Source: Acidobacteriota bacterium (GTDB taxonomy: Bacteria; Acidobacteriota; Terriglobia; Bryobacterales; Bryobacteraceae). From it: a stretch of 64,000 nt of DNA. The stretch spans positions 124,001 through 188,000 of the forward strand of contig JAFKEE010000023.1 in NCBI GenBank assembly GCA_017307505.1, in the 5' to 3' direction. Positions 1-64,000 of the stretch are shown piece after piece (position 1 is the stretch's first letter; every line of letters begins with the position of its first letter). The translations under genes were made by a program, and so were the position numbers. A model generated the notes under the pieces. The model did no database searches, was not told the origin of the DNA, and saw only the letters and a list, made by a program, of their open reading frames with translations.

Positions 1-874
1 CCGTCGCGACAAGGCTGCTGAATCCGTCGCGGAGCAAGAGGCGCTTCACGTCTTCCTCGGTCTTGGCCAAGAAGGGAAGCAGCACATCCCGGTCTTCCGG
101 GCGGATCTCGGAGCGCCCCAGAAGCTGTAGTGCCCGAACGAACTGCACGATCTCGTCAATGGAGGGTGGCTTGACCAGGTTGTAGCCGCGCAATGCCTGC
201 GCGAGTCCGACCGCCTGGGCCTTCAACTCAAGTGGGGCATCCACCGTCCGGATATCGAGGATCTCGGCCTCCTTCTTCACATCGGGATGTTCGATCCGTT
301 GGTAGAGACTTCGCCGGCGCAGCGGGTCCCCAAGTCGGCGCTCTTGGTTCGAAGTCATGACCACGAACGGAACGGACTGAGCCTTCACGGTCCCCAACTT
401 CGGCACGGTGATCTGCCAGTCAGAGAGGATTTCGAGCAACAGCGCCTCGAACTTCTGGTCAACCTTATCGAGTTCGTCGATCAGAAGCACCACCGACTTC
501 GGCTGAAGCACGGCCTGCAGCAACGGCCCTTGCGTGAAGAAATCAAGGGTGTGCAGTCGGGTACGGAGGATCTCCCACTGGCGATCGATTACCTGCGCTT
601 GCGTCTCCAGAAACAGCCGCTGAAGAGCTTCGTCAAAGGAGCCAATCGCCTGGCGCTCCGTGATTCCCTCGAAACATTGGAGGCGAATCAACTCCGTCTG
701 TGCCGCGGCGGCAAAGGCCTGCGCGAGGTACGTCTTTCCGGTTCCTGGTGGTCCCTCGATGAGAATCGGTTTCTGCATCCGGGTCGCCAACCAGATGATC
801 TGGACCAGCACGGGATCAGTCGCATAGCCGGCGCTACGCAACCCAGCGGCAACATCCCGGGGTGTAGCAAACAT
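1..874 (-). CDS. MoxR-family AAA+ ATPase (3' end outside window)
   Basis: About 291 codons are visible; the frame is still open at the window edge, so the C-terminus is missing. The start is the ATG at 874. Walker A GPPGTGKT lies at residues 41-48 and Walker B VVLLIDELDK at about 128-137, followed by a sensor-1-like stretch (VVMTSNQERR) and the arginine-rich PLRRRSLYQRI segment typical of MoxR/CobS-like ATPases. Such ATPases usually act as chaperones with a von Willebrand A partner that activates or inserts metal cofactors; no partner is visible here. It is divergently oriented from the squalene-cyclase-like gene at 1188. The family call is firm, the substrate unknown. Confidence 0.9.
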   Translation of the reverse strand, partial: MFATPRDVAAGLRSAGYATDPVLVQIIWLATRMQKPILIEGPPGTGKTYLAQAFAAAAQTELIRLQCFEGITERQAIGSFDEALQRLFLETQAQVIDRQWEILRTRLHTLDFFTQGPLLQAVLQPKSVVLLIDELDKVDQKFEALLLEILSDWQITVPKLGTVKAQSVPFVVMTSNQERRLGDPLRRRSLYQRIEHPDVKKEAEILDIRTVDAPLELKAQAVGLAQALRGYNLVKPPSIDEIVQFVRALQLLGRSEIRPEDRDVLLPFLAKTEEDVKRLLLRDGFSSLVAT

Positions 875-950
875 GGTGGGAGTTTAGGGGAACCGTCCGA
901 ATCGCCAAAACGACTTCCACAGCCAGCGGCCATCACACTCGTTTGGCCGA

Positions 951-1184
951 TTGTGCGACTTCGCCTACTTTCGAAAGGCGATGACAATCCTCCGGATCAC
1001 AATCGGCCTCTCGCTCGCTTGGGCCATCATCATGCTGTTTCAGGCTGGCTGCGGTTTGCCAAGGCCCTGCGAAATGACCACCAGTGGCTGCCGTCAAACG
1101 CCTCGCAAAGAGGGGTGCGGGCCTGGGTGGCCTCGACCGACGACGAACTCCTCCTGTGCAGCGGACTCTGAGTCCAATCCTTGA
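951..1184 (+). CDS. possible small membrane-anchored ORF (weak)
   Basis: This 77-codon frame sits between the MoxR gene and the cyclase-like gene and ends four bases before the next ATG. It has one hydrophobic stretch (ITIGLSLAWAIIMLF, about residues 15-29) followed by a Pro/Cys/Ser-rich low-quality tail. A second frame over 1050-1171 (WLRFAKALRNDHQWL...) looks more protein-like, so this may be a frameshifted small membrane protein with the anchor from one frame and the tail from the other. I do not recognise a family. It could also be non-coding. Confidence 0.22.
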   Translation: MCDFAYFRKAMTILRITIGLSLAWAIIMLFQAGCGLPRPCEMTTSGCRQTPRKEGCGPGWPRPTTNSSCAADSESNP

Positions 1185-1187
1185 TCG

Positions 1188-2036
1188 ATGCTCTATCGCC
1201 GAAAGATTCTGAACACACTCTGCGCACGAGCGGTTGGCTCGATCGAGGAACTCGCATTACGGTCGCTCGCGTTGCGAGCACAGTGGCGGGACTGTAGCCA
1301 ACTCCTCGAAAGCCAGCTTCCATGCGGCGGGTGGCCCAATGCGCTTGGAGCCAGGGAGCCTAACGCCTATTCAACTTCGATGGCGCTGATTGCCCTCGCG
1401 CACTTGCGAGACCGTCGTGATACGCGGGCCGCAGTCAATTTCGCATTCGGCTGGCTCAATGAAATCGCCGGACGGGAAGGGCACTGGCTCTGGCGCTGGA
1501 AGTTCCGCTTGTTCGATCGGCAAGTGAAGTTCGATACCTCCAAGTACGGCTGGCCATGGATCGACGGAACCGTAAGTTGGGTAGCCCCCACGGCACTCGC
1601 GGTGATCGCACATCGAGTCTGGAGTCGCCCCTCCGCAAGAGTTGAACGCGGGATGTCCATGCTCCTCGACCGCGCCTGTTCCTCAGGCGGCTGGAACGCC
1701 GGCAACTCTGAAGCGTTCGGCGTCACCCTGACAGCCCATCCCGACTTCACGGCCATGGGCCTGATCGCCCTTGGCGCCTGCGGTGTGCAGGCCCACCCGA
1801 TAGTCCGAAGTGCGGAGGACTATCTCTCAAGCCGGCTGGCAGCCAGCGAAGCCACCTACTCTCTGGCGTGGGCTCTGATGGCTCTGCGTAACAACCCCAA
1901 AGCGGTCGGCACTCTCCGCAAGCAGTTGCTCAAGTCGCTCGAATTCGATGTGGACGTGAAGCCCACGATCTCACTCGCCTTGGCAGCCTTGGCTCTCGAA
2001 GATCCGCCACTCGACCTTACGGAGACTCCACGATGA
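1188..2036 (+). CDS. squalene-cyclase / prenyltransferase-repeat-like protein
   Basis: 282 aa. It carries repeats of the alpha/alpha-barrel terpene-cyclase type: a QxxCGGWPN segment near residue 45, a WPWIDGTVSW segment near 125, and SSGGWNAG near 170, spaced by ALIALAHL-like and GLIALGAC-like helices. It lacks an obvious DXDD catalytic motif and is much shorter than true squalene-hopene cyclases, so it is probably a non-catalytic or single-domain relative. Its TGA overlaps the ATG of the DUF362 gene (ATGA at 2033-2036), so the two are translationally coupled. The pairing with a DUF362 protein suggests a shared role, but no reaction can be inferred. Confidence 0.7.
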   Translation: MLYRRKILNTLCARAVGSIEELALRSLALRAQWRDCSQLLESQLPCGGWPNALGAREPNAYSTSMALIALAHLRDRRDTRAAVNFAFGWLNEIAGREGHWLWRWKFRLFDRQVKFDTSKYGWPWIDGTVSWVAPTALAVIAHRVWSRPSARVERGMSMLLDRACSSGGWNAGNSEAFGVTLTAHPDFTAMGLIALGACGVQAHPIVRSAEDYLSSRLAASEATYSLAWALMALRNNPKAVGTLRKQLLKSLEFDVDVKPTISLALAALALEDPPLDLTETPR

Positions 2037-3040
2037 ATCGAAGATCACTCCTCGGCGGCGCCTCGCTCGCAGCAACCGGCGCTTTCGCCGTTCATGAGAC
2101 CTCCCGGCGCCGAGTCCCAGACCGGAGGCGTCCAATGTCGAGAGTCGCGATTCTCCGCTGTGAGTCGTACGAGCGCGTCGCGCAAGTTGTATGGGATGGA
2201 ATCCGGCTTCTCGCACCGCAAGTCGCCGGCAAGCGCGTCCTCCTCAAGCCCAACCTGGTTGAGTACTCCCCGTCGGCCTGCATCAACACCCATCCCACGC
2301 TCATCGCCGCAACGGCCGATGCCCTCTACCGCCTCGGCGCCATGAGTGTACTGGTCGGCGATGGTCCCGGTCATGTCCGGGACTCTGAACTGGTCTTGGA
2401 GGAGAGCGGGCTTCGTGACGCGCTGCGTTCTGTCGGGCGGCTTCGGTTCATCGATCTCAACTTCGACAGCGTGCGCGCCGTCCGAACGCAGACCTCACTG
2501 ACCAACCTGAAAGAACTCTGGCTTCCCCAATCTCTACTGGCGGCCGACGTGGTCGTCTCGATGCCGAAGGTCAAGACTCATCATTGGGCCGGTGTGACGC
2601 TCAGCCTCAAGAACCTGTTTGGCGTGGTACCTGGCGCAGTCTACGGCTGGCCGAAGAACATCCTACATTGGCAGGGCATCGATAACTCCATCGTCGAACT
2701 CGCCTCGACTGTCCCTGTTCACTACGTCATCGCGGACGGAGTGGAGGCGATGGAAGGCAATGGGCCTCTGCACGGCGCAGCACGCCATCTCGGGTGCCTC
2801 GTCTTCGCCGACGATCCAGTGGCGGCCGATGCAGCCTGCTGTTCGTTGATGGATATTGATCCCTACTGCATCCGGCATCTCGCGAATGCTTCATCGCTTG
2901 GCAACCTAGACCCCAGACGGTGGGAACTTCTGGGGAATCGCATCGCAAGCCTGCGTCAGACGTTCCAGGCACCGCCGACGATGACGTTCGCCCGCCTGAG
3001 TTCGTCTACTCCAGGAGCCCATGCACGCTCGGCGCCTTGA
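2033..3040 (+). CDS. DUF362 domain protein with twin-arginine-like leader
   Basis: 335 aa. The N-terminus MNRRSLLGGASLAATGAFA resembles a Tat signal (RRSLLGG), implying export. The DUF362 core starts near residue 35 with VAILRCESYERV and continues through VLLKPNLVEY, THPTLIAA, VLVGDGPGH and MPKVKTHHWAGVTLSLKNLFG, all hallmarks of DUF362 proteins. No 4Fe-4S ferredoxin motif is present in the C-terminal part, although many family members have one. It overlaps the cyclase-like gene by four bases and ends convergently over the HTH gene (35 bp overlap). The family function is not established. Confidence 0.85.
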   Translation: MNRRSLLGGASLAATGAFAVHETSRRRVPDRRRPMSRVAILRCESYERVAQVVWDGIRLLAPQVAGKRVLLKPNLVEYSPSACINTHPTLIAATADALYRLGAMSVLVGDGPGHVRDSELVLEESGLRDALRSVGRLRFIDLNFDSVRAVRTQTSLTNLKELWLPQSLLAADVVVSMPKVKTHHWAGVTLSLKNLFGVVPGAVYGWPKNILHWQGIDNSIVELASTVPVHYVIADGVEAMEGNGPLHGAARHLGCLVFADDPVAADAACCSLMDIDPYCIRHLANASSLGNLDPRRWELLGNRIASLRQTFQAPPTMTFARLSSSTPGAHARSAP

Positions 3041-3692
3041 CGGCGAGGCACTGATCTGGAAACCCGTTCAGCACGAGCCATTCCCTCTGTGCCGGCGGCA
3101 GCTTCGCATACGGAATGCGCTCGGGATGCTCTCTCAGGAACGTCTCGAAGGAGGACTCCGCGATCCCGCCCTTGAACCTGCGCAGAATCCCTTCCTTCAG
3201 CAGCCGCTGCACGGTCGTCCGCGATCTTCCGATGTCTTGCGCCACCTGGGCCACTGTGAGCGGCTGGCGATCCATGTCACGATCTGTTTTGCGCTCGCGC
3301 CATCGGTGCTTGCGCACTGCGGCCCTGCTCCGCCCATTCTGGTTGAGGCCCTGCTGGATCCGCTCCATCTCGCGGCTCGCCCAGCGAGGCTTGCGCCGCC
3401 AAGGCCACTGCTCCCGCGGAAGCGTACGGCGCAGGAACTCCTTTACGGCCTCTTCGGTTCGGCCGAGTTCTTTGGCCAGCTCGCCGAGTGGCCGTCGCTT
3501 GAGAGCGTCAGTTCTCGCCCATTGAACTGCGACCTTCGCATCCGACGTGGTCCAATTCCTCGCGGGTGACAGTGTGGTGTTGGCTGACGGCGTTTGTCGA
3601 TCGCCGTCGGACGAAATCTTCGCCGGCGTGATGGTGGAAGCCAGGCCGCCGCCGTTTAGAGGGAAGCTCGTTTCCGCAGGTGAGACATGCAT
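3006..3692 (-). CDS. helix-turn-helix DNA-binding protein
   Basis: 228 aa. There are two DNA-binding-like segments: a Myb/SANT-like region (NWTTSD... then LGELAKELGRTEEAVKEFLRR, about residues 47-90) and a classical HTH near residues 145-175 (TVAQVAQDIGRSRTTVQRLLKEG). The middle is rich in Arg and Trp. Another frame over 3508-3741 carries a CxxC and His cluster, so the N-terminus may be frameshifted or wrongly assigned here. It lies next to an excisionase and integrase and is probably part of the same element as regulator or accessory protein. It is convergent with the DUF362 gene. Confidence 0.7.
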   Translation of the reverse strand: MHVSPAETSFPLNGGGLASTITPAKISSDGDRQTPSANTTLSPARNWTTSDAKVAVQWARTDALKRRPLGELAKELGRTEEAVKEFLRRTLPREQWPWRRKPRWASREMERIQQGLNQNGRSRAAVRKHRWRERKTDRDMDRQPLTVAQVAQDIGRSRTTVQRLLKEGILRRFKGGIAESSFETFLREHPERIPYAKLPPAQREWLVLNGFPDQCLAVKAPSVHGLLE

Positions 3693-3789
3693 ACTCGCTC
3701 GTGACCTGCGGCGATTCTAGTGGCGGTTCGGGACGATTCAAAAAGTCGCGACCTCGCGTTGCCCCGACATTCGACCCCTCTTGGACACT

Positions 3790-3829
3790 AGGGGGTCAAA
3801 ATTCCCCTTTGAGAATTTCAAGCCCCCCT
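3790..3829. repeat. imperfect inverted repeat
   Basis: AGGGGGTCAAAATT is followed ten bases later by AATTTCAAGCCCCCCT, its imperfect reverse complement. It lies in the intergenic space between the HTH gene (leftward) and the excisionase gene (rightward). It could be an operator, a terminator-like hairpin, or an element end. Only the sequence symmetry supports it. Confidence 0.4.
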
Positions 3830-3956
3830 GAAGAGCATCGTTTCAGCTGCGATTTGCGCTGCGTGGCCCCTGCTCCCGGCTGCTTCATCGACTTTTGACT
3901 TGGTCCCGGTTTCCCCTGATAACAATCTCGTCGACTCTTCGACAAGGAACGCCTAC

Positions 3957-4169
3957 ATGACGACTCCAACCTCCCCCACGGTCTCGATTCGGCTGTTCAC
4001 CATCAAAGAAGCCGCCGAGGTCCTGAAGATTCCAGCCAGTTGGCTCTACGAGCGAACCCGGCGCAACGCGATCCCCTGTCACCGACTCGGTAAATACCTC
4101 CGGTTCACGGAAGAAGACCTTGCTCGAATCATCTCGTCACAGCCCCCGCAGTCGGACGCGGCAGACTGA
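3957..4169 (+). CDS. excisionase-type HTH protein
   Basis: 70 aa from the ATG at 3957, chosen because AAGGA lies eight bases upstream (3944-3948); a longer frame reaches back to 3900 without a better site. The protein reads FTIKEAAEVLKIPASWLYE... HRLGKYLRFTEEDLARI, the winged MerR-like fold of Xis/AlpA-type excisionases and helix-turn-helix 17 proteins. It lies ten bases upstream of the integrase and would direct excision or regulate integration. Confidence 0.85.
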   Translation: MTTPTSPTVSIRLFTIKEAAEVLKIPASWLYERTRRNAIPCHRLGKYLRFTEEDLARIISSQPPQSDAAD

Positions 4170-4178
4170 GGCTCCGCC

Positions 4179-5393
4179 ATGTCAAGACAGCGAGGCGCGA
4201 TCGTCAGGAAGCACCAGCGGTACTTCGTCAAGTACCGGACCCCAGAAGGCAAGCAGAAGTGGGAGAGTGGGTTCGATACGAAGGCACAGGCGCAGGCCCG
4301 TCTCAACGAACTCCTCCAGGAGATCAATCAGGGCGTTTACATCGAACCGAAGACCATGACCTTTGGCGAATTCGCCGAGGAGTGGCTTGAGAGTCGAAGC
4401 AGCATCCGCGGCTCAACCCTCTCGGCCTACGCCTCCATCCTCCGTCAGCGCCTCATCCCCTTCTTCGGGAAGACGCACCTTTCTGAGATCTCGTTTGAGC
4501 AGGTGCGACGCTTCGTTGGTGAACTCAGTGCCGAGGTTTCTCCGAAGACGGTTCATAACACGCTGATCCTTTTGCGCGTCATACTCACGGGAAAGCGCGG
4601 GGCGAGCGCAATCAAGCGAGGATTCCTCCGCAGTGACCCCACCAAAGGCGTGGAGCTTCCTTCCCGGCTGCATCGGAAGATCCGGCCACTATCGGTTGAG
4701 ACCGTCTGGAAGCTGATTGACGCCGCAGAAGAGTTGGGTGAACTGCGACGATCGCTGGTGTTTCTTGATGCCTACACCGGGCTTCGCCGGAATGAGATTC
4801 TGGCGCTTCATTTCAGTGACATAGATTGGCAGAGCCACGAACTCCTCGTGCAGCGTGCGATCTCAAAACGGGTCTCGGACGACGCGGCCCGCAAGTGGAC
4901 CTGGGTGCTCGGACCTCCGAAGTCCGCGAAGTCGATTCGAAGGGTGGCATTGCCTGAGGACGTGAGGGATTTGCTCGCAAAGCTTCGCCGGAAGGCTGAA
5001 GACAAGGAGGGCCTCATCTTCCGCCGCTCCGACGGGTCCATGATCGATCCCGACTACTTTGATGAATGGCTCTTCGCGCCAGTCGTGAAGAGGGCGGGGC
5101 TCTCGGGCATCCGCTTCCACGATCTGAGGCATTTCTTCGCTTCGATGCTGATCGCACAGGGAGAGAGCCCGAAGTACGTCTGCGACCAGCTGGGCCACGC
5201 CACCATCCAGATCACCTTCGACACCTACGGACACCTGTTCCCACAGTCAAGGAAGGAAGCCGCAGCCAAGCTGCAGGACGCGATGCGCCAGGGCAAAGAT
5301 AAAGCGAATGGTAGAAGTTTGGTAGAAGGTTCTGACAAAACCGGGGCAAAACGTTTCAGGAGCAGGAAGCCGGAGAGTGGCGGAAACGATTGA
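4179..5393 (+). CDS. tyrosine recombinase (phage-type integrase)
   Basis: 404 aa. The order is an AP2-like/Arm N-terminus (residues 1-60), a SAM-like core-binding domain (about 65-160), and a catalytic domain with Arg in AYTGLRRNEIL (about 198), HDLRHFFASML (about 309-319), GHATIQITFDTYGHLFP with the Tyr nucleophile near 340. All catalytic residues are present, so it is probably active. It is preceded by excisionase and followed 28 bp later by a tRNA-Met 3' half, the usual arrangement of a genomic-island or ICE integrase and its attachment site. Confidence 0.95.
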   Translation: MSRQRGAIVRKHQRYFVKYRTPEGKQKWESGFDTKAQAQARLNELLQEINQGVYIEPKTMTFGEFAEEWLESRSSIRGSTLSAYASILRQRLIPFFGKTHLSEISFEQVRRFVGELSAEVSPKTVHNTLILLRVILTGKRGASAIKRGFLRSDPTKGVELPSRLHRKIRPLSVETVWKLIDAAEELGELRRSLVFLDAYTGLRRNEILALHFSDIDWQSHELLVQRAISKRVSDDAARKWTWVLGPPKSAKSIRRVALPEDVRDLLAKLRRKAEDKEGLIFRRSDGSMIDPDYFDEWLFAPVVKRAGLSGIRFHDLRHFFASMLIAQGESPKYVCDQLGHATIQITFDTYGHLFPQSRKEAAAKLQDAMRQGKDKANGRSLVEGSDKTGAKRFRSRKPESGGND

Positions 5394-5421
5394 GGGGGCG
5401 GCGCTTACGGGCGGAGGAGGT

Positions 5422-5467
5422 TGGTTGCGGGGGTAGGATTTGAACCTACGACCTTTGGGTTATGAGT
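5422..5467 (-). other. tRNA-Met 3' half, putative att site
   Basis: Read on the minus strand this is the 3' half of an elongator tRNA-Met: anticodon loop CTCATAA, variable region AGGTC, T-arm GTAGG-TTCAAAT-CCTAC, acceptor strand CCCCGCA, then A and encoded CCA. The 5' half is absent: the bases that should form the 5' anticodon stem (CCCAA on the plus strand) are replaced by unrelated sequence from 5467. A 3'-half tRNA copy beside a tyrosine recombinase is the classic footprint of integration into a tRNA gene. It is not a functional tRNA. Confidence 0.85.
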
Positions 5468-5770
5468 TTAACACATCGTTATGATTGGGTGTCGCTGTTC
5501 AGAGCTATCAACAAGTTACGTCGAGGATGTCTTGGTTGATTCTGGTTGTTTCTGGATCTCCTGTTAGCAATTTGTTAGCACTTTTTCTTCCTGGGAGCAC
5601 CCGTCTGGAAGTCGAACGAAGCCAGTCAAATTGGGCTGCGGTTTCGAGTCCAGAAAGCGTTTCCCCAAGGAGCCCTCGAACCCAGAATACCCTCATGGCT
5701 TTCGGAGAGCAAACGAATCGCTGAAGCGCGTTCGCACATTTCAGTGTGCTTTCGAATCAGGGCATGATAG
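5468..5770. other. intergenic, no gene seen
   Basis: About 300 bases between the att-like tRNA fragment and the broken AlbA_2 gene. Short frames exist on both strands but none resembles a protein. I see no convincing promoter, hairpin or repeat. Confidence 0.4.
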
Positions 5771-7179
5771 ATGAAGATGACTGAGGTTGATGTTCAGATG
5801 CTCGCACTCGCTGGCGAGTCGGAGACGATCGAGTTCAAGCGTTCAACGGGTCAACTGCCGCGCGGCGGCGAGACCCTCTGCGCCTTTCTGAACGGCAGCG
5901 GTGGCCAAGTCATTTTCGGCGTAGCACCCGATTCTCAAGTCGTCGGCCAGTCCGTTTCGGACACAACCATGCAGGATGTGGCGCAAGTGATTCGACGATT
6001 TGAACCGCCTGCACCTGTCGAGATCGAACGTGTGCCACTGGGTTCCGCCGGGAGGTTCTCGTTCTTCGTGTTTCGGACGGCGATGCGGAGGCCGCGCCGT
6101 TCACCTTTGACGGACGGCCCTATCAACGCATAGGCACTACGACATCGGTAATGCCTCAGCAGACCTATCAGCGCCTGCTGCTTGAGCGTGCACATACCCA
6201 GCAGCGGTGGGAAAACCTGGCGTCATCGCTTACGATCGACGATCTCGATTGGGAGGAAATAGCACGCACCCGGGAAGGTGCCATCGCTGCTGGAGGATTG
6301 GATCCTCTCGTAATCTGGAACCGCAGAGGACTTTCTAGAGCGCGTGGGACTCCGCGTCAAAGGGCGGATTCTTAATGCAGCGGTTGTCGTATTTGGGCGT
6401 CGATTCCTTCCGGACTACCCGCAATGCGAACTTCGCTGAGCACGGTTCCGTGGGCTAGACAAGACGCAGTTCAGCGATCAGCGTCAGATCAATGGGCACG
6501 CTCTCCAGTTGATGTCTGAGGCCATGGATTTCCCTTCGCGCCACCTGCCCATTGCAGGGAGGATCGAACCTGGCGTTTTTGAGCGTGTAGAGCCGCTGTT
6601 TCCGCCGGTAGCGCTTCGAGAGGCGTTGGTGAATGCGTTCTGCCACCGGGACTATGCGCAAGTCGGCGGTGGTGTCAGCATCGGAATCTACGACGACCGC
6701 CTGGAAATCTGGAGTGACGGCACCTTGCCTTTCGGGCTACGTCCCGACGACCTGAAGCGCGACCATCTTTCACGACCGCGAAATCCCTTGATCGCTGAAG
6801 TGTTCTACCGGCGTGGACTAGTCGAACGATGGGGCAGGGGTACTCAACGACTCGTTGAATTGTGCGTGAGAGCCGGTCACCCGGAGCCAGAGTTCCTGGA
6901 ACGTGGCGGTGCTGTCTGCGTGCGCTTTCTTCCCAACGCGTACATAGCTCCCCAACGGGTCGCACACGACCTCGCACAACGGCAGCGAAGATTGCTTCAA
7001 GCACTCGCGGGCCGAGATGCGAGGGCCCTTCGTGAACTGAGAGCTGAGGTGTCGCCGGAAACACCGGAGCGAACCCTCCGCGATGACCTATCTCACCTGA
7101 AGCGGTTGGGCCTTGTCGATTCCAAGGAATGGGACGGGGTGCCGTGTGGTTCTTGAAGCGCTTCAATGAGGCGGACTAG
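5771..7179 (+). pseudogene. AlbA_2 (Schlafen) / HATPase_c_4 ATP-binding regulator, broken
   Basis: One protein can be followed through several disruptions. The AlbA_2 domain starts at 5771 (ESETIEFKRSTGQ... FLNGSGGQVIFGV). Near 6050 the homologous reading continues one frame over (EVLVLRVSDGDAEAAPF... PYQRIGTTTSV). A second shift falls near 6325 (FLERVGLRVKGRILNAAVV). A TGA at 6437-6439 interrupts the same frame as the next part, which contains the HATPase_c_4 region (REALVNAFCHRDYAQVGG, 6600-6670) and a winged-helix tail. A last shift near 7140 would give the family-like ending WFLKRFNEAD. Intact members are predicted ATP-dependent transcriptional regulators. Confidence 0.88.
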
Positions 7180-7393
7180 ATCGGTCCCGGCACCTCGTTT
7201 TGCGTGGGTACGCCCAACTCAGTTGGAGTAGCAACCGAAGGTCCTCACGTTCGAGCCTTCCTCAAACGGGAGATGCTCGCCCAACTGTGACGATGAGCCC
7301 GGTGCCTAAAACCGTGGCAGCATGTCCGCCTGTCCTTCACTTCCGATCCTGAGCCCACTGGCAAGGCAGAGTGGCACTGGGCATCCGGAAGCA

Positions 7394-8380
7394 TCAACGG
7401 CGATGGCACGCTACCTCGTGGCCTTGTTGCTTAATAACGAGTTGAACGTCATCTTGGCGACAGATGGCTTGGGCTTCCGGGCAGCGCCAGGCGAATGGAC
7501 ATCCTTTGGTGGGCCGAGATGCGGACGGAGTGTTGCGATTGAGATGGGATCTTGTCCTCTTGATGCTCGGATCCGGCCAGATGACAGACGATAGAAGCTC
7601 CTGAGTGTATGGGTGCTGCGGATCGTTCATCAATCGCGTGGTTTCTGCGACTTCGACGATTTTCCCCATATACATGACCGCAGTGCGGTGTGCAATTCTC
7701 TCGACAACACCCAGATCATGCGAAATCAAGACCACAGCCAACGAATGCTTTCTGTGCAGCTCTAGCACGAGGCCGAGGATCTGCGCCCGAACGGAAACGT
7801 CCAAGGCGGAGACTGGCTCATCGGCAACGATTACTTCCGGCTCTAATGAAATGGCGCGGGCGATAGCGACGCGCTGGCGTTGCCCTCCGCTCATCTCATG
7901 GGGGTAGCGTCGCATAAAGTAGCCTTCCAGACCAACCTCAGCCAACAAAGCTGCCACTCGGGACTCGACGTGATTCTTCGGCAGAACTTGGTGCAGCAAA
8001 AGAGGTTCAGCGACAATCTGCCAAATCTGGTGTCTGGGGTTGAGAGATGCGTAAGGATCTTGAAACACTATCTGGATCTTGCGACGGATGGCACGCATCT
8101 CTGGTTTGGTCAATGCAAGTAAGTCAACCCCAGCAAAGCGGATGGTCCCAGCAGTCGGTTCGACTAACCTCAGGAGGGACCTTCCGAGGGTCGTTTTCCC
8201 GCAGCCTGATTCACCTACTATGGCGAGAATCTCACCTCGATGAAGCGTAAGGTCGACACCATCCACTGCGCGTACCCAGCGCTTCGGTCCAAGCCAGCGA
8301 CTTCCAGAAGAAAACCACTTCTTCAATCCATTAGCTACTAGGATCTCGGACGAAGCTATTGATGTCTCATTCGCCGCCAT
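7394..8380 (-). CDS. oligopeptide/dipeptide ABC transporter ATPase, DppF/OppF type
   Basis: 328 aa from the ATG at 8380, which shares its A with the TGA of the upstream ATPase gene (TGATG), so the two are coupled; a longer frame to 8407 is less likely. Walker A GESGCGKT is at about residues 56-63, signature MSGGQRQR at about 163-170, Walker B VIVADEPVSALD at about 183-194. The C-terminus has the CPFAWRCPEAQAIC cysteine cluster of the oligopeptide/dipeptide transporter C-terminal domain (4Fe-4S type). It powers peptide import with the four genes upstream. Confidence 0.95.
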   Translation of the reverse strand: MAANETSIASSEILVANGLKKWFSSGSRWLGPKRWVRAVDGVDLTLHRGEILAIVGESGCGKTTLGRSLLRLVEPTAGTIRFAGVDLLALTKPEMRAIRRKIQIVFQDPYASLNPRHQIWQIVAEPLLLHQVLPKNHVESRVAALLAEVGLEGYFMRRYPHEMSGGQRQRVAIARAISLEPEVIVADEPVSALDVSVRAQILGLVLELHRKHSLAVVLISHDLGVVERIAHRTAVMYMGKIVEVAETTRLMNDPQHPYTQELLSSVIWPDPSIKRTRSHLNRNTPSASRPTKGCPFAWRCPEAQAICRQDDVQLVIKQQGHEVACHRR

Positions 8381-9348
8381 CAGGGAGTTACCTTTCCACA
8401 GGCACATGCGCGATCGCTAGAAAGCGCCACCAGAGGAGGAATCTCCGACGTGCAGGATGGATCGCCTACGGCACATCGCGGGTGAAAGGCGCAACCGCTC
8501 GGAAGTCTGAACAGGTCGGGGACGGAACCTGGAATACCGTGTAGTGGGATCGTGCGATCACGGCTCCGCCGCACCGATGCAAGTAGTGCTTGAGTATACG
8601 GATGCTTGGGAACTGCAAAGAGCCCCTCGACAGGCGCAACCTCGACGAGCCTGCCCGCATACATAACGCACACCCTCTGCGCAATCTGTGCGACAACGGC
8701 CAGATCGTGACTGATGATCAGTATCGCCATCCGGTGCTTCTCCTGTAGTTCTCGCAGCAGGTCTAGGATCTCTGCTTGAACCGTGACATCCAGCGCCGTC
8801 GTTGGTTCGTCAGCTATGAGTAGCTTGGGGCGAGTACTCACGGCGATCGCAATCGCGGCCCGCTGCCGCATTCCTCCGGACAGCTGAAACGGATAGGATC
8901 TCGCACAACGCTCCGGATCGCCAATGCCGCACTCACCCAAGAGGCGCACTGCTTCTCGTTCGGCCTCCTTGCGCGTGAACCTACGATGCAGTGTAAGCAC
9001 TTCGCGCAACTGGTAGCCGACCGTGTATACCGGGTTCAAAGCGGCACCTGGCTCTTGGAACACGAAGCCAAATTCCCGAGCTCGCAACTCGCGGAGTCGC
9101 TCCTTCGAGGCAGTTACGATATCTTCTCCTGAGAGCAACACGCTACCGCCGACTATTCGTCCCGGCACCGGTATCAAATTGATCAGAGACAGCGCGACAA
9201 TCGTCTTGCCGCATCCCGATTCTCCGACCAGCGCAACTGTTTCGTTCTCATTTATGTCAAAAGATACGCCATCGACGGGTTTAAGAACGCCCTCAGCCAG
9301 GAAGAAATAGGAAGCCAGTTGATGCACGCTCAGCAGCACGTTAGACAT
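8380..9348 (-). CDS. oligopeptide/dipeptide ABC transporter ATPase, DppD/OppD type
   Basis: 323 aa from the ATG at 9348; this start overlaps the preceding permease stop by eight bases, as expected for a coupled operon, and removes an Arg-rich extension. Walker A VGESGCGKT is near residues 41-49, LSGGMRQR near 155, and Walker B LLIADEPTTALD near 173. A C-terminal Cys cluster (CAFHPRCAVGDPSC) marks the oligopeptide ATPase subfamily. It forms a heterodimer with the next ATPase. Confidence 0.95.
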   Translation of the reverse strand: MSNVLLSVHQLASYFFLAEGVLKPVDGVSFDINENETVALVGESGCGKTIVALSLINLIPVPGRIVGGSVLLSGEDIVTASKERLRELRAREFGFVFQEPGAALNPVYTVGYQLREVLTLHRRFTRKEAEREAVRLLGECGIGDPERCARSYPFQLSGGMRQRAAIAIAVSTRPKLLIADEPTTALDVTVQAEILDLLRELQEKHRMAILIISHDLAVVAQIAQRVCVMYAGRLVEVAPVEGLFAVPKHPYTQALLASVRRSRDRTIPLHGIPGSVPDLFRLPSGCAFHPRCAVGDPSCTSEIPPLVALSSDRACACGKVTP

Positions 9349-10270
9349 ATTTCCGCGCGAACGCCTTGGGATCCAACGCATCACGCAGACCGTCGGACAG
9401 CAGGTTGAAGGAGAGAACGGTCATGGAAAGTAGTACTCCGGGGAAGAAGGCAATCCACCATGCCACGAAGAGTGCATCTTGTCCCTCCTGGATCATATTG
9501 CCCCATGAAGGAGTCGGCGGTCTCACACCCACGCCTAGGAATGAGAGCATTGCTTCCGCTCCGATCAAGCCGCCAACCATAAGCGTAGCGCTCACAAGCA
9601 CCGAAGAAATCGCGTTCGGAATGAGGTGACGCAGGATGATCAGATACCCGGGCAAGCCGATCGCGCGAGCGGCTTCGATGAACTCGCGCTCTTTCAGCGA
9701 GAGGACCTGGGCACGTACAAGCCGGGCCGTTTCAGCCCACGAAGTCAAACCCATAATGAGGATAAGCACGCCAATGTCTGCTTCAAAGACTCCAGCGAGC
9801 AGAAGGATGAGGAAAAGCTTGGGAAAGGCAGTAAGAGCGTCCAGGGATCGCATCAGCGCGTTGTCCAGGAGTCCCCCGGCGTAGCCTGAGACTGAGCCGT
9901 AAATAGTGCCAACCGACACTGCCATCAGCATGGCAAGAACACCTACTGAAAGAGAGATCCTCGCTCCGAATAGGGCTCGACTGAACAAGTCGCGACCGAA
10001 CTCGTCCGTACCGAATGGATGCGACCAGGACGGTGGCGAGTATCGCGTCTGTATGACGCGTTCAATAGCTGCTGGGTCATAGGGGGCCAGCACAGGCGCA
10101 GCCAGGGCCGCCATGGAGAGCAACGCGATGACAACTAGGGCGGTCATAGCAAGACGGTTGGCGGCGAAGCGACGCGCCGCTAGACACCACGGCCCCCTAA
10201 ACCGAGAGGCAGTTGGGGCGCTCTCCAGCGTGATTTCCTCGAGTGTACGTTCAGTCGATTCGTTTGCCAT
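9341..10270 (-). CDS. oligopeptide ABC transporter permease, DppC/OppC type
   Basis: 309 aa inner-membrane permease with about six hydrophobic segments. The characteristic HPFGTDEFGRDLFSR motif follows the first transmembrane helix, and the EAARAIGLPGYLIILRHLIPNA coupling (EAA) loop is in the C-terminal half. It overlaps the upstream DppB-type gene by 20 bp and the downstream ATPase by eight. Confidence 0.94.
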   Translation of the reverse strand: MANESTERTLEEITLESAPTASRFRGPWCLAARRFAANRLAMTALVVIALLSMAALAAPVLAPYDPAAIERVIQTRYSPPSWSHPFGTDEFGRDLFSRALFGARISLSVGVLAMLMAVSVGTIYGSVSGYAGGLLDNALMRSLDALTAFPKLFLILLLAGVFEADIGVLILIMGLTSWAETARLVRAQVLSLKEREFIEAARAIGLPGYLIILRHLIPNAISSVLVSATLMVGGLIGAEAMLSFLGVGVRPPTPSWGNMIQEGQDALFVAWWIAFFPGVLLSMTVLSFNLLSDGLRDALDPKAFARKYV

Positions 10271-11258
10271 CGAGAGATACTCTTGGATCTACCACTGCGT
10301 ACATCACGTCGGCCAGCAGGTTGCCGGCAATAACCAAAACGGCAGCAATCAGGCTGGTGGCGAGAATTACAGGATAGTCGCGTGCTGCGACTGCGTCTAT
10401 AGCTAGCGCTCCGATGCCTGGCCAGGCGAAGACCTTCTCCACCACGACCGCACCACCCACGAGAAAGGGCAACTCTAGGCCGTAGATCGTAATGATCGGC
10501 ATCATTGCATTCCGCAGGGCGTGTCGTAGGACTACCCTTGACTCCGGCAGTCCGCGTGCGCGCGCCGCGATGACGTACTCTTCATTCAGCACTCCGAGGA
10601 GTTCGTTCCGCATGTACCTGGCGGTACCGGCAGCCGAGCCAAGCATCAGGACCAGAACGGGCAGCACAAGATGCCAGAGACGGTCCGCGACCTTTGCCGG
10701 AGCAGACAACAATGTGTAATCTAACGACCTGGTTTGCGAGATCGGCATCCAGTTTAGGCTGACAGCGAACACTAGGATACACATGACCGCTAGCCAGAAC
10801 TGGGGAATGGAGTAGACCAACACGGACGTGAGTGTGAGAAACTTGTCGAGGAACGAGTACGGTTTCACGGCGGAGACGACTCCTAAGGCGATTCCAACAA
10901 TCGCGCCGGAGAGCAAGGCAACCACCGTGAGTTGCAGCGTGTACGGTACCCGCTCCGCAATCAGACTCGAAACAGAGCGGCGATACTGAAATGATTCTCC
11001 CAGGTCACCGCGAGCAAGACTGCCCAGCCAGATCAAGTACTGCTCCGGAAGCGGCCGATCCAGTCCATACTTGCGCCGAATTGCCTTCTCTAGCTCTGGA
11101 TCGAACGGTCTGCCAGTGGCAAATTGCTCCCGGTGCTTCTGCAAGTAAAGATTGATCGGATCGCCAGGAGCCATGTGGACAACAAAGAACAGTATTGTGG
11201 CGATCCCAACTAGGAGGGGAATCGCCTGCAATCCTCGCTTGACCACATGCCAGAGCAT
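10251..11258 (-). CDS. oligopeptide ABC transporter permease, DppB/OppB type
   Basis: 335 aa from the ATG at 11258, which overlaps the TGA of the substrate-binding-protein gene (TGATG); an upstream in-frame start at 11297 is unlikely. The N-terminal LPLLVGIATILFFVVHMAPGDP signature and the AARARGLPESRVVLRHALRNAMMPIIT EAA loop identify it as the DppB/OppB subunit. About six transmembrane helices. Confidence 0.94.
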   Translation of the reverse strand: MLWHVVKRGLQAIPLLVGIATILFFVVHMAPGDPINLYLQKHREQFATGRPFDPELEKAIRRKYGLDRPLPEQYLIWLGSLARGDLGESFQYRRSVSSLIAERVPYTLQLTVVALLSGAIVGIALGVVSAVKPYSFLDKFLTLTSVLVYSIPQFWLAVMCILVFAVSLNWMPISQTRSLDYTLLSAPAKVADRLWHLVLPVLVLMLGSAAGTARYMRNELLGVLNEEYVIAARARGLPESRVVLRHALRNAMMPIITIYGLELPFLVGGAVVVEKVFAWPGIGALAIDAVAARDYPVILATSLIAAVLVIAGNLLADVMYAVVDPRVSLDGKRID

Positions 11259-12814
11259 CAGACTTTTGCCGCCAGCGAGAGGTCGTCCATGCACCACGTC
11301 AGGTCTCCGGGATTTGGCGAGCGATCCAGGCCAATAATCCGGCGGCTGGCAATAGTCGTGTAGATGTGCGGATAAAGGAATATGGCCGGGACATCCTCCT
11401 GAAACAGACTCGTCATTTCGCCATACAGGCCGTCTTGTCGCTCTGGATCAAGTGCAGCTTGCAGCCTGTCGGCAAGAACGACGAACCTGCTACTCTTGTA
11501 GCCGGCGGACTCCAGGAATCGTCGGGCCCCTCCGCCGGGATCCCATCCCGGGAGCATGATGCTGATCGCAGCTTCGTAGTCACCGGTGGCGGCGCGTTGC
11601 CAGACAGTCGGGCCTTCCATCGGCTCGATATTCATTCGCACTCCGACCCGTTCGAGCTGCGCCTGAATGTAGACTGCGGCTTCGTGTTGGCCCGCTCCCC
11701 CTTTGGTTCCACGGATCAACTTGAAACTGAACTCTTTGCCGTTGCGCTCTCTAGTTCCCTGACGGTTGCGCTTATGCCAGCCTGTGCCGTCGAGCAGGCT
11801 GTTCGCCAACTCGCGATCGTGCGGAATCGGTGGCGGCAGGTCGCGCCGCCGAAGTTGGTTCTTGCTGAACGGCGAATCGAACACCGGCGTTGTCGGAGGG
11901 AAATTGAGAATCTGAGCTAGCTCGTATCGATCGATTGCAAGCGTCAGCGCGCGCCGCACTACAGGATCGCGAAACAGCAGATGGCGATGATTCAAGAAGA
12001 GAACTGTGAAAAGATCGCTCGAAACTTGGTCATAGACTCGAAAGCGTGGATCGGTTGCCAGTTTGAGCACATCTGTCCGCTTAACGGAAGTCGCCGCGTC
12101 TGCGTTGCCGCTCAAGAGTTCTATTGTGGCTGGACTCATTCCGCTTTCCTGGGTGGCACCGAACTTCAGCACTACGTTTCTGATGTTCGGTTCTCCGCGA
12201 TAGTAGTCAGGATTTGCCTCCAACTGCAACATCGTCTTAGGTACCGTACGAACATGACGATACGGGCCGTTCCCTATCGGGTGCTTCCAAAAATCCCAGC
12301 TGTAGTATTCGTCGCGGCTTAGCTTCTCTATCCTGTGCTTTGGATAGTAGACGGTCCAGTCATCCAGGGCGCTACCCGATAGCCCATCGCGAAGGTAAGT
12401 AATCGTGTAGGTCAACTCGTCGATCACCTTTACGTTGAAAGAGTTCGGCGGGAACCACATCAGATCAGGGTGACTCCTCAACTCCAAATTGAACTTGATG
12501 TCGTGTGCAGTCACCGGCACACCGTCGTGCCATCGGACTCCGCTACGAAGACGAATCGTCCATTTCCGGTAATCCGGCGAGTGCTCCCAGTGCTCAGCGA
12601 GTCGGCCCTCCAGCTCGCCCGTCGCATTCCGCGCCGTCAGTGGAAGGAACATCATGAACTGCGCCGGCATGTCCATATTGGGTCCAAGCACCGTGTCGTC
12701 ATACGGGTACAGAATCGTGATCGAGTCCGCCGCCGGCCGAGACCTGGAACGCGTGGCGCACCCGCTCGTGATGCCTGCAATACCGAACATCCACTTTCGG
12801 CGGGTGAAACCCAT
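11258..12814 (-). CDS. extracellular solute-binding protein, family 5 (peptide-type)
   Basis: 518 aa from the ATG at 12814, with AAAAGGA eight bases upstream. The N-terminus has RRKWMFGIAGITSGC, a lipoprotein-like or Tat-like leader with Cys near residue 18, although the lipobox (T-S-G-C) is not ideal. The body has the family-5 features: LAEHWEHSPDYRKWTIRLRSGVRWHDG, HPIGNGPY, and RRALTLAIDRYELA. It is the first gene of the operon and would capture the peptide or related ligand outside the membrane. Substrate specificity cannot be read from sequence. Confidence 0.93.
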   Translation of the reverse strand: MGFTRRKWMFGIAGITSGCATRSRSRPAADSITILYPYDDTVLGPNMDMPAQFMMFLPLTARNATGELEGRLAEHWEHSPDYRKWTIRLRSGVRWHDGVPVTAHDIKFNLELRSHPDLMWFPPNSFNVKVIDELTYTITYLRDGLSGSALDDWTVYYPKHRIEKLSRDEYYSWDFWKHPIGNGPYRHVRTVPKTMLQLEANPDYYRGEPNIRNVVLKFGATQESGMSPATIELLSGNADAATSVKRTDVLKLATDPRFRVYDQVSSDLFTVLFLNHRHLLFRDPVVRRALTLAIDRYELAQILNFPPTTPVFDSPFSKNQLRRRDLPPPIPHDRELANSLLDGTGWHKRNRQGTRERNGKEFSFKLIRGTKGGAGQHEAAVYIQAQLERVGVRMNIEPMEGPTVWQRAATGDYEAAISIMLPGWDPGGGARRFLESAGYKSSRFVVLADRLQAALDPERQDGLYGEMTSLFQEDVPAIFLYPHIYTTIASRRIIGLDRSPNPGDLTWCMDDLSLAAKV

Positions 12815-13190
12815 CAGATCAGTCCTTTTCGGGAAAAGCCTACCATGCACAAGAGAATGCCGCCTACTGGGACGGATGTCAACATGACCAGGCCGTTTCG
12901 GTTGGTTGTTCGCAGCCGCGTGTCAGACTAGTGCGCGACACTACCGCTCAGAAGCGCCGTCCATGGGGCGAATTCGTGCGCGTGGACCGGGTGCACCAAA
13001 CCGTTGAAGCGGTGGCCCATCGACGGTGGCATGAACCTCGACCTTCTATTCTCGTCGGCCACGGTAGAGCGGTAGACCGCGACATGTTCTCGTTCGCATC
13101 GGTGGAGAAGATGTAGATTTCATTGAAAACCCTCACCTTCAGATCATCGCCGATACAGGTGCTCCATTCGACAACACCGAAGTCCGCATC

Positions 13191-13517
13191 ATGCGTGGAC
13201 GCCCAAACGAATGCCACCGAAACGCGGCGCTCTTCTGGCTCAAAGGCAAGCGTGCAGCCGCCGTTATTGGCTATTACCTCGGACCGGATGACGTCTGGCG
13301 TCAGCACTCATGGGGCGTGATGGGCGATGGCACAATCTTGGACACGCACGCAGCAGGCCGTTCGTATTTTGGGGCCAGCCTGGGGTCATTTGATGCCGTC
13401 AAATTTGCCGAAGACCACATTGGGGAGGCCGTTGTGCTTAGGTACCTTAAGAAGAATCCGGAACAGTCCAATCCGATCATCGACGAAGCCCGCAAGGCCT
13501 TGATCTCCTCATTCTGA
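13191..13517 (+). CDS. hypothetical protein with CH..N / HSWG motifs, start lost or unclear
   Basis: 108 aa from the ATG at 13191. Conserved-looking elements are ECHRNAALFW, YYLGPDDVWRQHSWG, ILDTHAAGRSYFG; the Cys/His..His..Asp order suggests a papain-like or transglutaminase-like fold. The same frame stays open back to 13068 and reads convincingly (DVDFIENPHLQIIADTGAPFDNTEVRI), but contains no ATG, GTG or TTG there. The real N-terminus is therefore probably frameshifted: an ATG at 13084 lies in another frame. It stands alone between the Opp operon and the RiPP region. Confidence 0.6.
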   Translation: MRGRPNECHRNAALFWLKGKRAAAVIGYYLGPDDVWRQHSWGVMGDGTILDTHAAGRSYFGASLGSFDAVKFAEDHIGEAVVLRYLKKNPEQSNPIIDEARKALISSF

Positions 13518-13876
13518 GTTGGCAAAGACACCGAACTGTACCGGAATCGGGCGAATCAAGACTCCAAGGCCCTACCGAGCAGGCGAGCGCTCCACGAGAC
13601 TGGCTGTGAACAATCGAGGGTGTCCGTGCAGGGACGCGAGGGCGAGAAAGGGTGAGTAACGCTTGCGAGAGGCGAATTAATGAGAGCGATTCGCATTGAA
13701 GCGCTGCATTCGTGACGCAATGCACCCCCAGACGTCGCTGCGGTAGCCTCGCGCTGCGTGATGGCGGGTCAGCCAGCCGGTGGTGTGTCAGCCGGGTGGT
13801 GATCCCACTGCCCGCCCTGTGTGGTAAACTCTAACTCGCGGAAAATGCAGTAGTTTAAGCTGCCAAGGCGTGAATC
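13518..13876. other. intergenic before the RiPP region
   Basis: About 360 bases with no protein-like frame on either strand. A GTGTGGTAAACTCT stretch near 13820 could hold a -10-like element for the following genes, but no matching -35 is evident. Confidence 0.35.
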
Positions 13877-14221
13877 ATGGACAAAAGCTCCGAATCGGTT
13901 CTGAAGTTGGTGGTTACCGCCGGGACCTCGGAGCCCCGCCATGCACGAGCAGCGTGGGGACGCATCGCTGACGTCGAAGGTATCGGGCTCGGCTGCACAC
14001 TGATTCGACGGCCTGTTTTAGAATTCGTCGACTTCCGGCTGCCCGACGATTTGGCCGAGGGGACGTGTTGCGACTGGATGTTCGCTTTCGACTGCAAACG
14101 GCTTGGGTTCACGCAGCGCGCGCACCTTGGCGTCGTGTGCGGACACTTGCCTCAACATCCGTCGAGCGGTTCATTGTGGCCTGATCCGTCCGCAGAGGCC
14201 CTTTGGCGAATCTCGCCGTAG
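13877..14221 (+). pseudogene. glycosyltransferase C-terminal fragment
   Basis: 114 codons. The stretch IGLGCTLIRRPVLEFVDFR... CCDWMFAFDCKRLGFTQRAHLGVVCGHL matches the acceptor-side end of family-2-like glycosyltransferases (DW..A.DC...G then a conserved Val-Cys-Gly-His). The nucleotide-sugar-binding N-terminal half is absent. It is probably a truncated remnant lying directly upstream of the YcaO gene rather than a functional enzyme, although a short open frame with its own ATG remains. Confidence 0.6.
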
Positions 14222-14280
14222 GTTGCACCGCCCCTGGCCGACAACCGCGAATGTCAACGGGCGACTGACGTGGGTTCGAT

Positions 14281-15522
14281 ATGGATTTCAATAAGTTCGA
14301 CTTTGCTGACAGCCCGCTGAGAACGCTGCTCGAAGACGAGGCCCAATCATTTTCAGAGTGCCGGGTCATCCTGGAAGGAACCATCCGCGCGTGTGATCCC
14401 GAGGTGACACTGGAGCGCGTACGACCGCACCTTCGGTCCATGGGGATTTCTCGTGTCGCACGTGTAGGAGGCCTTGATTCGGTTGGAGTGTCGGTCTCGA
14501 TTTGTTACAGACCCAATTCGAAGCATCTGTCCTCGGGCCAGGGCAAGGGCTCAACGCAGGTGCTGGCCGATGCATCCGCGGTCATGGAATGCATCGAGGG
14601 GTATCACATCGAGGGGCCGCGCAACCCGGCGCTGCATGGCAGTTATGCAGAGCTGCGCGCTCTGCATCGACTGGTCGATCCAGCGCGGTTGAGTCCAGGT
14701 TACTTCGCCAGCGAACATACTCGAAATCTCGAGCTCGACTGGAGCGCAGCAACGAACTTGGTCGACTGGTCGTTGTTGTACGTCCCCACATGCCTCACTC
14801 AGCTCGATTTTTCCAGATATGTGCCGGAGACCAACCGACTGTCGCTGACGTCGAACGGCCTAGCTTCGGGGAACCTGCTTGCCGAGGCCATTTGCCATGG
14901 GATCATGGAAGTCGTCGAGCGCAACTGCCTCGCGGCCTTCACGGTCGCGCCGCGTGTGCAGCGCGATGCGAGGCGCATTGACCTTTCGACCATCGAAGCT
15001 GGTGCCCTGCGGCAATTAATCGATCGATTCCGAGATGCAGCGTTGGAGGTTGTGCTGTGGGACATCACGGACGGGTTGGCCATCCCGTCGATCAATTGTG
15101 TTGTCATCGATCGCTCATCACCAGCAGCGCTGGGATTTCACGGTGGATCAGGTACACACTACGACAGCAGAATCGCCGCGATGCGGGCCCTGGCCGAAGC
15201 AGGCCAGTCGCGTGCAGCGTGGATCAGTGGGTCGCGCGACGACTTGTTCCCGGAGCGGTATGCAAGGCAAGCGACCCGAGCGACTTCTGCAATGACGCAC
15301 GAGAGCGATCGAACGCAACATGTGAGCGCTGGACGCGATTTCGCTCTCGTACCACAAGGCCCCGTGCTATCGAGCTTCGCTGCGACGCTTGACTGGCTGC
15401 GTGACCGATTACGGCTTAAAGGCTTTGATGAAATCCTAGTGGTCAATCACACACTTCCCCAATTCAATATTCCTGTCATCCAAGTCATCATTCCAGGCAT
15501 GAGTATTCGCCATGACCGCTGA
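14281..15522 (+). CDS. ycaO: YcaO-domain peptide-backbone-activating enzyme
   Basis: 413 aa. YcaO ATP-binding signatures are complete: SSGQGKG (about residues 84-90), ASAVMECIEGYH with S99/E103/E106, AEAICHGIMEVVERN with E202/E210/E213, and the late ALAEAGQSR (E306, Q309). YcaO enzymes use ATP to activate a backbone amide oxygen, giving azolines with a cyclodehydratase partner or thioamides with TfuA. There is no E1-like/ocin-ThiF partner gene, but a TfuA gene overlaps its 3' end by 11 bp, so thioamide formation on a ribosomal peptide is the best prediction. No strong ribosome-binding site precedes the ATG at 14281. Confidence 0.92.
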   Translation: MDFNKFDFADSPLRTLLEDEAQSFSECRVILEGTIRACDPEVTLERVRPHLRSMGISRVARVGGLDSVGVSVSICYRPNSKHLSSGQGKGSTQVLADASAVMECIEGYHIEGPRNPALHGSYAELRALHRLVDPARLSPGYFASEHTRNLELDWSAATNLVDWSLLYVPTCLTQLDFSRYVPETNRLSLTSNGLASGNLLAEAICHGIMEVVERNCLAAFTVAPRVQRDARRIDLSTIEAGALRQLIDRFRDAALEVVLWDITDGLAIPSINCVVIDRSSPAALGFHGGSGTHYDSRIAAMRALAEAGQSRAAWISGSRDDLFPERYARQATRATSAMTHESDRTQHVSAGRDFALVPQGPVLSSFAATLDWLRDRLRLKGFDEILVVNHTLPQFNIPVIQVIIPGMSIRHDR

Positions 15523-17020
15523 TAGTACCGCCGTGGTCGTGTTCGTCGGCCCGTCGTGCCCCGTCGAAGACGCATGTCGGGTGCTCCCGGGAGCAGTCTA
15601 TCTTCCTCCCGTCAAGTGCGGCGACGTCTTACAGGCGCTCCGGCTGAAGCCGCAGCGGATTGCGGTCATCGACGGCGTCTTTCGCGAGGTCCCGTCGGTA
15701 TGGCATAAGGAACTCCTGCTCGCGATTGATCTTGGAATTGAGGTGTGGGGCGCCGCGAGCATGGGTGCGCTGCGTGCAGCGGAGTTGACTGATTTCGGCA
15801 TGCGCGGATTTGGGGCGATCTATCAGGATTACCGTGACGGTCTCCTGATCGACGACGACGAGGTCGCGCTGCTGTTCAGCAAGGTTGGAGACCGGTACCT
15901 GTGCGTCGGCGACGCTATGGTCAACGTTAGGGCGACGATCAAGAAGGCCCTGGGTGCAGCCGTGGTCACGCCTGCGTACGCAGAAAGTATTCTCAACGAG
16001 TTGAAGCGCAGCCACTATTCCGAGCGTCATCTCGTCAGGTGCCTCGAGCATCGAAACGACGAACATTCCCGACGATTGCTTTCATGGCTGCAGGAAGGCA
16101 ACGGGGTCGACGCGAAGCGCGACGACACGCTGGGTCTGCTCGCCATGCTTCGCGAGACGAAGCCCGCGTGCTCTCGAAACTCGCAACGCACAAATCGCAC
16201 GCTGGCACTTCGGCGCATGAGTCTTCGCGTCATGACGGCGCCGCTCGACTTCGATTCACGGTGGCTGTCCCCTGAGGAGCGGAATCTCCAAAGCTTAAGG
16301 GGTGGACGCATCTATAATCTATTACGTCGCCTCGCATGCTTCCTGGCCCTTTTCGACGGCCTTCTCGACCATCTGCACGTAGCGCCAGATCGGACACTAC
16401 CTGAGCGGCCATTCTCGGCCGGCCTCGCACCGAACACCCTCGATACGGCAGATGAGCAACTGCGAGCGATGGTGGCACGGCTCGACCATCTCCTCACGCA
16501 GTTTCCGCGTGAGATGGGCGCGACTTTCGACGATTGGAAGAGCACGTATCGTGCTTGCCTGAAGATCGAGGGTCTCTACGAAGACTTCAGGCGTATGCAA
16601 AATGGCGAGATTGACCGGCACCGTCGGGAGGCGCCTCTCGAATACCGAGTCACCTATCTGTTGGCACGACTATGGCAGTTCCATGAGGATTACCTGCTGC
16701 ACCTCGGGCTTGCCCCACGGATGGACCGCGTCATCGAGCAGACAATCGAGATGCGTCGATCGCTTCGGCTGCACACTGCGGGGGACATGGAGTCGTGGAT
16801 GGCTCGCAACGACCTGGATACCGACGATATGCAGGCCTTGATGACTATGGAATGCAACTACCAATTCCTGGTAGAGGGAGCCTATTATGAGCACATGGGG
16901 TTCCTGGAGCCGACTCGCGATCGGTGCTGGCTGCTTGACGCGGTCAAGCTCGTTGATGATGCGGCTGCGAACGACTTGCAGCACGCACGACGGGCAGACG
17001 CTCGTTGCTTTGCAGGGTAA
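15512..17020 (+). CDS. tfuA: TfuA-like protein with long C-terminal extension
   Basis: 502 aa. The TfuA core spans about residues 1-215: VVVFVGPSCP, LPPVKCGDVLQAL, AVIDGVF, SVWHKELLLAIDLGIEVWGAASMGALRAAEL and IYQDYRDG are family landmarks. TfuA partners YcaO in thioamide synthesis, probably by delivering sulfide. The remaining ~290 residues are helical, Arg- and Leu-rich, and match nothing I recognise; most TfuA proteins lack such a long tail. Overlap with ycaO implies co-translation. Confidence 0.88.
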   Translation: MTADSTAVVVFVGPSCPVEDACRVLPGAVYLPPVKCGDVLQALRLKPQRIAVIDGVFREVPSVWHKELLLAIDLGIEVWGAASMGALRAAELTDFGMRGFGAIYQDYRDGLLIDDDEVALLFSKVGDRYLCVGDAMVNVRATIKKALGAAVVTPAYAESILNELKRSHYSERHLVRCLEHRNDEHSRRLLSWLQEGNGVDAKRDDTLGLLAMLRETKPACSRNSQRTNRTLALRRMSLRVMTAPLDFDSRWLSPEERNLQSLRGGRIYNLLRRLACFLALFDGLLDHLHVAPDRTLPERPFSAGLAPNTLDTADEQLRAMVARLDHLLTQFPREMGATFDDWKSTYRACLKIEGLYEDFRRMQNGEIDRHRREAPLEYRVTYLLARLWQFHEDYLLHLGLAPRMDRVIEQTIEMRRSLRLHTAGDMESWMARNDLDTDDMQALMTMECNYQFLVEGAYYEHMGFLEPTRDRCWLLDAVKLVDDAAANDLQHARRADARCFAG

Positions 17021-17054
17021 GGGACGTTGACCGGATCCGGAGTTCGTTGAACTG

Positions 17055-17270
17055 ATGAAACCGCTCGCGATCATGGGAATCAACACAGCGCACGACGCTT
17101 CGGCCAGTCTGGTCATCGACGGGCAGTTCAAGGTCGCCATCACTGAGGACCGGCTCACGCGCTTTAAGTGTAAGCGCGGATACCCTTCGAAGGCGGTCGA
17201 CTACTGCCTAGAAGCAACAGGGATTCGACAGTTGCGGGCCATCGATTGCGTGGTTTTGAACCAGCCGCCG
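17055..17270 (+). pseudogene. carbamoyltransferase (NodU/CmcH type) N-terminal fragment
   Basis: About 71 codons are clearly the N-terminus of a carbamoyltransferase: IMGINTAHDASASLVIDGQ, then ITEDRLTRFKCKRGYPSKAVDYCLEATG and IDCVVLNQ. These correspond to the first actin-like ATPase subdomain. The homology stops near 17268, where the sequence switches to an unrelated nuclease fragment. The remaining ~500 residues of a normal enzyme are missing, so it cannot be functional. It may record a lost O-carbamoylation step or an imported fragment. Confidence 0.8.
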
Positions 17271-17275
17271 ACTCC

Positions 17276-17510
17276 TGGCCTAGCCTCATCCTCACCGGCA
17301 AGGTGGACGGCATCGTCCGCATCGGCGGCGAAAATTTCCTCCTCGAACACAAGACCGCCGGACAACTCGATGGCGACTACCTGGAAATACTCTGGACCGA
17401 CTTCCGGATCAGCATCTACGCCCACTACCATCGAGCAGACCATGGGCATCCCGATCACTGGGATCCTTTGCATTTACAACGTCCTGGTAAAGGCGACCGG
17501 AACAGACTTC
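17276..17510 (+). pseudogene. PD-(D/E)XK phage exonuclease fragment, frameshifted
   Basis: In the frame of 17246 the sequence reads LTGKVDGIVRIGGENFLLEHKTAG, containing the D...E-x-K core of RecB/lambda-exonuclease-like PD-(D/E)XK nucleases, then LWTDFRISIYAHY. After about 17430 the homologous continuation (IEQTMGIPITGI... YNVLVKA) is in another frame, so it is frameshifted as well as truncated at both ends. Its junction with the carbamoyltransferase fragment is abrupt, suggesting recombination debris from a prophage. Confidence 0.7.
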
Positions 17511-17865
17511 GCACAAATGCGGTCTCCCGCGGTCCCGCCAAACCTGGCATGGTGAGTTGGTCCTGAGGCTGACACCCCGGTGAAAACATGGAACTTGGCG
17601 GTTGCGCACCCGTGCCTTCCGCTCGCGTGCGTGGTATACTTCCGTACGGAAAACAGCATCGAAAACTACCGAGCACAGGCTCAAGAATGATCACGAGTGG
17701 GACCAACCTCGACGTGCTGGGCCCGACGGGCTCGCCTTCAGCAAGCGAGCGGGTACCCATGCGTGCGGGACCCGCCCATTTGCACCGATATCGTGAATAT
17801 TGAAATCAGACTACTCGATGGAATTCAATCCCAAAAGAACACGCTAAACGAAGGATCACAGGCAA
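17511..17865. other. intergenic upstream of precursor peptide 1
   Basis: About 350 bases. I see no protein-like frame. GTATACTTCCGTACGG near 17634 includes a -10-like TATACT and a short CCGTACGG palindrome, and GACACCCCGGTGAAAAC near 17570 resembles insertion-sequence end sequence; neither is strong. The promoter for the precursor gene presumably lies here. Confidence 0.3.
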
Positions 17866-18063
17866 ATGACAACGAGTGTAACCAATGAAACCACCGCCGT
17901 TGAGCCAGAGACGAAAGTCGCAGAACGTGACGAGGAGATTTCCCTTAGTGACGAGGAGACTTCCCTTAAGCGATTCGAAGGCGTCCCGAAGTTTTCACGT
18001 GCGCTCACCGTTCGCCTCGACGGGGCGGACGAGTCGTCATACGAGTGTTGTCGTGTCTGTTAG
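17866..18063 (+). CDS. candidate RiPP precursor peptide 1 (ends ECCRVC)
   Basis: 65 aa with AAGGA ten bases before the ATG (17851-17855). The first two thirds are strongly acidic and Thr/Glu-rich, as in RiPP leaders, with a duplicated DEEISLS/DEETSLK unit, and the C-terminal end YECCRVC puts three cysteines and one arginine in the last six residues. It lies between the YcaO/TfuA pair and a methyltransferase/radical-SAM set. Inference: the leader is recognised by the RRE-like N-terminus of the radical SAM enzyme, and the C-terminus is the modified core. No homologue is recalled, so it is a prediction from context, size and composition. Confidence 0.65.
   Translation: MTTSVTNETTAVEPETKVAERDEEISLSDEETSLKRFEGVPKFSRALTVRLDGADESSYECCRVC
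17927..17968 (+). repeat. 21-bp tandem repeat inside the leader of precursor 1
   Basis: Two adjacent 21-base copies (17927-17947 and 17948-17968) differ at one position and keep the reading frame, duplicating seven leader residues. A recent in-frame duplication of a leader segment is unusual for a peptide whose leader is read by recognition elements. Confidence 0.85.
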
Positions 18064-18085
18064 GTAGCCGCGGCACCTGCTCGGC

Positions 18086-18870
18086 GTGCAAGAACTCGTT
18101 ACGCAAAGTGGGGAGGTTCCTCTCGTTCGCTTCCCTCGGCGTGACAGGAAAGGTGTGCCCCCGCGCGTTCTACGTGGAGAACTGTTTCGTATGGACGAGA
18201 TGAGTATGCGAGTAGTCGAGAAACACGGGACTTCTGTTCTTTTTGATGCACCAGTGTGGAGGCACTTGCCGGTTCATTATACGTCTGAGGGTCTCGACGT
18301 CGGCACTCAGCAAGTGATGCAACACTGGGAGCGGCCGTTGATGTCGCATTTGGTACGCAATGCGACCAGACGAAGGGGTCGAGTCTTGGAGGTCGGCTTT
18401 GGCTTAGGGATTGCGTCGGCCTTCGCCAACGAACGTGGGTGTGAGGAATACTGTATTATCGAGGCTCATCCACAAATCGCCGAAGCAGCGCGCACATAGG
18501 CGCGGCAGCAGGTGATACCAGTACTCGTCGTGCAGGATTTCTGGCAGAACGTCATCGCAGATCTCGGTAGGTTCCACGATGTGCTTTTCGACACGCGCCC
18601 CGTCGATCGCGATACCGCATCCAACAACTACAAGTCGTTCTTTTCGGTTGCGCACCGGGTACTCGCAAAAGACAGTTGCGCGTTCGTACGCAATTTGTCG
18701 AAGCACCTATCGGAGCATCTCCCCGCTTGGCCGTCCGCTTGTGATATACTCCACCGAAGCTTTCGAGGGGAAGGCCAATATGATGGGCAGATCGATCAAG
18801 TCTGCAAACACATCCGGTTCGACGGGGGGGCCCACGTCTTGCTTCGAAGCGGGTACGTTCGCCGATGGAC
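18086..18870 (+). pseudogene. GAMT-like methyltransferase copy 1, interrupted by TAG
   Basis: Paralogue of the gene at 20529. The N-terminal half is good (VMQHWERPLMSHL, RGRVLEVGFGLGIASAFANERGCEEYCIIEAHP), but a TAG at 18497-18499 stands where copy 2 has Trp (TGG). The same frame continues as VVQDFWQNVIADLG... VLFDTRPVDRDTASNNYKSF. Beyond about 18690 the homology moves to other frames (IYSTEAFE near 18740), with extra bases relative to copy 2. The catalytic-region DTYP of copy 2 is DTRP here. The true start is uncertain (18086 or 18191). It is probably inactive. Confidence 0.8.
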
Positions 18871-19002
18871 GACCGGCCATCGATCTTCGCCGACACAACA
18901 CAGTCTCGCTTCACAACGTCGTGGGCTACGGCGCCACTGCTAGAGGGATGCTCGGCCCCCCTCGCAACGCAACTGCATTGTGGAGTATGGAGGATCCTTC
19001 GC

Positions 19003-20334
19003 ATGGCGCACAGATTGGCTGCTGAGACCTTCATCGAACCGTGTGAGGATTCATTCCTCGTGTACGCGCCGCTGAAGGGTGTTGCCTTTACCGTCAATGG
19101 TTCCGCGGCCGCTTTTCTGCGAACGCTCGCCCAGGACGGTATGACAGAAATCTCGCCTGAGTACCGCGAACTGTTCACTTTCGTCGAAGAACTCGGGCTC
19201 GTCGGCGGCAATGAACCAAAGCGGCCCTCGGTCGAAAGCGAAGCGTTTGAGCCAACGTCGGCCTATCTGCTACTTACTGCAGACTGCAACCTTCGTTGTC
19301 AGTATTGCTTCAGCAAGGGCGGCGACTCTAAAACCAACCTCTCGGTAACGGTCGCGAAGGCTGCGATCGATATTATCGTTGAAAATGCGCGGAGAAGATT
19401 CATCCAGCCCAAAATCAGATACCACGGCGGTGGCGAACCTACGCTCAGGTGGGATGTCCTCACTGAGACAGCCATGTATCTGAAAGCTGAAGCCGCGAGA
19501 CACTCTCTCACTCCACATCTCGGCATAAATACGAATGGCGTGCTCCCTGAGTACAAGCTGAAGTGGATGGCGGAAAACCTGGACGCTATCTACATCTCGT
19601 TCGACGGCCCGCAGGATTCACACGATCTCCAGCGCCCTACCTTTGGTGGAGGTGGATCCTATGCGGCCGTCTGGAAGACGATGCAGTGGCTTTCGGAAGC
19701 CGGCAAACAGTTCGCCGTCAGATCAACGATCACCAAGAATAATTTTGGTCATATGGCGAAGATCGTTGATATGCTTTCGCCGTTTGGTGTGAGCGGCATC
19801 GAGCTAGAACCGCTCACAGTATGTGGACGGGCCTACACCAGCCAATCCGAAGCACCTTCACCCACTGAGTACATCCAAGGGTACAAGGAGGCTTATGCTA
19901 GAGCGAAGCACCACGGTATGGACATCCTCTATTCGGGTGTGCGCATCGACGCGATAGGATCGATCTTTTGCGGAGCTGCGGGCAGGAACTTTGCCGTGAC
20001 GCCTTCTGGGCATAGCACTTTCTGCCATCGCGTCAGCGATGTTTCAGAACCGGGTGCTGAACACTACATTTACGGAAAGTACAGCGAGGAGACGGGGACC
20101 TTCATCTTCGACCGGGAGAAGATCGGCGCAATGAAGGGGATGAGCTGTGAGAAGTCGACTGCATGCCAAGATTGCTTTGCAAAGTGGAACTGCGGAGGCG
20201 GATGTTACGCCCAGAACCACGAAGAGACTGGTAAGTTGATGCTCGATCATCGGACGGACCGTTGCACGATGACCCGGGAGTTGACGAAGTTTCGTATTGT
20301 CGAAAGGATACAGTTGGCGAATCCTATCAAATAG
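19003..20334 (+). CDS. radical SAM / SPASM peptide-modifying enzyme with RRE-like N-terminus
   Basis: 443 aa from the ATG at 19003, selected because GGAGG sits nine bases upstream (18989-18993); a frame open to 18865 would run through the decayed methyltransferase. Residues 1-70 look like a PqqD-type recognition element (FLVYAPLKGVAFTVNGSAAAFLR... FVEELGLVGG). The radical SAM cluster is C95-C99-C102 (CNLRCQYC) with HGGGEPT at 141-147. A Cys-rich SPASM end (CHRVSD, CEKSTACQDCFAKWNCGGGC, DRC) binds auxiliary 4Fe-4S clusters. Family members install thioether, C-C or C-N crosslinks or epimerise residues in RiPP precursors. Confidence 0.92.
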   Translation: MAHRLAAETFIEPCEDSFLVYAPLKGVAFTVNGSAAAFLRTLAQDGMTEISPEYRELFTFVEELGLVGGNEPKRPSVESEAFEPTSAYLLLTADCNLRCQYCFSKGGDSKTNLSVTVAKAAIDIIVENARRRFIQPKIRYHGGGEPTLRWDVLTETAMYLKAEAARHSLTPHLGINTNGVLPEYKLKWMAENLDAIYISFDGPQDSHDLQRPTFGGGGSYAAVWKTMQWLSEAGKQFAVRSTITKNNFGHMAKIVDMLSPFGVSGIELEPLTVCGRAYTSQSEAPSPTEYIQGYKEAYARAKHHGMDILYSGVRIDAIGSIFCGAAGRNFAVTPSGHSTFCHRVSDVSEPGAEHYIYGKYSEETGTFIFDREKIGAMKGMSCEKSTACQDCFAKWNCGGGCYAQNHEETGKLMLDHRTDRCTMTRELTKFRIVERIQLANPIK

Positions 20335-20347
20335 AGCAAAGGGGTAC

Positions 20348-20500
20348 ATGCGCATGAAGACCAATGAGACCGCCGTCGAAGCGTTGCAGAACAACCCGGA
20401 ACCTTCTTTGGGCGGAAGCAGTTGGATCGGTCAATACGCCCAGCCTTCCCCAGCATTCGGCGGGTGTACTGGTTGTCCGGACCGACGCTCGCGCATGTGA
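20348..20500 (+). CDS. candidate RiPP precursor peptide 2 (GGCTGCPDRRSRM end)
   Basis: 50 aa (48 if the second ATG at 20354 is used), with AAAGGGG just upstream. It has a short leader-like part (TNETAVEALQNNPEPSLGG), a Trp/Tyr-containing middle (SSWIGQYAQPSPAFGG) and a Cys- and Arg-rich end (CTGCPDRRSRM). It lies 13 bases after the SPASM radical SAM gene and directly before the intact GAMT-like methyltransferase. The arginines near the C-terminus are plausible targets for guanidino methylation. The assignment rests on context and composition. Confidence 0.6.
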   Translation: MRMKTNETAVEALQNNPEPSLGGSSWIGQYAQPSPAFGGCTGCPDRRSRM

Positions 20501-20528
20501 GTTTCCAAGGTTTGGCCACAGCGATTTC

Positions 20529-21188
20529 ATGCTGACAGGTAACATGTCGGACGCGGCACGAACTCCGTTCGAAGCACCCGCTTGGTGTAACCAGTCGGTG
20601 TGCTACACGCCGGAGGGACTTGAGGTGGGTGGCAAACAGGTGATGCAGTACTGGGAGCGCCCCCTTATGCGGCAACTTGCCTCCTATGCCACTCGACGAA
20701 GGGGGCGCGTCCTTGAGGTCGGGTTTGGCCTCGGGATATCTGCTAATTATATAGCGGAATTCGGCTGCGAGGACTACTGTGTCATCGAGGCGCACCCATT
20801 GATTGCGGAGAAGGCGCGCGCCTGGGCGGCGACACAGTCCATCGCTGTGAAAGTCGTCGAGGACTTTTGGCAAAACGTCGTAGGCCGCTTAGGTGTATTC
20901 GATGGCATTCTCTTTGACACATACCCGGTAGACGCCGATGCTGCGTCCAACAACTATAAGTCTTTCCTGCCCTGCGCTCAGAGCTTCCTCGCGAATGAGG
21001 GCGTTCTCACGTACTACTCCGAGGAAACGAGGGAATTTCGGTCAGATCACCTTCAGCGTATTCTTGAACATTTTGACACCGTAGAATTCACAGTAGTCGA
21101 GCATCTCAGGGTCCCAGTGAATTGCCGTTATTGGAAGCACGACCACATGGTATTGCCTTGTCTCAGCCGTCCGCGGGTTCGACGCTAG
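20529..21188 (+). CDS. GAMT-like guanidino/arginine N-methyltransferase, copy 2
   Basis: About 219 aa from the ATG at 20529 (20544 is also possible; the frame is open to 20364 but overlaps the precursor gene). It follows guanidinoacetate methyltransferase closely: VMQYWERPLMRQLA, RGRVLEVGFGLGI (SAM motif I), YCVIEAHP, ILFDTYPVD, GVLTYYSEE, and CRYWKHDHMVLP aligning with the CRYYAFPQM..P end of GAMT. GAMT and Rmt2 relatives methylate guanidino nitrogens. Inside a RiPP cluster it may methylate arginine in the core peptide. Confidence 0.8.
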   Translation: MLTGNMSDAARTPFEAPAWCNQSVCYTPEGLEVGGKQVMQYWERPLMRQLASYATRRRGRVLEVGFGLGISANYIAEFGCEDYCVIEAHPLIAEKARAWAATQSIAVKVVEDFWQNVVGRLGVFDGILFDTYPVDADAASNNYKSFLPCAQSFLANEGVLTYYSEETREFRSDHLQRILEHFDTVEFTVVEHLRVPVNCRYWKHDHMVLPCLSRPRVRR

Positions 21189-21312
21189 TGACCCCGCGGT
21201 GTATGCGAATCTGGCGCGTTATGGCGGTACCGAGCATTTCGGTGATGGAAGCTAGTGTGGTGTGGTGCACGCTGCAACTCTATGGTTTTGTATAAGACGG
21301 CCAGGAGGAGGT

Positions 21313-23298
21313 GTGCGCGTCAAAGTCGGATTAGTCCAAATTAACCATAGCTTTCATGGGCAGAGTTTCCTTCCTTATTCTGTCGCACTGCTTCAGGCCT
21401 ATGTCGAGCAGTTCGCGCATCAGCCTGAGCGGTTTGATTTCATCCTGCCCATCTACAAACGGCTCCCAGTTGCACAGATCCTGGAGGCTCTCGTCGACGC
21501 CGACATCGTTGGTTTCAGTACGTATGCTTGGAATGGTCGGATATCCATCGAAGTCGCGCGTCGCCTGAAGGACCGCAATCCGAATGTCGTTGTCGTGTTC
21601 GGAGGACCACATGTTCCTGACGACGCGGAATCCTTCCTAAGATCCAACCCTTTCATTGACGTTGCTGTCCACAATGAAGGTGAGCGCGTCTTCCTTGCTC
21701 TGTTGGACCAGTATCCGGCGATTGAAGCCGCTTCCGTAGAGAGTGCAAGCTTTGTCGGAAAGGATGGTTGTTATCATGGCGGGGCGAAGGCGCGGCGGAT
21801 CAGCGACCTTGACCAGGTTCCTTCACCATTTCTCTCCGGTGTACTGGATCGGTTGATAGCTGCGCATCCAGAAGAATCCTGGATCGGTCTTTGGGAGACG
21901 AATCGCGGTTGCCCGTTCGCATGCACGTTCTGCGATTGGGGGTCAGCGACGGCCTCGAAGGTCCATACATTTGCCCTCGATCGCCTGCAGGCAGAGATCG
22001 ATTGGTTCTCTCGCCATCAGGTAGAATTCATCTACTGCTGTGACGCCAACTTTGGCATCCTAAAGCGGGATGTTGAGATTGCCCGCTATGTGGCGGCGAA
22101 GAAGCGGTCGACAGGATATCCCAATGCACTATCGGTGCAGAACACGAAGAATGCGACAGAGCGCGCATACCAAACCCAAAAAGTGCTAGCTGACGCCGGC
22201 TTGAGCAAGGGCGTAGCCTTATCGATGCAGAGTCTCGAGTCCGAGACTCTTATAAACATTAAACGCGGCAACATCTCACTGAATACGTATTTCGAACTGC
22301 AGCGACGGTTCAACCGTGGTGGTATCGATACGTACTCTGACCTGATTCTGGGCCTGCCGGGGGAAACGTACGAGTCTTTTGCTGAAGGGGCCGATAGGTT
22401 GATAGCGAGTGGACAACATACCCGTATTCGATTCAACAATCTCTCAATTCTCCCGAACTCTGAGATGGGCAGCAGCGCCTACCGTGATCGATATGGCATG
22501 ACAACTGTAAAGTCGAAACTGATCGTTCTTCCGCGCTACGGTCGCGAAAGTGAGGATGATGTCGAGGAGATTCAGGATCTTGTCGTCTCAACGTCTGCGA
22601 TGCCGCTATGCGATTGGCAACGTGCTCGCGTCTTCGGGTGGATGACGTCGCTATTACACTTCGACAGATTGACGCAGATTCCTCTTATCGTCGCCAACCA
22701 AACGTCCGGGATCAGCTATCGGAGAATGATCGAAGAGGTGATGGATGTTGATCGGAGCTATCCATTGCTTGCGGGTGTTCGAGACTGGTTGTGGGCTGAA
22801 GCTGCGGCGATCCAAAGGGGAGGGTCGGAATATCCATTTTCCGAGGACTGGCTCGGGATGTACTGGCCGACAGATGAGTATGTGTTTATTACTCTCACTA
22901 CTGAAGGACAGTTAGGCGAACTGTATCGCGAAATGGCTGATCTGTTTACGAAGCTACTTATGTCCCATGGAGCGAGTTCGTCGATCCCAGCAGTGCAGGA
23001 GGCATTCACCTTGAATCAAGCCTTGATCAAACAGCCATTTGTTTACGATGACATTCTCGTGCCTACGGAGCATGACATCATGGGATTATATTACGCAGTT
23101 CTCAAGGGTGAAGTTGCCGAGCTTCGGCGACAAGCGATGATCACCCGCGTTGAACGGTCGAAAGCGGTTTACAGTGACCTGCAGGTGTGGTGCCGGGAGG
23201 TCGTCTGGTGGAGCAAGCAGAAGGGATCGTACTTGTACGAAAGCAACTCTAGAGAGGCTGGCGTTGCGTGCTCTTCGGCCCCGCTTGAGATGCGATAG
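21313..23298 (+). CDS. B12-binding radical SAM protein
   Basis: 662 aa from a GTG at 21313, preferred because AGGAGGAG lies at 21303-21310; an ATG at 21262 is in frame but lacks such a site. The cobalamin-binding Rossmann region covers about residues 1-140 (VGLVQINHSF, VGFSTYAWN, VVVFGGPHVPDDAE), without a DxHxxG motif, as in many of this class. The radical SAM cluster is C200-C204-C207 (RGCPFACTFCDWG). A ~250-residue C-terminal part is family-specific. Known relatives C-methylate unactivated carbons, including in RiPP maturation. Confidence 0.9.
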   Translation: MRVKVGLVQINHSFHGQSFLPYSVALLQAYVEQFAHQPERFDFILPIYKRLPVAQILEALVDADIVGFSTYAWNGRISIEVARRLKDRNPNVVVVFGGPHVPDDAESFLRSNPFIDVAVHNEGERVFLALLDQYPAIEAASVESASFVGKDGCYHGGAKARRISDLDQVPSPFLSGVLDRLIAAHPEESWIGLWETNRGCPFACTFCDWGSATASKVHTFALDRLQAEIDWFSRHQVEFIYCCDANFGILKRDVEIARYVAAKKRSTGYPNALSVQNTKNATERAYQTQKVLADAGLSKGVALSMQSLESETLINIKRGNISLNTYFELQRRFNRGGIDTYSDLILGLPGETYESFAEGADRLIASGQHTRIRFNNLSILPNSEMGSSAYRDRYGMTTVKSKLIVLPRYGRESEDDVEEIQDLVVSTSAMPLCDWQRARVFGWMTSLLHFDRLTQIPLIVANQTSGISYRRMIEEVMDVDRSYPLLAGVRDWLWAEAAAIQRGGSEYPFSEDWLGMYWPTDEYVFITLTTEGQLGELYREMADLFTKLLMSHGASSSIPAVQEAFTLNQALIKQPFVYDDILVPTEHDIMGLYYAVLKGEVAELRRQAMITRVERSKAVYSDLQVWCREVVWWSKQKGSYLYESNSREAGVACSSAPLEMR

Positions 23299-23301
23299 CC
23301 G

Positions 23302-24084
23302 TCAGGCACCCCCCTGAGGCTTTGACACGCGGAATAGAAACCGACTGCTGTAGAAGAAATAGCGGCCGTCTGCATAAAGAGACTCCAGGTCATGAATCCA
23401 TCTCTCGTACTCGTCCACCGAGATCAGCCCTCGGCTGAGCACAAACTCACCGATCACTTCGGCTAGACCGTGGCTATACGTCCCGTCGTGAAATTCCAGG
23501 TTCAGTATCGGCAACGCGCTAACTTCATCGAGCACGAAACCAGCCTCTCTAGCTCTAGGTGCCATCGTCCGGGGCAACCCCGGATGGAGACAGTGGGTTC
23601 GCCACGCATTCATTATCGACGCCATGGTTGACGGAACATCTGAGTGCCATATGACCCCATCCCAGTCAGTTGCAACAAAGAGCGCCCGACCGCTCGGCTT
23701 GAGGGAGTCGAACACGTTCTTTATGGCGGTGTCCACTTGTGGAAGATATTCGAGGACCTGTACACACGTCGCTATGTCAAACGTCTTGCCGAGACCGTGG
23801 CTGGCCATGATGTCGCAACATTCGTACGACAGCCAAGAGCAATGGTTTCTCTGACTGGCGGCGTCCACGATTTCGGGCGAGATATCGACACCGGTAACTG
23901 AACCTGTTTTCCCGACGAGATCGGCCATGCTCTGGCAAAGATGTCCCAGGCCACATCCCAGATCGACGATCCGTTCTCCAGGAAGAAGGGCCAGTTGGCG
24001 CATGACCTCGGCGCGCTGTAAGACAGCATCTGGCGAGAGATTAAAGGAGTCTATCCGCTTCACGAGATCCATAGTGATCTGCAT
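23302..24084 (-). CDS. class I SAM-dependent methyltransferase
   Basis: 260 aa. SAM-binding motif I is IVDLGCGLGHLCQ (about residues 39-51), with SVTGVDISPEIVDAA as motif II and FDIATCVQVLEYLPQ as motif III/IV, followed by SLKPSGRALFVATDW. It belongs to the UbiE/Methyltransf_11 style of small-molecule methyltransferases. It is convergent with the B12 radical SAM gene, four bases apart, so it belongs to the cluster by position, but its own promoter must lie in the 24.1-kb gap. Substrate unknown. Confidence 0.85.
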   Translation of the reverse strand: MQITMDLVKRIDSFNLSPDAVLQRAEVMRQLALLPGERIVDLGCGLGHLCQSMADLVGKTGSVTGVDISPEIVDAASQRNHCSWLSYECCDIMASHGLGKTFDIATCVQVLEYLPQVDTAIKNVFDSLKPSGRALFVATDWDGVIWHSDVPSTMASIMNAWRTHCLHPGLPRTMAPRAREAGFVLDEVSALPILNLEFHDGTYSHGLAEVIGEFVLSRGLISVDEYERWIHDLESLYADGRYFFYSSRFLFRVSKPQGGA

Positions 24085-24800
24085 CGTCGCCGAAATGGTA
24101 GTCTACACCAACACCCGCGACTGGTTCAGGGTTTCCTAACATCTTCCGGCCCGGGGTCGGTGTCGATGTGATCGCGCTTAGCAGTGGCATACCCGTGAAG
24201 GCTGCGGTGGGATCTCCAAGCGATTGAATAAGGTGGAATCAGGCGACGCTACCGCCTCATGCCGCCTCATTCTCCGACCCCTCGACGTTCAGCCTGCCCG
24301 CGTAGAACCGCGAAGTAGCCGCTAAGCCAGACGTTTCGTGGTGAAGCGGCGAAACTGTGGGGCGGTATCGTCGGCGTGCCTGCGGCGACCAAGTCGTCGA
24401 ACGCGCAAAGAGCCGGAGCGCGACTGGACCTTGTCCTTTCCGTGAGTCCTGTTGCCGGCTAGAGAATGGCCAGCGTCAGCTCCTGACTGGAAAGACAGGA
24501 TTGCATGGAAAGTAGTCCTGGTTGGGCCTCGTGGTCGAGATTCTCGCGACTGCCACTCAATGGGTAGCAGGCCAACTCTGGATCATAACGAACGAAATGC
24601 CGCACTTCGTTGCCTCTCTCGACCAGCGAGGTCCGTGTGCTGACAATGACTGAAGATTCTACCAGTATCTGGGAACTGGCGGAAAGAGTCGCTGGCGATG
24701 TCGTCGGCTGACGGTAACTGACGATTTCAGCGGCACCTGTTCCGGGCAGTCGTTTTAAGCAGTCCTCGCGCAGAATGTTCCCTAAGGAGAAATCAACACC
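24085..24800. other. long intergenic region, no gene seen
   Basis: About 716 bases between the divergent methyltransferase and membrane-operon genes. Short frames on both strands lack protein character. No tRNA, hairpin or repeat stands out. A strong ribosome-binding site (AAGGAG) near 24783-24788 serves the gene at 24801. The region may contain promoters for both flanking units. Confidence 0.4.
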
Positions 24801-25892
24801 ATGGCTAAGAACTGGTGGCAAGTCTGGATCTTCAATCCCTACGGCACCTTCAACATTAAGAGGCAGGGCAGGATAGACGGCAAGCTCGGAATCCCACCTT
24901 GGCATTCGGAACAGCAACCTGACTTCCTCCGCGAGCTGTATCATCTGACCCAAACTACACTCGAGTCCTTGGTGGAGCGGTGGCACCATCTTGACCGCAC
25001 CCTCAAGGGAGCCTGGGTCAACGCTACGCTTCGCCAGCAGCAAGCCGAAAAGGAATTGGTCGAAGCTGCAGAGCGAGAAGAGCAAGCGCAACGGCGGCAT
25101 GACGAGATCCATGGCCGCCGCCTTGCAGTACCCGACTCTCGCAGTCGAGCGTTCTTCTATTGGCTTGCAGTCGCTGTGATCCTGATCTGCGAGTTTCCGC
25201 TAAACGCCGTAGTGTTCCAACAACTTGGCGTTTCTTACTACGAGACGTGGCTCATGACGGGCGGCATCGCGATTGCAATGGTCGCGTGCGCCCACTTCCT
25301 TGGTGAACAGCTGCACCTTCCGGTGGACGGACGGCCGAAGGTCATAGTCAACCGGATCCTCCTCGCCATCGTTCCGTTCACGGCCATAGTACTCGTCGCC
25401 ATGCTGCGCCGTGACCACATGAGGCAGATTTCCAATCTGGACCCCGCCGAGCTTCTCGGCACGAACCTGATCATCAACGCCCTGATTTTCTGGGCACTGA
25501 CCTACTACTCCTACAAGCTCCACGACCCTGTCGTTGAAGCCGTGTTGGTGGCCATAACCCGACGCCTGATTAAGGAGCACCAATTGCACTTGGCAGAAAA
25601 GGCTACCGCCACTGCCAGGATTAACCGTCAGACGTCGCACCGCGAAGCCCTGCAAGATGCGAATGGCTGGATCAGTGAAGTGCGGCGACGGGCAGCGTTG
25701 TACCGGCGGACCCACCTACGGGCACGATCCGATCGCGACCAGCAGCCAACCGCAGTGCCGGAGTGGTTCAACCGTGAACCTGCTCTAACCATCCACGAGG
25801 AGCTCACGCGATTGGAGTGGGATATTCACCCACGGCTCGAGGTCCAGGAGCAGGCCATACCTGCCATGGCGTTTCGAGCAACTACGAGGTAA
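24801..25892 (+). CDS. four-helix membrane protein with N-terminal coiled coil
   Basis: 363 aa, AAGGAG about 12 bases upstream. Residues 60-105 form a charged coiled-coil-like helix (Gln/Glu/Arg-rich, EKELVEAAEREEQAQRRHDE). Four hydrophobic segments follow near 116-142, 149-169, 182-203 and 227-243, then a basic cytoplasmic-looking tail (residues 250-363). I recognise no family. It heads a four-gene operon with a lipoprotein, a small membrane protein and a second lipoprotein, which suggests an envelope-associated assembly. Confidence 0.8.
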   Translation: MAKNWWQVWIFNPYGTFNIKRQGRIDGKLGIPPWHSEQQPDFLRELYHLTQTTLESLVERWHHLDRTLKGAWVNATLRQQQAEKELVEAAEREEQAQRRHDEIHGRRLAVPDSRSRAFFYWLAVAVILICEFPLNAVVFQQLGVSYYETWLMTGGIAIAMVACAHFLGEQLHLPVDGRPKVIVNRILLAIVPFTAIVLVAMLRRDHMRQISNLDPAELLGTNLIINALIFWALTYYSYKLHDPVVEAVLVAITRRLIKEHQLHLAEKATATARINRQTSHREALQDANGWISEVRRRAALYRRTHLRARSDRDQQPTAVPEWFNREPALTIHEELTRLEWDIHPRLEVQEQAIPAMAFRATTR

Positions 25893-25896
25893 GACT

Positions 25897-26691
25897 ATGC
25901 GAAATACTTATACCCTGACAATCGCTCTGGTTGCAGCCGCTCTGAGCAGCGGCTGCCGCCTGACAACCACCAATACGCCAGCCACTGGCACGCTCGTGAT
26001 CTGTCTGTTCGATCGTTCAATCACCGCCGACGCGCCAGAGATTAAAGACCGCTACCTGGCTGATTTCGTCAAGGTGGTAGCCCAGCTCCGTCCCGGCGAC
26101 ACAGTGATAGCTGACGCTATTACTGAAAACCCGGCAGCAACCATGCGCTTTCCTGTGCACGTCGTCCTACCGGCGTACGACCCTGCACGAACGAACCCGT
26201 TGATCCATGGGCGAGAGATGCAGGCGGCTACGCGCACGCTGCTTGAACAGGTGGAACGACTGGTCCGTCAGACTGCCAGTACGAAGAAGACCGCTATCTT
26301 GGATGCGCTCTATGTGACCCGCAAGGCGCTCCAGGGTGAGGCTGGCAAGTCAACTGCTCATCACGCTCTCATCGTGTTCTCGGATATGGTCGAAGACTCG
26401 GGACGGGCCAACTTCGAGCGCGATCCACTCGGCGTGCAACACACAAAGAGCCTTCTCCAACGCGAAGAAGGCAGTGATCGCCTGCCGGATCTCAAGGGAG
26501 TCGACGTATGGGCTGCTGGGGCCACGCCGAATCGGTCAATGGGTGAGGCACGCATCCGCGCCATTGAATCCTTCTGGCATGCATACTTCTCACGTTGCGG
26601 AGCAAGCCTAACGGCGGATCACTATGCACCTGCCCTTCTCAACTTCAGCTTGGTCAGAAATCAGCCGCCAATCAGGGACTCGGAGAACTAG
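25897..26691 (+). CDS. lipoprotein with VWA-like fold (predicted)
   Basis: 264 aa. Residues 1-20 are a lipoprotein signal (VAAALSSGC with Cys20). The mature part begins LVICLFDRS, continues through VVAQLRPGDTVIADAI, ILDALYVTRKAL and HHALIVFSDMVEDSGR, the pattern of a von Willebrand A-type domain, although the metal-binding DxSxS is degenerate (DRSITAD). It starts four bases after the preceding gene. It may be an exported sensor or scaffold. Function unknown. Confidence 0.72.
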   Translation: MRNTYTLTIALVAAALSSGCRLTTTNTPATGTLVICLFDRSITADAPEIKDRYLADFVKVVAQLRPGDTVIADAITENPAATMRFPVHVVLPAYDPARTNPLIHGREMQAATRTLLEQVERLVRQTASTKKTAILDALYVTRKALQGEAGKSTAHHALIVFSDMVEDSGRANFERDPLGVQHTKSLLQREEGSDRLPDLKGVDVWAAGATPNRSMGEARIRAIESFWHAYFSRCGASLTADHYAPALLNFSLVRNQPPIRDSEN

Positions 26692-26694
26692 ATC

Positions 26695-27078
26695 ATGATT
26701 ACGCTACTTGCGTGGCTCCCCGACGAATTCATGGTGCTTGGCATTGCGCTCATCGGCCTAGGCCTGATGGTCGGTCTTCTGACTGGCCGCAGAGCAGCGG
26801 CTTTGTTGGGTTTTACAGTACTACTGGCACTCTCGGGGCCGTTCATCGACGGTTTCCTGGATGCGCTCATTGACGTGGCACCGTGGTGGCTTCTGGTCCT
26901 CCTCGGAGTGTGGCTGATCTTCGCACTCCTTGGAGTAGTGTCCCGCGCACTAATAGGTCGCGGCGCGGCAAACGAAATGGTCGGATCGCTGGCCGCAGAT
27001 GTAGTGCGCTTTGGTTTCAGAATGGTTTTCGGTTTGATCGCTCTGCCTTTTCGCCTGGTGTTTGGGGGAAGGAGATAA
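26695..27078 (+). CDS. small polytopic membrane protein
   Basis: 127 aa with three or four hydrophobic helices (around residues 13-31, 36-56, 64-85 and 105-122) joined by short loops. No family recognised. It starts three bases after the lipoprotein gene and is clearly co-transcribed. It may be an inner-membrane partner of the exported proteins in the operon. Confidence 0.72.
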   Translation: MITLLAWLPDEFMVLGIALIGLGLMVGLLTGRRAAALLGFTVLLALSGPFIDGFLDALIDVAPWWLLVLLGVWLIFALLGVVSRALIGRGAANEMVGSLAADVVRFGFRMVFGLIALPFRLVFGGRR

Positions 27079-27111
27079 ATGGTATCTGACAAACGATAGA
27101 GAGGACACGCA

Positions 27112-27597
27112 ATGAACGTTCGATCACTGATGCTCGTTTTCATGGCCGTAGTACTGACTGGCTGCGGAAGGGTCTCTCCTTCCAGGATTGAAAGGGCTGC
27201 AACACGGGCAGCCGAGCGGCAAACGGCGCGCATCATGGCGCGCGATCTCACCCGGGACGGCGCCTCGAAGGCCACACGCCTACGAGCCAATCGGCGCGTC
27301 TTCAGGTTTACGACCAAGGCTCGGGCCACTGCGGCACAGAGGGAGGGGTTCTCTCCAGGCACTCATTTCACAGCGACAGCTGGTGCCGGCCGACCTCTAA
27401 GCGGAAACGCGGCAAAGAAGCGCTATGGGCTACCCAACACACCTGATCGCCGTCTGAGCGTGACATTGCCCGAGGGTACGCTCGTAAAGCCCAACAAGGT
27501 GATTGGCGGTACGCCCGGCTATGGAGAGATTCGAATAGAGAACTGGATTTCGCGGGAATCGGTCGCTGCTGAAGCGGTTCTCGTTCCTGGGCGCTGA
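27112..27597 (+). CDS. small lipoprotein
   Basis: 161 aa. A type II signal peptide ends VVLTGC (Cys near residue 19). Residues 20-85 are Arg- and Ala-rich and helical, and the C-terminal half is Gly/Pro-rich with KRYGLPNTPDRRLSVTLPEGT and GGTPGYGEIRIENW. That tail vaguely recalls C-terminal domains of some secreted toxins, but I would not assign it. Last gene of the four-gene operon; RBS AGAGAGGA upstream. Confidence 0.68.
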   Translation: MNVRSLMLVFMAVVLTGCGRVSPSRIERAATRAAERQTARIMARDLTRDGASKATRLRANRRVFRFTTKARATAAQREGFSPGTHFTATAGAGRPLSGNAAKKRYGLPNTPDRRLSVTLPEGTLVKPNKVIGGTPGYGEIRIENWISRESVAAEAVLVPGR

Positions 27598-27788
27598 GGC
27601 CCATTCAGTTTGCAGCAGACGTCACGGTATGAGCAACTACCGATGACGCGCAAGCGACAAGGAGGAACAGAACAGCTATCATGAGCGAAATGATATCAAC
27701 CCGTGGATTGCTGTTGTCCCGCAGCCCAATGGGTGATGATGCGATTCTAGAGTGCTACTGCGGTGGCGCCATCTATCGCAACCTAGAT

Positions 27789-28951
27789 TGCGGATTCCGG
27801 CGAAGGTGAACACCGATTCCGGAGGGAAGGCGAACGGCATTCCGGGCCGAAGGCGAACGCTGTCGGAGCGTAGCGACGCTGGCTCCTTGATTGTGCGGGA
27901 AGTGTTCGGCTTCGTCAAGGAAAACAGTCCGGAGCGCAGCGAAGGAAGGCAAATCTCAAGCGGAGAAAGGGGTGCGGGGAAAGGGGCGGCAGCCCTTGTC
28001 CCCGCGGAGCACGGCCGAGACCCCGGCGAGTTTCAGCTCGACGGCTGCCCGCCGCGTTTCTTGCGCATCGAGTCGCCGCGCATGTCGAGGCGATGAGCGT
28101 TGTGAACGAGCCGATCCAGGATGCCGTCGGCGGCGGTAGCCACGACTCCATCTGCTGATCGCGGGTCGCTTCGGCCCAGGTGTAACTGCTGGCGCCGAGA
28201 GTAGCGACGAATAACGACGCCGCCCCAGGCTGGCCGGTATGGCGATCATAGACGGGAATCGTGGCGCCGGCCCAGTCGACGAACATCCGCTCGCCGGCCT
28301 TGTGGTCCTGGCGCAGCACGACGTCCAGCTTGGAGCGCCAGCGTTGATACAGCTCGCAGAATCGAGAGTAGCGATAGCCTTCCGGGTGAGTTTGCCGGTA
28401 CTCTTCCCACAGCAGTTGCAGCGTGACGTACTTATTGATCCGCAGCTGCTCATCGACGGCGGCAAAGTCTGGCGCACTCCCGCTCGCTGGCGGTGACTTC
28501 ACGACGAGGGAACAACTCGGCTTCGGCGCGTGCTTCATCCCAGTCATCAGTCATCCGGCAAGGGCCGGGTCAGCCCGGCCGCCTCGGCTCGCTTCAGGTA
28601 CTTGTGAACCGTGCCCACCCCGAGCGAGCAACTTCGCCCGATCTGCTGGTAGCCAAGTTTGAGTTCGAATCGGAGGCGTAGGACCTCCCGCAACTTCCGC
28701 ATGGACAGTCTCCTGGCCGGCACGCTGATCCTCCCTTGGAGGGCTCATTGTGCCGGGATAATGTCCAGCGCCGCCGCGCCCGCGAAAAACATTCCGGGGA
28801 ACGTGAAAACGATTCCGGGCGGGTCGTGAAAACTGTTCGGCTTCCCGCCAGGAATGTCTTTCGCCTTCAGCCCGGAATCGCTTTCACCTTCACCCCGGAA
28901 TGCTTTTCACGTTCATCCCGGAATCGTTTTCACCTTGCCCCGGAATCCGCA
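27789..28951. mobile_element. IS21-family remnant with matching ends and 6-bp target duplication
   Basis: Both ends share a long multi-repeat terminal sequence: the left end begins TGCGGATTCCGG at 27789 and the right end is its reverse complement, finishing at 28951. Each end has three to four spaced CGATTCCGG/GCATTCCGG units typical of IS21. CTAGAT flanks both sides (27783-27788 and 28952-28957), a target duplication. The interior is only 1.16 kb against about 2.5 kb for an intact IS21, because most of istA and istB is deleted. It is not autonomous but could be mobilised in trans. Confidence 0.92.
28033..28702 (-). pseudogene. istA/istB fusion remnant (IS21 transposase and helper)
   Basis: From the ATG at 28702 (AGGAG upstream) the reading MRKLREVLRLRFELKLGYQQIGRS is the IstA N-terminal HTH. 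A frameshift near 28550 interrupts it. The next frame carries QLLWEEYRQTHPEGYRYSRFCELY and GERMFVDWAGATIPV, the start of the IstA integrase core with its first Asp. Near 28150 the sequence jumps to [23 protein letters not shown], the IstB C-terminus, ending at TGA 28033-28035. So one deletion joins istA to istB. Confidence 0.88.
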
Positions 28952-29034
28952 CTAGATCCACCAATGGATGCAGAGGTCTGCCGATTGCCGATTACAGGCT
29001 CTGGGCTGTCCTGGTGTTCATTGGCATCGCCCCG

Positions 29035-29376
29035 TGTTGCGGGAAGCGCTTCTGAAGAAGATGTTACGGAGTCGCGTAGCTGTCCACTCCGGGTGACCCG
29101 AGACGTTTTGCTTGGCAATCGAGGAGGCACAAGCACTCGGAATACCAGCCGTTGTTGGAGATTCGGCTGTTTGCCAGAAAGAGTAAGGCACGGAATCACG
29201 GGCTTTGTCGTTCCGGATAGGCAATCCTTCCCTGAAGCTACAATAACTCTACTACGAGACGATTCCCTTTGGAAGAATTGAAGAATTGCAGTTCCGCCGC
29301 CAGTAGCCTTCAACGCGGTCTGTCATGGGATGATGTTGCGGAGCGCTTCGAAGCGTTATGCAGAAGCATGCCGTGA
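29035..29376 (+). pseudogene. glycosyltransferase (family 4 type) C-terminal remnant
   Basis: Homology can be followed over several frames: EALLKKMLRSRVAVHSG (near 29040), ETFCLAIEEAQALGIPAVVGDSA (29100-29165, the EX7E-type donor motif), ERVRHGITGFVVPD then ATITLLRDDSLW (29175-29278), and QRGLSWDDVAERFEAL ending at TGA 29374-29376. At least three frameshifts separate these parts and the N-terminal domain is absent, so it is a relic. It lies just outside the IS21 remnant. Confidence 0.75.
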
Positions 29377-29438
29377 GTGCGTGCCACGACATGAAGCGAT
29401 GTTGCGAGTCCGCCAAACGTACTTGCCCTACGATGGAC

Positions 29439-30071
29439 TCACACACTCGTGTTGTCCATCTGATCTGACCAAAAGCGTTTGAGCAAAGAGTTGGCTACGA
29501 CTGCCATGAAAGGATCGCTCGAGGCAGAAGCGAGCACCAAGATACCCTTTGCAGCGATCGGATCGGCGGCGTACTGCGGGAGGCAACAGAGGTAGATCCA
29601 GCGTTTGGACTCAGGGCACTCAGCGATCCTTCTCAAAACCGAAAGAACGATTTCTTCAGGTGTCCCGAGATACGAAAGGCAGCCTTGGAACGAATCCCAG
29701 TGGTCCTTAACAAAATCAAAGAGCCGCTGATGTGTTGCGAGCGGGAGGCTCGGATCATCCAAGAGCCGCCACAGGAGCTCAGTCCTCAGAGATGGACTTG
29801 CGGAGTCAAACCTGCGGGCCAACAGGCTCCGCACCTCGGAGCTGATCGCAAAAGGTTTCACGAGTGCAAGGTAGAATGCAGCGCGTACGCCCTCCTGCAG
29901 CTCGATATTTGGCATGATCCAATCCAAGTCACCCTCTTTGATTTCAGAGCGAAGAGCATCGACAGTACTCGCTACATTCCAGGCAATAAGCTCATCGTCC
30001 GTCGGTCGGTAACCTTCCCGCAGTCGAGTGATAAGTTCACGACCGTCTTGGGGTTTAGCAGTGTGTATCAC
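29439..30071 (-). CDS. unknown helical protein, last gene of the kinase/LOG operon
   Basis: 210 aa; the ATG overlaps the LOG stop (ATGA, 30068-30071). The sequence is alpha-helical with repeated R-x-x-LLWRLLDDP and RIAECPESKRW units suggestive of HEAT-like repeats. No catalytic motif or signal peptide. Its tight coupling to LOG suggests that it works with that enzyme, as regulator or scaffold. Family not recognised. Confidence 0.75.
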   Translation of the reverse strand: MIHTAKPQDGRELITRLREGYRPTDDELIAWNVASTVDALRSEIKEGDLDWIMPNIELQEGVRAAFYLALVKPFAISSEVRSLLARRFDSASPSLRTELLWRLLDDPSLPLATHQRLFDFVKDHWDSFQGCLSYLGTPEEIVLSVLRRIAECPESKRWIYLCCLPQYAADPIAAKGILVLASASSDPFMAVVANSLLKRFWSDQMDNTSV

Positions 30072-30652
30072 GATGACTCCTCTCCGTGGTAAAATCGATT
30101 CCTTTCAGCAACTACTGTGGACAGATTCGTGAGCAAGCTCTCGGGATCGCTGCTGACGATGACGTTGTCTCTGTCGCTCGGGGAAAGAAGCCCCTCTGCT
30201 AAGGCGCCGTCGATAAACGCGAGCAGGGAATCATAGTACCCACTGACGTTCAACAGACCGCACGGCTTTGAGTGAAGTCCAAGCTGGGCTCCAGTGAGCG
30301 TATCCCAGAACTCGTCCTGTGTGCCTACACCACCTGGAAGAACAACCACCGCGTCTGCCAACGTCAGCATCAGCTTCTTCCGTTCATCCATCGTCTCCAC
30401 GATTCGGAGACTGGTAAGGCTTTCACAGGCGATTCCGTCGTCAACGAGGAATCGCGGTATGACGCCTGTGATTTGGCCGCCATGTTCCAAGACGGAAGTG
30501 GCAAGCAATCCCATCAGTCCGGTTTTCACGCCTCCGAAAATGACGTGGATGCCGCTCCTGGCGAGCAGCTTCCCAACCTCGATTACGACACCTCTAAGCG
30601 CAGTGGTCCCAGGTAAAGCAGATCCACATTGGACCGAAACAGAAGTCAACAC
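30068..30652 (-). CDS. LOG-family nucleotide 5'-monophosphate phosphoribohydrolase
   Basis: 194 aa, about the usual LOG length. It has VQCGSALPG, IFGGVKTGLMG, the catalytic Arg in ETMDERK (R91) and PGGVGTQDEFWD (residues 106-117, catalytic Glu114), then TGAQLGLHSKPCGLLNVSGYYD. LOG enzymes remove ribose-5-phosphate from nucleoside monophosphates (cytokinin ribotides in plants and some bacteria, AMP in others). It starts 18 bp after the receiver-like gene and overlaps the next gene by four bases. Substrate unknown. Confidence 0.93.
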   Translation of the reverse strand: MLTSVSVQCGSALPGTTALRGVVIEVGKLLARSGIHVIFGGVKTGLMGLLATSVLEHGGQITGVIPRFLVDDGIACESLTSLRIVETMDERKKLMLTLADAVVVLPGGVGTQDEFWDTLTGAQLGLHSKPCGLLNVSGYYDSLLAFIDGALAEGLLSPSDRDNVIVSSDPESLLTNLSTVVAERNRFYHGEESS

Positions 30653-30670
30653 TTGTTCGAATGATCCCTT

Positions 30671-32038
30671 CTACCGCACGCAGCGCGGGGCGGAATTCGC
30701 ATTGGCCCTCAGACGGTTGACCCACCAGTACTGTCCTACCTCGCGGTAAGGAGAAGGTAGCGGGTCATCTGTGGTTTCCAGGTGGTCGAAGAACTCTCTG
30801 AGACCTCGAAACCCAAGTGGCTGGAGGCAACCATCCACGGCCCGCCGGTTAGAGAACCTTGAGCCCTTCTTCACCTTCTTTCCTTGGGCCTCGTCAGCCT
30901 TCTCGCCGGCCGGAACGTACCCGAAATCAGCAAGAAGGCTGTGCGTATTGAAGTGTGGTGTTTCACCGTCCGGAACGGTCTCCAGGTATTTTTGTTGCAA
31001 CCACCAACAGACGATTGCCATGGCTCCAATGCGCTTCTGGCGGTCTCTTGGCAAACCCTTCAGTACCGTGGGGTGATAGTTGGCAACACGCTGCATGATC
31101 GCGTCCACCTGCGCCACGAGGGAGGTTACCTTCTCTACTCTACTGGCTTCCTGCAACGCCTCCAAAAACACGCGCAAGCATGCTAGCGATTCAGACGGCC
31201 AAAAGTCGTCCCGTCGGTCGGTCAGTTGATCTGCAAACAGCGATTGCAGGAGGAGATCCCGCTTCCACGGCGTCCCGCGGGAGTTTGACAACTGGATGCA
31301 CGCTCTCGTCAGCGCCTGACGATTATCGTTTGTCGGCGCGGCCACTAGGCGAAGTGCATTCTCGAGCCCCTCCGCCCCCACGCGAGTTCTCTCGTCTTCT
31401 ACGTGTTCGAGTAACTTCTGACGGTAGCGGACCATTATGTCCTTGAACACGACTTCTGGTCCACCTTTCGGCAGACACTGGATGGCGTTGGAGAAATGCG
31501 TCACAGCATAGCCAGGCGTCTTGTGGAGTCCGACATCATCCCACTTCCAAGGACTCCCCATCACGTTTGCTTCAACTCTCTGTTCCAATGCCGACAGTAG
31601 GCTGAAGACGATAATCGCAATAGGATCATCCTTCACGCTCTTCGGGTCACCGCTGTGATAGCCCCACACGAAGGGCGGACCCCACGGATCCTGTTTCGCT
31701 GCAAATGTCAATGCATGCAATAGCCCGAGAGGGTTTACCTTCTCATCAGGATTCCCATTCTCTTCACCGTATGGGGGCGCCCAAGGATCCTCGTCAAACT
31801 TGATGTCGATGAACATCAAGTCAAACGATAGACGTTCTGGTTGCGATCCAAGTATCTGAACGTGCTGGAGCCACTGGGCGAGACGTGGTAAAGTCTTGTC
31901 CTGCCTCTTCCCATCGTCTACCTTGACGATCTCGACGAGATTTGTCCTCAACGGTGGGCCTTCCTCGCCAGCTTTTCCAGGGAAGCCTTGATCGTTAATA
32001 GCAAATAGTCGCAGGAGCGACGACTGGGTGGTCCTCAT
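30671..32038 (-). CDS. receiver-like (REC) N-terminus with helical C-terminal domain
   Basis: 455 aa; its ATG overlaps the kinase stop (32035-32038). Residues 1-140 look like a divergent response-regulator receiver: FAINDQG (acid-pocket position), FDLMFIDIKFDED with Asp78 as possible phospho-acceptor, and PPFVWGYHSGD as the fourth strand with Ser. Residues 150-455 are helical with no HTH or known output domain that I can see. Directly downstream of a histidine-kinase-like gene, it is the likely cognate partner. The REC reading is by eye and needs a profile search. Confidence 0.65.
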   Translation of the reverse strand: MRTTQSSLLRLFAINDQGFPGKAGEEGPPLRTNLVEIVKVDDGKRQDKTLPRLAQWLQHVQILGSQPERLSFDLMFIDIKFDEDPWAPPYGEENGNPDEKVNPLGLLHALTFAAKQDPWGPPFVWGYHSGDPKSVKDDPIAIIVFSLLSALEQRVEANVMGSPWKWDDVGLHKTPGYAVTHFSNAIQCLPKGGPEVVFKDIMVRYRQKLLEHVEDERTRVGAEGLENALRLVAAPTNDNRQALTRACIQLSNSRGTPWKRDLLLQSLFADQLTDRRDDFWPSESLACLRVFLEALQEASRVEKVTSLVAQVDAIMQRVANYHPTVLKGLPRDRQKRIGAMAIVCWWLQQKYLETVPDGETPHFNTHSLLADFGYVPAGEKADEAQGKKVKKGSRFSNRRAVDGCLQPLGFRGLREFFDHLETTDDPLPSPYREVGQYWWVNRLRANANSAPRCVR

Positions 32039-33567
32039 AGAATTCTCCTAACGGACTCAAACCTAAGCTTCATGGGCGAGTAGATGAATCTCGAGCGGAC
32101 GTAGCCATCTGCGCCGAAGAAACTGTTCGGATAGCGTTCAATTCGTTCGGCCGGCAATAACTCAACCGCATTGTCAAAACGTCTGAAAAGTTCATTCAGC
32201 AATCGTATGGACTTAGAGACTACAAGCTTTCGGCCCTGAACAGGGTTGTAGAGAGTGACAGACGCGACGAGGTTGCTTGCCACGTCCACAGAAAAGTCTA
32301 CATGCGAGGGTGCGAGGTCGGTCGCAAGTGCCGCTCGTGCGGCGTTACGACACAACTCAGAGAGCCCTGAGAGGAAGCATAAATGGGGTTCCTCCGTCTT
32401 TTCGCTAAACGGCGGCAACATTGCGTTATACGAGGAGGACGGGCGGCACACGTCTTCGACTGTATTGCTGCTGATGCAGCGAACAGTTAGGCGATCGCCG
32501 GGATCCTCGACGTATATGAAAGCCGCGACGGCACGCTTTAAAGCCGCACTCAGGAGCACCCGGTCCTGTTCTGTGGGATGGTACGACACGGAGCCAGGGC
32601 CGTCAACCGAGCCGATCCATTCCGCTGGCAGCTCACCTCTTTCAGCTTTAGCTACTGCAGTAAAAACTCCGCATAGACCGGAAAGGCTCTTGAACCGTTC
32701 AAAACAGTCGTCTGCCTCTCTTAGAAGATGAGGAGCCTCATCCCGTACGGAGTTCCGAAGTTCCTTCATTCCAGATGTGTCAAGCCGGTTCTTGAGCTCG
32801 TGTCCAAAGGCGAAATAGGTCTGTTCCAGGCGATAGGCTGCTTCTTCTCTGTGGCCACTGTCCACGATCGTACGATGAAACGCGCCGTTTAACAGGCCGT
32901 ACGCTTTCTCAATAGCGGCGGTTAGAACCGGTGACCGCAAGCCTTCTGGCGTCGACGACTGGACGACCACGAACAGGGAGCCGCCCCATTGCAGAGAACC
33001 CTCATCACGTGAACCAAGACAGATCCAGAGTACGCCTGCGGGGCCGGCAACCTCGCCAAGGAGAGGTTGAGCATACTCGGTAAATCGCCGCTCCACATCG
33101 CCATCAATAGTGCGGGGGGTCGGCGAAAAAGACATGGCCTTTGTAACAATGCAGGGTCTGGGCGCAGAACTCGAAGGTGCCGTGTGCATTTCGTGGAAGT
33201 AAACACAACACCGACCAATGAACTCTGTGTAACGTTTGAGCGCGAGCAGACTCCCGCGGACACCAGACGCGAAGAACGTGTCCAGCCGCCGCAGATACCA
33301 CGTGTCGTCTGCGTGCTCGGCCTCGTACCGAGCGACGTGAAGACCTCGTCGCTTACGAGTCTCAAGGTCTGGCAGCACTGCGGCAAGATTTAGGACAGGT
33401 ACGGAAACATGAGGCGACGTGAAAATGGACGCGAGGCGGCTGGCTGCTGGATGCCGTTCTGCCTCGCGAAAGTCCGCCTCCTTTTCGCTAAGCAGGAGCC
33501 TCAACAACTCCGCGATGGAATCCTCGTCATGAGCACCTTGGATATCCAGCTTCTGAGGAGTAGTCAC
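32035..33567 (-). CDS. atypical histidine-kinase-like protein
   Basis: 510 aa, soluble (no transmembrane segment). Residues 1-240 hold a GAF-like or otherwise unassigned sensor region. An H-box-like FGHELKNRLDTSG places His256 at the usual phospho-site, followed by a dimerisation-type helix, and LSELCRNAARAALA (Asn408) matches an N-box of an HATPase domain. The later G-boxes are poorly conserved, so catalytic activity is uncertain. Gene order and a four-base overlap pair it with the receiver-like protein. Confidence 0.6.
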   Translation of the reverse strand: MTTPQKLDIQGAHDEDSIAELLRLLLSEKEADFREAERHPAASRLASIFTSPHVSVPVLNLAAVLPDLETRKRRGLHVARYEAEHADDTWYLRRLDTFFASGVRGSLLALKRYTEFIGRCCVYFHEMHTAPSSSAPRPCIVTKAMSFSPTPRTIDGDVERRFTEYAQPLLGEVAGPAGVLWICLGSRDEGSLQWGGSLFVVVQSSTPEGLRSPVLTAAIEKAYGLLNGAFHRTIVDSGHREEAAYRLEQTYFAFGHELKNRLDTSGMKELRNSVRDEAPHLLREADDCFERFKSLSGLCGVFTAVAKAERGELPAEWIGSVDGPGSVSYHPTEQDRVLLSAALKRAVAAFIYVEDPGDRLTVRCISSNTVEDVCRPSSSYNAMLPPFSEKTEEPHLCFLSGLSELCRNAARAALATDLAPSHVDFSVDVASNLVASVTLYNPVQGRKLVVSKSIRLLNELFRRFDNAVELLPAERIERYPNSFFGADGYVRSRFIYSPMKLRFESVRRIL

Positions 33568-33575
33568 GACTAGGT

Positions 33576-34376
33576 CTAGCCCTTTCGAAACTTTAAGATA
33601 TCGAACAGCAATGCGTCCGAAAAGGCACCGAGGCCCACGTGGTGAGACAGGTGTTCGATCCCCAGTAGCTCCAGACCCGCCTTGGCTGCTTCACCGATGT
33701 ACTGTGCCAATGGCCGGACGATGCGACAATAGGGCGCTGCGGGCTCTAGGCCTGCTCGCGGAAATGTTTTGACGAGGAGAACTGGTTCGTCAACTGCTCC
33801 TTGAGTGACATATGCCTCAAGGTCTGCTCGATTGCGCTCCACCTCTTTGGTCGGGTCCATAATGACGACCATTGCCGTCCCTCCTGGGAAGATGGAGCTG
33901 GCTATGTTGTGAAAAGCGCGACCAACTTGCTCCATCTCATCGACAGACAGAATCGACGTCACCAAATGGGCAATTCGCTCCGGAGCGAAGCCAGCTAATT
34001 CAAGATCGCCGAGCGCGTAGGTTATACTCGCGCCCACGGAACGGCTGCTCGCCTGCGCCAACATCGCTGGACAGAAATCAATTCCCTGCAAAACCGCGTG
34101 CGGGACAAAACTCCTGATCGCTCTGAGGAACGCACCTTCGCCGCAACCCACGTCCGTAACGATCGGGTTGTCCAGCGACGATATAAAGTCGCGAGATCTC
34201 AACGCCAATGACTCGAGAAGCATTCCGCGGTTTAGGTCAGCATCAATGTGTTCGCTCCAAGTAGGGCTATTGGAGGTCCACCACGCAAGCCGTTCCTGGT
34301 GATACTGTGCAGGTATGTTGGGAGTCGCCAGGAGAATCCGGCTACGCGGTTGTTCCATCTTAGTGAGAATAGGCAT
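33576..34376 (-). CDS. class I SAM-dependent methyltransferase
   Basis: 266 aa. Motif I VTDVGCGEGAFLRAI is near residues 75-89, with LQGIDFCPAMLAQAS and LVTSILSVDEMEQVGRAF following the methyltransferase pattern. It overlaps the substrate-binding-protein gene by 17 bp and precedes the kinase by eight, so it is central in the operon. Resembles small-molecule methyltransferases; substrate unknown. It could modify the imported ligand or the LOG product. Confidence 0.85.
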   Translation of the reverse strand: MPILTKMEQPRSRILLATPNIPAQYHQERLAWWTSNSPTWSEHIDADLNRGMLLESLALRSRDFISSLDNPIVTDVGCGEGAFLRAIRSFVPHAVLQGIDFCPAMLAQASSRSVGASITYALGDLELAGFAPERIAHLVTSILSVDEMEQVGRAFHNIASSIFPGGTAMVVIMDPTKEVERNRADLEAYVTQGAVDEPVLLVKTFPRAGLEPAAPYCRIVRPLAQYIGEAAKAGLELLGIEHLSHHVGLGAFSDALLFDILKFRKG

Positions 34377-35358
34377 TGTTCACCAAACTTGGTTCCCAAA
34401 CTTGTTCAACGCGCACTGCCTTGGGAGCAATGACGCCAATCTCTTCCAGCCCGCTAATCATAGCCTGCCATGTGTCGGTCGAAGCCGAGAGGGGTTTGCC
34501 ATTCTCCCCGGCAAAATACGGTAAGGCCAATTGCAGAGAGCGACGCTCCCGTTCGCGTACCAGAGATGGATAAGCGGCCAGGAGGTCTGAGAGTGAGGCG
34601 TCCGAATTGGCGATTGTATACGCCCATCCATTTGTGAGAGCTTTGACAAGAGCCTCTGCGAGCGGACGTTTCTTCTCAAGGATCTCCCGTCGAGTGAAGT
34701 AGACGGTTCCAGTGAACTTCACGTCGTATTGGGCCGGATCAATCATCTCATACGAGATTCCTTGCTGTTCCAGACTGACCGGCTCGTCGTAAACGAAAGC
34801 AGGCCGCACGTCGTACTGACCAAGGGCGAAAGTCTGAAGTTCGAAGGGGACCTGAATCTCTTTGAGTCTTTTTCGATCAATACCAGCTCGTTTCATCATC
34901 AGTTGATATATACGCTCGGTGTTGGTGCCAGCGAGCACCCCTATGCGCTTGCCAATGAAGTCCTTCGGGCCCTTAATTCCCGATTTGGCCTTTACAAGGA
35001 AGCACGTCGGACTCTTGCTGTTCGCCACACCTATAGCCACGAGAGGGGCTCCTTTTGCGACAGCGGCCACTAAAAGATCGCCGCCAACTACACCGAAGTC
35101 AGCTCCTCCGCTGAGGACTACCTTGATTGGATCAACATCTTCCGCTCCTGGGATGACCTTGAGCTGAATGCCTTCTACTTCGGCGAAGCGCTTGGCAGCG
35201 CTTACCTCACCTGCAAAGTTCGCGTTCGGGAACCACTCTTGTCGCAGTTCGACGATAGGCAAGCTCTTTTGCTGTGGCGCTCTTGAAGATGAACAAGAGC
35301 TCAAAGAGCCAGCAGCAACTATCGCACAGCAACTGAGTATCAACAGACGACGGTTCAT
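34360..35358 (-). CDS. NMT1/SsuA-type ABC substrate-binding lipoprotein
   Basis: 332 aa. Lipoprotein leader MNRRLLILSCCAIVAAGSLSSC with Cys22. The mature part has WFPNANFAGEVSAAKRFAEVEGI, VLSGGADFGVVGGDLLVAA, GPKDFIGKRIGVLAGT and AFVYDEPVSLEQQGI, characteristic of ABC binding proteins for nitrate, sulfonate, taurine or hydroxymethylpyrimidine (NMT1/THI5-like). Six bases follow the permease stop. It delivers an unknown small ligand to the permease and ATPase upstream. Confidence 0.9.
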   Translation of the reverse strand: MNRRLLILSCCAIVAAGSLSSCSSSRAPQQKSLPIVELRQEWFPNANFAGEVSAAKRFAEVEGIQLKVIPGAEDVDPIKVVLSGGADFGVVGGDLLVAAVAKGAPLVAIGVANSKSPTCFLVKAKSGIKGPKDFIGKRIGVLAGTNTERIYQLMMKRAGIDRKRLKEIQVPFELQTFALGQYDVRPAFVYDEPVSLEQQGISYEMIDPAQYDVKFTGTVYFTRREILEKKRPLAEALVKALTNGWAYTIANSDASLSDLLAAYPSLVRERERRSLQLALPYFAGENGKPLSASTDTWQAMISGLEEIGVIAPKAVRVEQVWEPSLVNNAYSH

Positions 35359-35364
35359 GTTCTT

Positions 35365-36135
35365 TTACCTTTCCGAATACCACGGTCCGAGTCGACGTTC
35401 CAATAGAAGTACAGCACCGTAAATTAGGCCTGAAAGTACAGCACCAGCGAAGATCCCGCTCATCATCAACTCCGGCTCCAGGCGCTTGGCGGAAATGAAG
35501 ATGTCTCTCCCTACACCCATGTCGGCACCATTGAATTCCGCCACTATAGCGCCGATGACGGAAAGCGGGGCTGCGATCCGCATGCCGGCAAAGAAATGTT
35601 CTGCACAGTGCGGGACCATGACGTGTCTTATCACCTGTTCTTTTGGCGCGGCCATGATCCGCATCATTTCCTGCGGCGCGCGTGGCGCTGACCTAATCCC
35701 GCCGATGACATTCGTCAGGATCGGGAAGAAGGCAATCAGTGCGCTCAAGAAGACCTTCCCGCTTGGCCCAGGGCCAAAAACAAGGATGATCATTGGTGCC
35801 AAGCAAACCAAAGGGATGACCTGCGATGCCACCAGCAATGGGAAGCTGACGCTCCCAATGCGCGGCTGGTAGATGCAGACGATGCCGAAGACAAGGGCGA
35901 ACACGGTTGCTACCACGAGGCCAAAGAGGCTTTCCGCCCCGGTATAGAGGAAGGACTGCGCCACCTCGTCAATATGCTCGGCAACGAACGCGCCGGTTCT
36001 CACCGGGCTGGAGACAAGCAGTCGCACAGTGCCGGAGGAATAGGCCCAAAGCTCCCAGGCCAGGAGTATCGTGGTGACGATGACGCCGCCTGCGATGAGC
36101 ACGGTGCGATCTTGAGCGGACTGTGAGCCGGTCAT
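35365..36135 (-). CDS. ABC transporter permease, SsuC/TauC type
   Basis: 256 aa with about six membrane helices. The EAA loop (PQEMMRIMAAPKEQVIRHVMVPHCAEHFFAGMRIAAPLSVIGAIVAEF) is typical of SsuC/TauC/ThiX permeases, ending with GADMGVGRDIFISAKRL. Its ATG overlaps the ATPase stop (ATGA, 36132-36135). It forms the membrane channel for the NMT1-type binding protein. Confidence 0.92.
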   Translation of the reverse strand: MTGSQSAQDRTVLIAGGVIVTTILLAWELWAYSSGTVRLLVSSPVRTGAFVAEHIDEVAQSFLYTGAESLFGLVVATVFALVFGIVCIYQPRIGSVSFPLLVASQVIPLVCLAPMIILVFGPGPSGKVFLSALIAFFPILTNVIGGIRSAPRAPQEMMRIMAAPKEQVIRHVMVPHCAEHFFAGMRIAAPLSVIGAIVAEFNGADMGVGRDIFISAKRLEPELMMSGIFAGAVLSGLIYGAVLLLERRLGPWYSER

Positions 36136-36908
36136 CCCAGCACCTCCGCCGACATCTCTTCTGTCACTGGCCCATGGCCTACGATCATTTCCAGTAACCG
36201 GTCCCGCATCGCCAAAGCCTCAGACGGCAAGTTCGCCCCATCCGGGATGGGCGGAAGGGAACGAAGGTCGATCATTTCTGTTGCGTGCGCACCGTGTGGC
36301 AGCGCGATCACATGGGTCGCGAATTGAAGCGCTTCAACGACATCATGCGTGACCCACAGCACAGTACAATTAGCCTCACTGCGCATCGTCTGCACTTGGC
36401 GGTTGAGATCCAGCCTACGCAGCGGGTCGAGAGCAGCAAACGGTTCATCCATCAGCAAGAGGCTCGGCGTAACGCAAAAAGCTCGCGCGATCGCTAGGCG
36501 CGCTTTCATCCCGACGGACATCTGATGTGGGTAATAATTGCCGAAAGCCGACAACCCCACCCTCTCCAGTAGCCCCAAGGCTCGTCCTCGGTCACTCGGA
36601 TACCCGTACAACTTCAACGTTAGGTCGATGGTTTCCAGTGCCGTCAAGTGACGCCACAAGCACGCTTCTTGGAAAAGGAAGGCCATTGCCCCCTTTCCGT
36701 ACAGCCCCCTAGGTTCTCCGCCATTCACGAGGACTCTTCCACTCGTCGGCTTCAACAGACCGGCTGCAGAACGTAGCAGCGTGGTCTTCCCGGCGCCGGA
36801 CACCCCCAGAATCGCGACAGATGCTCCAGCAGGGATGGTGAGGCTGATATTGTGCAGGACCGTTCTCCCGGCGAGCGAAACGGCCAAGGATTCGAAAGTT
36901 ACTGTCAC
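36132..36908 (-). CDS. ABC transporter ATPase, SsuB/TauB type
   Basis: 258 aa from the GTG at 36908, where homology begins (VTVTFESLAVSLAGRTVL); a TTG at 37001 would add a poor 31-residue extension. Walker A LGVSGAGKTT, Q-loop FLFQEACLW, signature MSVGMKARL instead of LSGGQ, Walker B LLLMDEPFAALD and switch His WVTHDVVEA are present. The altered signature (Ser-Val-Gly-Met) occurs in some SsuB relatives. First gene of the eight-gene operon. Confidence 0.9.
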   Translation of the reverse strand: MTVTFESLAVSLAGRTVLHNISLTIPAGASVAILGVSGAGKTTLLRSAAGLLKPTSGRVLVNGGEPRGLYGKGAMAFLFQEACLWRHLTALETIDLTLKLYGYPSDRGRALGLLERVGLSAFGNYYPHQMSVGMKARLAIARAFCVTPSLLLMDEPFAALDPLRRLDLNRQVQTMRSEANCTVLWVTHDVVEALQFATHVIALPHGAHATEMIDLRSLPPIPDGANLPSEALAMRDRLLEMIVGHGPVTEEMSAEVLG

Positions 36909-37072
36909 TGGAGCACCTATGCCTCTTGTACCACTGATTTGGGGATCCCAACTGAGGAGGACTGACGATTTGCAAACTGATGCTAACTGATGTAGATGCA
37001 ACTACCTGCAGGTCTCAGTGCCTGTTCAATCTGCTGCGTGAAACTGTTTCTGCGGGCAAGGAGACCGCACCC

Positions 37073-37312
37073 ATGAAAGAGGTCGATACCAGACGATTGA
37101 AGGACGTGCTTAGAAGGCAGTTCGGTTTCACGCGGGGATCGGGTGGAATGACGGGACACGAGACTTGGGTAGATGAAGAGGGCCGGAGAATCACCCCGGT
37201 CCTTCGTCACAAGACCGTTCCCTATGCAGGGTTGTTTTGCATTGGACAACAATTGGAGACCCAGGGCGTTTGCAAGCGGGTTGACTTCTTGCGGACGTTT
37301 AGGACCTGCTGA
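37073..37312 (+). CDS. HicA-like toxin, orphan
   Basis: 79 aa from the ATG at 37073 with AAGGAG eleven bases upstream (37057-37062); the frame is open to 36980 but the start there is poor. The layout VLRRQFGFTRGSGGMTGHETW... PVLRHKTVPYAGLFCIGQQLE follows HicA mRNA interferases: a short strand, the conserved Gly-x-His (GHETW), and a late helix. No HicB-like antitoxin adjoins it; the next gene, two bases away, is a zinc-finger microprotein. Divergent from the ABC operon. Confidence 0.5.
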   Translation: MKEVDTRRLKDVLRRQFGFTRGSGGMTGHETWVDEEGRRITPVLRHKTVPYAGLFCIGQQLETQGVCKRVDFLRTFRTC

Positions 37313-37313
37313 G

Positions 37314-37487
37314 ATGGCTCAAAAGGAGCGTTGTCCTATCTGCAACGGGGCAGGTCGTGTGAAGTGCCCCGCCTACCACGGCTTCATGGGAGGAAACGTG
37401 AGCAGGTGCCCAACCTGCCACGGACAAGGAAAGATCCTTTGTGGCGGATGCGGTGGCTCAGGTTATGTCATCGTGAAGAGGAGCTAG
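37314..37487 (+). CDS. DnaJ-type zinc-finger microprotein
   Basis: 57 aa from the ATG at 37314, just after the HicA-like stop. It has CPICNGAG, CPAYHGF, CPTCHGQG and CGGCGGSG, i.e. three CxxCxGxG modules and one degenerate module of the DnaJ cysteine-rich domain. It contains nothing else: no J-domain or substrate-binding domain. It probably binds two zinc ions and acts as a small adaptor. Its tight spacing to the HicA-like gene suggests co-expression. Confidence 0.78.
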   Translation: MAQKERCPICNGAGRVKCPAYHGFMGGNVSRCPTCHGQGKILCGGCGGSGYVIVKRS

Positions 37488-37492
37488 TTCAT

Positions 37493-37534
37493 AAAAACGA
37501 CGGGCGAAACCGAATGCGGTGGCAGGTCGTTTTT
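37493..37534 (+). terminator. possible terminator-like inverted repeat
   Basis: AAAAACGAC (37493-37501) and GTCGTTTTT (37526-37534) are perfect inverted repeats starting six bases after the zinc-finger stop. The stem ends in a run of T. The loop of 24 bases is large, so it is a weak Rho-independent terminator at best. Confidence 0.45.
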
Positions 37535-37910
37535 CGACTTGAGGGCGCCGCGCCTCGGCGGCTAGCACACCGACTTAGTCGCAGACGACCACCCTTTAGG
37601 CAGACTGAGACGCTCCCAGGCTAAAGCCCGTACAGCGTCGCCGCCTGAAAGCCTTGCGGCTGAAGCCACCGAAAATCGCCGGCTGCCCGAGCGGCGTAGG
37701 AGACCGAGAACGCTGCCAGCGACTTGCCGAGAATCGCGCTGCCACACCTGAGTAGGTCGAGCCGAACCCAGAACTCGCGCCAGGCAGTCCGAATATTGAA
37801 TCGTTCAGTTATTGAGTCGTTCAGTACATTCTGATTCCGGGGAGGCAGAATGGCCGCAAATGCACTAAGCCGCCCTGGGCCGCCGAAATCAGGTTATAAA
37901 GGGAAACTCT
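37535..37910. other. intergenic region with a 16-bp tandem repeat
   Basis: No gene seen. TATTGAATCGTTCAGT (37794-37809) is followed at once by TATTGAGTCGTTCAGT (37810-37825). A frame from 37850 (MAANALSRPGPPKSG...) is preceded by GGGGAGGCAG but overlaps the next gene and lacks protein character. The region probably carries the promoter of the 37911 gene. Confidence 0.5.
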
Positions 37911-38330
37911 ATGGACACCATGAGGCCAAACTTGAATGCGATTTACAGCCTGATCGAATCTTGGTCCAAGGGAGCGTTGACCCATGAGGAGGCTTTCGAA
38001 CACCTAGCGAGATTGATGTCCCCGGAGTACTTCGTTCCGGCGTCTGAGTTGGCGCCGATTGGCAACGTCACAGTTGAAAGCCAGGGCGACGAGATTTTGG
38101 TGATTGCCCGGCGACTTGAGATCCGACTAGCCGCCCTAACGGATCATCTAAACATGCCGCTCCCAGACGCCTTAAACCCAATGGTGCTCGCCGCTGACGT
38201 CCGAAAGCTGGTGGAAGCGGGAGATACGATCCAAGCCATCTACGTACATCGCCGCCGCACCGGTTGCGGCTTGACCGAGGCTAAGAGCGCGTGTGATGAG
38301 TATCTTCCTCATCGTGACGAAACGTCGTAA
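37911..38330 (+). CDS. hypothetical protein with L7/L12-like C-terminal segment
   Basis: 139 aa; AAAGGGAAA lies just upstream. The N-terminal half is helical (LIESWSKGALTHEEAFEHLARL). The C-terminus (DTIQAIYVHRRRTGCGLTEAKSACDEYL) follows the pattern of the ribosomal L7/L12 C-terminal fold (x-I-x-x-x-R-x-x-TG-x-x-L-x-EAK), which recurs in many small proteins. No function assigned. Confidence 0.65.
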   Translation: MDTMRPNLNAIYSLIESWSKGALTHEEAFEHLARLMSPEYFVPASELAPIGNVTVESQGDEILVIARRLEIRLAALTDHLNMPLPDALNPMVLAADVRKLVEAGDTIQAIYVHRRRTGCGLTEAKSACDEYLPHRDETS

Positions 38331-38475
38331 CGGCGCAACCTCTTTGGAGGCCCCTCGGCCCAGCAGCGATTCGGTGTTCGGCTTGCCCGGTGGATATATC
38401 CTCTGCGTTATCAACGTGATCGGGCGCGTTTGAAACTCGTTTGGGGATTTGGGGGGATGCCCGTATTCTGCGGTA

Positions 38476-39957
38476 GTGACCAGAAGTTCTACCGAGTTTC
38501 GACGAGTCACAGAAGTTCTACCCTGCAGCAAGTCGATTCGATGCTGTTTTGAGAACGGCACTGCGGCCGATCTGCCCAGGGTTCTGGCTCGCTTTCTGCA
38601 ATGCAAAGACCAAGTCGCGTTCCTGGGAGCAGACACGGAGATATTGATCCAGCGCTCAACCGGTACACGACAACTCCTGCATGTGGATATCGGTTATGCC
38701 GGTCTCCCTAAGCCCGGCAAGAACGGAGAGGCCCTGATTCGTACGGACCTTCGTCGCTGCGAGAAGATCAAAGCTCTGTTTTTGTCCGCGGGCGCAGTGC
38801 GGCGATACTTCTACCTCCTGGATAGGGACGAGCCTCAATCCTTATATAGCGTCCTCGGCGCTCAAGAGACGGGCACACTCGATCAACTCCGTGTCGCGTG
38901 GCGAATGCGTTCTCTCGAATTGCGGGCCGCCAACTCGCAAGCTCGGTGTATATCCTCCGTCGAGCGGGCCTTCAATGTGCTTGCGCACGCCGACCTCAGA
39001 CGATGCTATGACGAGCTTCGCCGGGATGACGATGCTCCGCCTCTGTTTCCATACTCCGGCTTCGGCTCCATCCTGGTGGAGGGGAATCTATCCCGAGACC
39101 GTGATGCGTTCTTTGCCGATCGCATTCTGGCCTACAAGCCCGAGATGAGATCGCGAAAGGTAGCCCTGCTGCTTCGGCAGTGCGAGTTCCTCGCTGATCG
39201 CGTCGTTTGCCGGGATCGGCGTCGGAAGTTGGAGGTATGGCTCGATTCCTCTCTGCTGGGCGGAATCCAATGGGATCTTTCATGGAACCAGTGGAAACAT
39301 TGGTTGCGGGGCCGCATTGAGGTGAACGCGACTTTTGTCCACACTGGTCAATACCGGTTCCATCGGGGTGTATGGACTCTCCGGGAGTGGTACACGGCCT
39401 TACCGTCGCGGCTCGATGTAGAGCTTCCGAGCGATATCACGCCGGACGTCGAGCGTGCGAAGGCAATCCATGCGCTGTTGGGTGAACATGCCGATGCCAT
39501 TACGAGGATTCGCGCCGAGATTGAGAAGCAACCCGTCGAGTATGTTCAGATTCAGAAATGGTTTGATCGCATCGCGGCTTCCCAGCACCTGCGGCCGCAG
39601 CATGTGACGTGGCGCCCAGACTACGATCTGTACTACTTCGAGCAACTCCGAAAGCGCAGCGCCACTTGGTTCTTGTTCCAAGGCGAATATCTGTTTGTCT
39701 GGAATCACGTCCTGATCTCAGAAGTCCCACAACCCGGCTATGCAACGTACGTCTTTGCGAGACCATCCAATGTTGACGCGTTCATGAGCCAGTACTCACT
39801 GGTAAGGCGTGAAGATATGCGGACCAACCGCGGGAATGTCGCGACCGCTCTCGGTTTCGTCGGCCGCGTTATTCGCGGGCAGAAGAAAAAGCGCTGGCTC
39901 ACCGACGTGCTAAAGCTAGCCGGCGCGAAAGCAGACTACATGGAGGTGTTTGAGTGA
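38476..39957 (+). CDS. J-domain-like protein without HPD
   Basis: About 493 aa from the GTG at 38476; the frame extends to a TTG at 38449 and the true start is uncertain. Residues 100-190 resemble a J-domain (SLYSVLGAQ... ISSVERAFNVLAHADLRRCYDELR), but the HPD that stimulates Hsp70 is missing. After it comes FPYSGFGSILVEGNLSRDRDAFFADRIL, then CEFLADRVVCRDRRRKLEVWLD, WNQWKHWLRGRIEVNA and LREWYTALPSRLDV, Trp-rich regions I cannot assign to a named family. Followed by a tiny overlapping gene. Confidence 0.7.
   Translation: MTRSSTEFRRVTEVLPCSKSIRCCFENGTAADLPRVLARFLQCKDQVAFLGADTEILIQRSTGTRQLLHVDIGYAGLPKPGKNGEALIRTDLRRCEKIKALFLSAGAVRRYFYLLDRDEPQSLYSVLGAQETGTLDQLRVAWRMRSLELRAANSQARCISSVERAFNVLAHADLRRCYDELRRDDDAPPLFPYSGFGSILVEGNLSRDRDAFFADRILAYKPEMRSRKVALLLRQCEFLADRVVCRDRRRKLEVWLDSSLLGGIQWDLSWNQWKHWLRGRIEVNATFVHTGQYRFHRGVWTLREWYTALPSRLDVELPSDITPDVERAKAIHALLGEHADAITRIRAEIEKQPVEYVQIQKWFDRIAASQHLRPQHVTWRPDYDLYYFEQLRKRSATWFLFQGEYLFVWNHVLISEVPQPGYATYVFARPSNVDAFMSQYSLVRREDMRTNRGNVATALGFVGRVIRGQKKKRWLTDVLKLAGAKADYMEVFE
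38482..38519. promoter_or_regulatory. two copies of palindrome AGAAGTTCT
   Basis: AGAAGTTCT occurs at 38482-38490 and 38511-38519, each followed by ACC, and each is a perfect 9-base palindrome about the central G. The 29-base spacing puts them about three helical turns apart, on one DNA face. They could be an operator for the J-domain-like gene, which would favour a downstream start for that gene. Confidence 0.45.
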
Positions 39958-40112
39958 TTGCACTAACAGAAGAACGGAAGCAGCAGATTATCAATGAGGA
40001 ACTGGACGGACTTTGGCTCGTGCTCAACGAGGAGAACCCTCATGACGCGCCGACTGCCGGCGACTTCCTCTGTGGCGATCCTGCGAATACGAACTCAGGC
40101 GGCTGCGAGTAG
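39954..40112 (+). CDS. small protein, GTG start, coupled to the J-domain-like gene
   Basis: 52 aa. The GTG at 39954 overlaps the preceding TGA. It reads MIALTEERKQQIINEELDG then LWLVLNEENPHDAPT, ending in Cys/Gly-rich GGCE. The N-terminal amphipathic helix and operon-like overlap favour a real gene. Its last 18 bases overlap the convergent ThiF gene. No family recognised. Confidence 0.5.
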   Translation: MIALTEERKQQIINEELDGLWLVLNEENPHDAPTAGDFLCGDPANTNSGGCE

Positions 40113-40883
40113 CCGCCTGCCACGCCGCCGCAGTTTGCGCCAAGTCGTCGCATTGATTGCTAGCGGGTGTACCCGGTTCTCCCGGACATTGACGAATGCG
40201 CCCTGGTGATCGATCTGGCCGTACCGGAACAACTGAGTCAGCAACGCCAGCGCGTGGAACGCCAAAGTTTGATTGACGAACGGCTCCTGGCGGTCCAGGG
40301 CCTCGATCGCACTGCAACTCGGAGCGCCATCGTTGTCCAATGACGCTTCAACGATTTCGGGAAACAATTCAGGTGCGGTAGGTAGCCGTTGGGCGGAACG
40401 CCGGTTCCGGCTGTTCAGCGGTTGACCCATGACAAACTGTCCGCTGTCCGCGGAATTGCCAAGATCCAGCCAGTACGCGACTCGGCTCCGCATTCCTTGG
40501 ACTTTGTCGTGAATCAACTGCCGGGCCGCGCGGGTGTCGACGCAGCCGATGACGATATCGAAGTTCGAGAGGTCCGTTTGCGATGTTAGGTATTCAGGTA
40601 CAGCCGACCAGTTCAGACCCCAGAAGAGGTTCAGTCGGCTGACCATCACTACAGCTTTGTAGAGGCCGATCTCCGCTGTGCAAAAGGCTTGACGGATGCA
40701 GTTGGTCGCGGAGATAACGTCGCCATCCATGACGGTGACGTGGAGCCCTCCGGGATGACCGGCGACCATCATCGCCTGATGCAGGTAGGGGAGACCGCTT
40801 GCGATCGCCGATCCAGAGCCGCCGCAACCGATGAGGAGCACGCGCACGCAACGGCGCAGCAACTCCGGGTCGAGCGTGTGCAT
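40095..40883 (-). CDS. PRTRC system ThiF family protein
   Basis: 262 aa with AAGGAG eight bases before the ATG. E1-like nucleotide-binding LLIGCGGSGSAIASGLP (residues 16-32) and DGDVISATNCIRQAF are typical of ThiF/MoeB, but the context (PRTRC B directly upstream) and length mark the PRTRC-specific subfamily. E1-like enzymes adenylate a C-terminus; what this one acts on is not known. It is the last gene of the C-hyp-F-B-ThiF unit. Confidence 0.92.
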   Translation of the reverse strand: MHTLDPELLRRCVRVLLIGCGGSGSAIASGLPYLHQAMMVAGHPGGLHVTVMDGDVISATNCIRQAFCTAEIGLYKAVVMVSRLNLFWGLNWSAVPEYLTSQTDLSNFDIVIGCVDTRAARQLIHDKVQGMRSRVAYWLDLGNSADSGQFVMGQPLNSRNRRSAQRLPTAPELFPEIVEASLDNDGAPSCSAIEALDRQEPFVNQTLAFHALALLTQLFRYGQIDHQGAFVNVRENRVHPLAINATTWRKLRRRGRRLLAAA

Positions 40884-40887
40884 AGGT

Positions 40888-41598
40888 CTAACTCCTTGTG
40901 ATGAATTCTTGGAGCGTCTCTTTTGCCGCGATCAGGTGTTTTGTTGGGAATCGCCGCTGGCCTCCAGCCAGGCTCGTCCACAACCCGATGAATCCACCGG
41001 GATGCGACGTCAGCTTGCGTGCCCCAGTCTGGTGTGTGAACTCGCTCTGAAAGAACGCCAGCTCCCACTGCGCGATTGCCGCCACGCCTGAATCGTCGGG
41101 GGACCTCATGCTCCCCTGGCATGTCCACGCGGTTTCGCCGTCCACATTCCAATACGGCGCAACCATTAGCTGCGTGTCAGGGCACGGCCTCCGATTTTCT
41201 TGCAGAGCGCGAACCCACAGGTCGCTTCCGCTTACCTTCCAGACCAGTGCCGGCTGAGGAGATCGCTTGCCGTTGAGCTTCGATGCATCTTCATCGTGTG
41301 CCGCGAAGAACATGGGCCGAACTTTGGCGGCCGTCCACCACACGATGCTCTCCGCCGTGCGCACGAGAATGTTCTCCGGAAGAATTTCCATTGGGATTCG
41401 CGTTCCAAGCCCCTGGGCAAGATGATGTATGAACTCGGTCGTCAGTTCTTGGGCTTCGCCAAGGAATGGTGCGCCATCCGCCTGGCCTCCACAGACCTGA
41501 TGCCAGGTGACAAACCCGCGAGATCTTCCACGGTATACGAGCAAGGCACCCTTAAGCTCCAGGACTTCGCTTCCACCGATATCGACGCGAGCTTCCAT
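40888..41598 (-). CDS. PRTRC system protein B
   Basis: 236 aa. It shows ALLVYRGRSRGFVTWHQV at residues 17-34, then ILPENILVRTAESIVWWTAAKVRPMFF, VWKVSGSDLWVRAL, PDTQLMVAPYWNVD and GFIGLWTSLAGGQRRFPTKHLI, all features I associate with the PRTRC B family. No enzymatic motif is known. Between PRTRC F (14 bp upstream) and ThiF (five bp downstream). Confidence 0.9.
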   Translation of the reverse strand: MEARVDIGGSEVLELKGALLVYRGRSRGFVTWHQVCGGQADGAPFLGEAQELTTEFIHHLAQGLGTRIPMEILPENILVRTAESIVWWTAAKVRPMFFAAHDEDASKLNGKRSPQPALVWKVSGSDLWVRALQENRRPCPDTQLMVAPYWNVDGETAWTCQGSMRSPDDSGVAAIAQWELAFFQSEFTHQTGARKLTSHPGGFIGLWTSLAGGQRRFPTKHLIAAKETLQEFITRS

Positions 41599-41611
41599 GT
41601 TCTCCTCCCGC

Positions 41612-42622
41612 CTAGTTCAGGCGCTTGTTGCCGGGCATGATTTGCATCAGGCGACTGGCACAGGATAGGGTTTCGCATGCAATCGAGAGAGTCGCAAATG
41701 CTTCGCGCACGCTGGCTTCCTGATCCCCGTCGAACGGAATAATGATGTTGGGTTCCGGCTGCACCTCCAACATTCCCTGGCTTTCTTCATCGAAGGAACC
41801 TTCAATGGCATCGTGCGGCTCGAATACCGCCAGGAGCGCGGGAAGTGGCTCGCCACAGTCGATCAGAAGTTCACTAATCAACTCGGTTACATCAGGACGG
41901 GATCTGTTATTTGACGACCGATCCAGCTCCGCCGCCAGTTCCATCAGCTGACGCGCGAGCGCATCTTTGATCGTAGGGATCAATTTGCCCACCGCGCGCC
42001 GGCTCAACGGCCGCCGCTTCGCCGAGGCCGGTATGCAACGTGGGATGTCTGGCAGTTCGAACTCGCTGCACTCCGGGTCCGACTCATACCAATCTCTCAA
42101 TCGCTCAACCCGATCCAGAGCATCGCGATAGTCATAGACCCGAACCCATCGGTTGAGCGACCCCAGAAAGAATTGCAGAAACGTTGCGGGAAGCCTGGGA
42201 TGAACTCCATCCAGAATGCGCAGGGTCGGACCGAGGATGATGTACCCGGCTGAATCCGGCTCCAACACAAGGAATGCTCTGGAGGCATCGCCCGGCGCGT
42301 CATTGCCGTACCGGTCGAGAGTCGTCGACAGTTGCAGGTCCATGGGGAATGCCTCACGGATGATCGCGTCGCCGTTTCGGCTCAACCACCGATCAAGTGC
42401 TCCTTTGAGGAAATAGAGCGGATTTCGTTTCGCGGAAAGCCACTCCTCGGCATCGGCAATTCCGGCCCTGAGAAGAGTGGACGCCACGCGCACGGCGGTC
42501 TGCTCCCCTTGCCATAGCTGATAGTCGAGTGGAATACGGTCCAGCCGCGGAACGGTGAGACCAGAACCAGCCGGCATGAGCGCGGGGGCAGCGCTTGTAA
42601 CAGCGCAAATGGACGTGGCCAT
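41612..42622 (-). CDS. PRTRC system protein F
   Basis: 336 aa from the ATG at 42622, with GAGGAGGG immediately upstream. RWVRVYDYRDALDRVERLRDWYE and FELPDIPRCIPASAKRRPLSRRA are recognisable PRTRC F segments. The protein is acidic and probably cytoplasmic. Its role is unknown, as for most of the PRTRC set, which is conserved on plasmids and integrative elements. Confidence 0.88.
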   Translation of the reverse strand: MATSICAVTSAAPALMPAGSGLTVPRLDRIPLDYQLWQGEQTAVRVASTLLRAGIADAEEWLSAKRNPLYFLKGALDRWLSRNGDAIIREAFPMDLQLSTTLDRYGNDAPGDASRAFLVLEPDSAGYIILGPTLRILDGVHPRLPATFLQFFLGSLNRWVRVYDYRDALDRVERLRDWYESDPECSEFELPDIPRCIPASAKRRPLSRRAVGKLIPTIKDALARQLMELAAELDRSSNNRSRPDVTELISELLIDCGEPLPALLAVFEPHDAIEGSFDEESQGMLEVQPEPNIIIPFDGDQEASVREAFATLSIACETLSCASRLMQIMPGNKRLN

Positions 42623-42754
42623 CAACCCTCCTCTTAAGCTGGAATGCCGTCACCGGAAGTCGTGCGAGGATAGGGCAACTTGATTCCAGGGCGGAGCGAT
42701 TTGGGTGGAGTCAACGATCTGGGTAAGCTGTTGTTGGATCAAGAATAATTACCG

Positions 42755-42976
42755 TTAGAGCGGTGGAAGCCAGGCGGGAGGTGCCGACAAGCGCGTTCCT
42801 CGCCGTCGCCGCGAGGTTGCCTGCAATGCACCGAGAACCAGTTCTGACGCCTCCTGCCAGTCCGGGCGGCGGGTAAATCGCGTCAAGGGTGTTTGCTGAT
42901 CTGGATGCCGACCTTGTGCGAGACATTGCAGTTCGAGCAACACTTCCTCTCGCGTTGGTGGCGCCGGGGAGTCCAT
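42755..42976 (-). CDS. small hypothetical protein in the PRTRC unit
   Basis: 73 aa from the ATG at 42976, four bases after the PRTRC C stop; a longer frame to 43048 would overlap PRTRC C. It is helical, with TREEVLLELQCLAQG at its start and a basic RRRRGTR segment near the end. No family recognised, but spacing and position within the PRTRC genes support it. Confidence 0.62.
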   Translation of the reverse strand: MDSPAPPTREEVLLELQCLAQGRHPDQQTPLTRFTRRPDWQEASELVLGALQATSRRRRGTRLSAPPAWLPPL

Positions 42977-42980
42977 CGGA

Positions 42981-43190
42981 TCAGCCCTTACTGCCAATCG
43001 CGCGATCGAACGTGTACCGCATCTTGTCGCCGGTTGCCTCTGGGCCATTCACGACGGCCGTGGCTAGCTCAGGATACTGAGCCGCGTACAGCGCCTTCAC
43101 TTCATCGACGCTCATCAATGGGTTGGGATCGGGCAGGCGAATCCCCTGAAACTGGAAGACGCGGGTCATCTTTGCTATGGTGAGTGCCAT
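42981..43190 (-). CDS. PRTRC system protein C
   Basis: 69 aa, near the usual length for this family. The sequence FQFQGIRLPDPNPLMSVDEVKALYAAQYPELATAVVNGPE and MRYTFDRAIGSKG are diagnostic of PRTRC C. It starts the C-hyp-F-B-ThiF unit. Its promoter must lie in the 43.2-43.45 kb divergent gap shared with the NERD-kinase-helicase gene. Confidence 0.92.
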   Translation of the reverse strand: MALTIAKMTRVFQFQGIRLPDPNPLMSVDEVKALYAAQYPELATAVVNGPEATGDKMRYTFDRAIGSKG

Positions 43191-43451
43191 TGTGTCGTTA
43201 CTACTTGTCCTCCTTCGGACTTTTTTTCTCGATAAGGTGTGTTAAAGGGACATCGTCCCAGGGGGCTGCCTCCAGAATGCCGACTATTCGGAAGGAATCA
43301 ACTACGCAGGTTGCTCTCGTTGCTATCGCCGAGAAGAACACGATACTTTGAGGAGTCGATCCGAAGACCGTGCATTCCGATCTGCCACAAAGATCGAGCG
43401 CATTCGGAGCATGTCGGTGATGGATCTCCCTGGCGAAGCACGAATATATCT
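43191..43451. promoter_or_regulatory. divergent intergenic region between PRTRC C and the defence-like gene
   Basis: About 260 bases. AAGGAGG near 43209-43215 (minus-strand sense) is too far from PRTRC C to be its ribosome-binding site, and a T-rich stretch near 43223 stands out. The NERD-kinase-helicase frame technically stays open to 43239, but that part has no protein character. Promoters for both directions are expected here, though none is clear. Confidence 0.35.
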
Positions 43452-46400
43452 ATGAAGATCGAGTACCTCAGCAGCGAAGGCATCCACCACGCCGAGAAGG
43501 CAGCGATGGAGCAGATGCGGACCGTCTTCAACGCATCGGCATTCAGCCAGCACTGGCATGGCTTCGCCGGCTTCGAAATGATCGACCGGGTCCACCGTGA
43601 CCGGGAAATCGACGTGATCATCATCACCCACGACCGGTTCATCATCATCGAGCTTAAGAACTGGCGCGGAATCATCGCGCCAATGCAGGACCACTGGCTT
43701 CTGAACGGGAACGACATGGGACGCTCCCCGGTCAAAGTCACGGCAGACAAATCGAAGATCCTCTCTTCCAAGCTCAAGAAGCTCAAGTTCCCCATCGGGA
43801 ACGTCTGGCTCGACTACCGCGTCGTGCTCTGCGGCACCGCCGACGCGAGCGCCATCAATCCCGACGAGCGGCAGTGGGTCTCTCAACTTGACGACTTCCT
43901 CAAGATCGCTAGCAAAGGTGGGTACCAGAAGCTCTTCCCGGACAAGAAAGCCGGGACCCCATTGGACCACCTCCCAGAGTATCGGGCGTTCTTCAGGGGG
44001 CCGGAATTCCGGCCTACCACCTTCTCTTTCCAGAACTTCCAGATCGATGGGGATGTCGTCTTCCCACACCCCGACGGCCTGTACAAAGAGTACAAGGCTA
44101 TCAAGCGCGACGACGTGCGACACCAAGCGCTCCTGCGCCGCTGGGATTTCTCGACCCTCTCCGGCAAGGCAGACACGATAGACGAGCGCGCCAAGATCGC
44201 CCTGCGCGAACACCAGGCGCTCGGGTACATCCTCGACCAGAACGAAGACCTCTCCGCCGTCGTCCTCCAGCCACTCTCCCACCCGACCAGAGACGACGTG
44301 AACGCGGACTTCTGCGAACTCTACAAGCTCCCCACACGACAGGTACGACTCTCCGACTTCATCAACCGGTACACGCAGCGACTCACGACGAACGACCGAC
44401 TCAACCTCGCTAAAGTCCTCATCGCCCACCTCGCAAGCCTCCACGATATCGGCGTTGCCCACCGCGACCTGGGCGACCATAGCATTTGGCTCGAACTCCC
44501 GAGCAGGGTCAGCATCTCCGGATGGGTGACCGCCTTCTTCCCCGAAGTAGCAACCATCGGGACTATGCGCGACCTCATCAGGGCAGGCAGTGTCAGCATT
44601 CCTGAAGACGTCAAAGGCATCGGCGACGGCGTCCCGAGCGACCCGTTCCGCAGGGACGTGTACTTGCTCGGTGTCATCGTGTACTACCTCCTCTTCCTCC
44701 AACGGCCGCAACAGCAAGGCGAGATCGCCGTCTGGAGCGAGCCGGAAGAAAACCCGTACGACTCCGGAATGACGAGGTGGCTCGCCAAGGCCCTCGAACT
44801 CTTCCCTGCTGACCGGTACGCGAACGCGCGCGTCATGCTCGATGCGCTCAACAGTATCCCGATCGCCACTGCACGGCCGGGACTCGACATGAAGGACTTC
44901 GAGCCCTACCGCACCGACGTCCTCCCCGTCGTTGCGTACCCGATGGAGGAGAATGTCAAGCAGGGACGATGCCATCTCTACAAGTCAACACATAACGGCC
45001 AACGCGTCGCCGTCAAGATTTGGTACGGGCTTCGGCCAGACCCGCGACGACCCGAAGAAGCGCACCAGATCCTCCGGTTCCTCGAACGCGCACGAGCATT
45101 CCAAGCTCAGCACGGCACCAACCTCCCGGACACAATCGACTTCGGCCTCTCCGACGCTGGACCCTACCTCGTCCAGGCATGGTGCGACGGCGAGACCCTC
45201 GGGCAGACCCTCAACGAGGAGCACACACCGGAGGAAGCGATCACGCTCTGCAAGCGCCTCGCCGAGGCCACCCAACGACTCCACGCGCTCGGGCTCGAAC
45301 ACGGAGACCTCTCGCCGGCGAACATCATCACCGCAAACGGCGAGATCACGTTCATCGACGCTATCGACCTCTTTACCGAGGCTGCACCGCACACGCCGGC
45401 CTACTGCCCACCTGACTATGAGTCCATTCCCCTCGACCAGCGCGATTGCTTCGCGATCGCTAAACTCTGCCAAGAACTCCTCGACAGAGCAGAAGCCACG
45501 GCAGGAGTGAGTGAGATCCTCACAGAAGTGCAACAGTGCCTCTCCTACGAGTTCCGCGTCTACCGGCTTGACCGCGTCATCGACGCTATCAACCGCGCCC
45601 AGGCACCACCGAAAGACACGAAGCGAATCACCATACACGTATACACGCGGCAAGTCACGACAACAGAACTCCTTGACTCCGACAACGGCGCCTACCACGT
45701 CAGCATCTTCGCTGACGGACAGCCTGACCACCTCAGGCTCTCCATAGCCGGACCGCGAAAGCAGATCCTCGTGCGCATCCGACGTGAGAACAACATCCCA
45801 CGCTGGCTACGCCTTCAGGACCTCACCTACAACGATTTCACGCGGCTCACGGAGCGAGCGCAGGCGCGCACCGAGAACACGGTGATCGCACTGACCCCGT
45901 CGAGCATTGATTCGTATAGCGAACTCGTCAGCGCAATGCTCACGCTCCCGGAGATCGCGCAAGAACGTGCACACCTCGACGCCCCACAAGAGGAAGCACC
46001 TCCAACGCTACAAACAACGCCGACCGTTCCCGTTGCGCTCCCGAGCACGGAGGACATCTGGCGCGCGATCATCGAAGGGGAGGAAGCAACACTTCCCGAA
46101 CTCGAGATCACCGGAACCGTCCAGCGCGACCCGCTCGTCCCGCAGACACTCCGCATTCCGTACGCCACCACCGGCGAACCCCTCGATTACGACCCCGAGG
46201 ACATCATCGAAGTGCTCCAGGAATTCGAAGGGGAACTCAACTGGGTCGGCGAGCTCAACACACGAGAAACTACCGAGACTACGCTCGTCATTGACCGATC
46301 ATCACCGCGCCTTCGACAGCGGCCTGGAGAAATCCTCCGTTTGCGCAGTGTCCAGGACCGATCCAGCTTCGTACGACGGCGCAACGCAGTAGAGCGAATC

Positions 46401-48284
46401 CTGCATCAGGAAAGCGTGATTCCCAACCTCATCGCGTATTTCGACCCGAACCAGTGCCCACCAGCAACGACCTACGACCGGCCACCAACAGATGCGGATC
46501 TAGACACCTACGACCAGTACTCTGACGGACAGCGTGTCTTCACCCTCAACGAGCAGCAGCGTGACGCATTCCGACGCCTCTGGACCAACGGCCCCATCGG
46601 CCTCCTCCAAGGACCACCGGGGACCGGCAAGACCGCGTTCATCGCATCATTTATCCACTTCGTCCTCTCCCGCGGCGCACACAACATCCTCCTCGCAAGC
46701 CAGTCCCACGAGGCAGTCAACAACGCTGCGGAGAAAGTCATCGAGATCACGAGCAGGACCGGCACCACGATACAGCTCGTCCGGTTCGGCGCCGAAGGCA
46801 TGGTATCCGACGCGCTCCGACCCTACCACTCCGGTGCCATCCTCGACGCGTACCGCGACCTGTTCAAAGCGGAAATGAAGCACCGCGTGGCAGGACTGAG
46901 CGCTAATCTCGGCCTCCCCTCCGTCCTCGTGGAGGCTCTCTTCGATATCGAATACCACCTCGGACGATTCCTGCGCGAGATCGACAACCTCGAACGACGG
47001 TGCAACGCCACGCAGGAGCACACCGCAGAGCGCCGCAGGCTCGACGAGCGCTTGAAACGGCGACGAGAGCGCTTCGACATCGTTGCCCGCGAGAAGTTCG
47101 GCATGAACGGCCAGGATCACAAGGCAGCGATCACCGCACAGCGCAAGGCCCTCACGCAGCAGCACGGCGTCCTCTCGCTTGACGCGATCGCACGACTTGA
47201 CAAAGTCATCGCCATCGCCACGGAGTGGATCGACCGCCTCGGCACGGACCGCGCCAACTTCGAGGAATTCCTCGCCAAGACGAGAACCCTCGTGTGCGGA
47301 ACGTGCGTCGGCCTCGGCCGCGCGCACTTCGGCGTCGCGAAGAACCGGTACGACTGGGTCATCGTAGATGAGGCAGCACGCGCGACCCCAAGCGAACTCG
47401 CCGTGGCTATTCAGAGCGGCCGACGCGTCCTCCTCGTCGGTGACCACCGGCAGCTCCCCCCGCTCTACACGCCACAACTCCTCGCGCATGCCACCAGAAC
47501 GCTCCAGATCAGCGACCAAGCCGTCGTGACACAGAGCGACTTCCAACGATCCTTCGAGTCCACGTATGGCGCAACTGTCGGCGCGATGCTCAAGACGCAG
47601 TACCGCATGGCACCGCCCATCGGTGCCCTCGTCTCCGCATGCTTCTACCCCGCAACCCTCGAACCCGGACGCGGCGACCCACCACCGTTCTACGACGCCC
47701 TCCCCAAGCGGCTTGCTAGTATCGTCACCTGGATCGACACCTCGCACGCCGGCGGCGACTCGTTTGAGCAGCGAAACCCAAACCACAGCGTCGAGAACCC
47801 GTACGAGGCACGAGAGATCATCATCCTCCTCAAGGAGGTCGCTGGCTCAGAATCATTCCTCAACAACCTCCTGAGCGCAGTCGAGGAGGACGAGTTGCCC
47901 ATCGGCGTGATCTGTATGTACGCCGATCAGAAACGACTCCTCCAGAAACTGCTCAGCGAACAGGATTGGGCAACTAACATCCGGCGGTTCATCAAGATCG
48001 ACACGGTGGATAGCTACCAGGGCAAGCAGAACCGCATGATTATCCTCTCCACCACACGGCATAACAACCGGTACGAGCAAGGGTACGTGTGGAGCCCCGA
48101 ACGCGTTAACGTCGCGATCTCGCGCGCTATGGACCGCCTCGTCATCGTGGGAGCAGCAAGGATGTGGCGGGACCGCAATCAAGAGGCACCACTCGGACGG
48201 GTCCTCCAGTACATCGAAACGCACCAGGACAAGAAGAACTTCAGCATCAAGGACGCCATGCAGCAGCGCAGGGGGAACCGATGA
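43452..48284 (+). CDS. NERD nuclease / tandem kinase / UPF1-like helicase fusion (putative antiphage defence)
   Basis: 1610 aa from the ATG at 43452. Order: NERD nuclease-like domain (about residues 10-130; D54, E67-L-K69); a first kinase-like domain (about 200-480) with HRDLGDHSIW at 336 but no lysine of the active loop and a degenerate DFG, so probably a pseudokinase; a second kinase domain (about 520-770) with VAVK, HGDLSPANI near 616 and FIDAIDL; a linker; then an SF1 UPF1-like helicase with GPPGTGKT near 1054, VIVDEAA near 1305, VGDHRQLPP, VDSYQGKQN and NVAISRAMDRL. The codons favour C-ending triplets such as CTC and CGC far more than the neighbours, suggesting recent transfer. Resembles PglW and MkoA-type proteins; ATGA overlap with its partner. 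Confidence 0.88.
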   Translation: MKIEYLSSEGIHHAEKAAMEQMRTVFNASAFSQHWHGFAGFEMIDRVHRDREIDVIIITHDRFIIIELKNWRGIIAPMQDHWLLNGNDMGRSPVKVTADKSKILSSKLKKLKFPIGNVWLDYRVVLCGTADASAINPDERQWVSQLDDFLKIASKGGYQKLFPDKKAGTPLDHLPEYRAFFRGPEFRPTTFSFQNFQIDGDVVFPHPDGLYKEYKAIKRDDVRHQALLRRWDFSTLSGKADTIDERAKIALREHQALGYILDQNEDLSAVVLQPLSHPTRDDVNADFCELYKLPTRQVRLSDFINRYTQRLTTNDRLNLAKVLIAHLASLHDIGVAHRDLGDHSIWLELPSRVSISGWVTAFFPEVATIGTMRDLIRAGSVSIPEDVKGIGDGVPSDPFRRDVYLLGVIVYYLLFLQRPQQQGEIAVWSEPEENPYDSGMTRWLAKALELFPADRYANARVMLDALNSIPIATARPGLDMKDFEPYRTDVLPVVAYPMEENVKQGRCHLYKSTHNGQRVAVKIWYGLRPDPRRPEEAHQILRFLERARAFQAQHGTNLPDTIDFGLSDAGPYLVQAWCDGETLGQTLNEEHTPEEAITLCKRLAEATQRLHALGLEHGDLSPANIITANGEITFIDAIDLFTEAAPHTPAYCPPDYESIPLDQRDCFAIAKLCQELLDRAEATAGVSEILTEVQQCLSYEFRVYRLDRVIDAINRAQAPPKDTKRITIHVYTRQVTTTELLDSDNGAYHVSIFADGQPDHLRLSIAGPRKQILVRIRRENNIPRWLRLQDLTYNDFTRLTERAQARTENTVIALTPSSIDSYSELVSAMLTLPEIAQERAHLDAPQEEAPPTLQTTPTVPVALPSTEDIWRAIIEGEEATLPELEITGTVQRDPLVPQTLRIPYATTGEPLDYDPEDIIEVLQEFEGELNWVGELNTRETTETTLVIDRSSPRLRQRPGEILRLRSVQDRSSFVRRRNAVERILHQESVIPNLIAYFDPNQCPPATTYDRPPTDADLDTYDQYSDGQRVFTLNEQQRDAFRRLWTNGPIGLLQGPPGTGKTAFIASFIHFVLSRGAHNILLASQSHEAVNNAAEKVIEITSRTGTTIQLVRFGAEGMVSDALRPYHSGAILDAYRDLFKAEMKHRVAGLSANLGLPSVLVEALFDIEYHLGRFLREIDNLERRCNATQEHTAERRRLDERLKRRRERFDIVAREKFGMNGQDHKAAITAQRKALTQQHGVLSLDAIARLDKVIAIATEWIDRLGTDRANFEEFLAKTRTLVCGTCVGLGRAHFGVAKNRYDWVIVDEAARATPSELAVAIQSGRRVLLVGDHRQLPPLYTPQLLAHATRTLQISDQAVVTQSDFQRSFESTYGATVGAMLKTQYRMAPPIGALVSACFYPATLEPGRGDPPPFYDALPKRLASIVTWIDTSHAGGDSFEQRNPNHSVENPYEAREIIILLKEVAGSESFLNNLLSAVEEDELPIGVICMYADQKRLLQKLLSEQDWATNIRRFIKIDTVDSYQGKQNRMIILSTTRHNNRYEQGYVWSPERVNVAISRAMDRLVIVGAARMWRDRNQEAPLGRVLQYIETHQDKKNFSIKDAMQQRRGNR

Positions 48285-49753
48285 CCGCAACCGAAGCACC
48301 ACGACGCCTCGACCGCCTCCCGGTCGCGGAAGTGACCTTTGCGATCCCAACACAGAAGTTCGCGGTCACGTGCGCGATCAGCACCCAGGAAACCCTTCCA
48401 GTGGTAACTGAATTCAGCATCCGCATGATCCACGCGTGCGGCACAATGAGCCCCGAGCAACTCCAGTCGTTCTTCGGGTTCACGGAGAAAGAGACCGCAG
48501 CCGTCATCGCGACACTCCTCGACGAACGGCTCGTTCGCTGGGACGAAGACCAACTCGGCCTCACCCCACAAGCACTTGCGCTCTTCCTGGAGAGCGTCGA
48601 CAATGTGCCGCGCTGCTTCCGCATCCAGGAATGGAGCGGGGACGTATACTTCGAGCTCATCAGTTTGAGCCCCATCAAGCGCATGCGCGGCTCCGGCCGA
48701 TCACGAGCGCTCGTTGACCTCCGGCCTACCGACCGCGAGCGCGAATCGCAAACGAGATATTGGGCCGAACGAGCATTTCAAGAGCACTTCCGGACCATCT
48801 GCCGCAAGGAGCGCGCCGAGATCTACAAGATATCCGAGATGGAGCCTGGCGAGCGCCTCAGCCTACCACTCTCGGTCACGTTCAGCATCAGCCTCGACGG
48901 GCGCGCTGAGCTGCGACGCTCCTTAACCGATGTGACGCTGGAGGAGCGCATCGAGTTCAGCACCGCAGTTTCCGACGAGCTCGCCAAAGGGACCACGAAG
49001 CAGAACGACGGACTTTCGCCACTGTTGGAACGCTTCCGGATCAGCATGCCGGCTGACTGCACGACGGACGGCAAGCTCGACTTGCCCAAGTACCTGGACT
49101 ACACGCAGGTTCTCGGCAAGAACCCGTTCGGAGAGGAGACGAAACCATTCATCGGCGCCCTTTACCTGCCGGAGAACCGCAAAACAATCGTGGACACTAT
49201 CCGACTTCAGCGGGAGATCAACGAGGCAGCCGGCCACGGGCCAAGACTCGAAATGCCCATGTGCTGGCTCGCACCCGGCGTGTCCTTCTGGGGTCGAACA
49301 ACGGCTGCACGAGCGTTTGTGCGCGATATCGAGCGCGCCACGAAACCCGCACCGCAAGCAACCCCTGAGGAGACAGAAGACGTCACAGAGAAGGACCTTG
49401 CGCTCCGTACTCTCTTGCCGCCAGGCCGAGTCCCTGACCAGCGCAGCAGGAGCGCGTATCGCGCCGCGATTCCCGGCGCCATGGAGTTAGCAGATGAGGT
49501 GTTCGATGGCAAGACCGAGATCTTCTGGATGCCGGGGGTGTTCGTCATAGCGTTGTACCACTACCACCTTGATGGCCCCATCCCCATCCCGATTGGCTTT
49601 TTCTCCACGAACCCGAAACACCTCGCTGTCACCCGCGACCTCATCGTGAACGAGGTCATCGCCAAGCAAACCGTCTACGACCTCAGCAACGCCGGCGGCA
49701 TCGGCAAGGACTGCACTGATAGCCTCGCGTGTTTCGCCCCGTACGAACGGTAG
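48281..49753 (+). CDS. winged-helix partner protein of the NERD-kinase-helicase
   Basis: 490 aa from the ATG at 48281, overlapping the helicase stop (ATGA). Residues 40-110 form a winged-helix-like region (MSPEQLQSFFGFTEKETAAVIATLLDERLVRW). The rest includes FELISLSPIKRMRG, LEMPMCWLAPGVSFWGRTTAARAFVRD and FWMPGVFVIALYHYHLDG, with no enzymatic motif I recognise. It shares the high-C codon bias of its partner, so both moved as a unit. By position it corresponds to the second gene of Mokosh type I-like pairs, an analogy I cannot confirm. Confidence 0.8.
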   Translation: MTATEAPRRLDRLPVAEVTFAIPTQKFAVTCAISTQETLPVVTEFSIRMIHACGTMSPEQLQSFFGFTEKETAAVIATLLDERLVRWDEDQLGLTPQALALFLESVDNVPRCFRIQEWSGDVYFELISLSPIKRMRGSGRSRALVDLRPTDRERESQTRYWAERAFQEHFRTICRKERAEIYKISEMEPGERLSLPLSVTFSISLDGRAELRRSLTDVTLEERIEFSTAVSDELAKGTTKQNDGLSPLLERFRISMPADCTTDGKLDLPKYLDYTQVLGKNPFGEETKPFIGALYLPENRKTIVDTIRLQREINEAAGHGPRLEMPMCWLAPGVSFWGRTTAARAFVRDIERATKPAPQATPEETEDVTEKDLALRTLLPPGRVPDQRSRSAYRAAIPGAMELADEVFDGKTEIFWMPGVFVIALYHYHLDGPIPIPIGFFSTNPKHLAVTRDLIVNEVIAKQTVYDLSNAGGIGKDCTDSLACFAPYER

Positions 49754-49952
49754 ACGGAAAGTAGCACTCAGATGAACGGGGCTAGACTACCACTCTTCCG
49801 CACGGAATTGTCGGACTCGGAGTGATAGAGTTCCGCGACGTCGCCTATATCCGGGGAACGATTTCCGCCTCAGCTTATTCGGCGCACCATTCATGAAGTT
49901 AGGCCAGCCGTTCTCCATCGTACAGTTTTGGATTCGCACCACTCCTTCTCAC

Positions 49953-50426
49953 TCACTCCGATGCGGATTCGTTTGGCTGATCGAACAAGTTGAGTGGCCG
50001 GAGTGGCTCGGGTTCGGGCTTTGCTGCAACTGCAACCGGTGGCGCCTGCGGTTTGGTTGACGAGGTCTCGGCCGCTTTCTTGCCGCCGTTACCGATGACC
50101 TTGGCTTTCTTCTTGGCCTCTTCCCGAGCGACCTTCTCGGCCTCGGCGATTTCCTTTTCGATTGCCGTCAGGTTCGTGTGCAACCCGACGTGAGAAGCCA
50201 CGAAGCTGGCGACTTGCAGCACGAGATCCGCATCCAGTTCGGCCGCCGTCCCGGTCACGCTGAGCGGAATCGTAAGCGCCTGGTTTTCGCTCTCCTTCAA
50301 CTGTCGGGGGCAGATGTTGACTTGAAGTTGGTCGCCCTCCAGTTGGGCGACTGTGATCAACACTGCTCGATGGGCGAGCAGTGGTTCAAGCTGAGCGAAC
50401 AGCCCTGGTTGATTTGTCTGTGTCAT
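49953..50426 (-). CDS. PRTRC system protein E
   Basis: 157 aa from the ATG at 50426 (AAGG upstream); the longer frame to 50606 is out of line with the family. PGLFAQLEPLLAHRAVLITVAQLEGDQLQVNICPRQLKESENQAL and ASFVASHVGLHTNL are PRTRC E landmarks, followed by a Lys/Ala-rich coiled-coil-like helix and a Pro-rich tail. It is separated from the C-F-B-ThiF genes by the 6.3-kb opposite-strand cargo. Confidence 0.9.
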   Translation of the reverse strand: MTQTNQPGLFAQLEPLLAHRAVLITVAQLEGDQLQVNICPRQLKESENQALTIPLSVTGTAAELDADLVLQVASFVASHVGLHTNLTAIEKEIAEAEKVAREEAKKKAKVIGNGGKKAAETSSTKPQAPPVAVAAKPEPEPLRPLNLFDQPNESASE

Positions 50427-50478
50427 GGTATGGCATCCTTGGAATGCGGGCCGACTGGTAGCGCCCGCGACTCCTTCT

Positions 50479-50901
50479 TTAGAACGGTACGTCCTGAGCA
50501 TCGGTCGAACTTGGCCGGTGCAAATCCTCACGAGGCTGGCCGGGAGAAGGCCGATTGTCCTGTTCGTCGCGCTTGGTTCCGCCAAGGAACGTGACCTTCT
50601 CGGCAATCACTTGCATCACTTCGTGTTTGGTTCCATGGCGATCGTCGTACTCGCGCGACTGGACGCGGCCTTGAATCGCAACCAGCCGGCCGCGCTCCAG
50701 ATAGTTGGCACAAGCTTCCGAAAGGCCGTTGAACACGACCACCGGAAACCAGGTCACTCGTTCCCGCTTTTCGCCGTCGGTCTTCCACTGCTCGTTGACC
50801 GCAACCGAAAACCGGCAGAAGGGTACGTTGTTCTGCCCGTAGCTGAGCTCCGGCGCGGAACCGACATTCCCAACGATCGTAATTTGATTGACTCCACTCA
50901 T
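50479..50901 (-). CDS. ssb: single-stranded DNA-binding protein
   Basis: 140 aa. OB-fold begins NQITIVGNVGSAPEL and contains CRFSVAVNEQW, RVTWFPVVVFNGLSEACANYLERGRLVAIQGRVQSREY; a Gln/Pro/Asp-rich linker ends in DVPF, the acidic interaction tip. AAGGAG precedes the ATG. Plasmids and ICEs often carry an extra SSB beside PRTRC genes; it coats ssDNA during conjugation or replication. Confidence 0.96.
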   Translation of the reverse strand: MSGVNQITIVGNVGSAPELSYGQNNVPFCRFSVAVNEQWKTDGEKRERVTWFPVVVFNGLSEACANYLERGRLVAIQGRVQSREYDDRHGTKHEVMQVIAEKVTFLGGTKRDEQDNRPSPGQPREDLHRPSSTDAQDVPF

Positions 50902-50967
50902 GTTGTTTTCTCCTTCTGAACTACTTCACGCCGGGCGAAACCCAGCGATCCGAAGCGCACGATGCCG

Positions 50968-51150
50968 TCAGGAAATAGCCGCGGCCAAGTCCCTGGCATC
51001 CTGTGCTTCAAACTCTTGCCGCTTGTGGGCGATATGCTCTCGAAGCGTCGTCACCTCACGTTTCAGACTGTCTTCCTCCAGCCGGTCCAACACCTCCTCC
51101 AGCGTTCCCTCGAAACCTTCAAGGACAGCGGCGACGAACCCCGGGGTCAT
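50968..51150 (-). CDS. small helical protein
   Basis: 60 aa; ATGA overlap with the gene upstream (51147-51150). Almost entirely charged alpha-helix (EVLDRLEEDSLKREVTTLREHIAHKRQEFEAQD), probably coiled coil. Likely a partner of the upstream protein by coupling. Family unknown. Confidence 0.7.
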   Translation of the reverse strand: MTPGFVAAVLEGFEGTLEEVLDRLEEDSLKREVTTLREHIAHKRQEFEAQDARDLAAAIS

Positions 51151-52166
51151 GCCTCCACCTCGTCGAATCGGAACTTGCGGCCACCCGAGCGCGTGAGCAT
51201 CGTGTCGAGTTGCGCGGCGATGCCGACCATGCCCTGCCCCACCTTCGTGCGGAGATCGCCGGTCGTGCGCAGATCGTCCGCGTTCACGCCCTGCAAGAGT
51301 TGCCGCGATTGCGCGACCAGAGCCTGAAGGTCGGTGTCGTCGGTGACGTTGCGGAACTCGAAATTGGCGAGGAACTCGACGAGATTCGAGACAGTTGTTT
51401 CCTTAAACCGGAGCGGCTTGCCGTCAGGCCCTTCCTTCAGCCGGTCTGCCATGTGCTGGACCAACTTTGCCATCGACTCCCGCAACACCTGCTGAATCTC
51501 GGCCGACGCTTCCGCCATGCGCTGCGCGGCTTTCTCGCGCTCCTGTTCCCACACCTCACGCGAGATGCCCTTCAATTGGTCGGGCACGCCGAAACTGACG
51601 TACTGCCAGGAGAAGCCGAACTCGCGTTCGATGTCCTCGACGGGCGGATAATCGGCGGGATTGTAGAGGCCACGTAGGCGTTTCGCCGCATCCTGACACA
51701 AGCTGGGGTAAGCTGTGACGAACGCGTTGACCAGTTCCTTCCGGTCCTCGGCGAACTGACGCAGCCGGTGTTCGACGGTTTCAAGCGCCGCAATCGGGAG
51801 CAGATGAATGCCGATCTCGAAAGGCAGGCAGATGTTGTAAAGGAACCGTCGGACCTCGCCGTCGAACCGGCCAATGGCCTTCAGTTCCGCTGAATCGACT
51901 AGATGCTTCGATACACGGAGCAGGTCTTTGTCGGCATCGGCTTCGATCTGTGAGGTCGAGACCTTCCGGCTGTTGCCCATCGTGGACAATCGGACCTTGA
52001 TGCAGACCGTCTTCCGCGCGAGATCGACGCCGGGATCGGAGATCACAACCGAACCGGGCTTGTTGCCGTCATCACCGCCTGGAATTGCCGCCATCGTGCT
52101 GCCGTCGATCACTGACGCTGACGGTTGTAGCAACGTAGTCGTGAATAGTGGTGCTTGAGTCGCCAT
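51147..52166 (-). CDS. large-plasmid/phage protein of unknown function (DUF3150-like, tentative)
   Basis: 339 aa with AGGAGGTGG upstream of the ATG. Segments LSTMGNSRKVSTSQIEADADKDLLRVSKHLV and FEIGIHLLPIAALETVEHRLRQF followed by a long helical region (REVWEQEREKAAQRMAEASAEIQQVL) resemble the DUF3150-type proteins carried next to CobS-like ATPases on mobile elements. The assignment is from memory of the pattern. It is a soluble, helical protein. Confidence 0.6.
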   Translation of the reverse strand: MATQAPLFTTTLLQPSASVIDGSTMAAIPGGDDGNKPGSVVISDPGVDLARKTVCIKVRLSTMGNSRKVSTSQIEADADKDLLRVSKHLVDSAELKAIGRFDGEVRRFLYNICLPFEIGIHLLPIAALETVEHRLRQFAEDRKELVNAFVTAYPSLCQDAAKRLRGLYNPADYPPVEDIEREFGFSWQYVSFGVPDQLKGISREVWEQEREKAAQRMAEASAEIQQVLRESMAKLVQHMADRLKEGPDGKPLRFKETTVSNLVEFLANFEFRNVTDDTDLQALVAQSRQLLQGVNADDLRTTGDLRTKVGQGMVGIAAQLDTMLTRSGGRKFRFDEVEA

Positions 52167-52257
52167 TTCTGGCCACCTCCTTTGTTTTGTTGGGTTGTTG
52201 AAGACCTGCCGCGATGCTGCGCCGGGTCGTGTGAAGAACGTGGTGCGCGGCAGGAAG

Positions 52258-53124
52258 TCAGTTCTGGATGGAGGCTGCGAAACTCTGCTGAGCCGTCAGG
52301 GCTGAATCAGGCGCCCGCCCGTCTCGTTCATTCAGCCAATCGATCCATGCGAAGTTGCGGCCCAGCCCTTTGACCGAACGCAGATTCGGCTTCGCGCGTT
52401 GCTCGATCGCAATTGCCCTTCTCACCAAAGCTGGATGCCGGATCTGAAGTTGCAGCAGTTCTGGTTTCTTGGTCGCCGGGCAAAAGAAGCACGCACTCTT
52501 GGCGGGCACGGGCAATCCTTCGGAGCGAATCAGGTCGGTACACGCAGCCCTGTCCAGTCCGAACTCGCGAAGCGGGTACCAGAAGAGGTACTTGGGGTCG
52601 CGAAATGCCTTGACGCGGCGCCCGTCGGAAGGGCCAGCGTCGTATCCGATCACCTTGATGACCTTGCGGCCATACCGCCAGCACTTCAAGGCCGGTTCCC
52701 AGTGATTGCAGAACTTGTTCTGTGGAGCGACTTTCCATTTGAGGCTGCAACTCTTGCGTCCGTAGGCGAGACTCGGTAGCGTGCCGGTCCGAAGACACTG
52801 ATCTTCGAGGCTTCTGTCTGGAACACGCACCCCTCGACGCCGCACGACGATCAAGTCCGGAAATCCGGCCGCCCGCAGCCACTCCCGACGAGTCTGGAGG
52901 TATCCGTATGTCTCGTGCTTTTCCGAACCCGTGTCTGCAAACAGGATGAGATCAGGGCGCAATCCGATGCGCTGTAGCTGGATGAGCAATGCCGTGGAGT
53001 TCACGCCAAGGCCATCGGCGACCACAAGAGGTACGTCAGACGGTCGACTTCGAACCTCGGCGAATGCGATGGACTCAGGCGACTCCGATGCGCTTGAACA
53101 AGAAAAGAGTGCTAGCTGTTTCAC
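52258..53124 (-). CDS. PP-loop (PAPS-reductase-like) protein with N-terminal QLALF
   Basis: 288 aa with a GTG start at 53124. The PP-loop LGVNSTALLIQL (about residues 39-50) and ILFADTGSEKHETYGY mark the adenine nucleotide alpha-hydrolase superfamily of PAPS reductases and DndC. YGRKSCSLKWKVAPQNKF and ACFFCPATKKPE carry Cys residues typical of the phage/plasmid subgroup. The N-terminus MKQLALF contains a perfect clamp-binding-like pentapeptide. Reaction unknown. Confidence 0.82.
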   Translation of the reverse strand: MKQLALFSCSSASESPESIAFAEVRSRPSDVPLVVADGLGVNSTALLIQLQRIGLRPDLILFADTGSEKHETYGYLQTRREWLRAAGFPDLIVVRRRGVRVPDRSLEDQCLRTGTLPSLAYGRKSCSLKWKVAPQNKFCNHWEPALKCWRYGRKVIKVIGYDAGPSDGRRVKAFRDPKYLFWYPLREFGLDRAACTDLIRSEGLPVPAKSACFFCPATKKPELLQLQIRHPALVRRAIAIEQRAKPNLRSVKGLGRNFAWIDWLNERDGRAPDSALTAQQSFAASIQN

Positions 53125-53152
53125 GAGCGCCTTTCTGGCGCTTCGTGCGCCG

Positions 53153-53761
53153 CTACGGGATCGGCAGTCCGGCTACCGGAAAGCCCGTCACCTGAACCAG
53201 TCCGCCTGCATCGATCTGGATCTCGAATCCCTGCTGCTCAAAGTCCTCCTCGCAATAGCGTTTCGAGAACAACGTCAGCGTCTGGTTGGTGCTTGTCCGG
53301 AGTGGAAGTATGCTGGGCCGCGAGGCTACATACCGTCCGAGCACGGCAAAGTCGAGGTGTGTCTGCAAGGTTCGCCATACCGCCTGCTTCTCAGCTCGTC
53401 TCAGTTGTGCTCTGCACCAATAGAAACCGCCGTCTAGCTCCGGTCGCGCATAACCGGAGTACATGCTGAAGCTCAGTGACGGAAACTGGTTGTGCAACAA
53501 CTCGACGAGTGCAAGGAAGTCAGGAGCCTGTTGCATTGGCTCCCCTCCGGAAAAGGCGATCCCATCGATGCTGTGCTCCTCATGAGCACGTTGAACCAAG
53601 CTGGCGACCTCGCCGACAGTGCGTTCTTCTCCTACAAAGGAGTGGGTATCGGCATTCCAGCAACAACGGCAACCAAGAGTGCAACCTTGGAAATACAGAA
53701 CTGCCCGAACGCCAGGGCCATTCACGCGGCTCCGGCCAACGAAACCATGCATCAACATTCC
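53153..53761 (-). CDS. NrdG-like radical SAM activating protein
   Basis: 202 aa from the ATG at 53761; starts at 53800 and 53866 are in frame but overlap the upstream gene more. HGFVGRSRVNGPGVRAVLYFQGC leads to a CxxxCxxC cluster (CTLGCRCC) and then GIAFSGGEPMQQA. This matches activators of anaerobic ribonucleotide reductase, but no glycyl-radical partner is present in the window, and variants of this family are common in large plasmid operons. The extra Cys beside the cluster (CC) is notable. Confidence 0.85.
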   Translation of the reverse strand, partial: GMLMHGFVGRSRVNGPGVRAVLYFQGCTLGCRCCWNADTHSFVGEERTVGEVASLVQRAHEEHSIDGIAFSGGEPMQQAPDFLALVELLHNQFPSLSFSMYSGYARPELDGGFYWCRAQLRRAEKQAVWRTLQTHLDFAVLGRYVASRPSILPLRTSTNQTLTLFSKRYCEEDFEQQGFEIQIDAGGLVQVTGFPVAGLPIP

Positions 53762-53781
53762 ATACTCCGCGGCCTCGGCGA

Positions 53782-54015
53782 CTACCGTGCCTTCTTCCAT
53801 TTCATCCGCTTGTTCTGCCGCTCGATGCGCGCTTGCTCGGCGGCCTTCTTGGCGCCGATGACCCAAATGGACTGATAGTCAACTTCGTAGCCCCAGCGCG
53901 CGCCCTTGAGACGCACATAGATTGTGTGCGGGCGAATCTCGACGACCAGAGGTTTCCGCTGGACGATGGCACTCGTCTCGCGCCGTACTCGTTTGTCACC
54001 ATCCAGCCGCGTCAC
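53782..54015 (-). CDS. small basic hypothetical protein
   Basis: 77 aa with a GTG start overlapping the preceding stop (GTGA, 54012-54015). Basic and beta-rich (TIYVRLKGARWGYEVDYQSIWVIGAKKAAEQARIERQNKRMKWKK) with a Lys/Arg tail that could bind nucleic acid. Common in this operon type, function unknown. Confidence 0.68.
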   Translation of the reverse strand: MTRLDGDKRVRRETSAIVQRKPLVVEIRPHTIYVRLKGARWGYEVDYQSIWVIGAKKAAEQARIERQNKRMKWKKAR

Positions 54016-54416
54016 GGTACGTCCTCTTTCATCCCGAGCGCCTTCCTTGCGCAGGCAAGCGCCGAGTAAAACTCCCGCACGCGGTCCAGATCCCCTTCGA
54101 GAATGGCCCCATCCGAATTCACACGAACCAACGGCAGCGACTCCTGCGATGTAGAGAGCACCTCGTAATACTGCCCGTCGCCGCCTGAGGCGAACATCGC
54201 CGCGTCATAGCCGCCGCCGGCATCATGCCAGCCGCAGAAAACAACGTTCGCCTTCGCGAGTTCGGTCAACTCTGAGTAGTGCGCGTAGTTTGCTTCCTCA
54301 TCCACCATGGATACAGCCAACTCACCCTCGGTACAATCCTCGACGAATCCGATCTGTTCAAACCGGCCGGCGTCCTCCTGTCGGCAGGTGAGCCGTACAT
54401 ACGCTCGATCTCCCAT
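54012..54416 (-). CDS. hypothetical protein
   Basis: 134 aa, GAGGGAGG upstream of the ATG. Acidic protein with RAYVRLTCRQEDAGRFEQIGF, ANVVFCGWHDAGGGYDAAMFA and a helical C-terminus. No recognised domain; position between the DUF2997 gene and the small basic protein suggests co-expression with both. Confidence 0.72.
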   Translation of the reverse strand: MGDRAYVRLTCRQEDAGRFEQIGFVEDCTEGELAVSMVDEEANYAHYSELTELAKANVVFCGWHDAGGGYDAAMFASGGDGQYYEVLSTSQESLPLVRVNSDGAILEGDLDRVREFYSALACARKALGMKEDVP

Positions 54417-54465
54417 AGTCGTGACCTCCCTCGATATCGCATGCGCTAGATGCGCACACTTCTGC

Positions 54466-54660
54466 CTACGCCTCCTGCTGCTGCGGCTTCACAGCGTGCG
54501 CCGGAACATAGAACTCACGCTTGTTCCGTTCGACCTTCACGGAGTCGTCGCCCCGGAAGTCCTTGGCGGCTTCCGCGCAGCCTTTTCCCTCGAACCCTTG
54601 CAGATCCAGCGAACTGTTGCCCTGTTCGTCAATCTCGACAACGATCGTCTTTCGTTTCAT
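54466..54660 (-). CDS. DUF2997 family protein
   Basis: 64 aa from the ATG at 54660 with GAGGAGGGG directly upstream. KTIVVEIDEQGNSSLDLQGFEGKGCAEA is typical of DUF2997. It is almost always coded next to a DUF1257 (Ycf35-like) protein, as here (10 bp). The pair plus the AAA+ ATPase at 55122 is a conserved trio in cyanobacteria and phages; function unknown. Confidence 0.88.
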   Translation of the reverse strand: MKRKTIVVEIDEQGNSSLDLQGFEGKGCAEAAKDFRGDDSVKVERNKREFYVPAHAVKPQQQEA

Positions 54661-54670
54661 CCGCCCCTCC

Positions 54671-55084
54671 TCATCGAACGGCAAACCGCAGTTGGACTTT
54701 CTTGCCCTGCGCCGTGTTGATCACCTCGCGGCCTTTGAACACGTAGCCTTTGGCGCGTGCGATGGCCATGGTCTGTTTTTCCTTGTAGATCTGCGCTAGC
54801 CGTCCCAGCCACGTGTCGTTGAAACCAATACCGCGGTCGTATTCACTGATCACCGCTTGGAAGGTGCCACTTGCGTCCCGCGCGAAGCCGATGTCGTTCG
54901 ATGCAGAATCCAATTGCCGCCGTCTGACGATGACCTGCGCCCGCTCTGCGCGCTCGTCTCCCATATAGCCGACAAGGCGCGAACCGTCCCGATCAACCTC
55001 GGGTTGATAGCCGAGGTCCTGTAGAGCCTCCACAAGGTACTTCTCATCCGTGAAGGTCGTACGCATTTCAAGGTATTTGCTCAC
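54671..55084 (-). CDS. DUF1257 family protein (Ycf35-like)
   Basis: 137 aa, GTG start at 55084 after AAGGAGG. The MSKYLEMRTTFTDEKYLVEALQDLGY and KGYVFKGREVINTAQGKKVQLRF segments identify DUF1257. Plastid Ycf35 and cyanobacterial homologues are uncharacterised. Coupled to DUF2997 (10 bp) and to the AAA+ ATPase gene (37 bp upstream). Confidence 0.9.
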   Translation of the reverse strand: MSKYLEMRTTFTDEKYLVEALQDLGYQPEVDRDGSRLVGYMGDERAERAQVIVRRRQLDSASNDIGFARDASGTFQAVISEYDRGIGFNDTWLGRLAQIYKEKQTMAIARAKGYVFKGREVINTAQGKKVQLRFAVR

Positions 55085-55121
55085 ACCGCCTCCTTTTCTC
55101 TCTGTTCACATGAGGAACTTG

Positions 55122-56624
55122 TCAATCAGCGTCGCGAAACGTGCGTTTCCCCGCAGCCACCGCAGCTTGGCGAGCCTCGCTCGTGAAGATGCCCGGCTGA
55201 GCCGCACTGAGGAACCGCCCCGATGCCTGTCGACGCAAGGACTCAATCTGATCCGCCGCCGAACGGGAAACAGGAACAATGTATTCGGCGGACTCGCACA
55301 GTGGCAGCCTCAACCGCCACGCCTTCCGGGCGCACTCCTTGATTTCCGCTCCGGTCCATCCTTCGTCGTCCGGAAGACTGCCGCTCAGATTCCACTTCGC
55401 CAAGTAGATGTCCCAGATCGCTTTGCGCTCCTCTGCCTGGGGTAGATCAAAGAAGAAGGTCCCCAATGTGAATCGCCGGCGCAGTTCGGGCGGAAGGCTG
55501 GTGATTGAGTTACACGTTGCGATCCAGAGACTGCGCCCGTGTGAGATGGCATCGACTACCTGTAGCGCCGCCCGCAATCGCTCTCCCGATCCTCCGACCA
55601 GCGAACTCTGCATGGCCGAAAGATCGAAGGCAATCGTCGGAATACCTGCCGTCGCACCCGCAGCCTTTGCCACTGCGCTTTTCGCCGCTCCCGGTGGTCC
55701 GATAAAGATCAGCCCGTCGGCTCCACGGTCCTGCATCCAACTGAGCATCGTGCCGGTCATCTCCGTCTTGACCCCGGACATGTCTGTGCCGGAACCGGCA
55801 AAGGCCTTCTCGATCTCATCTACGAACACGATGACGCTCGGAGCCTCTTCTCCCTCCAGTACCGCGCGAAGGAATCGTTTGATGTTGTCGCAACCACCGA
55901 TCTGGTCGAATGTTTCGCCGCCCTGCCACACCGTGAGACCTGGCGTTTGCTCGACTGCCTGCCGCTTCCGCTCCCACAAGAGGCCGAGGTCGAGGCCGGC
56001 TTTCGAGAGCGACATTGCCAATGCCTGTTCAGCAGGGAATGCAGCCAAGCCGATTAGGGCGTCGACTGCCTTCTGACGCGTCTCGCCATTCGGTTCACGC
56101 AGTTTCGCGGACTCGAACGTTGCGAGGAGAAGCTGATCGAGGTCCGCCGCCGATGGGAGCGGCTCGTCGATGGTCATCACATCGTTCTGCAGTTCCACCG
56201 GCAAGATCGAGCCAGGAGGCGTGACCAGCACAAGCATCTGGCCGCCTTCCTTGAACACGTCTCGCAGGTTCCAGATTCCTTGTAGAACGTCCGGCTGCTC
56301 CCATACGCGCTGCGGATTGAGCAGAAAGAGCACTGTATCGGCCGCAAGCCTATGCGCCAGCCCAAGGACATCGCCCGGACCCAACGCAGGGGAGTTCTCC
56401 CCGAGAATCTTGGCAACCGCCGGTTTCCCGGAGTCATTGCGCCCCTGGATGCCGGTCACAAAGTCCCAAACAACCAGGGGTGTCTCACCTTTCTTCGTGT
56501 TGACGCTATCGCTGATATTCGCGATTGCGCTGGCCGGGTCTGCTGTACGGACCGCGACAAGCGGCGTCCCTACCCTGCGGGCCGCCTTGACCATTGCGCG
56601 GAAGTCTTCAGTGGAGCGGATCAT
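55122..56624 (-). CDS. Ycf46-like AAA+ ATPase with circularly permuted Walker motifs
   Basis: 500 aa from the ATG at 56624, chosen for the GGGAGG six bases upstream. The N-terminal 230 residues resemble Ycf46 (WDFVTGI, VFKEGGQMLVLVTPPGSILPVEL, EPLPS). The AAA+ core is in unusual order: Walker B VIVFVDEIEKAF at residues 264-275 comes before Walker A GPPGAAKS at 309-316, with sensor-1 Asn372 (TCN) and arginine finger region RRRF (382-385) after it. No second acidic Walker B follows the P-loop. The permutation keeps every catalytic element, so activity is plausible. It sits in the DUF1257/DUF2997 trio. Confidence 0.88.
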   Translation of the reverse strand: MIRSTEDFRAMVKAARRVGTPLVAVRTADPASAIANISDSVNTKKGETPLVVWDFVTGIQGRNDSGKPAVAKILGENSPALGPGDVLGLAHRLAADTVLFLLNPQRVWEQPDVLQGIWNLRDVFKEGGQMLVLVTPPGSILPVELQNDVMTIDEPLPSAADLDQLLLATFESAKLREPNGETRQKAVDALIGLAAFPAEQALAMSLSKAGLDLGLLWERKRQAVEQTPGLTVWQGGETFDQIGGCDNIKRFLRAVLEGEEAPSVIVFVDEIEKAFAGSGTDMSGVKTEMTGTMLSWMQDRGADGLIFIGPPGAAKSAVAKAAGATAGIPTIAFDLSAMQSSLVGGSGERLRAALQVVDAISHGRSLWIATCNSITSLPPELRRRFTLGTFFFDLPQAEERKAIWDIYLAKWNLSGSLPDDEGWTGAEIKECARKAWRLRLPLCESAEYIVPVSRSAADQIESLRRQASGRFLSAAQPGIFTSEARQAAVAAGKRTFRDAD

Positions 56625-56698
56625 GACGTTCCTCCCAAAACCAAAAAAGGAGCCCGAAGGCTCCCATCTCAAAGAAACTGTGTTGCTGAGGTCAGTAG

Positions 56699-57226
56699 CT
56701 ATTGCCGCAAGAGTGCAGCGGCGAGGTAAATGACTGAGTTGTAGGAAATGTGCGCACAGACTGGCGGGACAGTCGACCCGCTACGGAGTCGCAACCAGCC
56801 GAACAGGACGCCGGTCCCGAAGACAGAACCCACCTGAACGGGTGTGATGCCGATCTTGAGGAGGTGGCTCAATGCAAAAATTACCGCGATTCCCATCACG
56901 ATCAGCCAACCCGGACTGTTCATCCAGCGGCGGAGCAGTTGTTCGGAGAACGAATAGAGATATCCACGAAAGACGACCTCTTCGATCAATGGCCCCCAAG
57001 TGACCGCGATCCAGAGCTCCGCGAATGGCGGTTGTTGTCCCATGTTGTACTCGCGGAAGAACCATGCTGTTCCAACCGCAGCCGACACGCCAAGAATGAC
57101 GCCACGTATCGTCCACGCTCCTGATGTTCGCCGCCAGTGGACGTATTCCAGTCCCATCACGCTGAGCTTGTCGCGCAGCATCCAGAAGTAGGCGAAAAGC
57201 GCGATTGTCACAGCAACGCTGAACAT
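56699..57226 (-). CDS. CPBP-family intramembrane metalloprotease
   Basis: 175 aa membrane protein. The Abi/CAAX-protease motifs are EEVVFRG (E82, E83, R87), ALSH (H121) and AHISYN (His about 159, Asn). About five to six transmembrane helices. Shorter than typical members (~220 aa), possibly missing an N-terminal helix. In mobile elements these can act in self-immunity or envelope modification; role here unknown. Confidence 0.88.
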   Translation of the reverse strand: MFSVAVTIALFAYFWMLRDKLSVMGLEYVHWRRTSGAWTIRGVILGVSAAVGTAWFFREYNMGQQPPFAELWIAVTWGPLIEEVVFRGYLYSFSEQLLRRWMNSPGWLIVMGIAVIFALSHLLKIGITPVQVGSVFGTGVLFGWLRLRSGSTVPPVCAHISYNSVIYLAAALLRQ

Positions 57227-57280
57227 CTCTAAACACCTTTGCAGCCTTACAACATCATGGCGGTGGAGCCGGGCTCTTAC

Positions 57281-58066
57281 TCAGCGTAGACGGACATGGT
57301 TGCCCTTGACGAGCCGGGCTCCAGAGATGGTAGCGGCGTTGGCGATGCCATACCGGACGGCGGAGTTGTTGATTTCCCAGTCATCTCCCTTCAGTGAAGC
57401 TTCCAAGCGGTGCCGCAACTCACCATCAGCCAATTGGTAGACAATCTCCTGAAGTTCCGTCTTCGTGAACCGGATGCTGCTCTCAAAGAAGCGCTCACCG
57501 ATCTGCAAGGGATCATCGATCACAAGTGAGGCCGCACTGTTCGGCTGCATCCCGATACTCGCCTTCTCGCCTTCCAGCTTTTTCAATCCCCGCGCCATCA
57601 TGAACGCCAGAAGCATGTTCTTCAGGCGGGAGAGTCGACCGTCGGCGGCCTTCTTGCGGGCGTCGAGGCGCTCGGACTCCTTGCCGCAGATGTCGGCGAT
57701 CGACTCCTGCCAGCGCCAGTATCCAGCAATCTTGTCCACCTTTGTGCGAAACGCCTCGAAGTAGTCGTTGATCTCCTGGACGAGTTCCTGTGGGATCACA
57801 TTTTCTTCCGAGGCCGCCTCTTCCGCCTGATCCATGAGTTCGATCAACCGCTCATCAAGGTCGAACAGCGACCGTGGATCGCGACTCGCTTTGACTGCCA
57901 GCCGACGACGGAGCGCCTCGACAAGATCCGCGAGATGCTCGCGAGCGGTTTCCGCCAATTGCCCACCCGCCGCATCCCGCTCAACATCTTCGAGTAGAGA
58001 CACGAGACGTTTCCCGAGTTCGAGAGCCGATTCCGGCGACTGCAAAGGCAAAACAGCAGCGGCCAT
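57281..58066 (-). CDS. siphovirus Gp157-like protein
   Basis: 261 aa from the ATG at 58066 with a perfect AGGAGGTG upstream. The central part (VDKIAGYWRWQESIADICGKESERLDARKKAADGRLSRLKNMLLAFM and KLEGEKASIGMQPNSAASLVIDD) is the Gp157 signature: a long coiled coil followed by a beta-rich domain. Known from phages and plasmids, linked to phage resistance in Streptococcus. An extra N-terminal ~80 residues (ELGKRLVSLLEDVERDAAGG) is unassigned. Confidence 0.85.
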   Translation of the reverse strand: MAAAVLPLQSPESALELGKRLVSLLEDVERDAAGGQLAETAREHLADLVEALRRRLAVKASRDPRSLFDLDERLIELMDQAEEAASEENVIPQELVQEINDYFEAFRTKVDKIAGYWRWQESIADICGKESERLDARKKAADGRLSRLKNMLLAFMMARGLKKLEGEKASIGMQPNSAASLVIDDPLQIGERFFESSIRFTKTELQEIVYQLADGELRHRLEASLKGDDWEINNSAVRYGIANAATISGARLVKGNHVRLR

Positions 58067-58120
58067 GACGCACCTCCTGAGTGCTGAAACTGTTGTGGGC
58101 ACACTGAGTGCCGATACCCT

Positions 58121-60361
58121 TCAAAAGAGGGAGAGCTGGACTGCCGGTCCGTTGGACTCGATCCAGATCTGAGGCTCCTCTGGGACTTGAGGCGAAACCG
58201 CGTCTACTACTTTGGGTTCAGGGTTTGGGCCCGGCTGCGGAGCTTGTTCATGCTGGACTTGAAGGCTCCGCCAGACCTCTGCGGCCTGCTCACCAACGCC
58301 CTGGCGCATGACCAACTCGCGCGCCATCGCCGTTAACAGGTCGTCATCTTCATTCATCGCCTGAAGACCATCCGCCTGGAGCTTTCCTTCCATTGCGAGG
58401 GAAACCAGGAGCTTCTTGCCCATCAATCGCAGGCAACTCTCCTGGGCCGTGCTTGAGTACGTCAGGAATCCCACGCGTACCGGCTGCTTCTGTCCGATCC
58501 GCCAGCTTCGGCGACTCGCCTGTCGCAACACGTACGTCGAGTAGCCCGTCTCGTAGAAAAGAATCGTCGGGAACTCCAGCAGATCAAGGCCGGTCTGAAC
58601 GAGCTTGGGATGGCAGATGCAGACCTGCATGCCGCTCCGGAGTTGGCGTTCGTACCAAGCCTCCCGCTGCTCGGGCGGCACTTCCGCAGTGAGTACTTCC
58701 GCGCGAATGCCTTCGTTGCGAAGAAGGCTCTGAAGCCGACGCGTTACGTCGCGCTTCTGCGTGTAGACCGCGAACACCTGGACCTTGCGGCCTATCGCCA
58801 GTTCGCTTTTGATCTCTTCGATCAACCGCCGCTCCTTGGCGTAAACGAACGCCTGATCCAAGTCCGCAGGCTCGGCGATGATGAATCGCTCCCGCTCACC
58901 GCTTTCTTCATTCAAGCAATAGCCACAGAGCGTACCGATCCCATACGGGCGATCAGGATAGAGCAGCAGCGCATTCATAGCGGTGCTGATGACGGATGCA
59001 TTTCCGTGATGCTCCCGGAGCGCGTCCCGGATTGATGTCTCCAGGTCGCTGTACGCCTTCTGGAGCTCCGTATCCATCTCGACCGCAATCACTTCTTCGG
59101 TGTAAGCGGGCAGCGCATCTGAGATGTCCTCGAGCGAAACAAATGCCGCGAGGTTCATTAGGTACTTGCCAAACAACAGCGGCGATGCGCCCGGCCGCCG
59201 CTTGACAGTCGTCGTCACCTTGGCTTTCGAGCAGGCGTTGTCGGCCGGCTCGATGTTTGTGACCTTTTCCAGGACACCGTACGTCTCGGCGAATTGACGA
59301 ACCCCTGATTCACCGTGATCGAACCCCTCCTCGCGCATCATCCGGGCGTCGAGGCGGTACAAGATGTTGAACAATTCATCCGCGTAGCCACCGAGCAGTG
59401 TCCCGGTGAGAATCACGGTGCGCTCACAGGCCGATGCAAGCGATCCGAGAGCATTCCCCTGGGCTGTCTCGCCCTTCAGTTCATGTACTTCGTCGGCGAT
59501 TCCATAGTCGAAGAATCCATCGAGGTAGCGGGCGATGAACTCCATCGGGGCCATGCGGTGGATCTTTTCGTGGTCCGCCTGCCACAAGGGACTGAACAGC
59601 GGCCGCCGTGAATTGGCTGAATCGGGCAACACTACTTCGCAATGCTTGACCTTCTTGAAATCGGAGCGGCGCAGTTGATCCTCACCGGACAGCACCGGCT
59701 TGCCCGTATCGGCGTTGACGACATTCCCTGTGAACGGTCCGCTCTGTGCGACCCGGTAGGCGTGCCGCCAAAAGTAGCCGAGCTTGGCACGTTCCCGCGA
59801 GATCACGAAGATCGACGGCGCGGAACTTTGGGCCTGCCAGCGTGCTCGCGCGGAGCGATGATTCTTGGCCAAGCGGATGTCGCTGAGCGTGGTCTTCAGT
59901 CCTTCACGAATGACGCGACCACTCCGGAAGCGGACCTCGTTAACGCCGGTGTGGCCATTTGAGCCGACGCCGTTCCGAACGCCGTCGATCATGAACACGC
60001 GAACACCCGGCAAGGTGAGAAAGCACTCCCGAGCCCACTTTTCGACCAACTGCGGAGGGACCATCGCAAGCGCCGTAAACGGCCGCCCGTCAGCGTGGGT
60101 GAAGACGCTGCCGAGGGAGATGAGCGTTTTACCTGTCCCGCACTCAGCGACTGCTGCGGCGCAACGCGATTCCTGCCAGTGCTTCGCGATCCCCATGATC
60201 GCGAGCGCCTGCGCGGGAAACGGGCGTCTCTTGAGTCGTTGCAGGACCGGTTTGATCGGATCAGTCGCGCCGTGCAATGGCGGAAACTGGTTGAGGACCC
60301 GTTCTCCCAATGCCTGACCATAGGCGCGCAAGTAGTCCCCGATGCAGCTTGGTGCAGTCAT
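58121..60361 (-). CDS. SNF2-like DEAD/DEAH helicase ending in QLSLF
   Basis: 746 aa, GAGGGGAA before the ATG. Walker A ECGTGKT (73-79), DEVH box (IADEVHELKGE), TILTGTLLGG (motif III) and a late QASRRSWRIGQKQPVRV (motif VI) define an SNF2/helicase C-type ATPase. It is common in large plasmids and phages and may translocate dsDNA. The very last residues, QLSLF, form a canonical beta-clamp-binding pentapeptide, suggesting recruitment to replication forks. Confidence 0.9.
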   Translation of the reverse strand: MTAPSCIGDYLRAYGQALGERVLNQFPPLHGATDPIKPVLQRLKRRPFPAQALAIMGIAKHWQESRCAAAVAECGTGKTLISLGSVFTHADGRPFTALAMVPPQLVEKWARECFLTLPGVRVFMIDGVRNGVGSNGHTGVNEVRFRSGRVIREGLKTTLSDIRLAKNHRSARARWQAQSSAPSIFVISRERAKLGYFWRHAYRVAQSGPFTGNVVNADTGKPVLSGEDQLRRSDFKKVKHCEVVLPDSANSRRPLFSPLWQADHEKIHRMAPMEFIARYLDGFFDYGIADEVHELKGETAQGNALGSLASACERTVILTGTLLGGYADELFNILYRLDARMMREEGFDHGESGVRQFAETYGVLEKVTNIEPADNACSKAKVTTTVKRRPGASPLLFGKYLMNLAAFVSLEDISDALPAYTEEVIAVEMDTELQKAYSDLETSIRDALREHHGNASVISTAMNALLLYPDRPYGIGTLCGYCLNEESGERERFIIAEPADLDQAFVYAKERRLIEEIKSELAIGRKVQVFAVYTQKRDVTRRLQSLLRNEGIRAEVLTAEVPPEQREAWYERQLRSGMQVCICHPKLVQTGLDLLEFPTILFYETGYSTYVLRQASRRSWRIGQKQPVRVGFLTYSSTAQESCLRLMGKKLLVSLAMEGKLQADGLQAMNEDDDLLTAMARELVMRQGVGEQAAEVWRSLQVQHEQAPQPGPNPEPKVVDAVSPQVPEEPQIWIESNGPAVQLSLF

Positions 60362-60408
60362 GAGTCGTTCCCCTCGATTGCTTTTGTCGAAGCCGTTGAC
60401 CCGGCAAA

Positions 60409-61026
60409 TCAGGTCGCTAGAATGTGGATTGCCCGCCTGCGGAGGCCTTGGCCGAGAATGCGGAGCAGGCGAAGCTTCGTTGCCTTCACCGCGATGGGAT
60501 CGCAGTTCAGGCCGAACAGACTCTCAACCAGCTTTCGGCGCTCCAGTTCGGAGCGGAACCATTCAGCCCACTCCGGTCGCACAGGTAGCCCGAAACGGAT
60601 CGCCAACCTGTGCAGGACAAAATCCGCAGAACTGTCGAATAGCACCGTTCGCCGGGCCTCACTTCGTGCTCCGAATGTCGTCTCGAAGAATGCCTTGGAT
60701 AGCAGGATCGCGTGACGAACCGGGCGCTTCCTGCCGGGAATCTGCAAGGAAGCCCGATAGACAACCGGCTTTTCGCCGAGCGATCCGATGAACTCCTGCG
60801 TGCCGACGGCAAGCTGGAACCGAAGTCCCTCATGAGCGGCAGCGACAGTCGCTCCGATCTCCTGATCGCCGCCGAAAATGGAAACCAAGTGAAGGTCCAT
60901 CGTTGTCCTCGAATCTGGCGGCGCCTCGGATACAACCCGGTCGAGGTGCACCGAAACGTTGGTGATCGTGTCACGAGTTTGCCTGACGAACGTCAGCTTG
61001 CCCATTCGCAAGTGCGCATTCTCCAT
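60409..61026 (-). CDS. hypothetical protein of the plasmid operon
   Basis: 205 aa from the ATG at 61026 (AAGGAG upstream), overlapping the DUF6094 gene by 56 bp; a longer frame to 61182 is the antisense-like artefact of that overlap. It has HLDRVVSEAPPDSRTTMDLHLVSIFGGDQEIGATVAAAHEG and a basic C-terminus (ELERRKLVESLFGLNCDPIAVKATKLRLLRIL). No family assigned. Confidence 0.7.
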   Translation of the reverse strand: MENAHLRMGKLTFVRQTRDTITNVSVHLDRVVSEAPPDSRTTMDLHLVSIFGGDQEIGATVAAAHEGLRFQLAVGTQEFIGSLGEKPVVYRASLQIPGRKRPVRHAILLSKAFFETTFGARSEARRTVLFDSSADFVLHRLAIRFGLPVRPEWAEWFRSELERRKLVESLFGLNCDPIAVKATKLRLLRILGQGLRRRAIHILAT

Positions 61027-62092
61027 CGATTCGCTCCTTCGGCGCGGGCGCCTCTCTTGGCTTCTCCGACAGTAGAGCGACGCGGCCATCGGCGTAGAGA
61101 AGAGTGAGACGCTGCGAAAACCGTTCCTTTTCGCGAATGACTGTCCCCCCGTCCTCGCTTTCTTCCTCAATCTTGTCGACAACTTTCACACTCTCCCAAT
61201 TGGCGACGTGGAGATCCGTGCCTTCTCCGAAAACACCGTTCAGAAGGCCAGACGTGCATAGAAGACCAACATGGCCTTTATGGAGCGGCGTCAACGGCCG
61301 GCCAGCGAACTCGTTCTTGGGTGCGTGCGTGACTCGCTGTGCCTGACGCCACGCCGGTGACGTGGCCAGCAGGTCCTCAACCAAATCGAGCGGCAAACCT
61401 CGATACTCGATTCGTGCCGGTGGCGCAGGTGGTACAGCGAACAGCCGGTCCGGTTCATCTGGAAGCGGCGGAAGGTCCTCATAGCGCCGCGTGAGATCGC
61501 TGAGTTTCCTGTTCGCCTGCTGAACCGCGTGGTCATTCAGCCGCTCCCTTTCCTGGCGAGTCCTTCTCACGCCGAAAACGACAGCCTGCTTGTAGGAGAC
61601 GGACTCCGGCTCGGTCAGGCGATAGATTGCCTTGTCCCGGAATTGGGGAGTCAGAACGTTGCGGCAGTCGTAGATGCGGTCATAGGGAATGACCATCACG
61701 AGCACGCCTCCCGGCCGCACCCATCGTCCGGCATGGTCGAGAAACAGCTTCTCCATCCGCTGGTTCTTCCCCTCGCCGACTTCGAAGTCGTAGGGCGGAT
61801 TGAGGTACAGCAGAGAAAAGGATTCTACAGGAACGTGCGTGTCGAAGGCACTGCCATGAATCACTTCGTGCAGCACGCTCCGAGCTTGCTCGGCACGATA
61901 CGCGTCGAGCTCGACGCCGTATCGTCTCATCGCATGACCTTCGGTGATGGAGCAAAGCGCCGCGCCTGTTCCAGCGCAGGGATCGATGGCATTAGCCGGT
62001 CCGCTCGGTGGTTGAAGAAACTTCCAAATTCGTTCTGCTTCGGCTTTGGCCAATGGGTAGTAGCCGAGTTTCAGCCTCGCCTGAGTGCGCAT
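60971..62092 (-). CDS. DUF6094-like DNA-type methyltransferase
   Basis: 373 aa. LKLGYYPLAKAEAERIWKFL and AIDPCAGTGAALC (SAM motif I), GVELDAYRAEQA (motif II), and LLYLNPPYDFEVGEGKNQRMEK with an NPPY catalytic motif typical of N6-adenine or N4-cytosine DNA methyltransferases. The C-terminal half, Pro-rich and with GHVGLLCTSGLLNG, matches what I recall of DUF6094. It may protect the element from host restriction. Confidence 0.85.
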   Translation of the reverse strand: MRTQARLKLGYYPLAKAEAERIWKFLQPPSGPANAIDPCAGTGAALCSITEGHAMRRYGVELDAYRAEQARSVLHEVIHGSAFDTHVPVESFSLLYLNPPYDFEVGEGKNQRMEKLFLDHAGRWVRPGGVLVMVIPYDRIYDCRNVLTPQFRDKAIYRLTEPESVSYKQAVVFGVRRTRQERERLNDHAVQQANRKLSDLTRRYEDLPPLPDEPDRLFAVPPAPPARIEYRGLPLDLVEDLLATSPAWRQAQRVTHAPKNEFAGRPLTPLHKGHVGLLCTSGLLNGVFGEGTDLHVANWESVKVVDKIEEESEDGGTVIREKERFSQRLTLLYADGRVALLSEKPREAPAPKERIDGECALANGQADVRQANS

Positions 62093-62106
62093 GTACGGAG
62101 ACCTTC

Positions 62107-62415
62107 CTAGACGACCGGAAGCGCGGCGCCGGTCTGATGTGCGAAGAACATTCCGTGGAACACGGCGATTTGCTCGCGAAGTTCCACTTCGGATGCCTGC
62201 ATTTCCGGATGGCCGTCTAACAGGGTCTTGAGCGATCTATCAAGAAGCCCACAGCGATCACCTGCAGCAATGAGACCGTGGCACACGCGGCATGCGGCCC
62301 AATCGCCAACGCTTTCGCCTACGATCCCGGCGATCATGTAGGCAACAAAGCTGTGGGCTGGGTAGCGCCATGCGACGTTCGGTGATGAGCAGAAATCACA
62401 GATCTGCTTAGGCAC
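62107..62415 (-). CDS. zinc-ribbon-like small protein
   Basis: 102 aa, GTG start at 62415 after AAGGAGG. Two CxxC pairs (CDFCSSPNVAWRYPAHSF and CRVCHGLIAAGDRCGLLDRS) probably bind zinc. Often found in mobile elements beside methyltransferases. Function unknown. Confidence 0.75.
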   Translation of the reverse strand: MPKQICDFCSSPNVAWRYPAHSFVAYMIAGIVGESVGDWAACRVCHGLIAAGDRCGLLDRSLKTLLDGHPEMQASEVELREQIAVFHGMFFAHQTGAALPVV

Positions 62416-62479
62416 AGGAGTCCTCCTTGTGGGAATGCGGAGACACGACCCGCCGCTCGCGGTATCGCACGGATTGCGA

Positions 62480-63079
62480 CTACGGAATTCGAGAGACAGG
62501 TGAGTGAGGGAGAAAGACGGAGTGGGCGCAGAGACCTTTCAAAAAGATCTCGTGTTGACGCTGCACCCAACGCAAGGTGTAGCTTTGAAGCCCTTCCAGC
62601 CAGTCCCGAGGAACACCGGAGTTGATCAATGTCAGTTCCTCGTTTGTGAAGCCGCGATCACCGGCCTGGCGTTCGTTGGACCGCTCCATATACTCGGCTA
62701 GTTCGCCGGTCCACTGGGTCATCGGGAGGTAGAGCCAAGGGGGTGTCATCGCAAAGGCCAGCTTGTCCGCGAGGCACAACCGGCTGATGGGCAGCCCCAT
62801 TCGCTGAGACCAATACCGCGAATGACGAAAACACTCATCTGCCCATGCGGCCCCGAAAAGCCGTCCCATGATCCGCGCGCCGAGGACGACATGCTCCTCG
62901 CCAGACGGACCGTCCATTTCGTCGCGGCCCCAATAGCCGATGTCATGAAGCGCGAACGCGAACCACAGCCGAACGTCCCATGGAAACCCGAAGAGACGCT
63001 TCCATCCCCAGGCAACGAAGAAGGGATGGATGAAGAAGCAGTGTGCGCCCGCGAGGATGCTCTTCGTGCCGACTTTCAT
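62480..63079 (-). CDS. HD-like hydrolase-type protein
   Basis: 199 aa from the ATG at 63079, GGGAGGAG upstream. HCFFIHPFFVAWGWKRLFG, then FALHDIGYWG (HD pair), MDGPSGEEHVVLGARIMGRLFG and HSRYWSQ, ADK, a metal-dependent phosphohydrolase-like His/Asp pattern. It occurs in this operon context elsewhere in large plasmids; substrate unknown. Confidence 0.72.
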   Translation of the reverse strand: MKVGTKSILAGAHCFFIHPFFVAWGWKRLFGFPWDVRLWFAFALHDIGYWGRDEMDGPSGEEHVVLGARIMGRLFGAAWADECFRHSRYWSQRMGLPISRLCLADKLAFAMTPPWLYLPMTQWTGELAEYMERSNERQAGDRGFTNEELTLINSGVPRDWLEGLQSYTLRWVQRQHEIFLKGLCAHSVFLPHSPVSRIP

Positions 63080-63101
63080 ACGAATCTCCTCCCTCATCGC
63101 C

Positions 63102-63308
63102 CTAGTCAGCGACCGGCTCGGCGGGATCTTCGATTACAACCTTTCGCCGGGGCCTGATGACGGCCGCCGGAACGACCTTGCGGTACAGAGGCCAGAGAAG
63201 GATCGTCCCTGTGATCGAGCCGGTAATCGTGCCGAGTTCGTTAGTGCGCCCAGAGAACAGGGCAACCAGGAACAGGAAGAGACAAATCTTCAAGACGAAA
63301 TCCCTCAT
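63102..63308 (-). CDS. small membrane protein
   Basis: 68 aa from the ATG at 63308 with GGAGGAATC upstream. Two short hydrophobic helices (VLKICLFLFLVALFS and ITGSITGTILLWPLYRKVV) and a basic tail. Unknown. Confidence 0.65.
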   Translation of the reverse strand: MRDFVLKICLFLFLVALFSGRTNELGTITGSITGTILLWPLYRKVVPAAVIRPRRKVVIEDPAEPVAD

Positions 63309-63324
63309 GGGCGATTCCTCCACA

Positions 63325-63939
63325 TCATGTTGCGACCGCAACCGCATCGACAGCTTCGGATGCCTCGATGACCGCAGCCTTTTCAATGAGGCCGTGGCAA
63401 TGCCGGCAGTTCACACACGACACTCCGGCCGTTACCGCCGCCACCGCGTTGACCAGTCCGTTTGCAATCGGCTTCACTTCGCCGGCGCGCGTGAAGAACT
63501 CGGGTGTCAACCCTTGCTTCAGCAAATCGTCCGGCAACTGGCCGTCGACACCCCGAAAAACGATCGTGGATTCCACCGCTGGTTTACGGCCAGACAGAGG
63601 CCCGACACAGTGCCGGGCGATCAGCAGTTGGTATGTCTGGCCGATTCTCGCCATCTCGACGCTCACCAACTCGGGAGCAACCACAACCGCGTGGACGCCG
63701 TTGACACCGATCCGGTCCAGCCGCTGAAGCCACGGAAGCCGGTCGCCGCCGGGAGAAAAGAACGAGATGTACCGGCCGAACTCGCGGATGCTTCCGCCGC
63801 TCTCGACCCCTCGAAGGACCCACCGATCCAGACGCACCTGCCTTTCCACGGTCACCCAGGTCTGGCAATAGACACCGGACGATTCGAGCCGCTTGATGAC
63901 AACCTTTGGCAGAGTGAGACGCGCGAGTTCTTTCGGCAT
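63325..63939 (-). CDS. hypothetical protein with C-terminal CxxCHG
   Basis: 204 aa. Beta-rich body (VYCQTWVTVERQVRLDRWVLRGVESGG, VVVAPELVSVEMARIGQTYQLLIA) and a terminal SCVNCRHCHGLIEKA that could bind zinc or heme-less iron. Begins ten bases after the upstream stop. No family recognised. Confidence 0.68.
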   Translation of the reverse strand: MPKELARLTLPKVVIKRLESSGVYCQTWVTVERQVRLDRWVLRGVESGGSIREFGRYISFFSPGGDRLPWLQRLDRIGVNGVHAVVVAPELVSVEMARIGQTYQLLIARHCVGPLSGRKPAVESTIVFRGVDGQLPDDLLKQGLTPEFFTRAGEVKPIANGLVNAVAAVTAGVSCVNCRHCHGLIEKAAVIEASEAVDAVAVAT

Positions 63940-63949
63940 AGCGGGTTTC

Positions 63950-64000
63950 TCAGCGGGACATTGCCGGAACGGGCACTCCCAGCGATGCGCGGATCTGCTC
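63950..64000 (-). CDS. C-terminal end of an upstream gene (partial)
   Basis: Seventeen codons (EQIRASLGVPVPAMSR then TGA at 63950-63952) are open to the window edge, ten bases before the next gene. Probably the end of another gene of the same operon; too short to name. Confidence 0.5.
   Translation of the reverse strand, partial: EQIRASLGVPVPAMSR

Follow-up and report, generated by a model that had tools for sequence, protein, structure and literature searches.

A putative, partly degraded orphan RiPP cluster with TfuA-YcaO, SPASM, GAMT-type and cobalamin radical SAM genes in an Acidobacteriota bacterium

Do the YcaO, TfuA, radical SAM and methyltransferase genes between 13877 and 24084 of the window (the whole 64,000-nucleotide stretch that was analysed) form one pathway that modifies a peptide? 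We lean slightly towards reading the locus as a putative orphan RiPP cluster, a singleton that is partly degraded. The genes are best explained by a role in peptide modification (RiPP), which is partly supported. The cluster is a promising lead whose product is unproven.

Gene content and layout

The following genes, candidate peptides and remnants were identified.

13877..14221, plus strand: ORF of 114 aa directly upstream of YcaO, with moderate coding signal
14281..15522, plus strand: YcaO of the TfuA-partnered type (PF02624, 1-325 of 325, E 5e-68)
15512..17020, plus strand: TfuA (PF07812, E 9e-40)
17055..17300 (end approximate), plus strand: truncated remnant of a carbamoyltransferase N-terminus (PF02543, E 2e-7, residues 6-70, profile 2-67 of 346)
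17866..18063, plus strand: P1, candidate precursor of 65 aa with C-terminus ECCRVC and GAAGGA upstream
about 18086..18700 (end approximate), plus strand: GAMT1, read as a pseudogene (in-frame TAG at 18497-18499)
19003..20334, plus strand: radical SAM/SPASM peptide-maturase-like enzyme (PF04055, E 6e-17)
20354..20500, plus strand: P2, candidate precursor with tail GGCTGCPDRRSRM, 48 aa from the second ATG (50 aa from 20348)
20529..21188, plus strand: GAMT2, intact guanidinoacetate-methyltransferase-type enzyme (solved GAMTs in PDB, E 4e-25)
21313..23298, plus strand: cobalamin (B12) radical SAM methylase of the TokK/CysS/KedN5 group (PF02310, E 5e-13; PF04055, E 2e-13)
23302..24084, minus strand: convergent class I methyltransferase of unsure membership (PF13649, E 5e-17)

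The YcaO, TfuA, SPASM, GAMT2 and B12 genes have open reading frames, each aligning with its family across the length expected. The coding signal of these five genes cannot serve as independent evidence, since they were among the genes that trained the score. SPASM, P2 (48 aa), GAMT2 and the B12 enzyme form a tight same-strand unit. The YcaO-TfuA pair lies upstream, with 845 bp of debris, including the truncated carbamoyltransferase, between the end of TfuA and the start of P1; P2 is 3.3 kb from TfuA. The third methyltransferase of the cluster (23302-24084) is an ordinary class I enzyme, not of the GAMT type. The 114-aa ORF matched no Pfam or NCBIfam family. The original prediction had listed YcaO with TfuA, two short Cys-tailed ORFs and a cobalamin-type radical SAM protein, and these are all present. 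It had also described a cluster that lacks a protease or exporter gene, and no such family in Pfam or NCBIfam was matched within 13877-24084.

Modifying enzymes

The ycaO and tfuA genes are adjacent (14281-17020) and both belong to their Pfam families, the arrangement by which thioamidated RiPPs are recognised. YcaO scores 184.6 bits for TIGR03266 (cut-off 365) and 157 bits for TIGR00702 (cut-off 75.65). TfuA scores 180 bits for NF033432 (cut-off 235) over residues 8-215 of 502 and extends about 290 aa further at its C-terminus. Clusters that combine TfuA-YcaO with a SPASM or a B12 radical SAM gene have already been published; like this one, they have adjacent ycaO and tfuA, with SPASM- or B12-domain radical SAM genes beside them (PMC8120280). 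However, a GAMT-type enzyme is absent from the available portion of that description, in which PqqD is a stand-alone protein in the SPASM examples (PMC8120280). Here, in contrast to the published clusters, the radical SAM genes make up a second unit past a degraded spacer. Because TfuA-YcaO with SPASM or B12 genes is in print (PMC8120280), only the GAMT component and the full combination are a new element. The original prediction had named no described RiPP class with this set, which holds for the GAMT part and the full combination but not for TfuA-YcaO with SPASM or B12. Among the open-access papers listed for GAMT or arginine methylation in RiPPs and for TfuA/SPASM/B12 sets, none describes the full gene set. 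In the available text of a review of RiPP methyltransferases, the string 'guanid' does not occur and both mentions of arginine refer to plantazolicin alpha-N-dimethylation (PMC11285071).

The SPASM gene has GGAGG 9 nt before its ATG (19003). Besides the CxxxCxxC of radical SAM enzymes, the protein has seven more Cys, as predicted for a SPASM protein, and all of these positions are conserved without exception in the 10 aligned sequences (own included). Its best NCBIfam match is PapB (151.7 bits, cut-off 340), SCIFF gives 132.3 bits (cut-off 425), and the nearest solved chain is 5wgg_A (E 4e-50, profile). It therefore resembles the ranthipeptide/SCIFF maturases (PapB, 5wgg) in its best matches and its full SPASM Cys set, but its scores are far below the NCBIfam cut-offs, none of which is reached, and no CX3D- or SCIFF-type precursor was seen by eye.

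The proposed PqqD-like N-terminus was not detected in this enzyme by sequence. A PqqD profile matched none of 10 SPASM-enzyme members at E 1, and the organism's own genome had no PqqD at E 1e-3. The hhalign probability for the N-terminus against PqqD was 1.3%, and four control segments of the same protein gave 0.1-0.5%. AlphaFold runs without alignment had mean pLDDT of 40 and 46, and the fold search is therefore weak. With the N-terminus model (EEE-H-H, mean pLDDT 46), Foldseek ranked an unrelated match first and the leader-binding TbiB1 second and third (E 1.2), with none below E 0.001. This low-confidence model hints at an RRE at the N-terminus.

Of the two GAMT-like proteins that had been predicted, one is intact. 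GAMT2 is homologous to solved GAMTs and keeps the WE and FDTYP motifs (VMQYWERPLM, FDTYP), which we take to be the guanidine site of GAMT. GAMT1 is broken. It shares 61% identity with GAMT2 over 148 aa with one TAG, and its C-terminus is unmatched. The in-frame TAG and the loss of likeness to GAMT2 after residue 158 of 218 lead us to read it as a pseudogene. In a tree of 59 rows (matches shorter than 130 aa dropped, solved GAMTs left out), GAMT2 groups with GAMT1 next to, and outside, the ERWE-type GAMT-like rows (100/98, rooting arbitrary). GAMT2 is like guanidinoacetate N-methyltransferase in family homology and in its WE and DTYP motifs, but it stands beside the ERWE-type group and the cluster has no amidinotransferase match. 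Searches with GAMT2 against genome and viral contigs (single-sequence patterns) and plasmids (E 1e-5) found nothing.

Neighbourhoods were compared for the best 80 of 85 GAMT relatives, some on short contigs, by tblastn with ten window queries at E 1e-6. Besides GAMT, matches were found only in L098 (YcaO), L151 (B12) and L115 (the minus-strand methyltransferase). L098 holds its GAMT-like gene (37%) within a TOMM cluster with SagB, SagD and leader-binding genes, and this gene falls in a different part of the tree from GAMT2. In another genome (G283), ORF inspection and blastp placed a GAMT-like domain inside an NRPS, adjoining a carbamoyltransferase.

The B12 enzyme, whose GTG start (21313) is preceded by AGGAGGAGG, has a B12-binding domain and a radical SAM core with CPFACTFC in the translation, as is found in C-methylases. 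It matches TokK (E 3e-102, 346 bits) and CysS (E 1e-57), and scores 292 bits for NF033712 (cut-off 700). It is like TokK/ThnK/CysS in sequence, but peptide-type genes adjoin it here, whereas the known members described in the available part of the source, TokK and CysS among them, modify small molecules (PMC9303977). Its nearest relative in the family, among the matches listed (L203, 45% over residues 4-631), has a SPASM enzyme (nearest TIGR03913, 456 bits) on one side and a borosin-type alpha-N-methyltransferase (dbOphM, E 5e-62; SonM, E 1e-59) on the other. The closest relative seen overall (53%) is in a sugar/polysaccharide cluster. In G336 (L225), a B12-type radical SAM ORF (26% to that of the window, E 7e-15) adjoins a SPASM gene. 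If the peptide reading is true, a TokK-type enzyme, known from small molecules, would have a place in peptide maturation, and the borosin-type neighbour in L203 makes this testable.

Candidate precursor peptides

P2 begins 19 bp past SPASM, ends 28 bp before GAMT2 and has AAAGGGG upstream. Measured against 72 shadow ORFs, the coding signal of P1 lies between the 90th and 95th percentile and that of P2 is weak, below the 75th. In the organism's own genome, P1 has no second copy and P2 has, besides itself, three weak matches (E 0.04-0.54). The original prediction had asked for conservation of the peptides beside these enzymes elsewhere. No such conservation was found; in those of the loci that were scanned for the TNE motif of the peptides, it occurred nowhere but here.

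A likeness between the P1 and P2 leaders, TNET(T)AVE, was tried and rejected as not significant (shuffle fraction 0.05-0.09, outside the 12 best of 6042 small-ORF pairs). P1 and a peptide from a Salmonella plasmid gave a shuffle fraction of 0.01 over the leader; the other three pairs of P1 or P2 with the Edwardsiella and Salmonella plasmid peptides gave 0.20-0.35. Since four comparisons were made, the likeness of P1 to the Salmonella peptide is not pressed.

Distribution of relatives

Among the matches listed for the 237 genomes of the family, TfuA relatives occur in 10 other genomes, SPASM relatives in 14 and B12 relatives in 15. SPASM neighbourhoods were read in 11 of 14 family genomes, 7 of 9 phylum-sample genomes and 5 of 128 plasmid records with a match, and those of TfuA and B12 in 5 of 10 and 3 of 15 genomes. 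Among the matches listed, none of the neighbourhoods read from the family, phylum sample and plasmids contained the full set again, which counts against the preferred reading. In its favour, relatives of three of the cluster enzymes lie in RiPP-like clusters.

A small Cys-containing ORF lies directly downstream of SPASM in three of the five plasmid loci. In Edwardsiella and Salmonella, it has 59 and 57 aa with a CCRGG core and is followed by an ABC transporter and an S8 protease. In Methylocystis it is a Cys-rich ORF. The nearest small Cys ORF in Caballeronia is about 480 bp from the SPASM gene, and Chlorohelix has a 157-aa ORF downstream. In the phylum sample, at least three of the seven SPASM relatives read precede large proteins with alike beginnings, not small peptides. 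No clear precursor was found among the Cys-rich small ORFs beside the SPASM genes of the family. In four of the five family genomes read (L205-L209), YcaO-TfuA pairs stand with no SPASM, GAMT or B12 relatives in the vicinity. One of two such pairs in G170 has its YcaO split into two ORFs, and in G168 (L204) only TfuA was recognised.

Alternative explanations

It is a real possibility, if a doubtful one, that the locus combines two gene sets that have nothing to do with each other: YcaO-TfuA, standing alone and thioamidating some other substrate, and SPASM-P2-GAMT2-B12 as a unit of its own. The 845-bp gap with its carbamoyltransferase remnant and the lone pairs in the family point that way, but the genes are close together on one strand, and the literature already has TfuA-YcaO combined with SPASM or B12 radical SAM genes (PMC8120280). 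Because both GAMT1 and the carbamoyltransferase are broken, the whole cluster may also be dying. A relic that makes its product no longer is somewhat unlikely; the GAMT1 nonsense codon and lost C-terminus, the truncated carbamoyltransferase and the lack of a protease or exporter match within 13877-24084 are consistent with it, whereas the main enzymes are open and of expected length.

P1 and P2 could be chance ORFs, with the enzymes serving another, unseen substrate. The weak signal of P2, the lack of a convincing second copy in the own genome and a TNE motif confined to this locus among those scanned for it would fit. Shine-Dalgarno-like sites before both ORFs and the position of P2, where related SPASM cassettes have a small ORF, argue against chance, and we consider it unlikely. 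Less likely still is that GAMT2 and the B12 enzyme, with the lost carbamoyltransferase, tailor a small molecule or nonribosomal peptide. The products of TokK and CysS (PMC9303977), the NRPS-borne GAMT-like domain beside a carbamoyltransferase and the 53% relative in a sugar cluster favour it, but no NRPS, PKS or sugar family was found among the cluster and flanking genes tested, and the B12 relative in L203 has its borosin-type neighbour. In addition, SPASM enzymes and TfuA-YcaO are known to act on peptides or proteins.

Proposed pathway

Under the preferred reading as an orphan RiPP cluster, P2 (formerly P1 too) would dock on the N-terminal part of the SPASM enzyme. This enzyme would form a thioether of the PapB/SCIFF kind within the C-terminal core, from a Cys sulfur to another residue; in P1 the partner could be Arg. 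GAMT2 could then N-methylate the guanidine of a core arginine, of which the P2 tail has three, and the TokK-type enzyme could methylate an unactivated carbon once or several times. YcaO-TfuA would swap a backbone C=O for C=S, provided that this subcluster still acts on that peptide. Genes elsewhere would have to supply leader removal and export. We infer that thioamide, crosslink and arginine methylation may meet in one product. The enteropeptins have a Cys-Arg thiomorpholine whose residue is then changed and methylated, and P1 has CCR; however, the available text describes an arginase that gives Orn and an Fe-S methyltransferase (PMC12703449), whereas here there is no arginase family match and a GAMT-type enzyme instead.

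If true, one 48-aa peptide would be open to four chemistries, and GAMT2 acting on P2 would bring arginine guanidine N-methylation into a RiPP by a metabolic-enzyme family. A new RiPP class that unites GAMT-type arginine guanidine N-methylation, a SPASM Cys thioether, a TokK-type C-methyl or larger alkyl group and a thioamide, with a thioether at the Cys-neighbouring Arg in P1-like peptides, is a speculative proposal that we hold to be improbable as a whole.

Flanking features

In the window, no Rfam family matched at gathering scores. The promoter scan found 2 where 5.2 were expected, and the terminator scan found 13 where 10.2 were expected. One operon lies just upstream of the cluster.

7394..12850, minus strand: Opp/Dpp-type ABC importer operon (PF00496, PF00528 twice, PF00005; four of five genes tested)

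The importer lies beside the cluster, to which it may not belong. The original prediction passed over both this operon and the truncated carbamoyltransferase at 17055. The gene at 7394-8407, read by eye, is presumably the ATPase of the importer.

Gene content of the cluster

The genome that carries the window comprises 9.39 Mb in 75 contigs. Gene starts were picked from Shine-Dalgarno-like sites and the point where family likeness sets in.

Genes of the candidate cluster
within 13.9-24.1 kb, + strand: 114-aa ORF of no known family
14281-15522, + strand: YcaO (Pfam family)
15512-17020, + strand: TfuA (Pfam family)
from 17055, + strand: truncated carbamoyltransferase
17866-18063, + strand: P1, short ORF (candidate precursor peptide)
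between P1 and the SPASM gene, + strand: GAMT1, broken guanidinoacetate methyltransferase (GAMT)-like gene
start best set at 19003, + strand: radical SAM/SPASM gene
20354-20500, + strand: P2, short ORF (candidate precursor peptide)
start 20529, + strand: GAMT2, intact GAMT-like gene
start GTG 21313, + strand: cobalamin (B12) radical SAM gene
23302-24084, - strand: class I methyltransferase, facing the cluster

The genes of the original prediction are real. YcaO, TfuA, SPASM, B12 and GAMT-like genes all match families or solved relatives. Their families, order and damage are clear. The cluster is plausible as an orphan, partly broken RiPP cluster, a reading with slightly better than even confidence. 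It is weakened slightly by the GAMT-like gene of a TOMM cluster, which belongs to another subgroup, and by one coding test of the large genes, which was not independent. In such a pathway, the SPASM N-terminus would bind the leader of a peptide and a Cys thioether would be formed within its core. GAMT2 could methylate the guanidine of an arginine, the B12 enzyme could perform C-methylation and YcaO-TfuA could perform thioamidation.

Support for the individual enzymes

The Pfam matches of YcaO and TfuA span the entire domain. The closest NCBIfam models are those of the McrA-glycine thioamidation pair, with scores below the cut-off, and the two proteins are thus relatives of that pair and not that system. 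The radical SAM Cys and seven SPASM Cys of the SPASM enzyme are kept in all 10 of 10 aligned sequences. Its closest solved chain is 5wgg (E 4e-50, profile search), identical in sequence to 5why, whose title names thioether formation in sactipeptides. The B12 enzyme is closest to TokK (346 bits), then CysS (199 bits). In passages of PMC9303977, CysS, ThnK and TokK form one group apart from TmoD, a B12 radical SAM enzyme that acts on a carrier peptide.

A PqqD-like N-terminus had been noted for the SPASM enzyme. A Pfam search of this region for such a leader-binding domain (RRE) gave no match, and hhalign gave a probability of 1.3%, with 0.1-0.5% for four control segments. The low-confidence predicted structure of residues 1-93 has three strands and two helices. 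With this model, Foldseek found nothing below E 0.001; the leader-binding RRE of TbiB1 placed second and third (E 1.2, probability 0.47/0.44), below an unrelated protein.

For GAMT2, the match to solved guanidinoacetate methyltransferases reaches E 4e-25, and the WE and DTYP motifs of the guanidine-binding and catalytic sites are retained. Two GAMT-like proteins had been noted, and only GAMT2 is intact. GAMT1 (61% identity to GAMT2 over 148 aa) is read as a probable pseudogene because it has a single in-frame TAG and a C-terminus with no match.

Peptide substrate or another pathway

Edwardsiella tarda and Salmonella serovar India have plasmids that share a cassette with a related SPASM gene (30-31%), in which the SPASM enzyme is followed by a small CCRGG-type peptide, an ABC transporter and an S8 protease (L057, 5262-10662; L182, 5060-10458). 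The small ORFs, of 59 aa in Edwardsiella and 57 aa in Salmonella, have the stretch EGNFEFLCCRGG in common, and P2 occupies the same position after its SPASM gene. The CCR triplet of the plasmid peptides also occurs in P1, in an alignment that is not significant. The Salmonella copy may be damaged, since its annotated SPASM gene begins near residue 65 of the window enzyme and its S8 gene is in two pieces. Two other plasmid SPASM loci were uninformative. In Methylocystis, a 128-aa Cys-rich ORF follows a related SPASM gene.

The other enzymes also have relatives in RiPP settings. In family genome G195, a B12 relative (45% over residues 4-631) lies between a SPASM enzyme clipped by the contig end (nearest TIGR03913, 456 bits, cut-off 592) and a TP-methylase; among solved proteins, the latter is closest to the borosin enzymes dbOphM and SonM. 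This locus (L203, G195:C484, 2-5136) has GDL-type SPASM radical SAM, TokK-type B12 radical SAM, borosin-type alpha-N-methyltransferase and class IV aminotransferase genes in a row, and is possibly a C- and N-methylated borosin cluster. In a gammaproteobacterial MAG, a GAMT-like gene (37%) follows a SagD-type YcaO, SagB dehydrogenase, leader-binding protein and ABC transporter in a TOMM cluster (L098, 2770-10609), at which no precursor was recognised. This gene and GAMT2 sit in different parts of the tree, which makes it a precedent at the level of the GAMT family and not of the GAMT2 subgroup. A RiPP setting also surrounds YcaO and TfuA in G347 (L050, 8891-13983), where they come after a gene for a RiPP B12 radical SAM C-methyltransferase (TIGR03975, 667 bits); a 93-aa ORF lies upstream of this row, and farther out there is an MFS gene.

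Other neighborhoods point away from a peptide. The B12 relative of highest identity (53%) lies inside a sugar/polysaccharide cluster on a plasmid of Azospirillum sp. TSA2s. By ORF inspection, bacterial GAMT-like genes are often in or next to NRPS genes (L075, L080, L083, L092, L105, L109, L111). One such NRPS-like locus (L075, 3-17352) has an embedded GAMT-like domain and an adjacent carbamoyltransferase, of which the window cluster holds a fragment. At least three of seven SPASM relatives in the phylum sample have large, similarly starting proteins downstream. This protein begins ERPQFELTRVYADGT in L223 (9357-11147) and L224 (9718-12798) and more loosely in L228 (9914-11374), and is a recurring partner. 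The coding signal of P2 is weak; the large cluster genes belonged to the training set of this signal, which therefore cannot judge them.

YcaO-TfuA may belong to the same pathway as the SPASM-P2-GAMT2-B12 unit or may be a separate pair. The gaps within that unit are 19 bp (SPASM/P2), 28 bp (P2/GAMT2) and 124 bp (GAMT2/B12), and a debris-containing stretch of 845 bp separates TfuA from P1. In four of the five family genomes read, YcaO-TfuA pairs occur with no SPASM, GAMT or B12 relatives close by. These are G182, G245, G259 and G170, the last with two pairs, in one of which YcaO is split; in the remaining genome, G168, TfuA alone was recognised. In two genomes the pairs have neighbors that resemble each other (L205, 7785-10012; L207, 7285-9512), and, read by eye, the adjoining genes look like haem biosynthesis genes.

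Distribution and earlier reports

The components were searched separately, and from these results the full gene set is a singleton within the genomes searched; the conserved co-occurrence that the original prediction looked to was not found among them. GAMT2 gave its own genome and two weak matches among 101 relatives. Among 396 phylum genomes it gave its own, two strong matches (G283, E 3e-35; G563, E 5e-33) and 13 further weak ones, and YcaO (E 1e-40) gave its own and G347. Besides the window's own genome, SPASM relatives (E 1e-30; 26-37% identity) were found in 14 of 237 family genomes and in 9 of the 352 genomes sampled across the phylum. The corresponding family counts were 10 of 237 for TfuA (E 1e-10) and 15 of 237 for the B12 enzyme (E 1e-40). 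No TfuA or SPASM relatives were found in the best 80 of 85 GAMT-family loci (one genome per species). Among the neighborhoods read, the closest part-sets are L203 and that of G336 (L225, 4952-10573), where a B12-type radical SAM ORF (26% to the window's B12 enzyme) adjoins a SPASM gene. A third radical-SAM-like ORF stands beside these two in L225.

It had been suggested that no described RiPP class has this set. This holds for the full set and for any RiPP cluster with a GAMT-type enzyme, neither of which was found among the open-access papers listed, but pairwise combinations are already known. PMC8120280 reports TfuA clusters that contain SPASM enzymes and others that contain B12 radical SAM proteins, as well as a tfuA-ycaO fusion next to a pair of radical SAM proteins. 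Thioamidated RiPPs of actinobacteria are covered in PMC6511847, and the term "guanid" is absent from passages of work on RiPP methyltransferases (PMC11285071).

Surroundings of the cluster

At E 1e-60, the eight other genomes of the genus contain no relative of the binding protein of the neighboring importer, and a phage integrase family gene lies upstream of the cluster (4179-5393). These two features are in keeping with a mobile island. PRTRC system ThiF and protein B genes (TIGR03736, TIGR03737, above cut-off) are also present in the window at 40095-41598.
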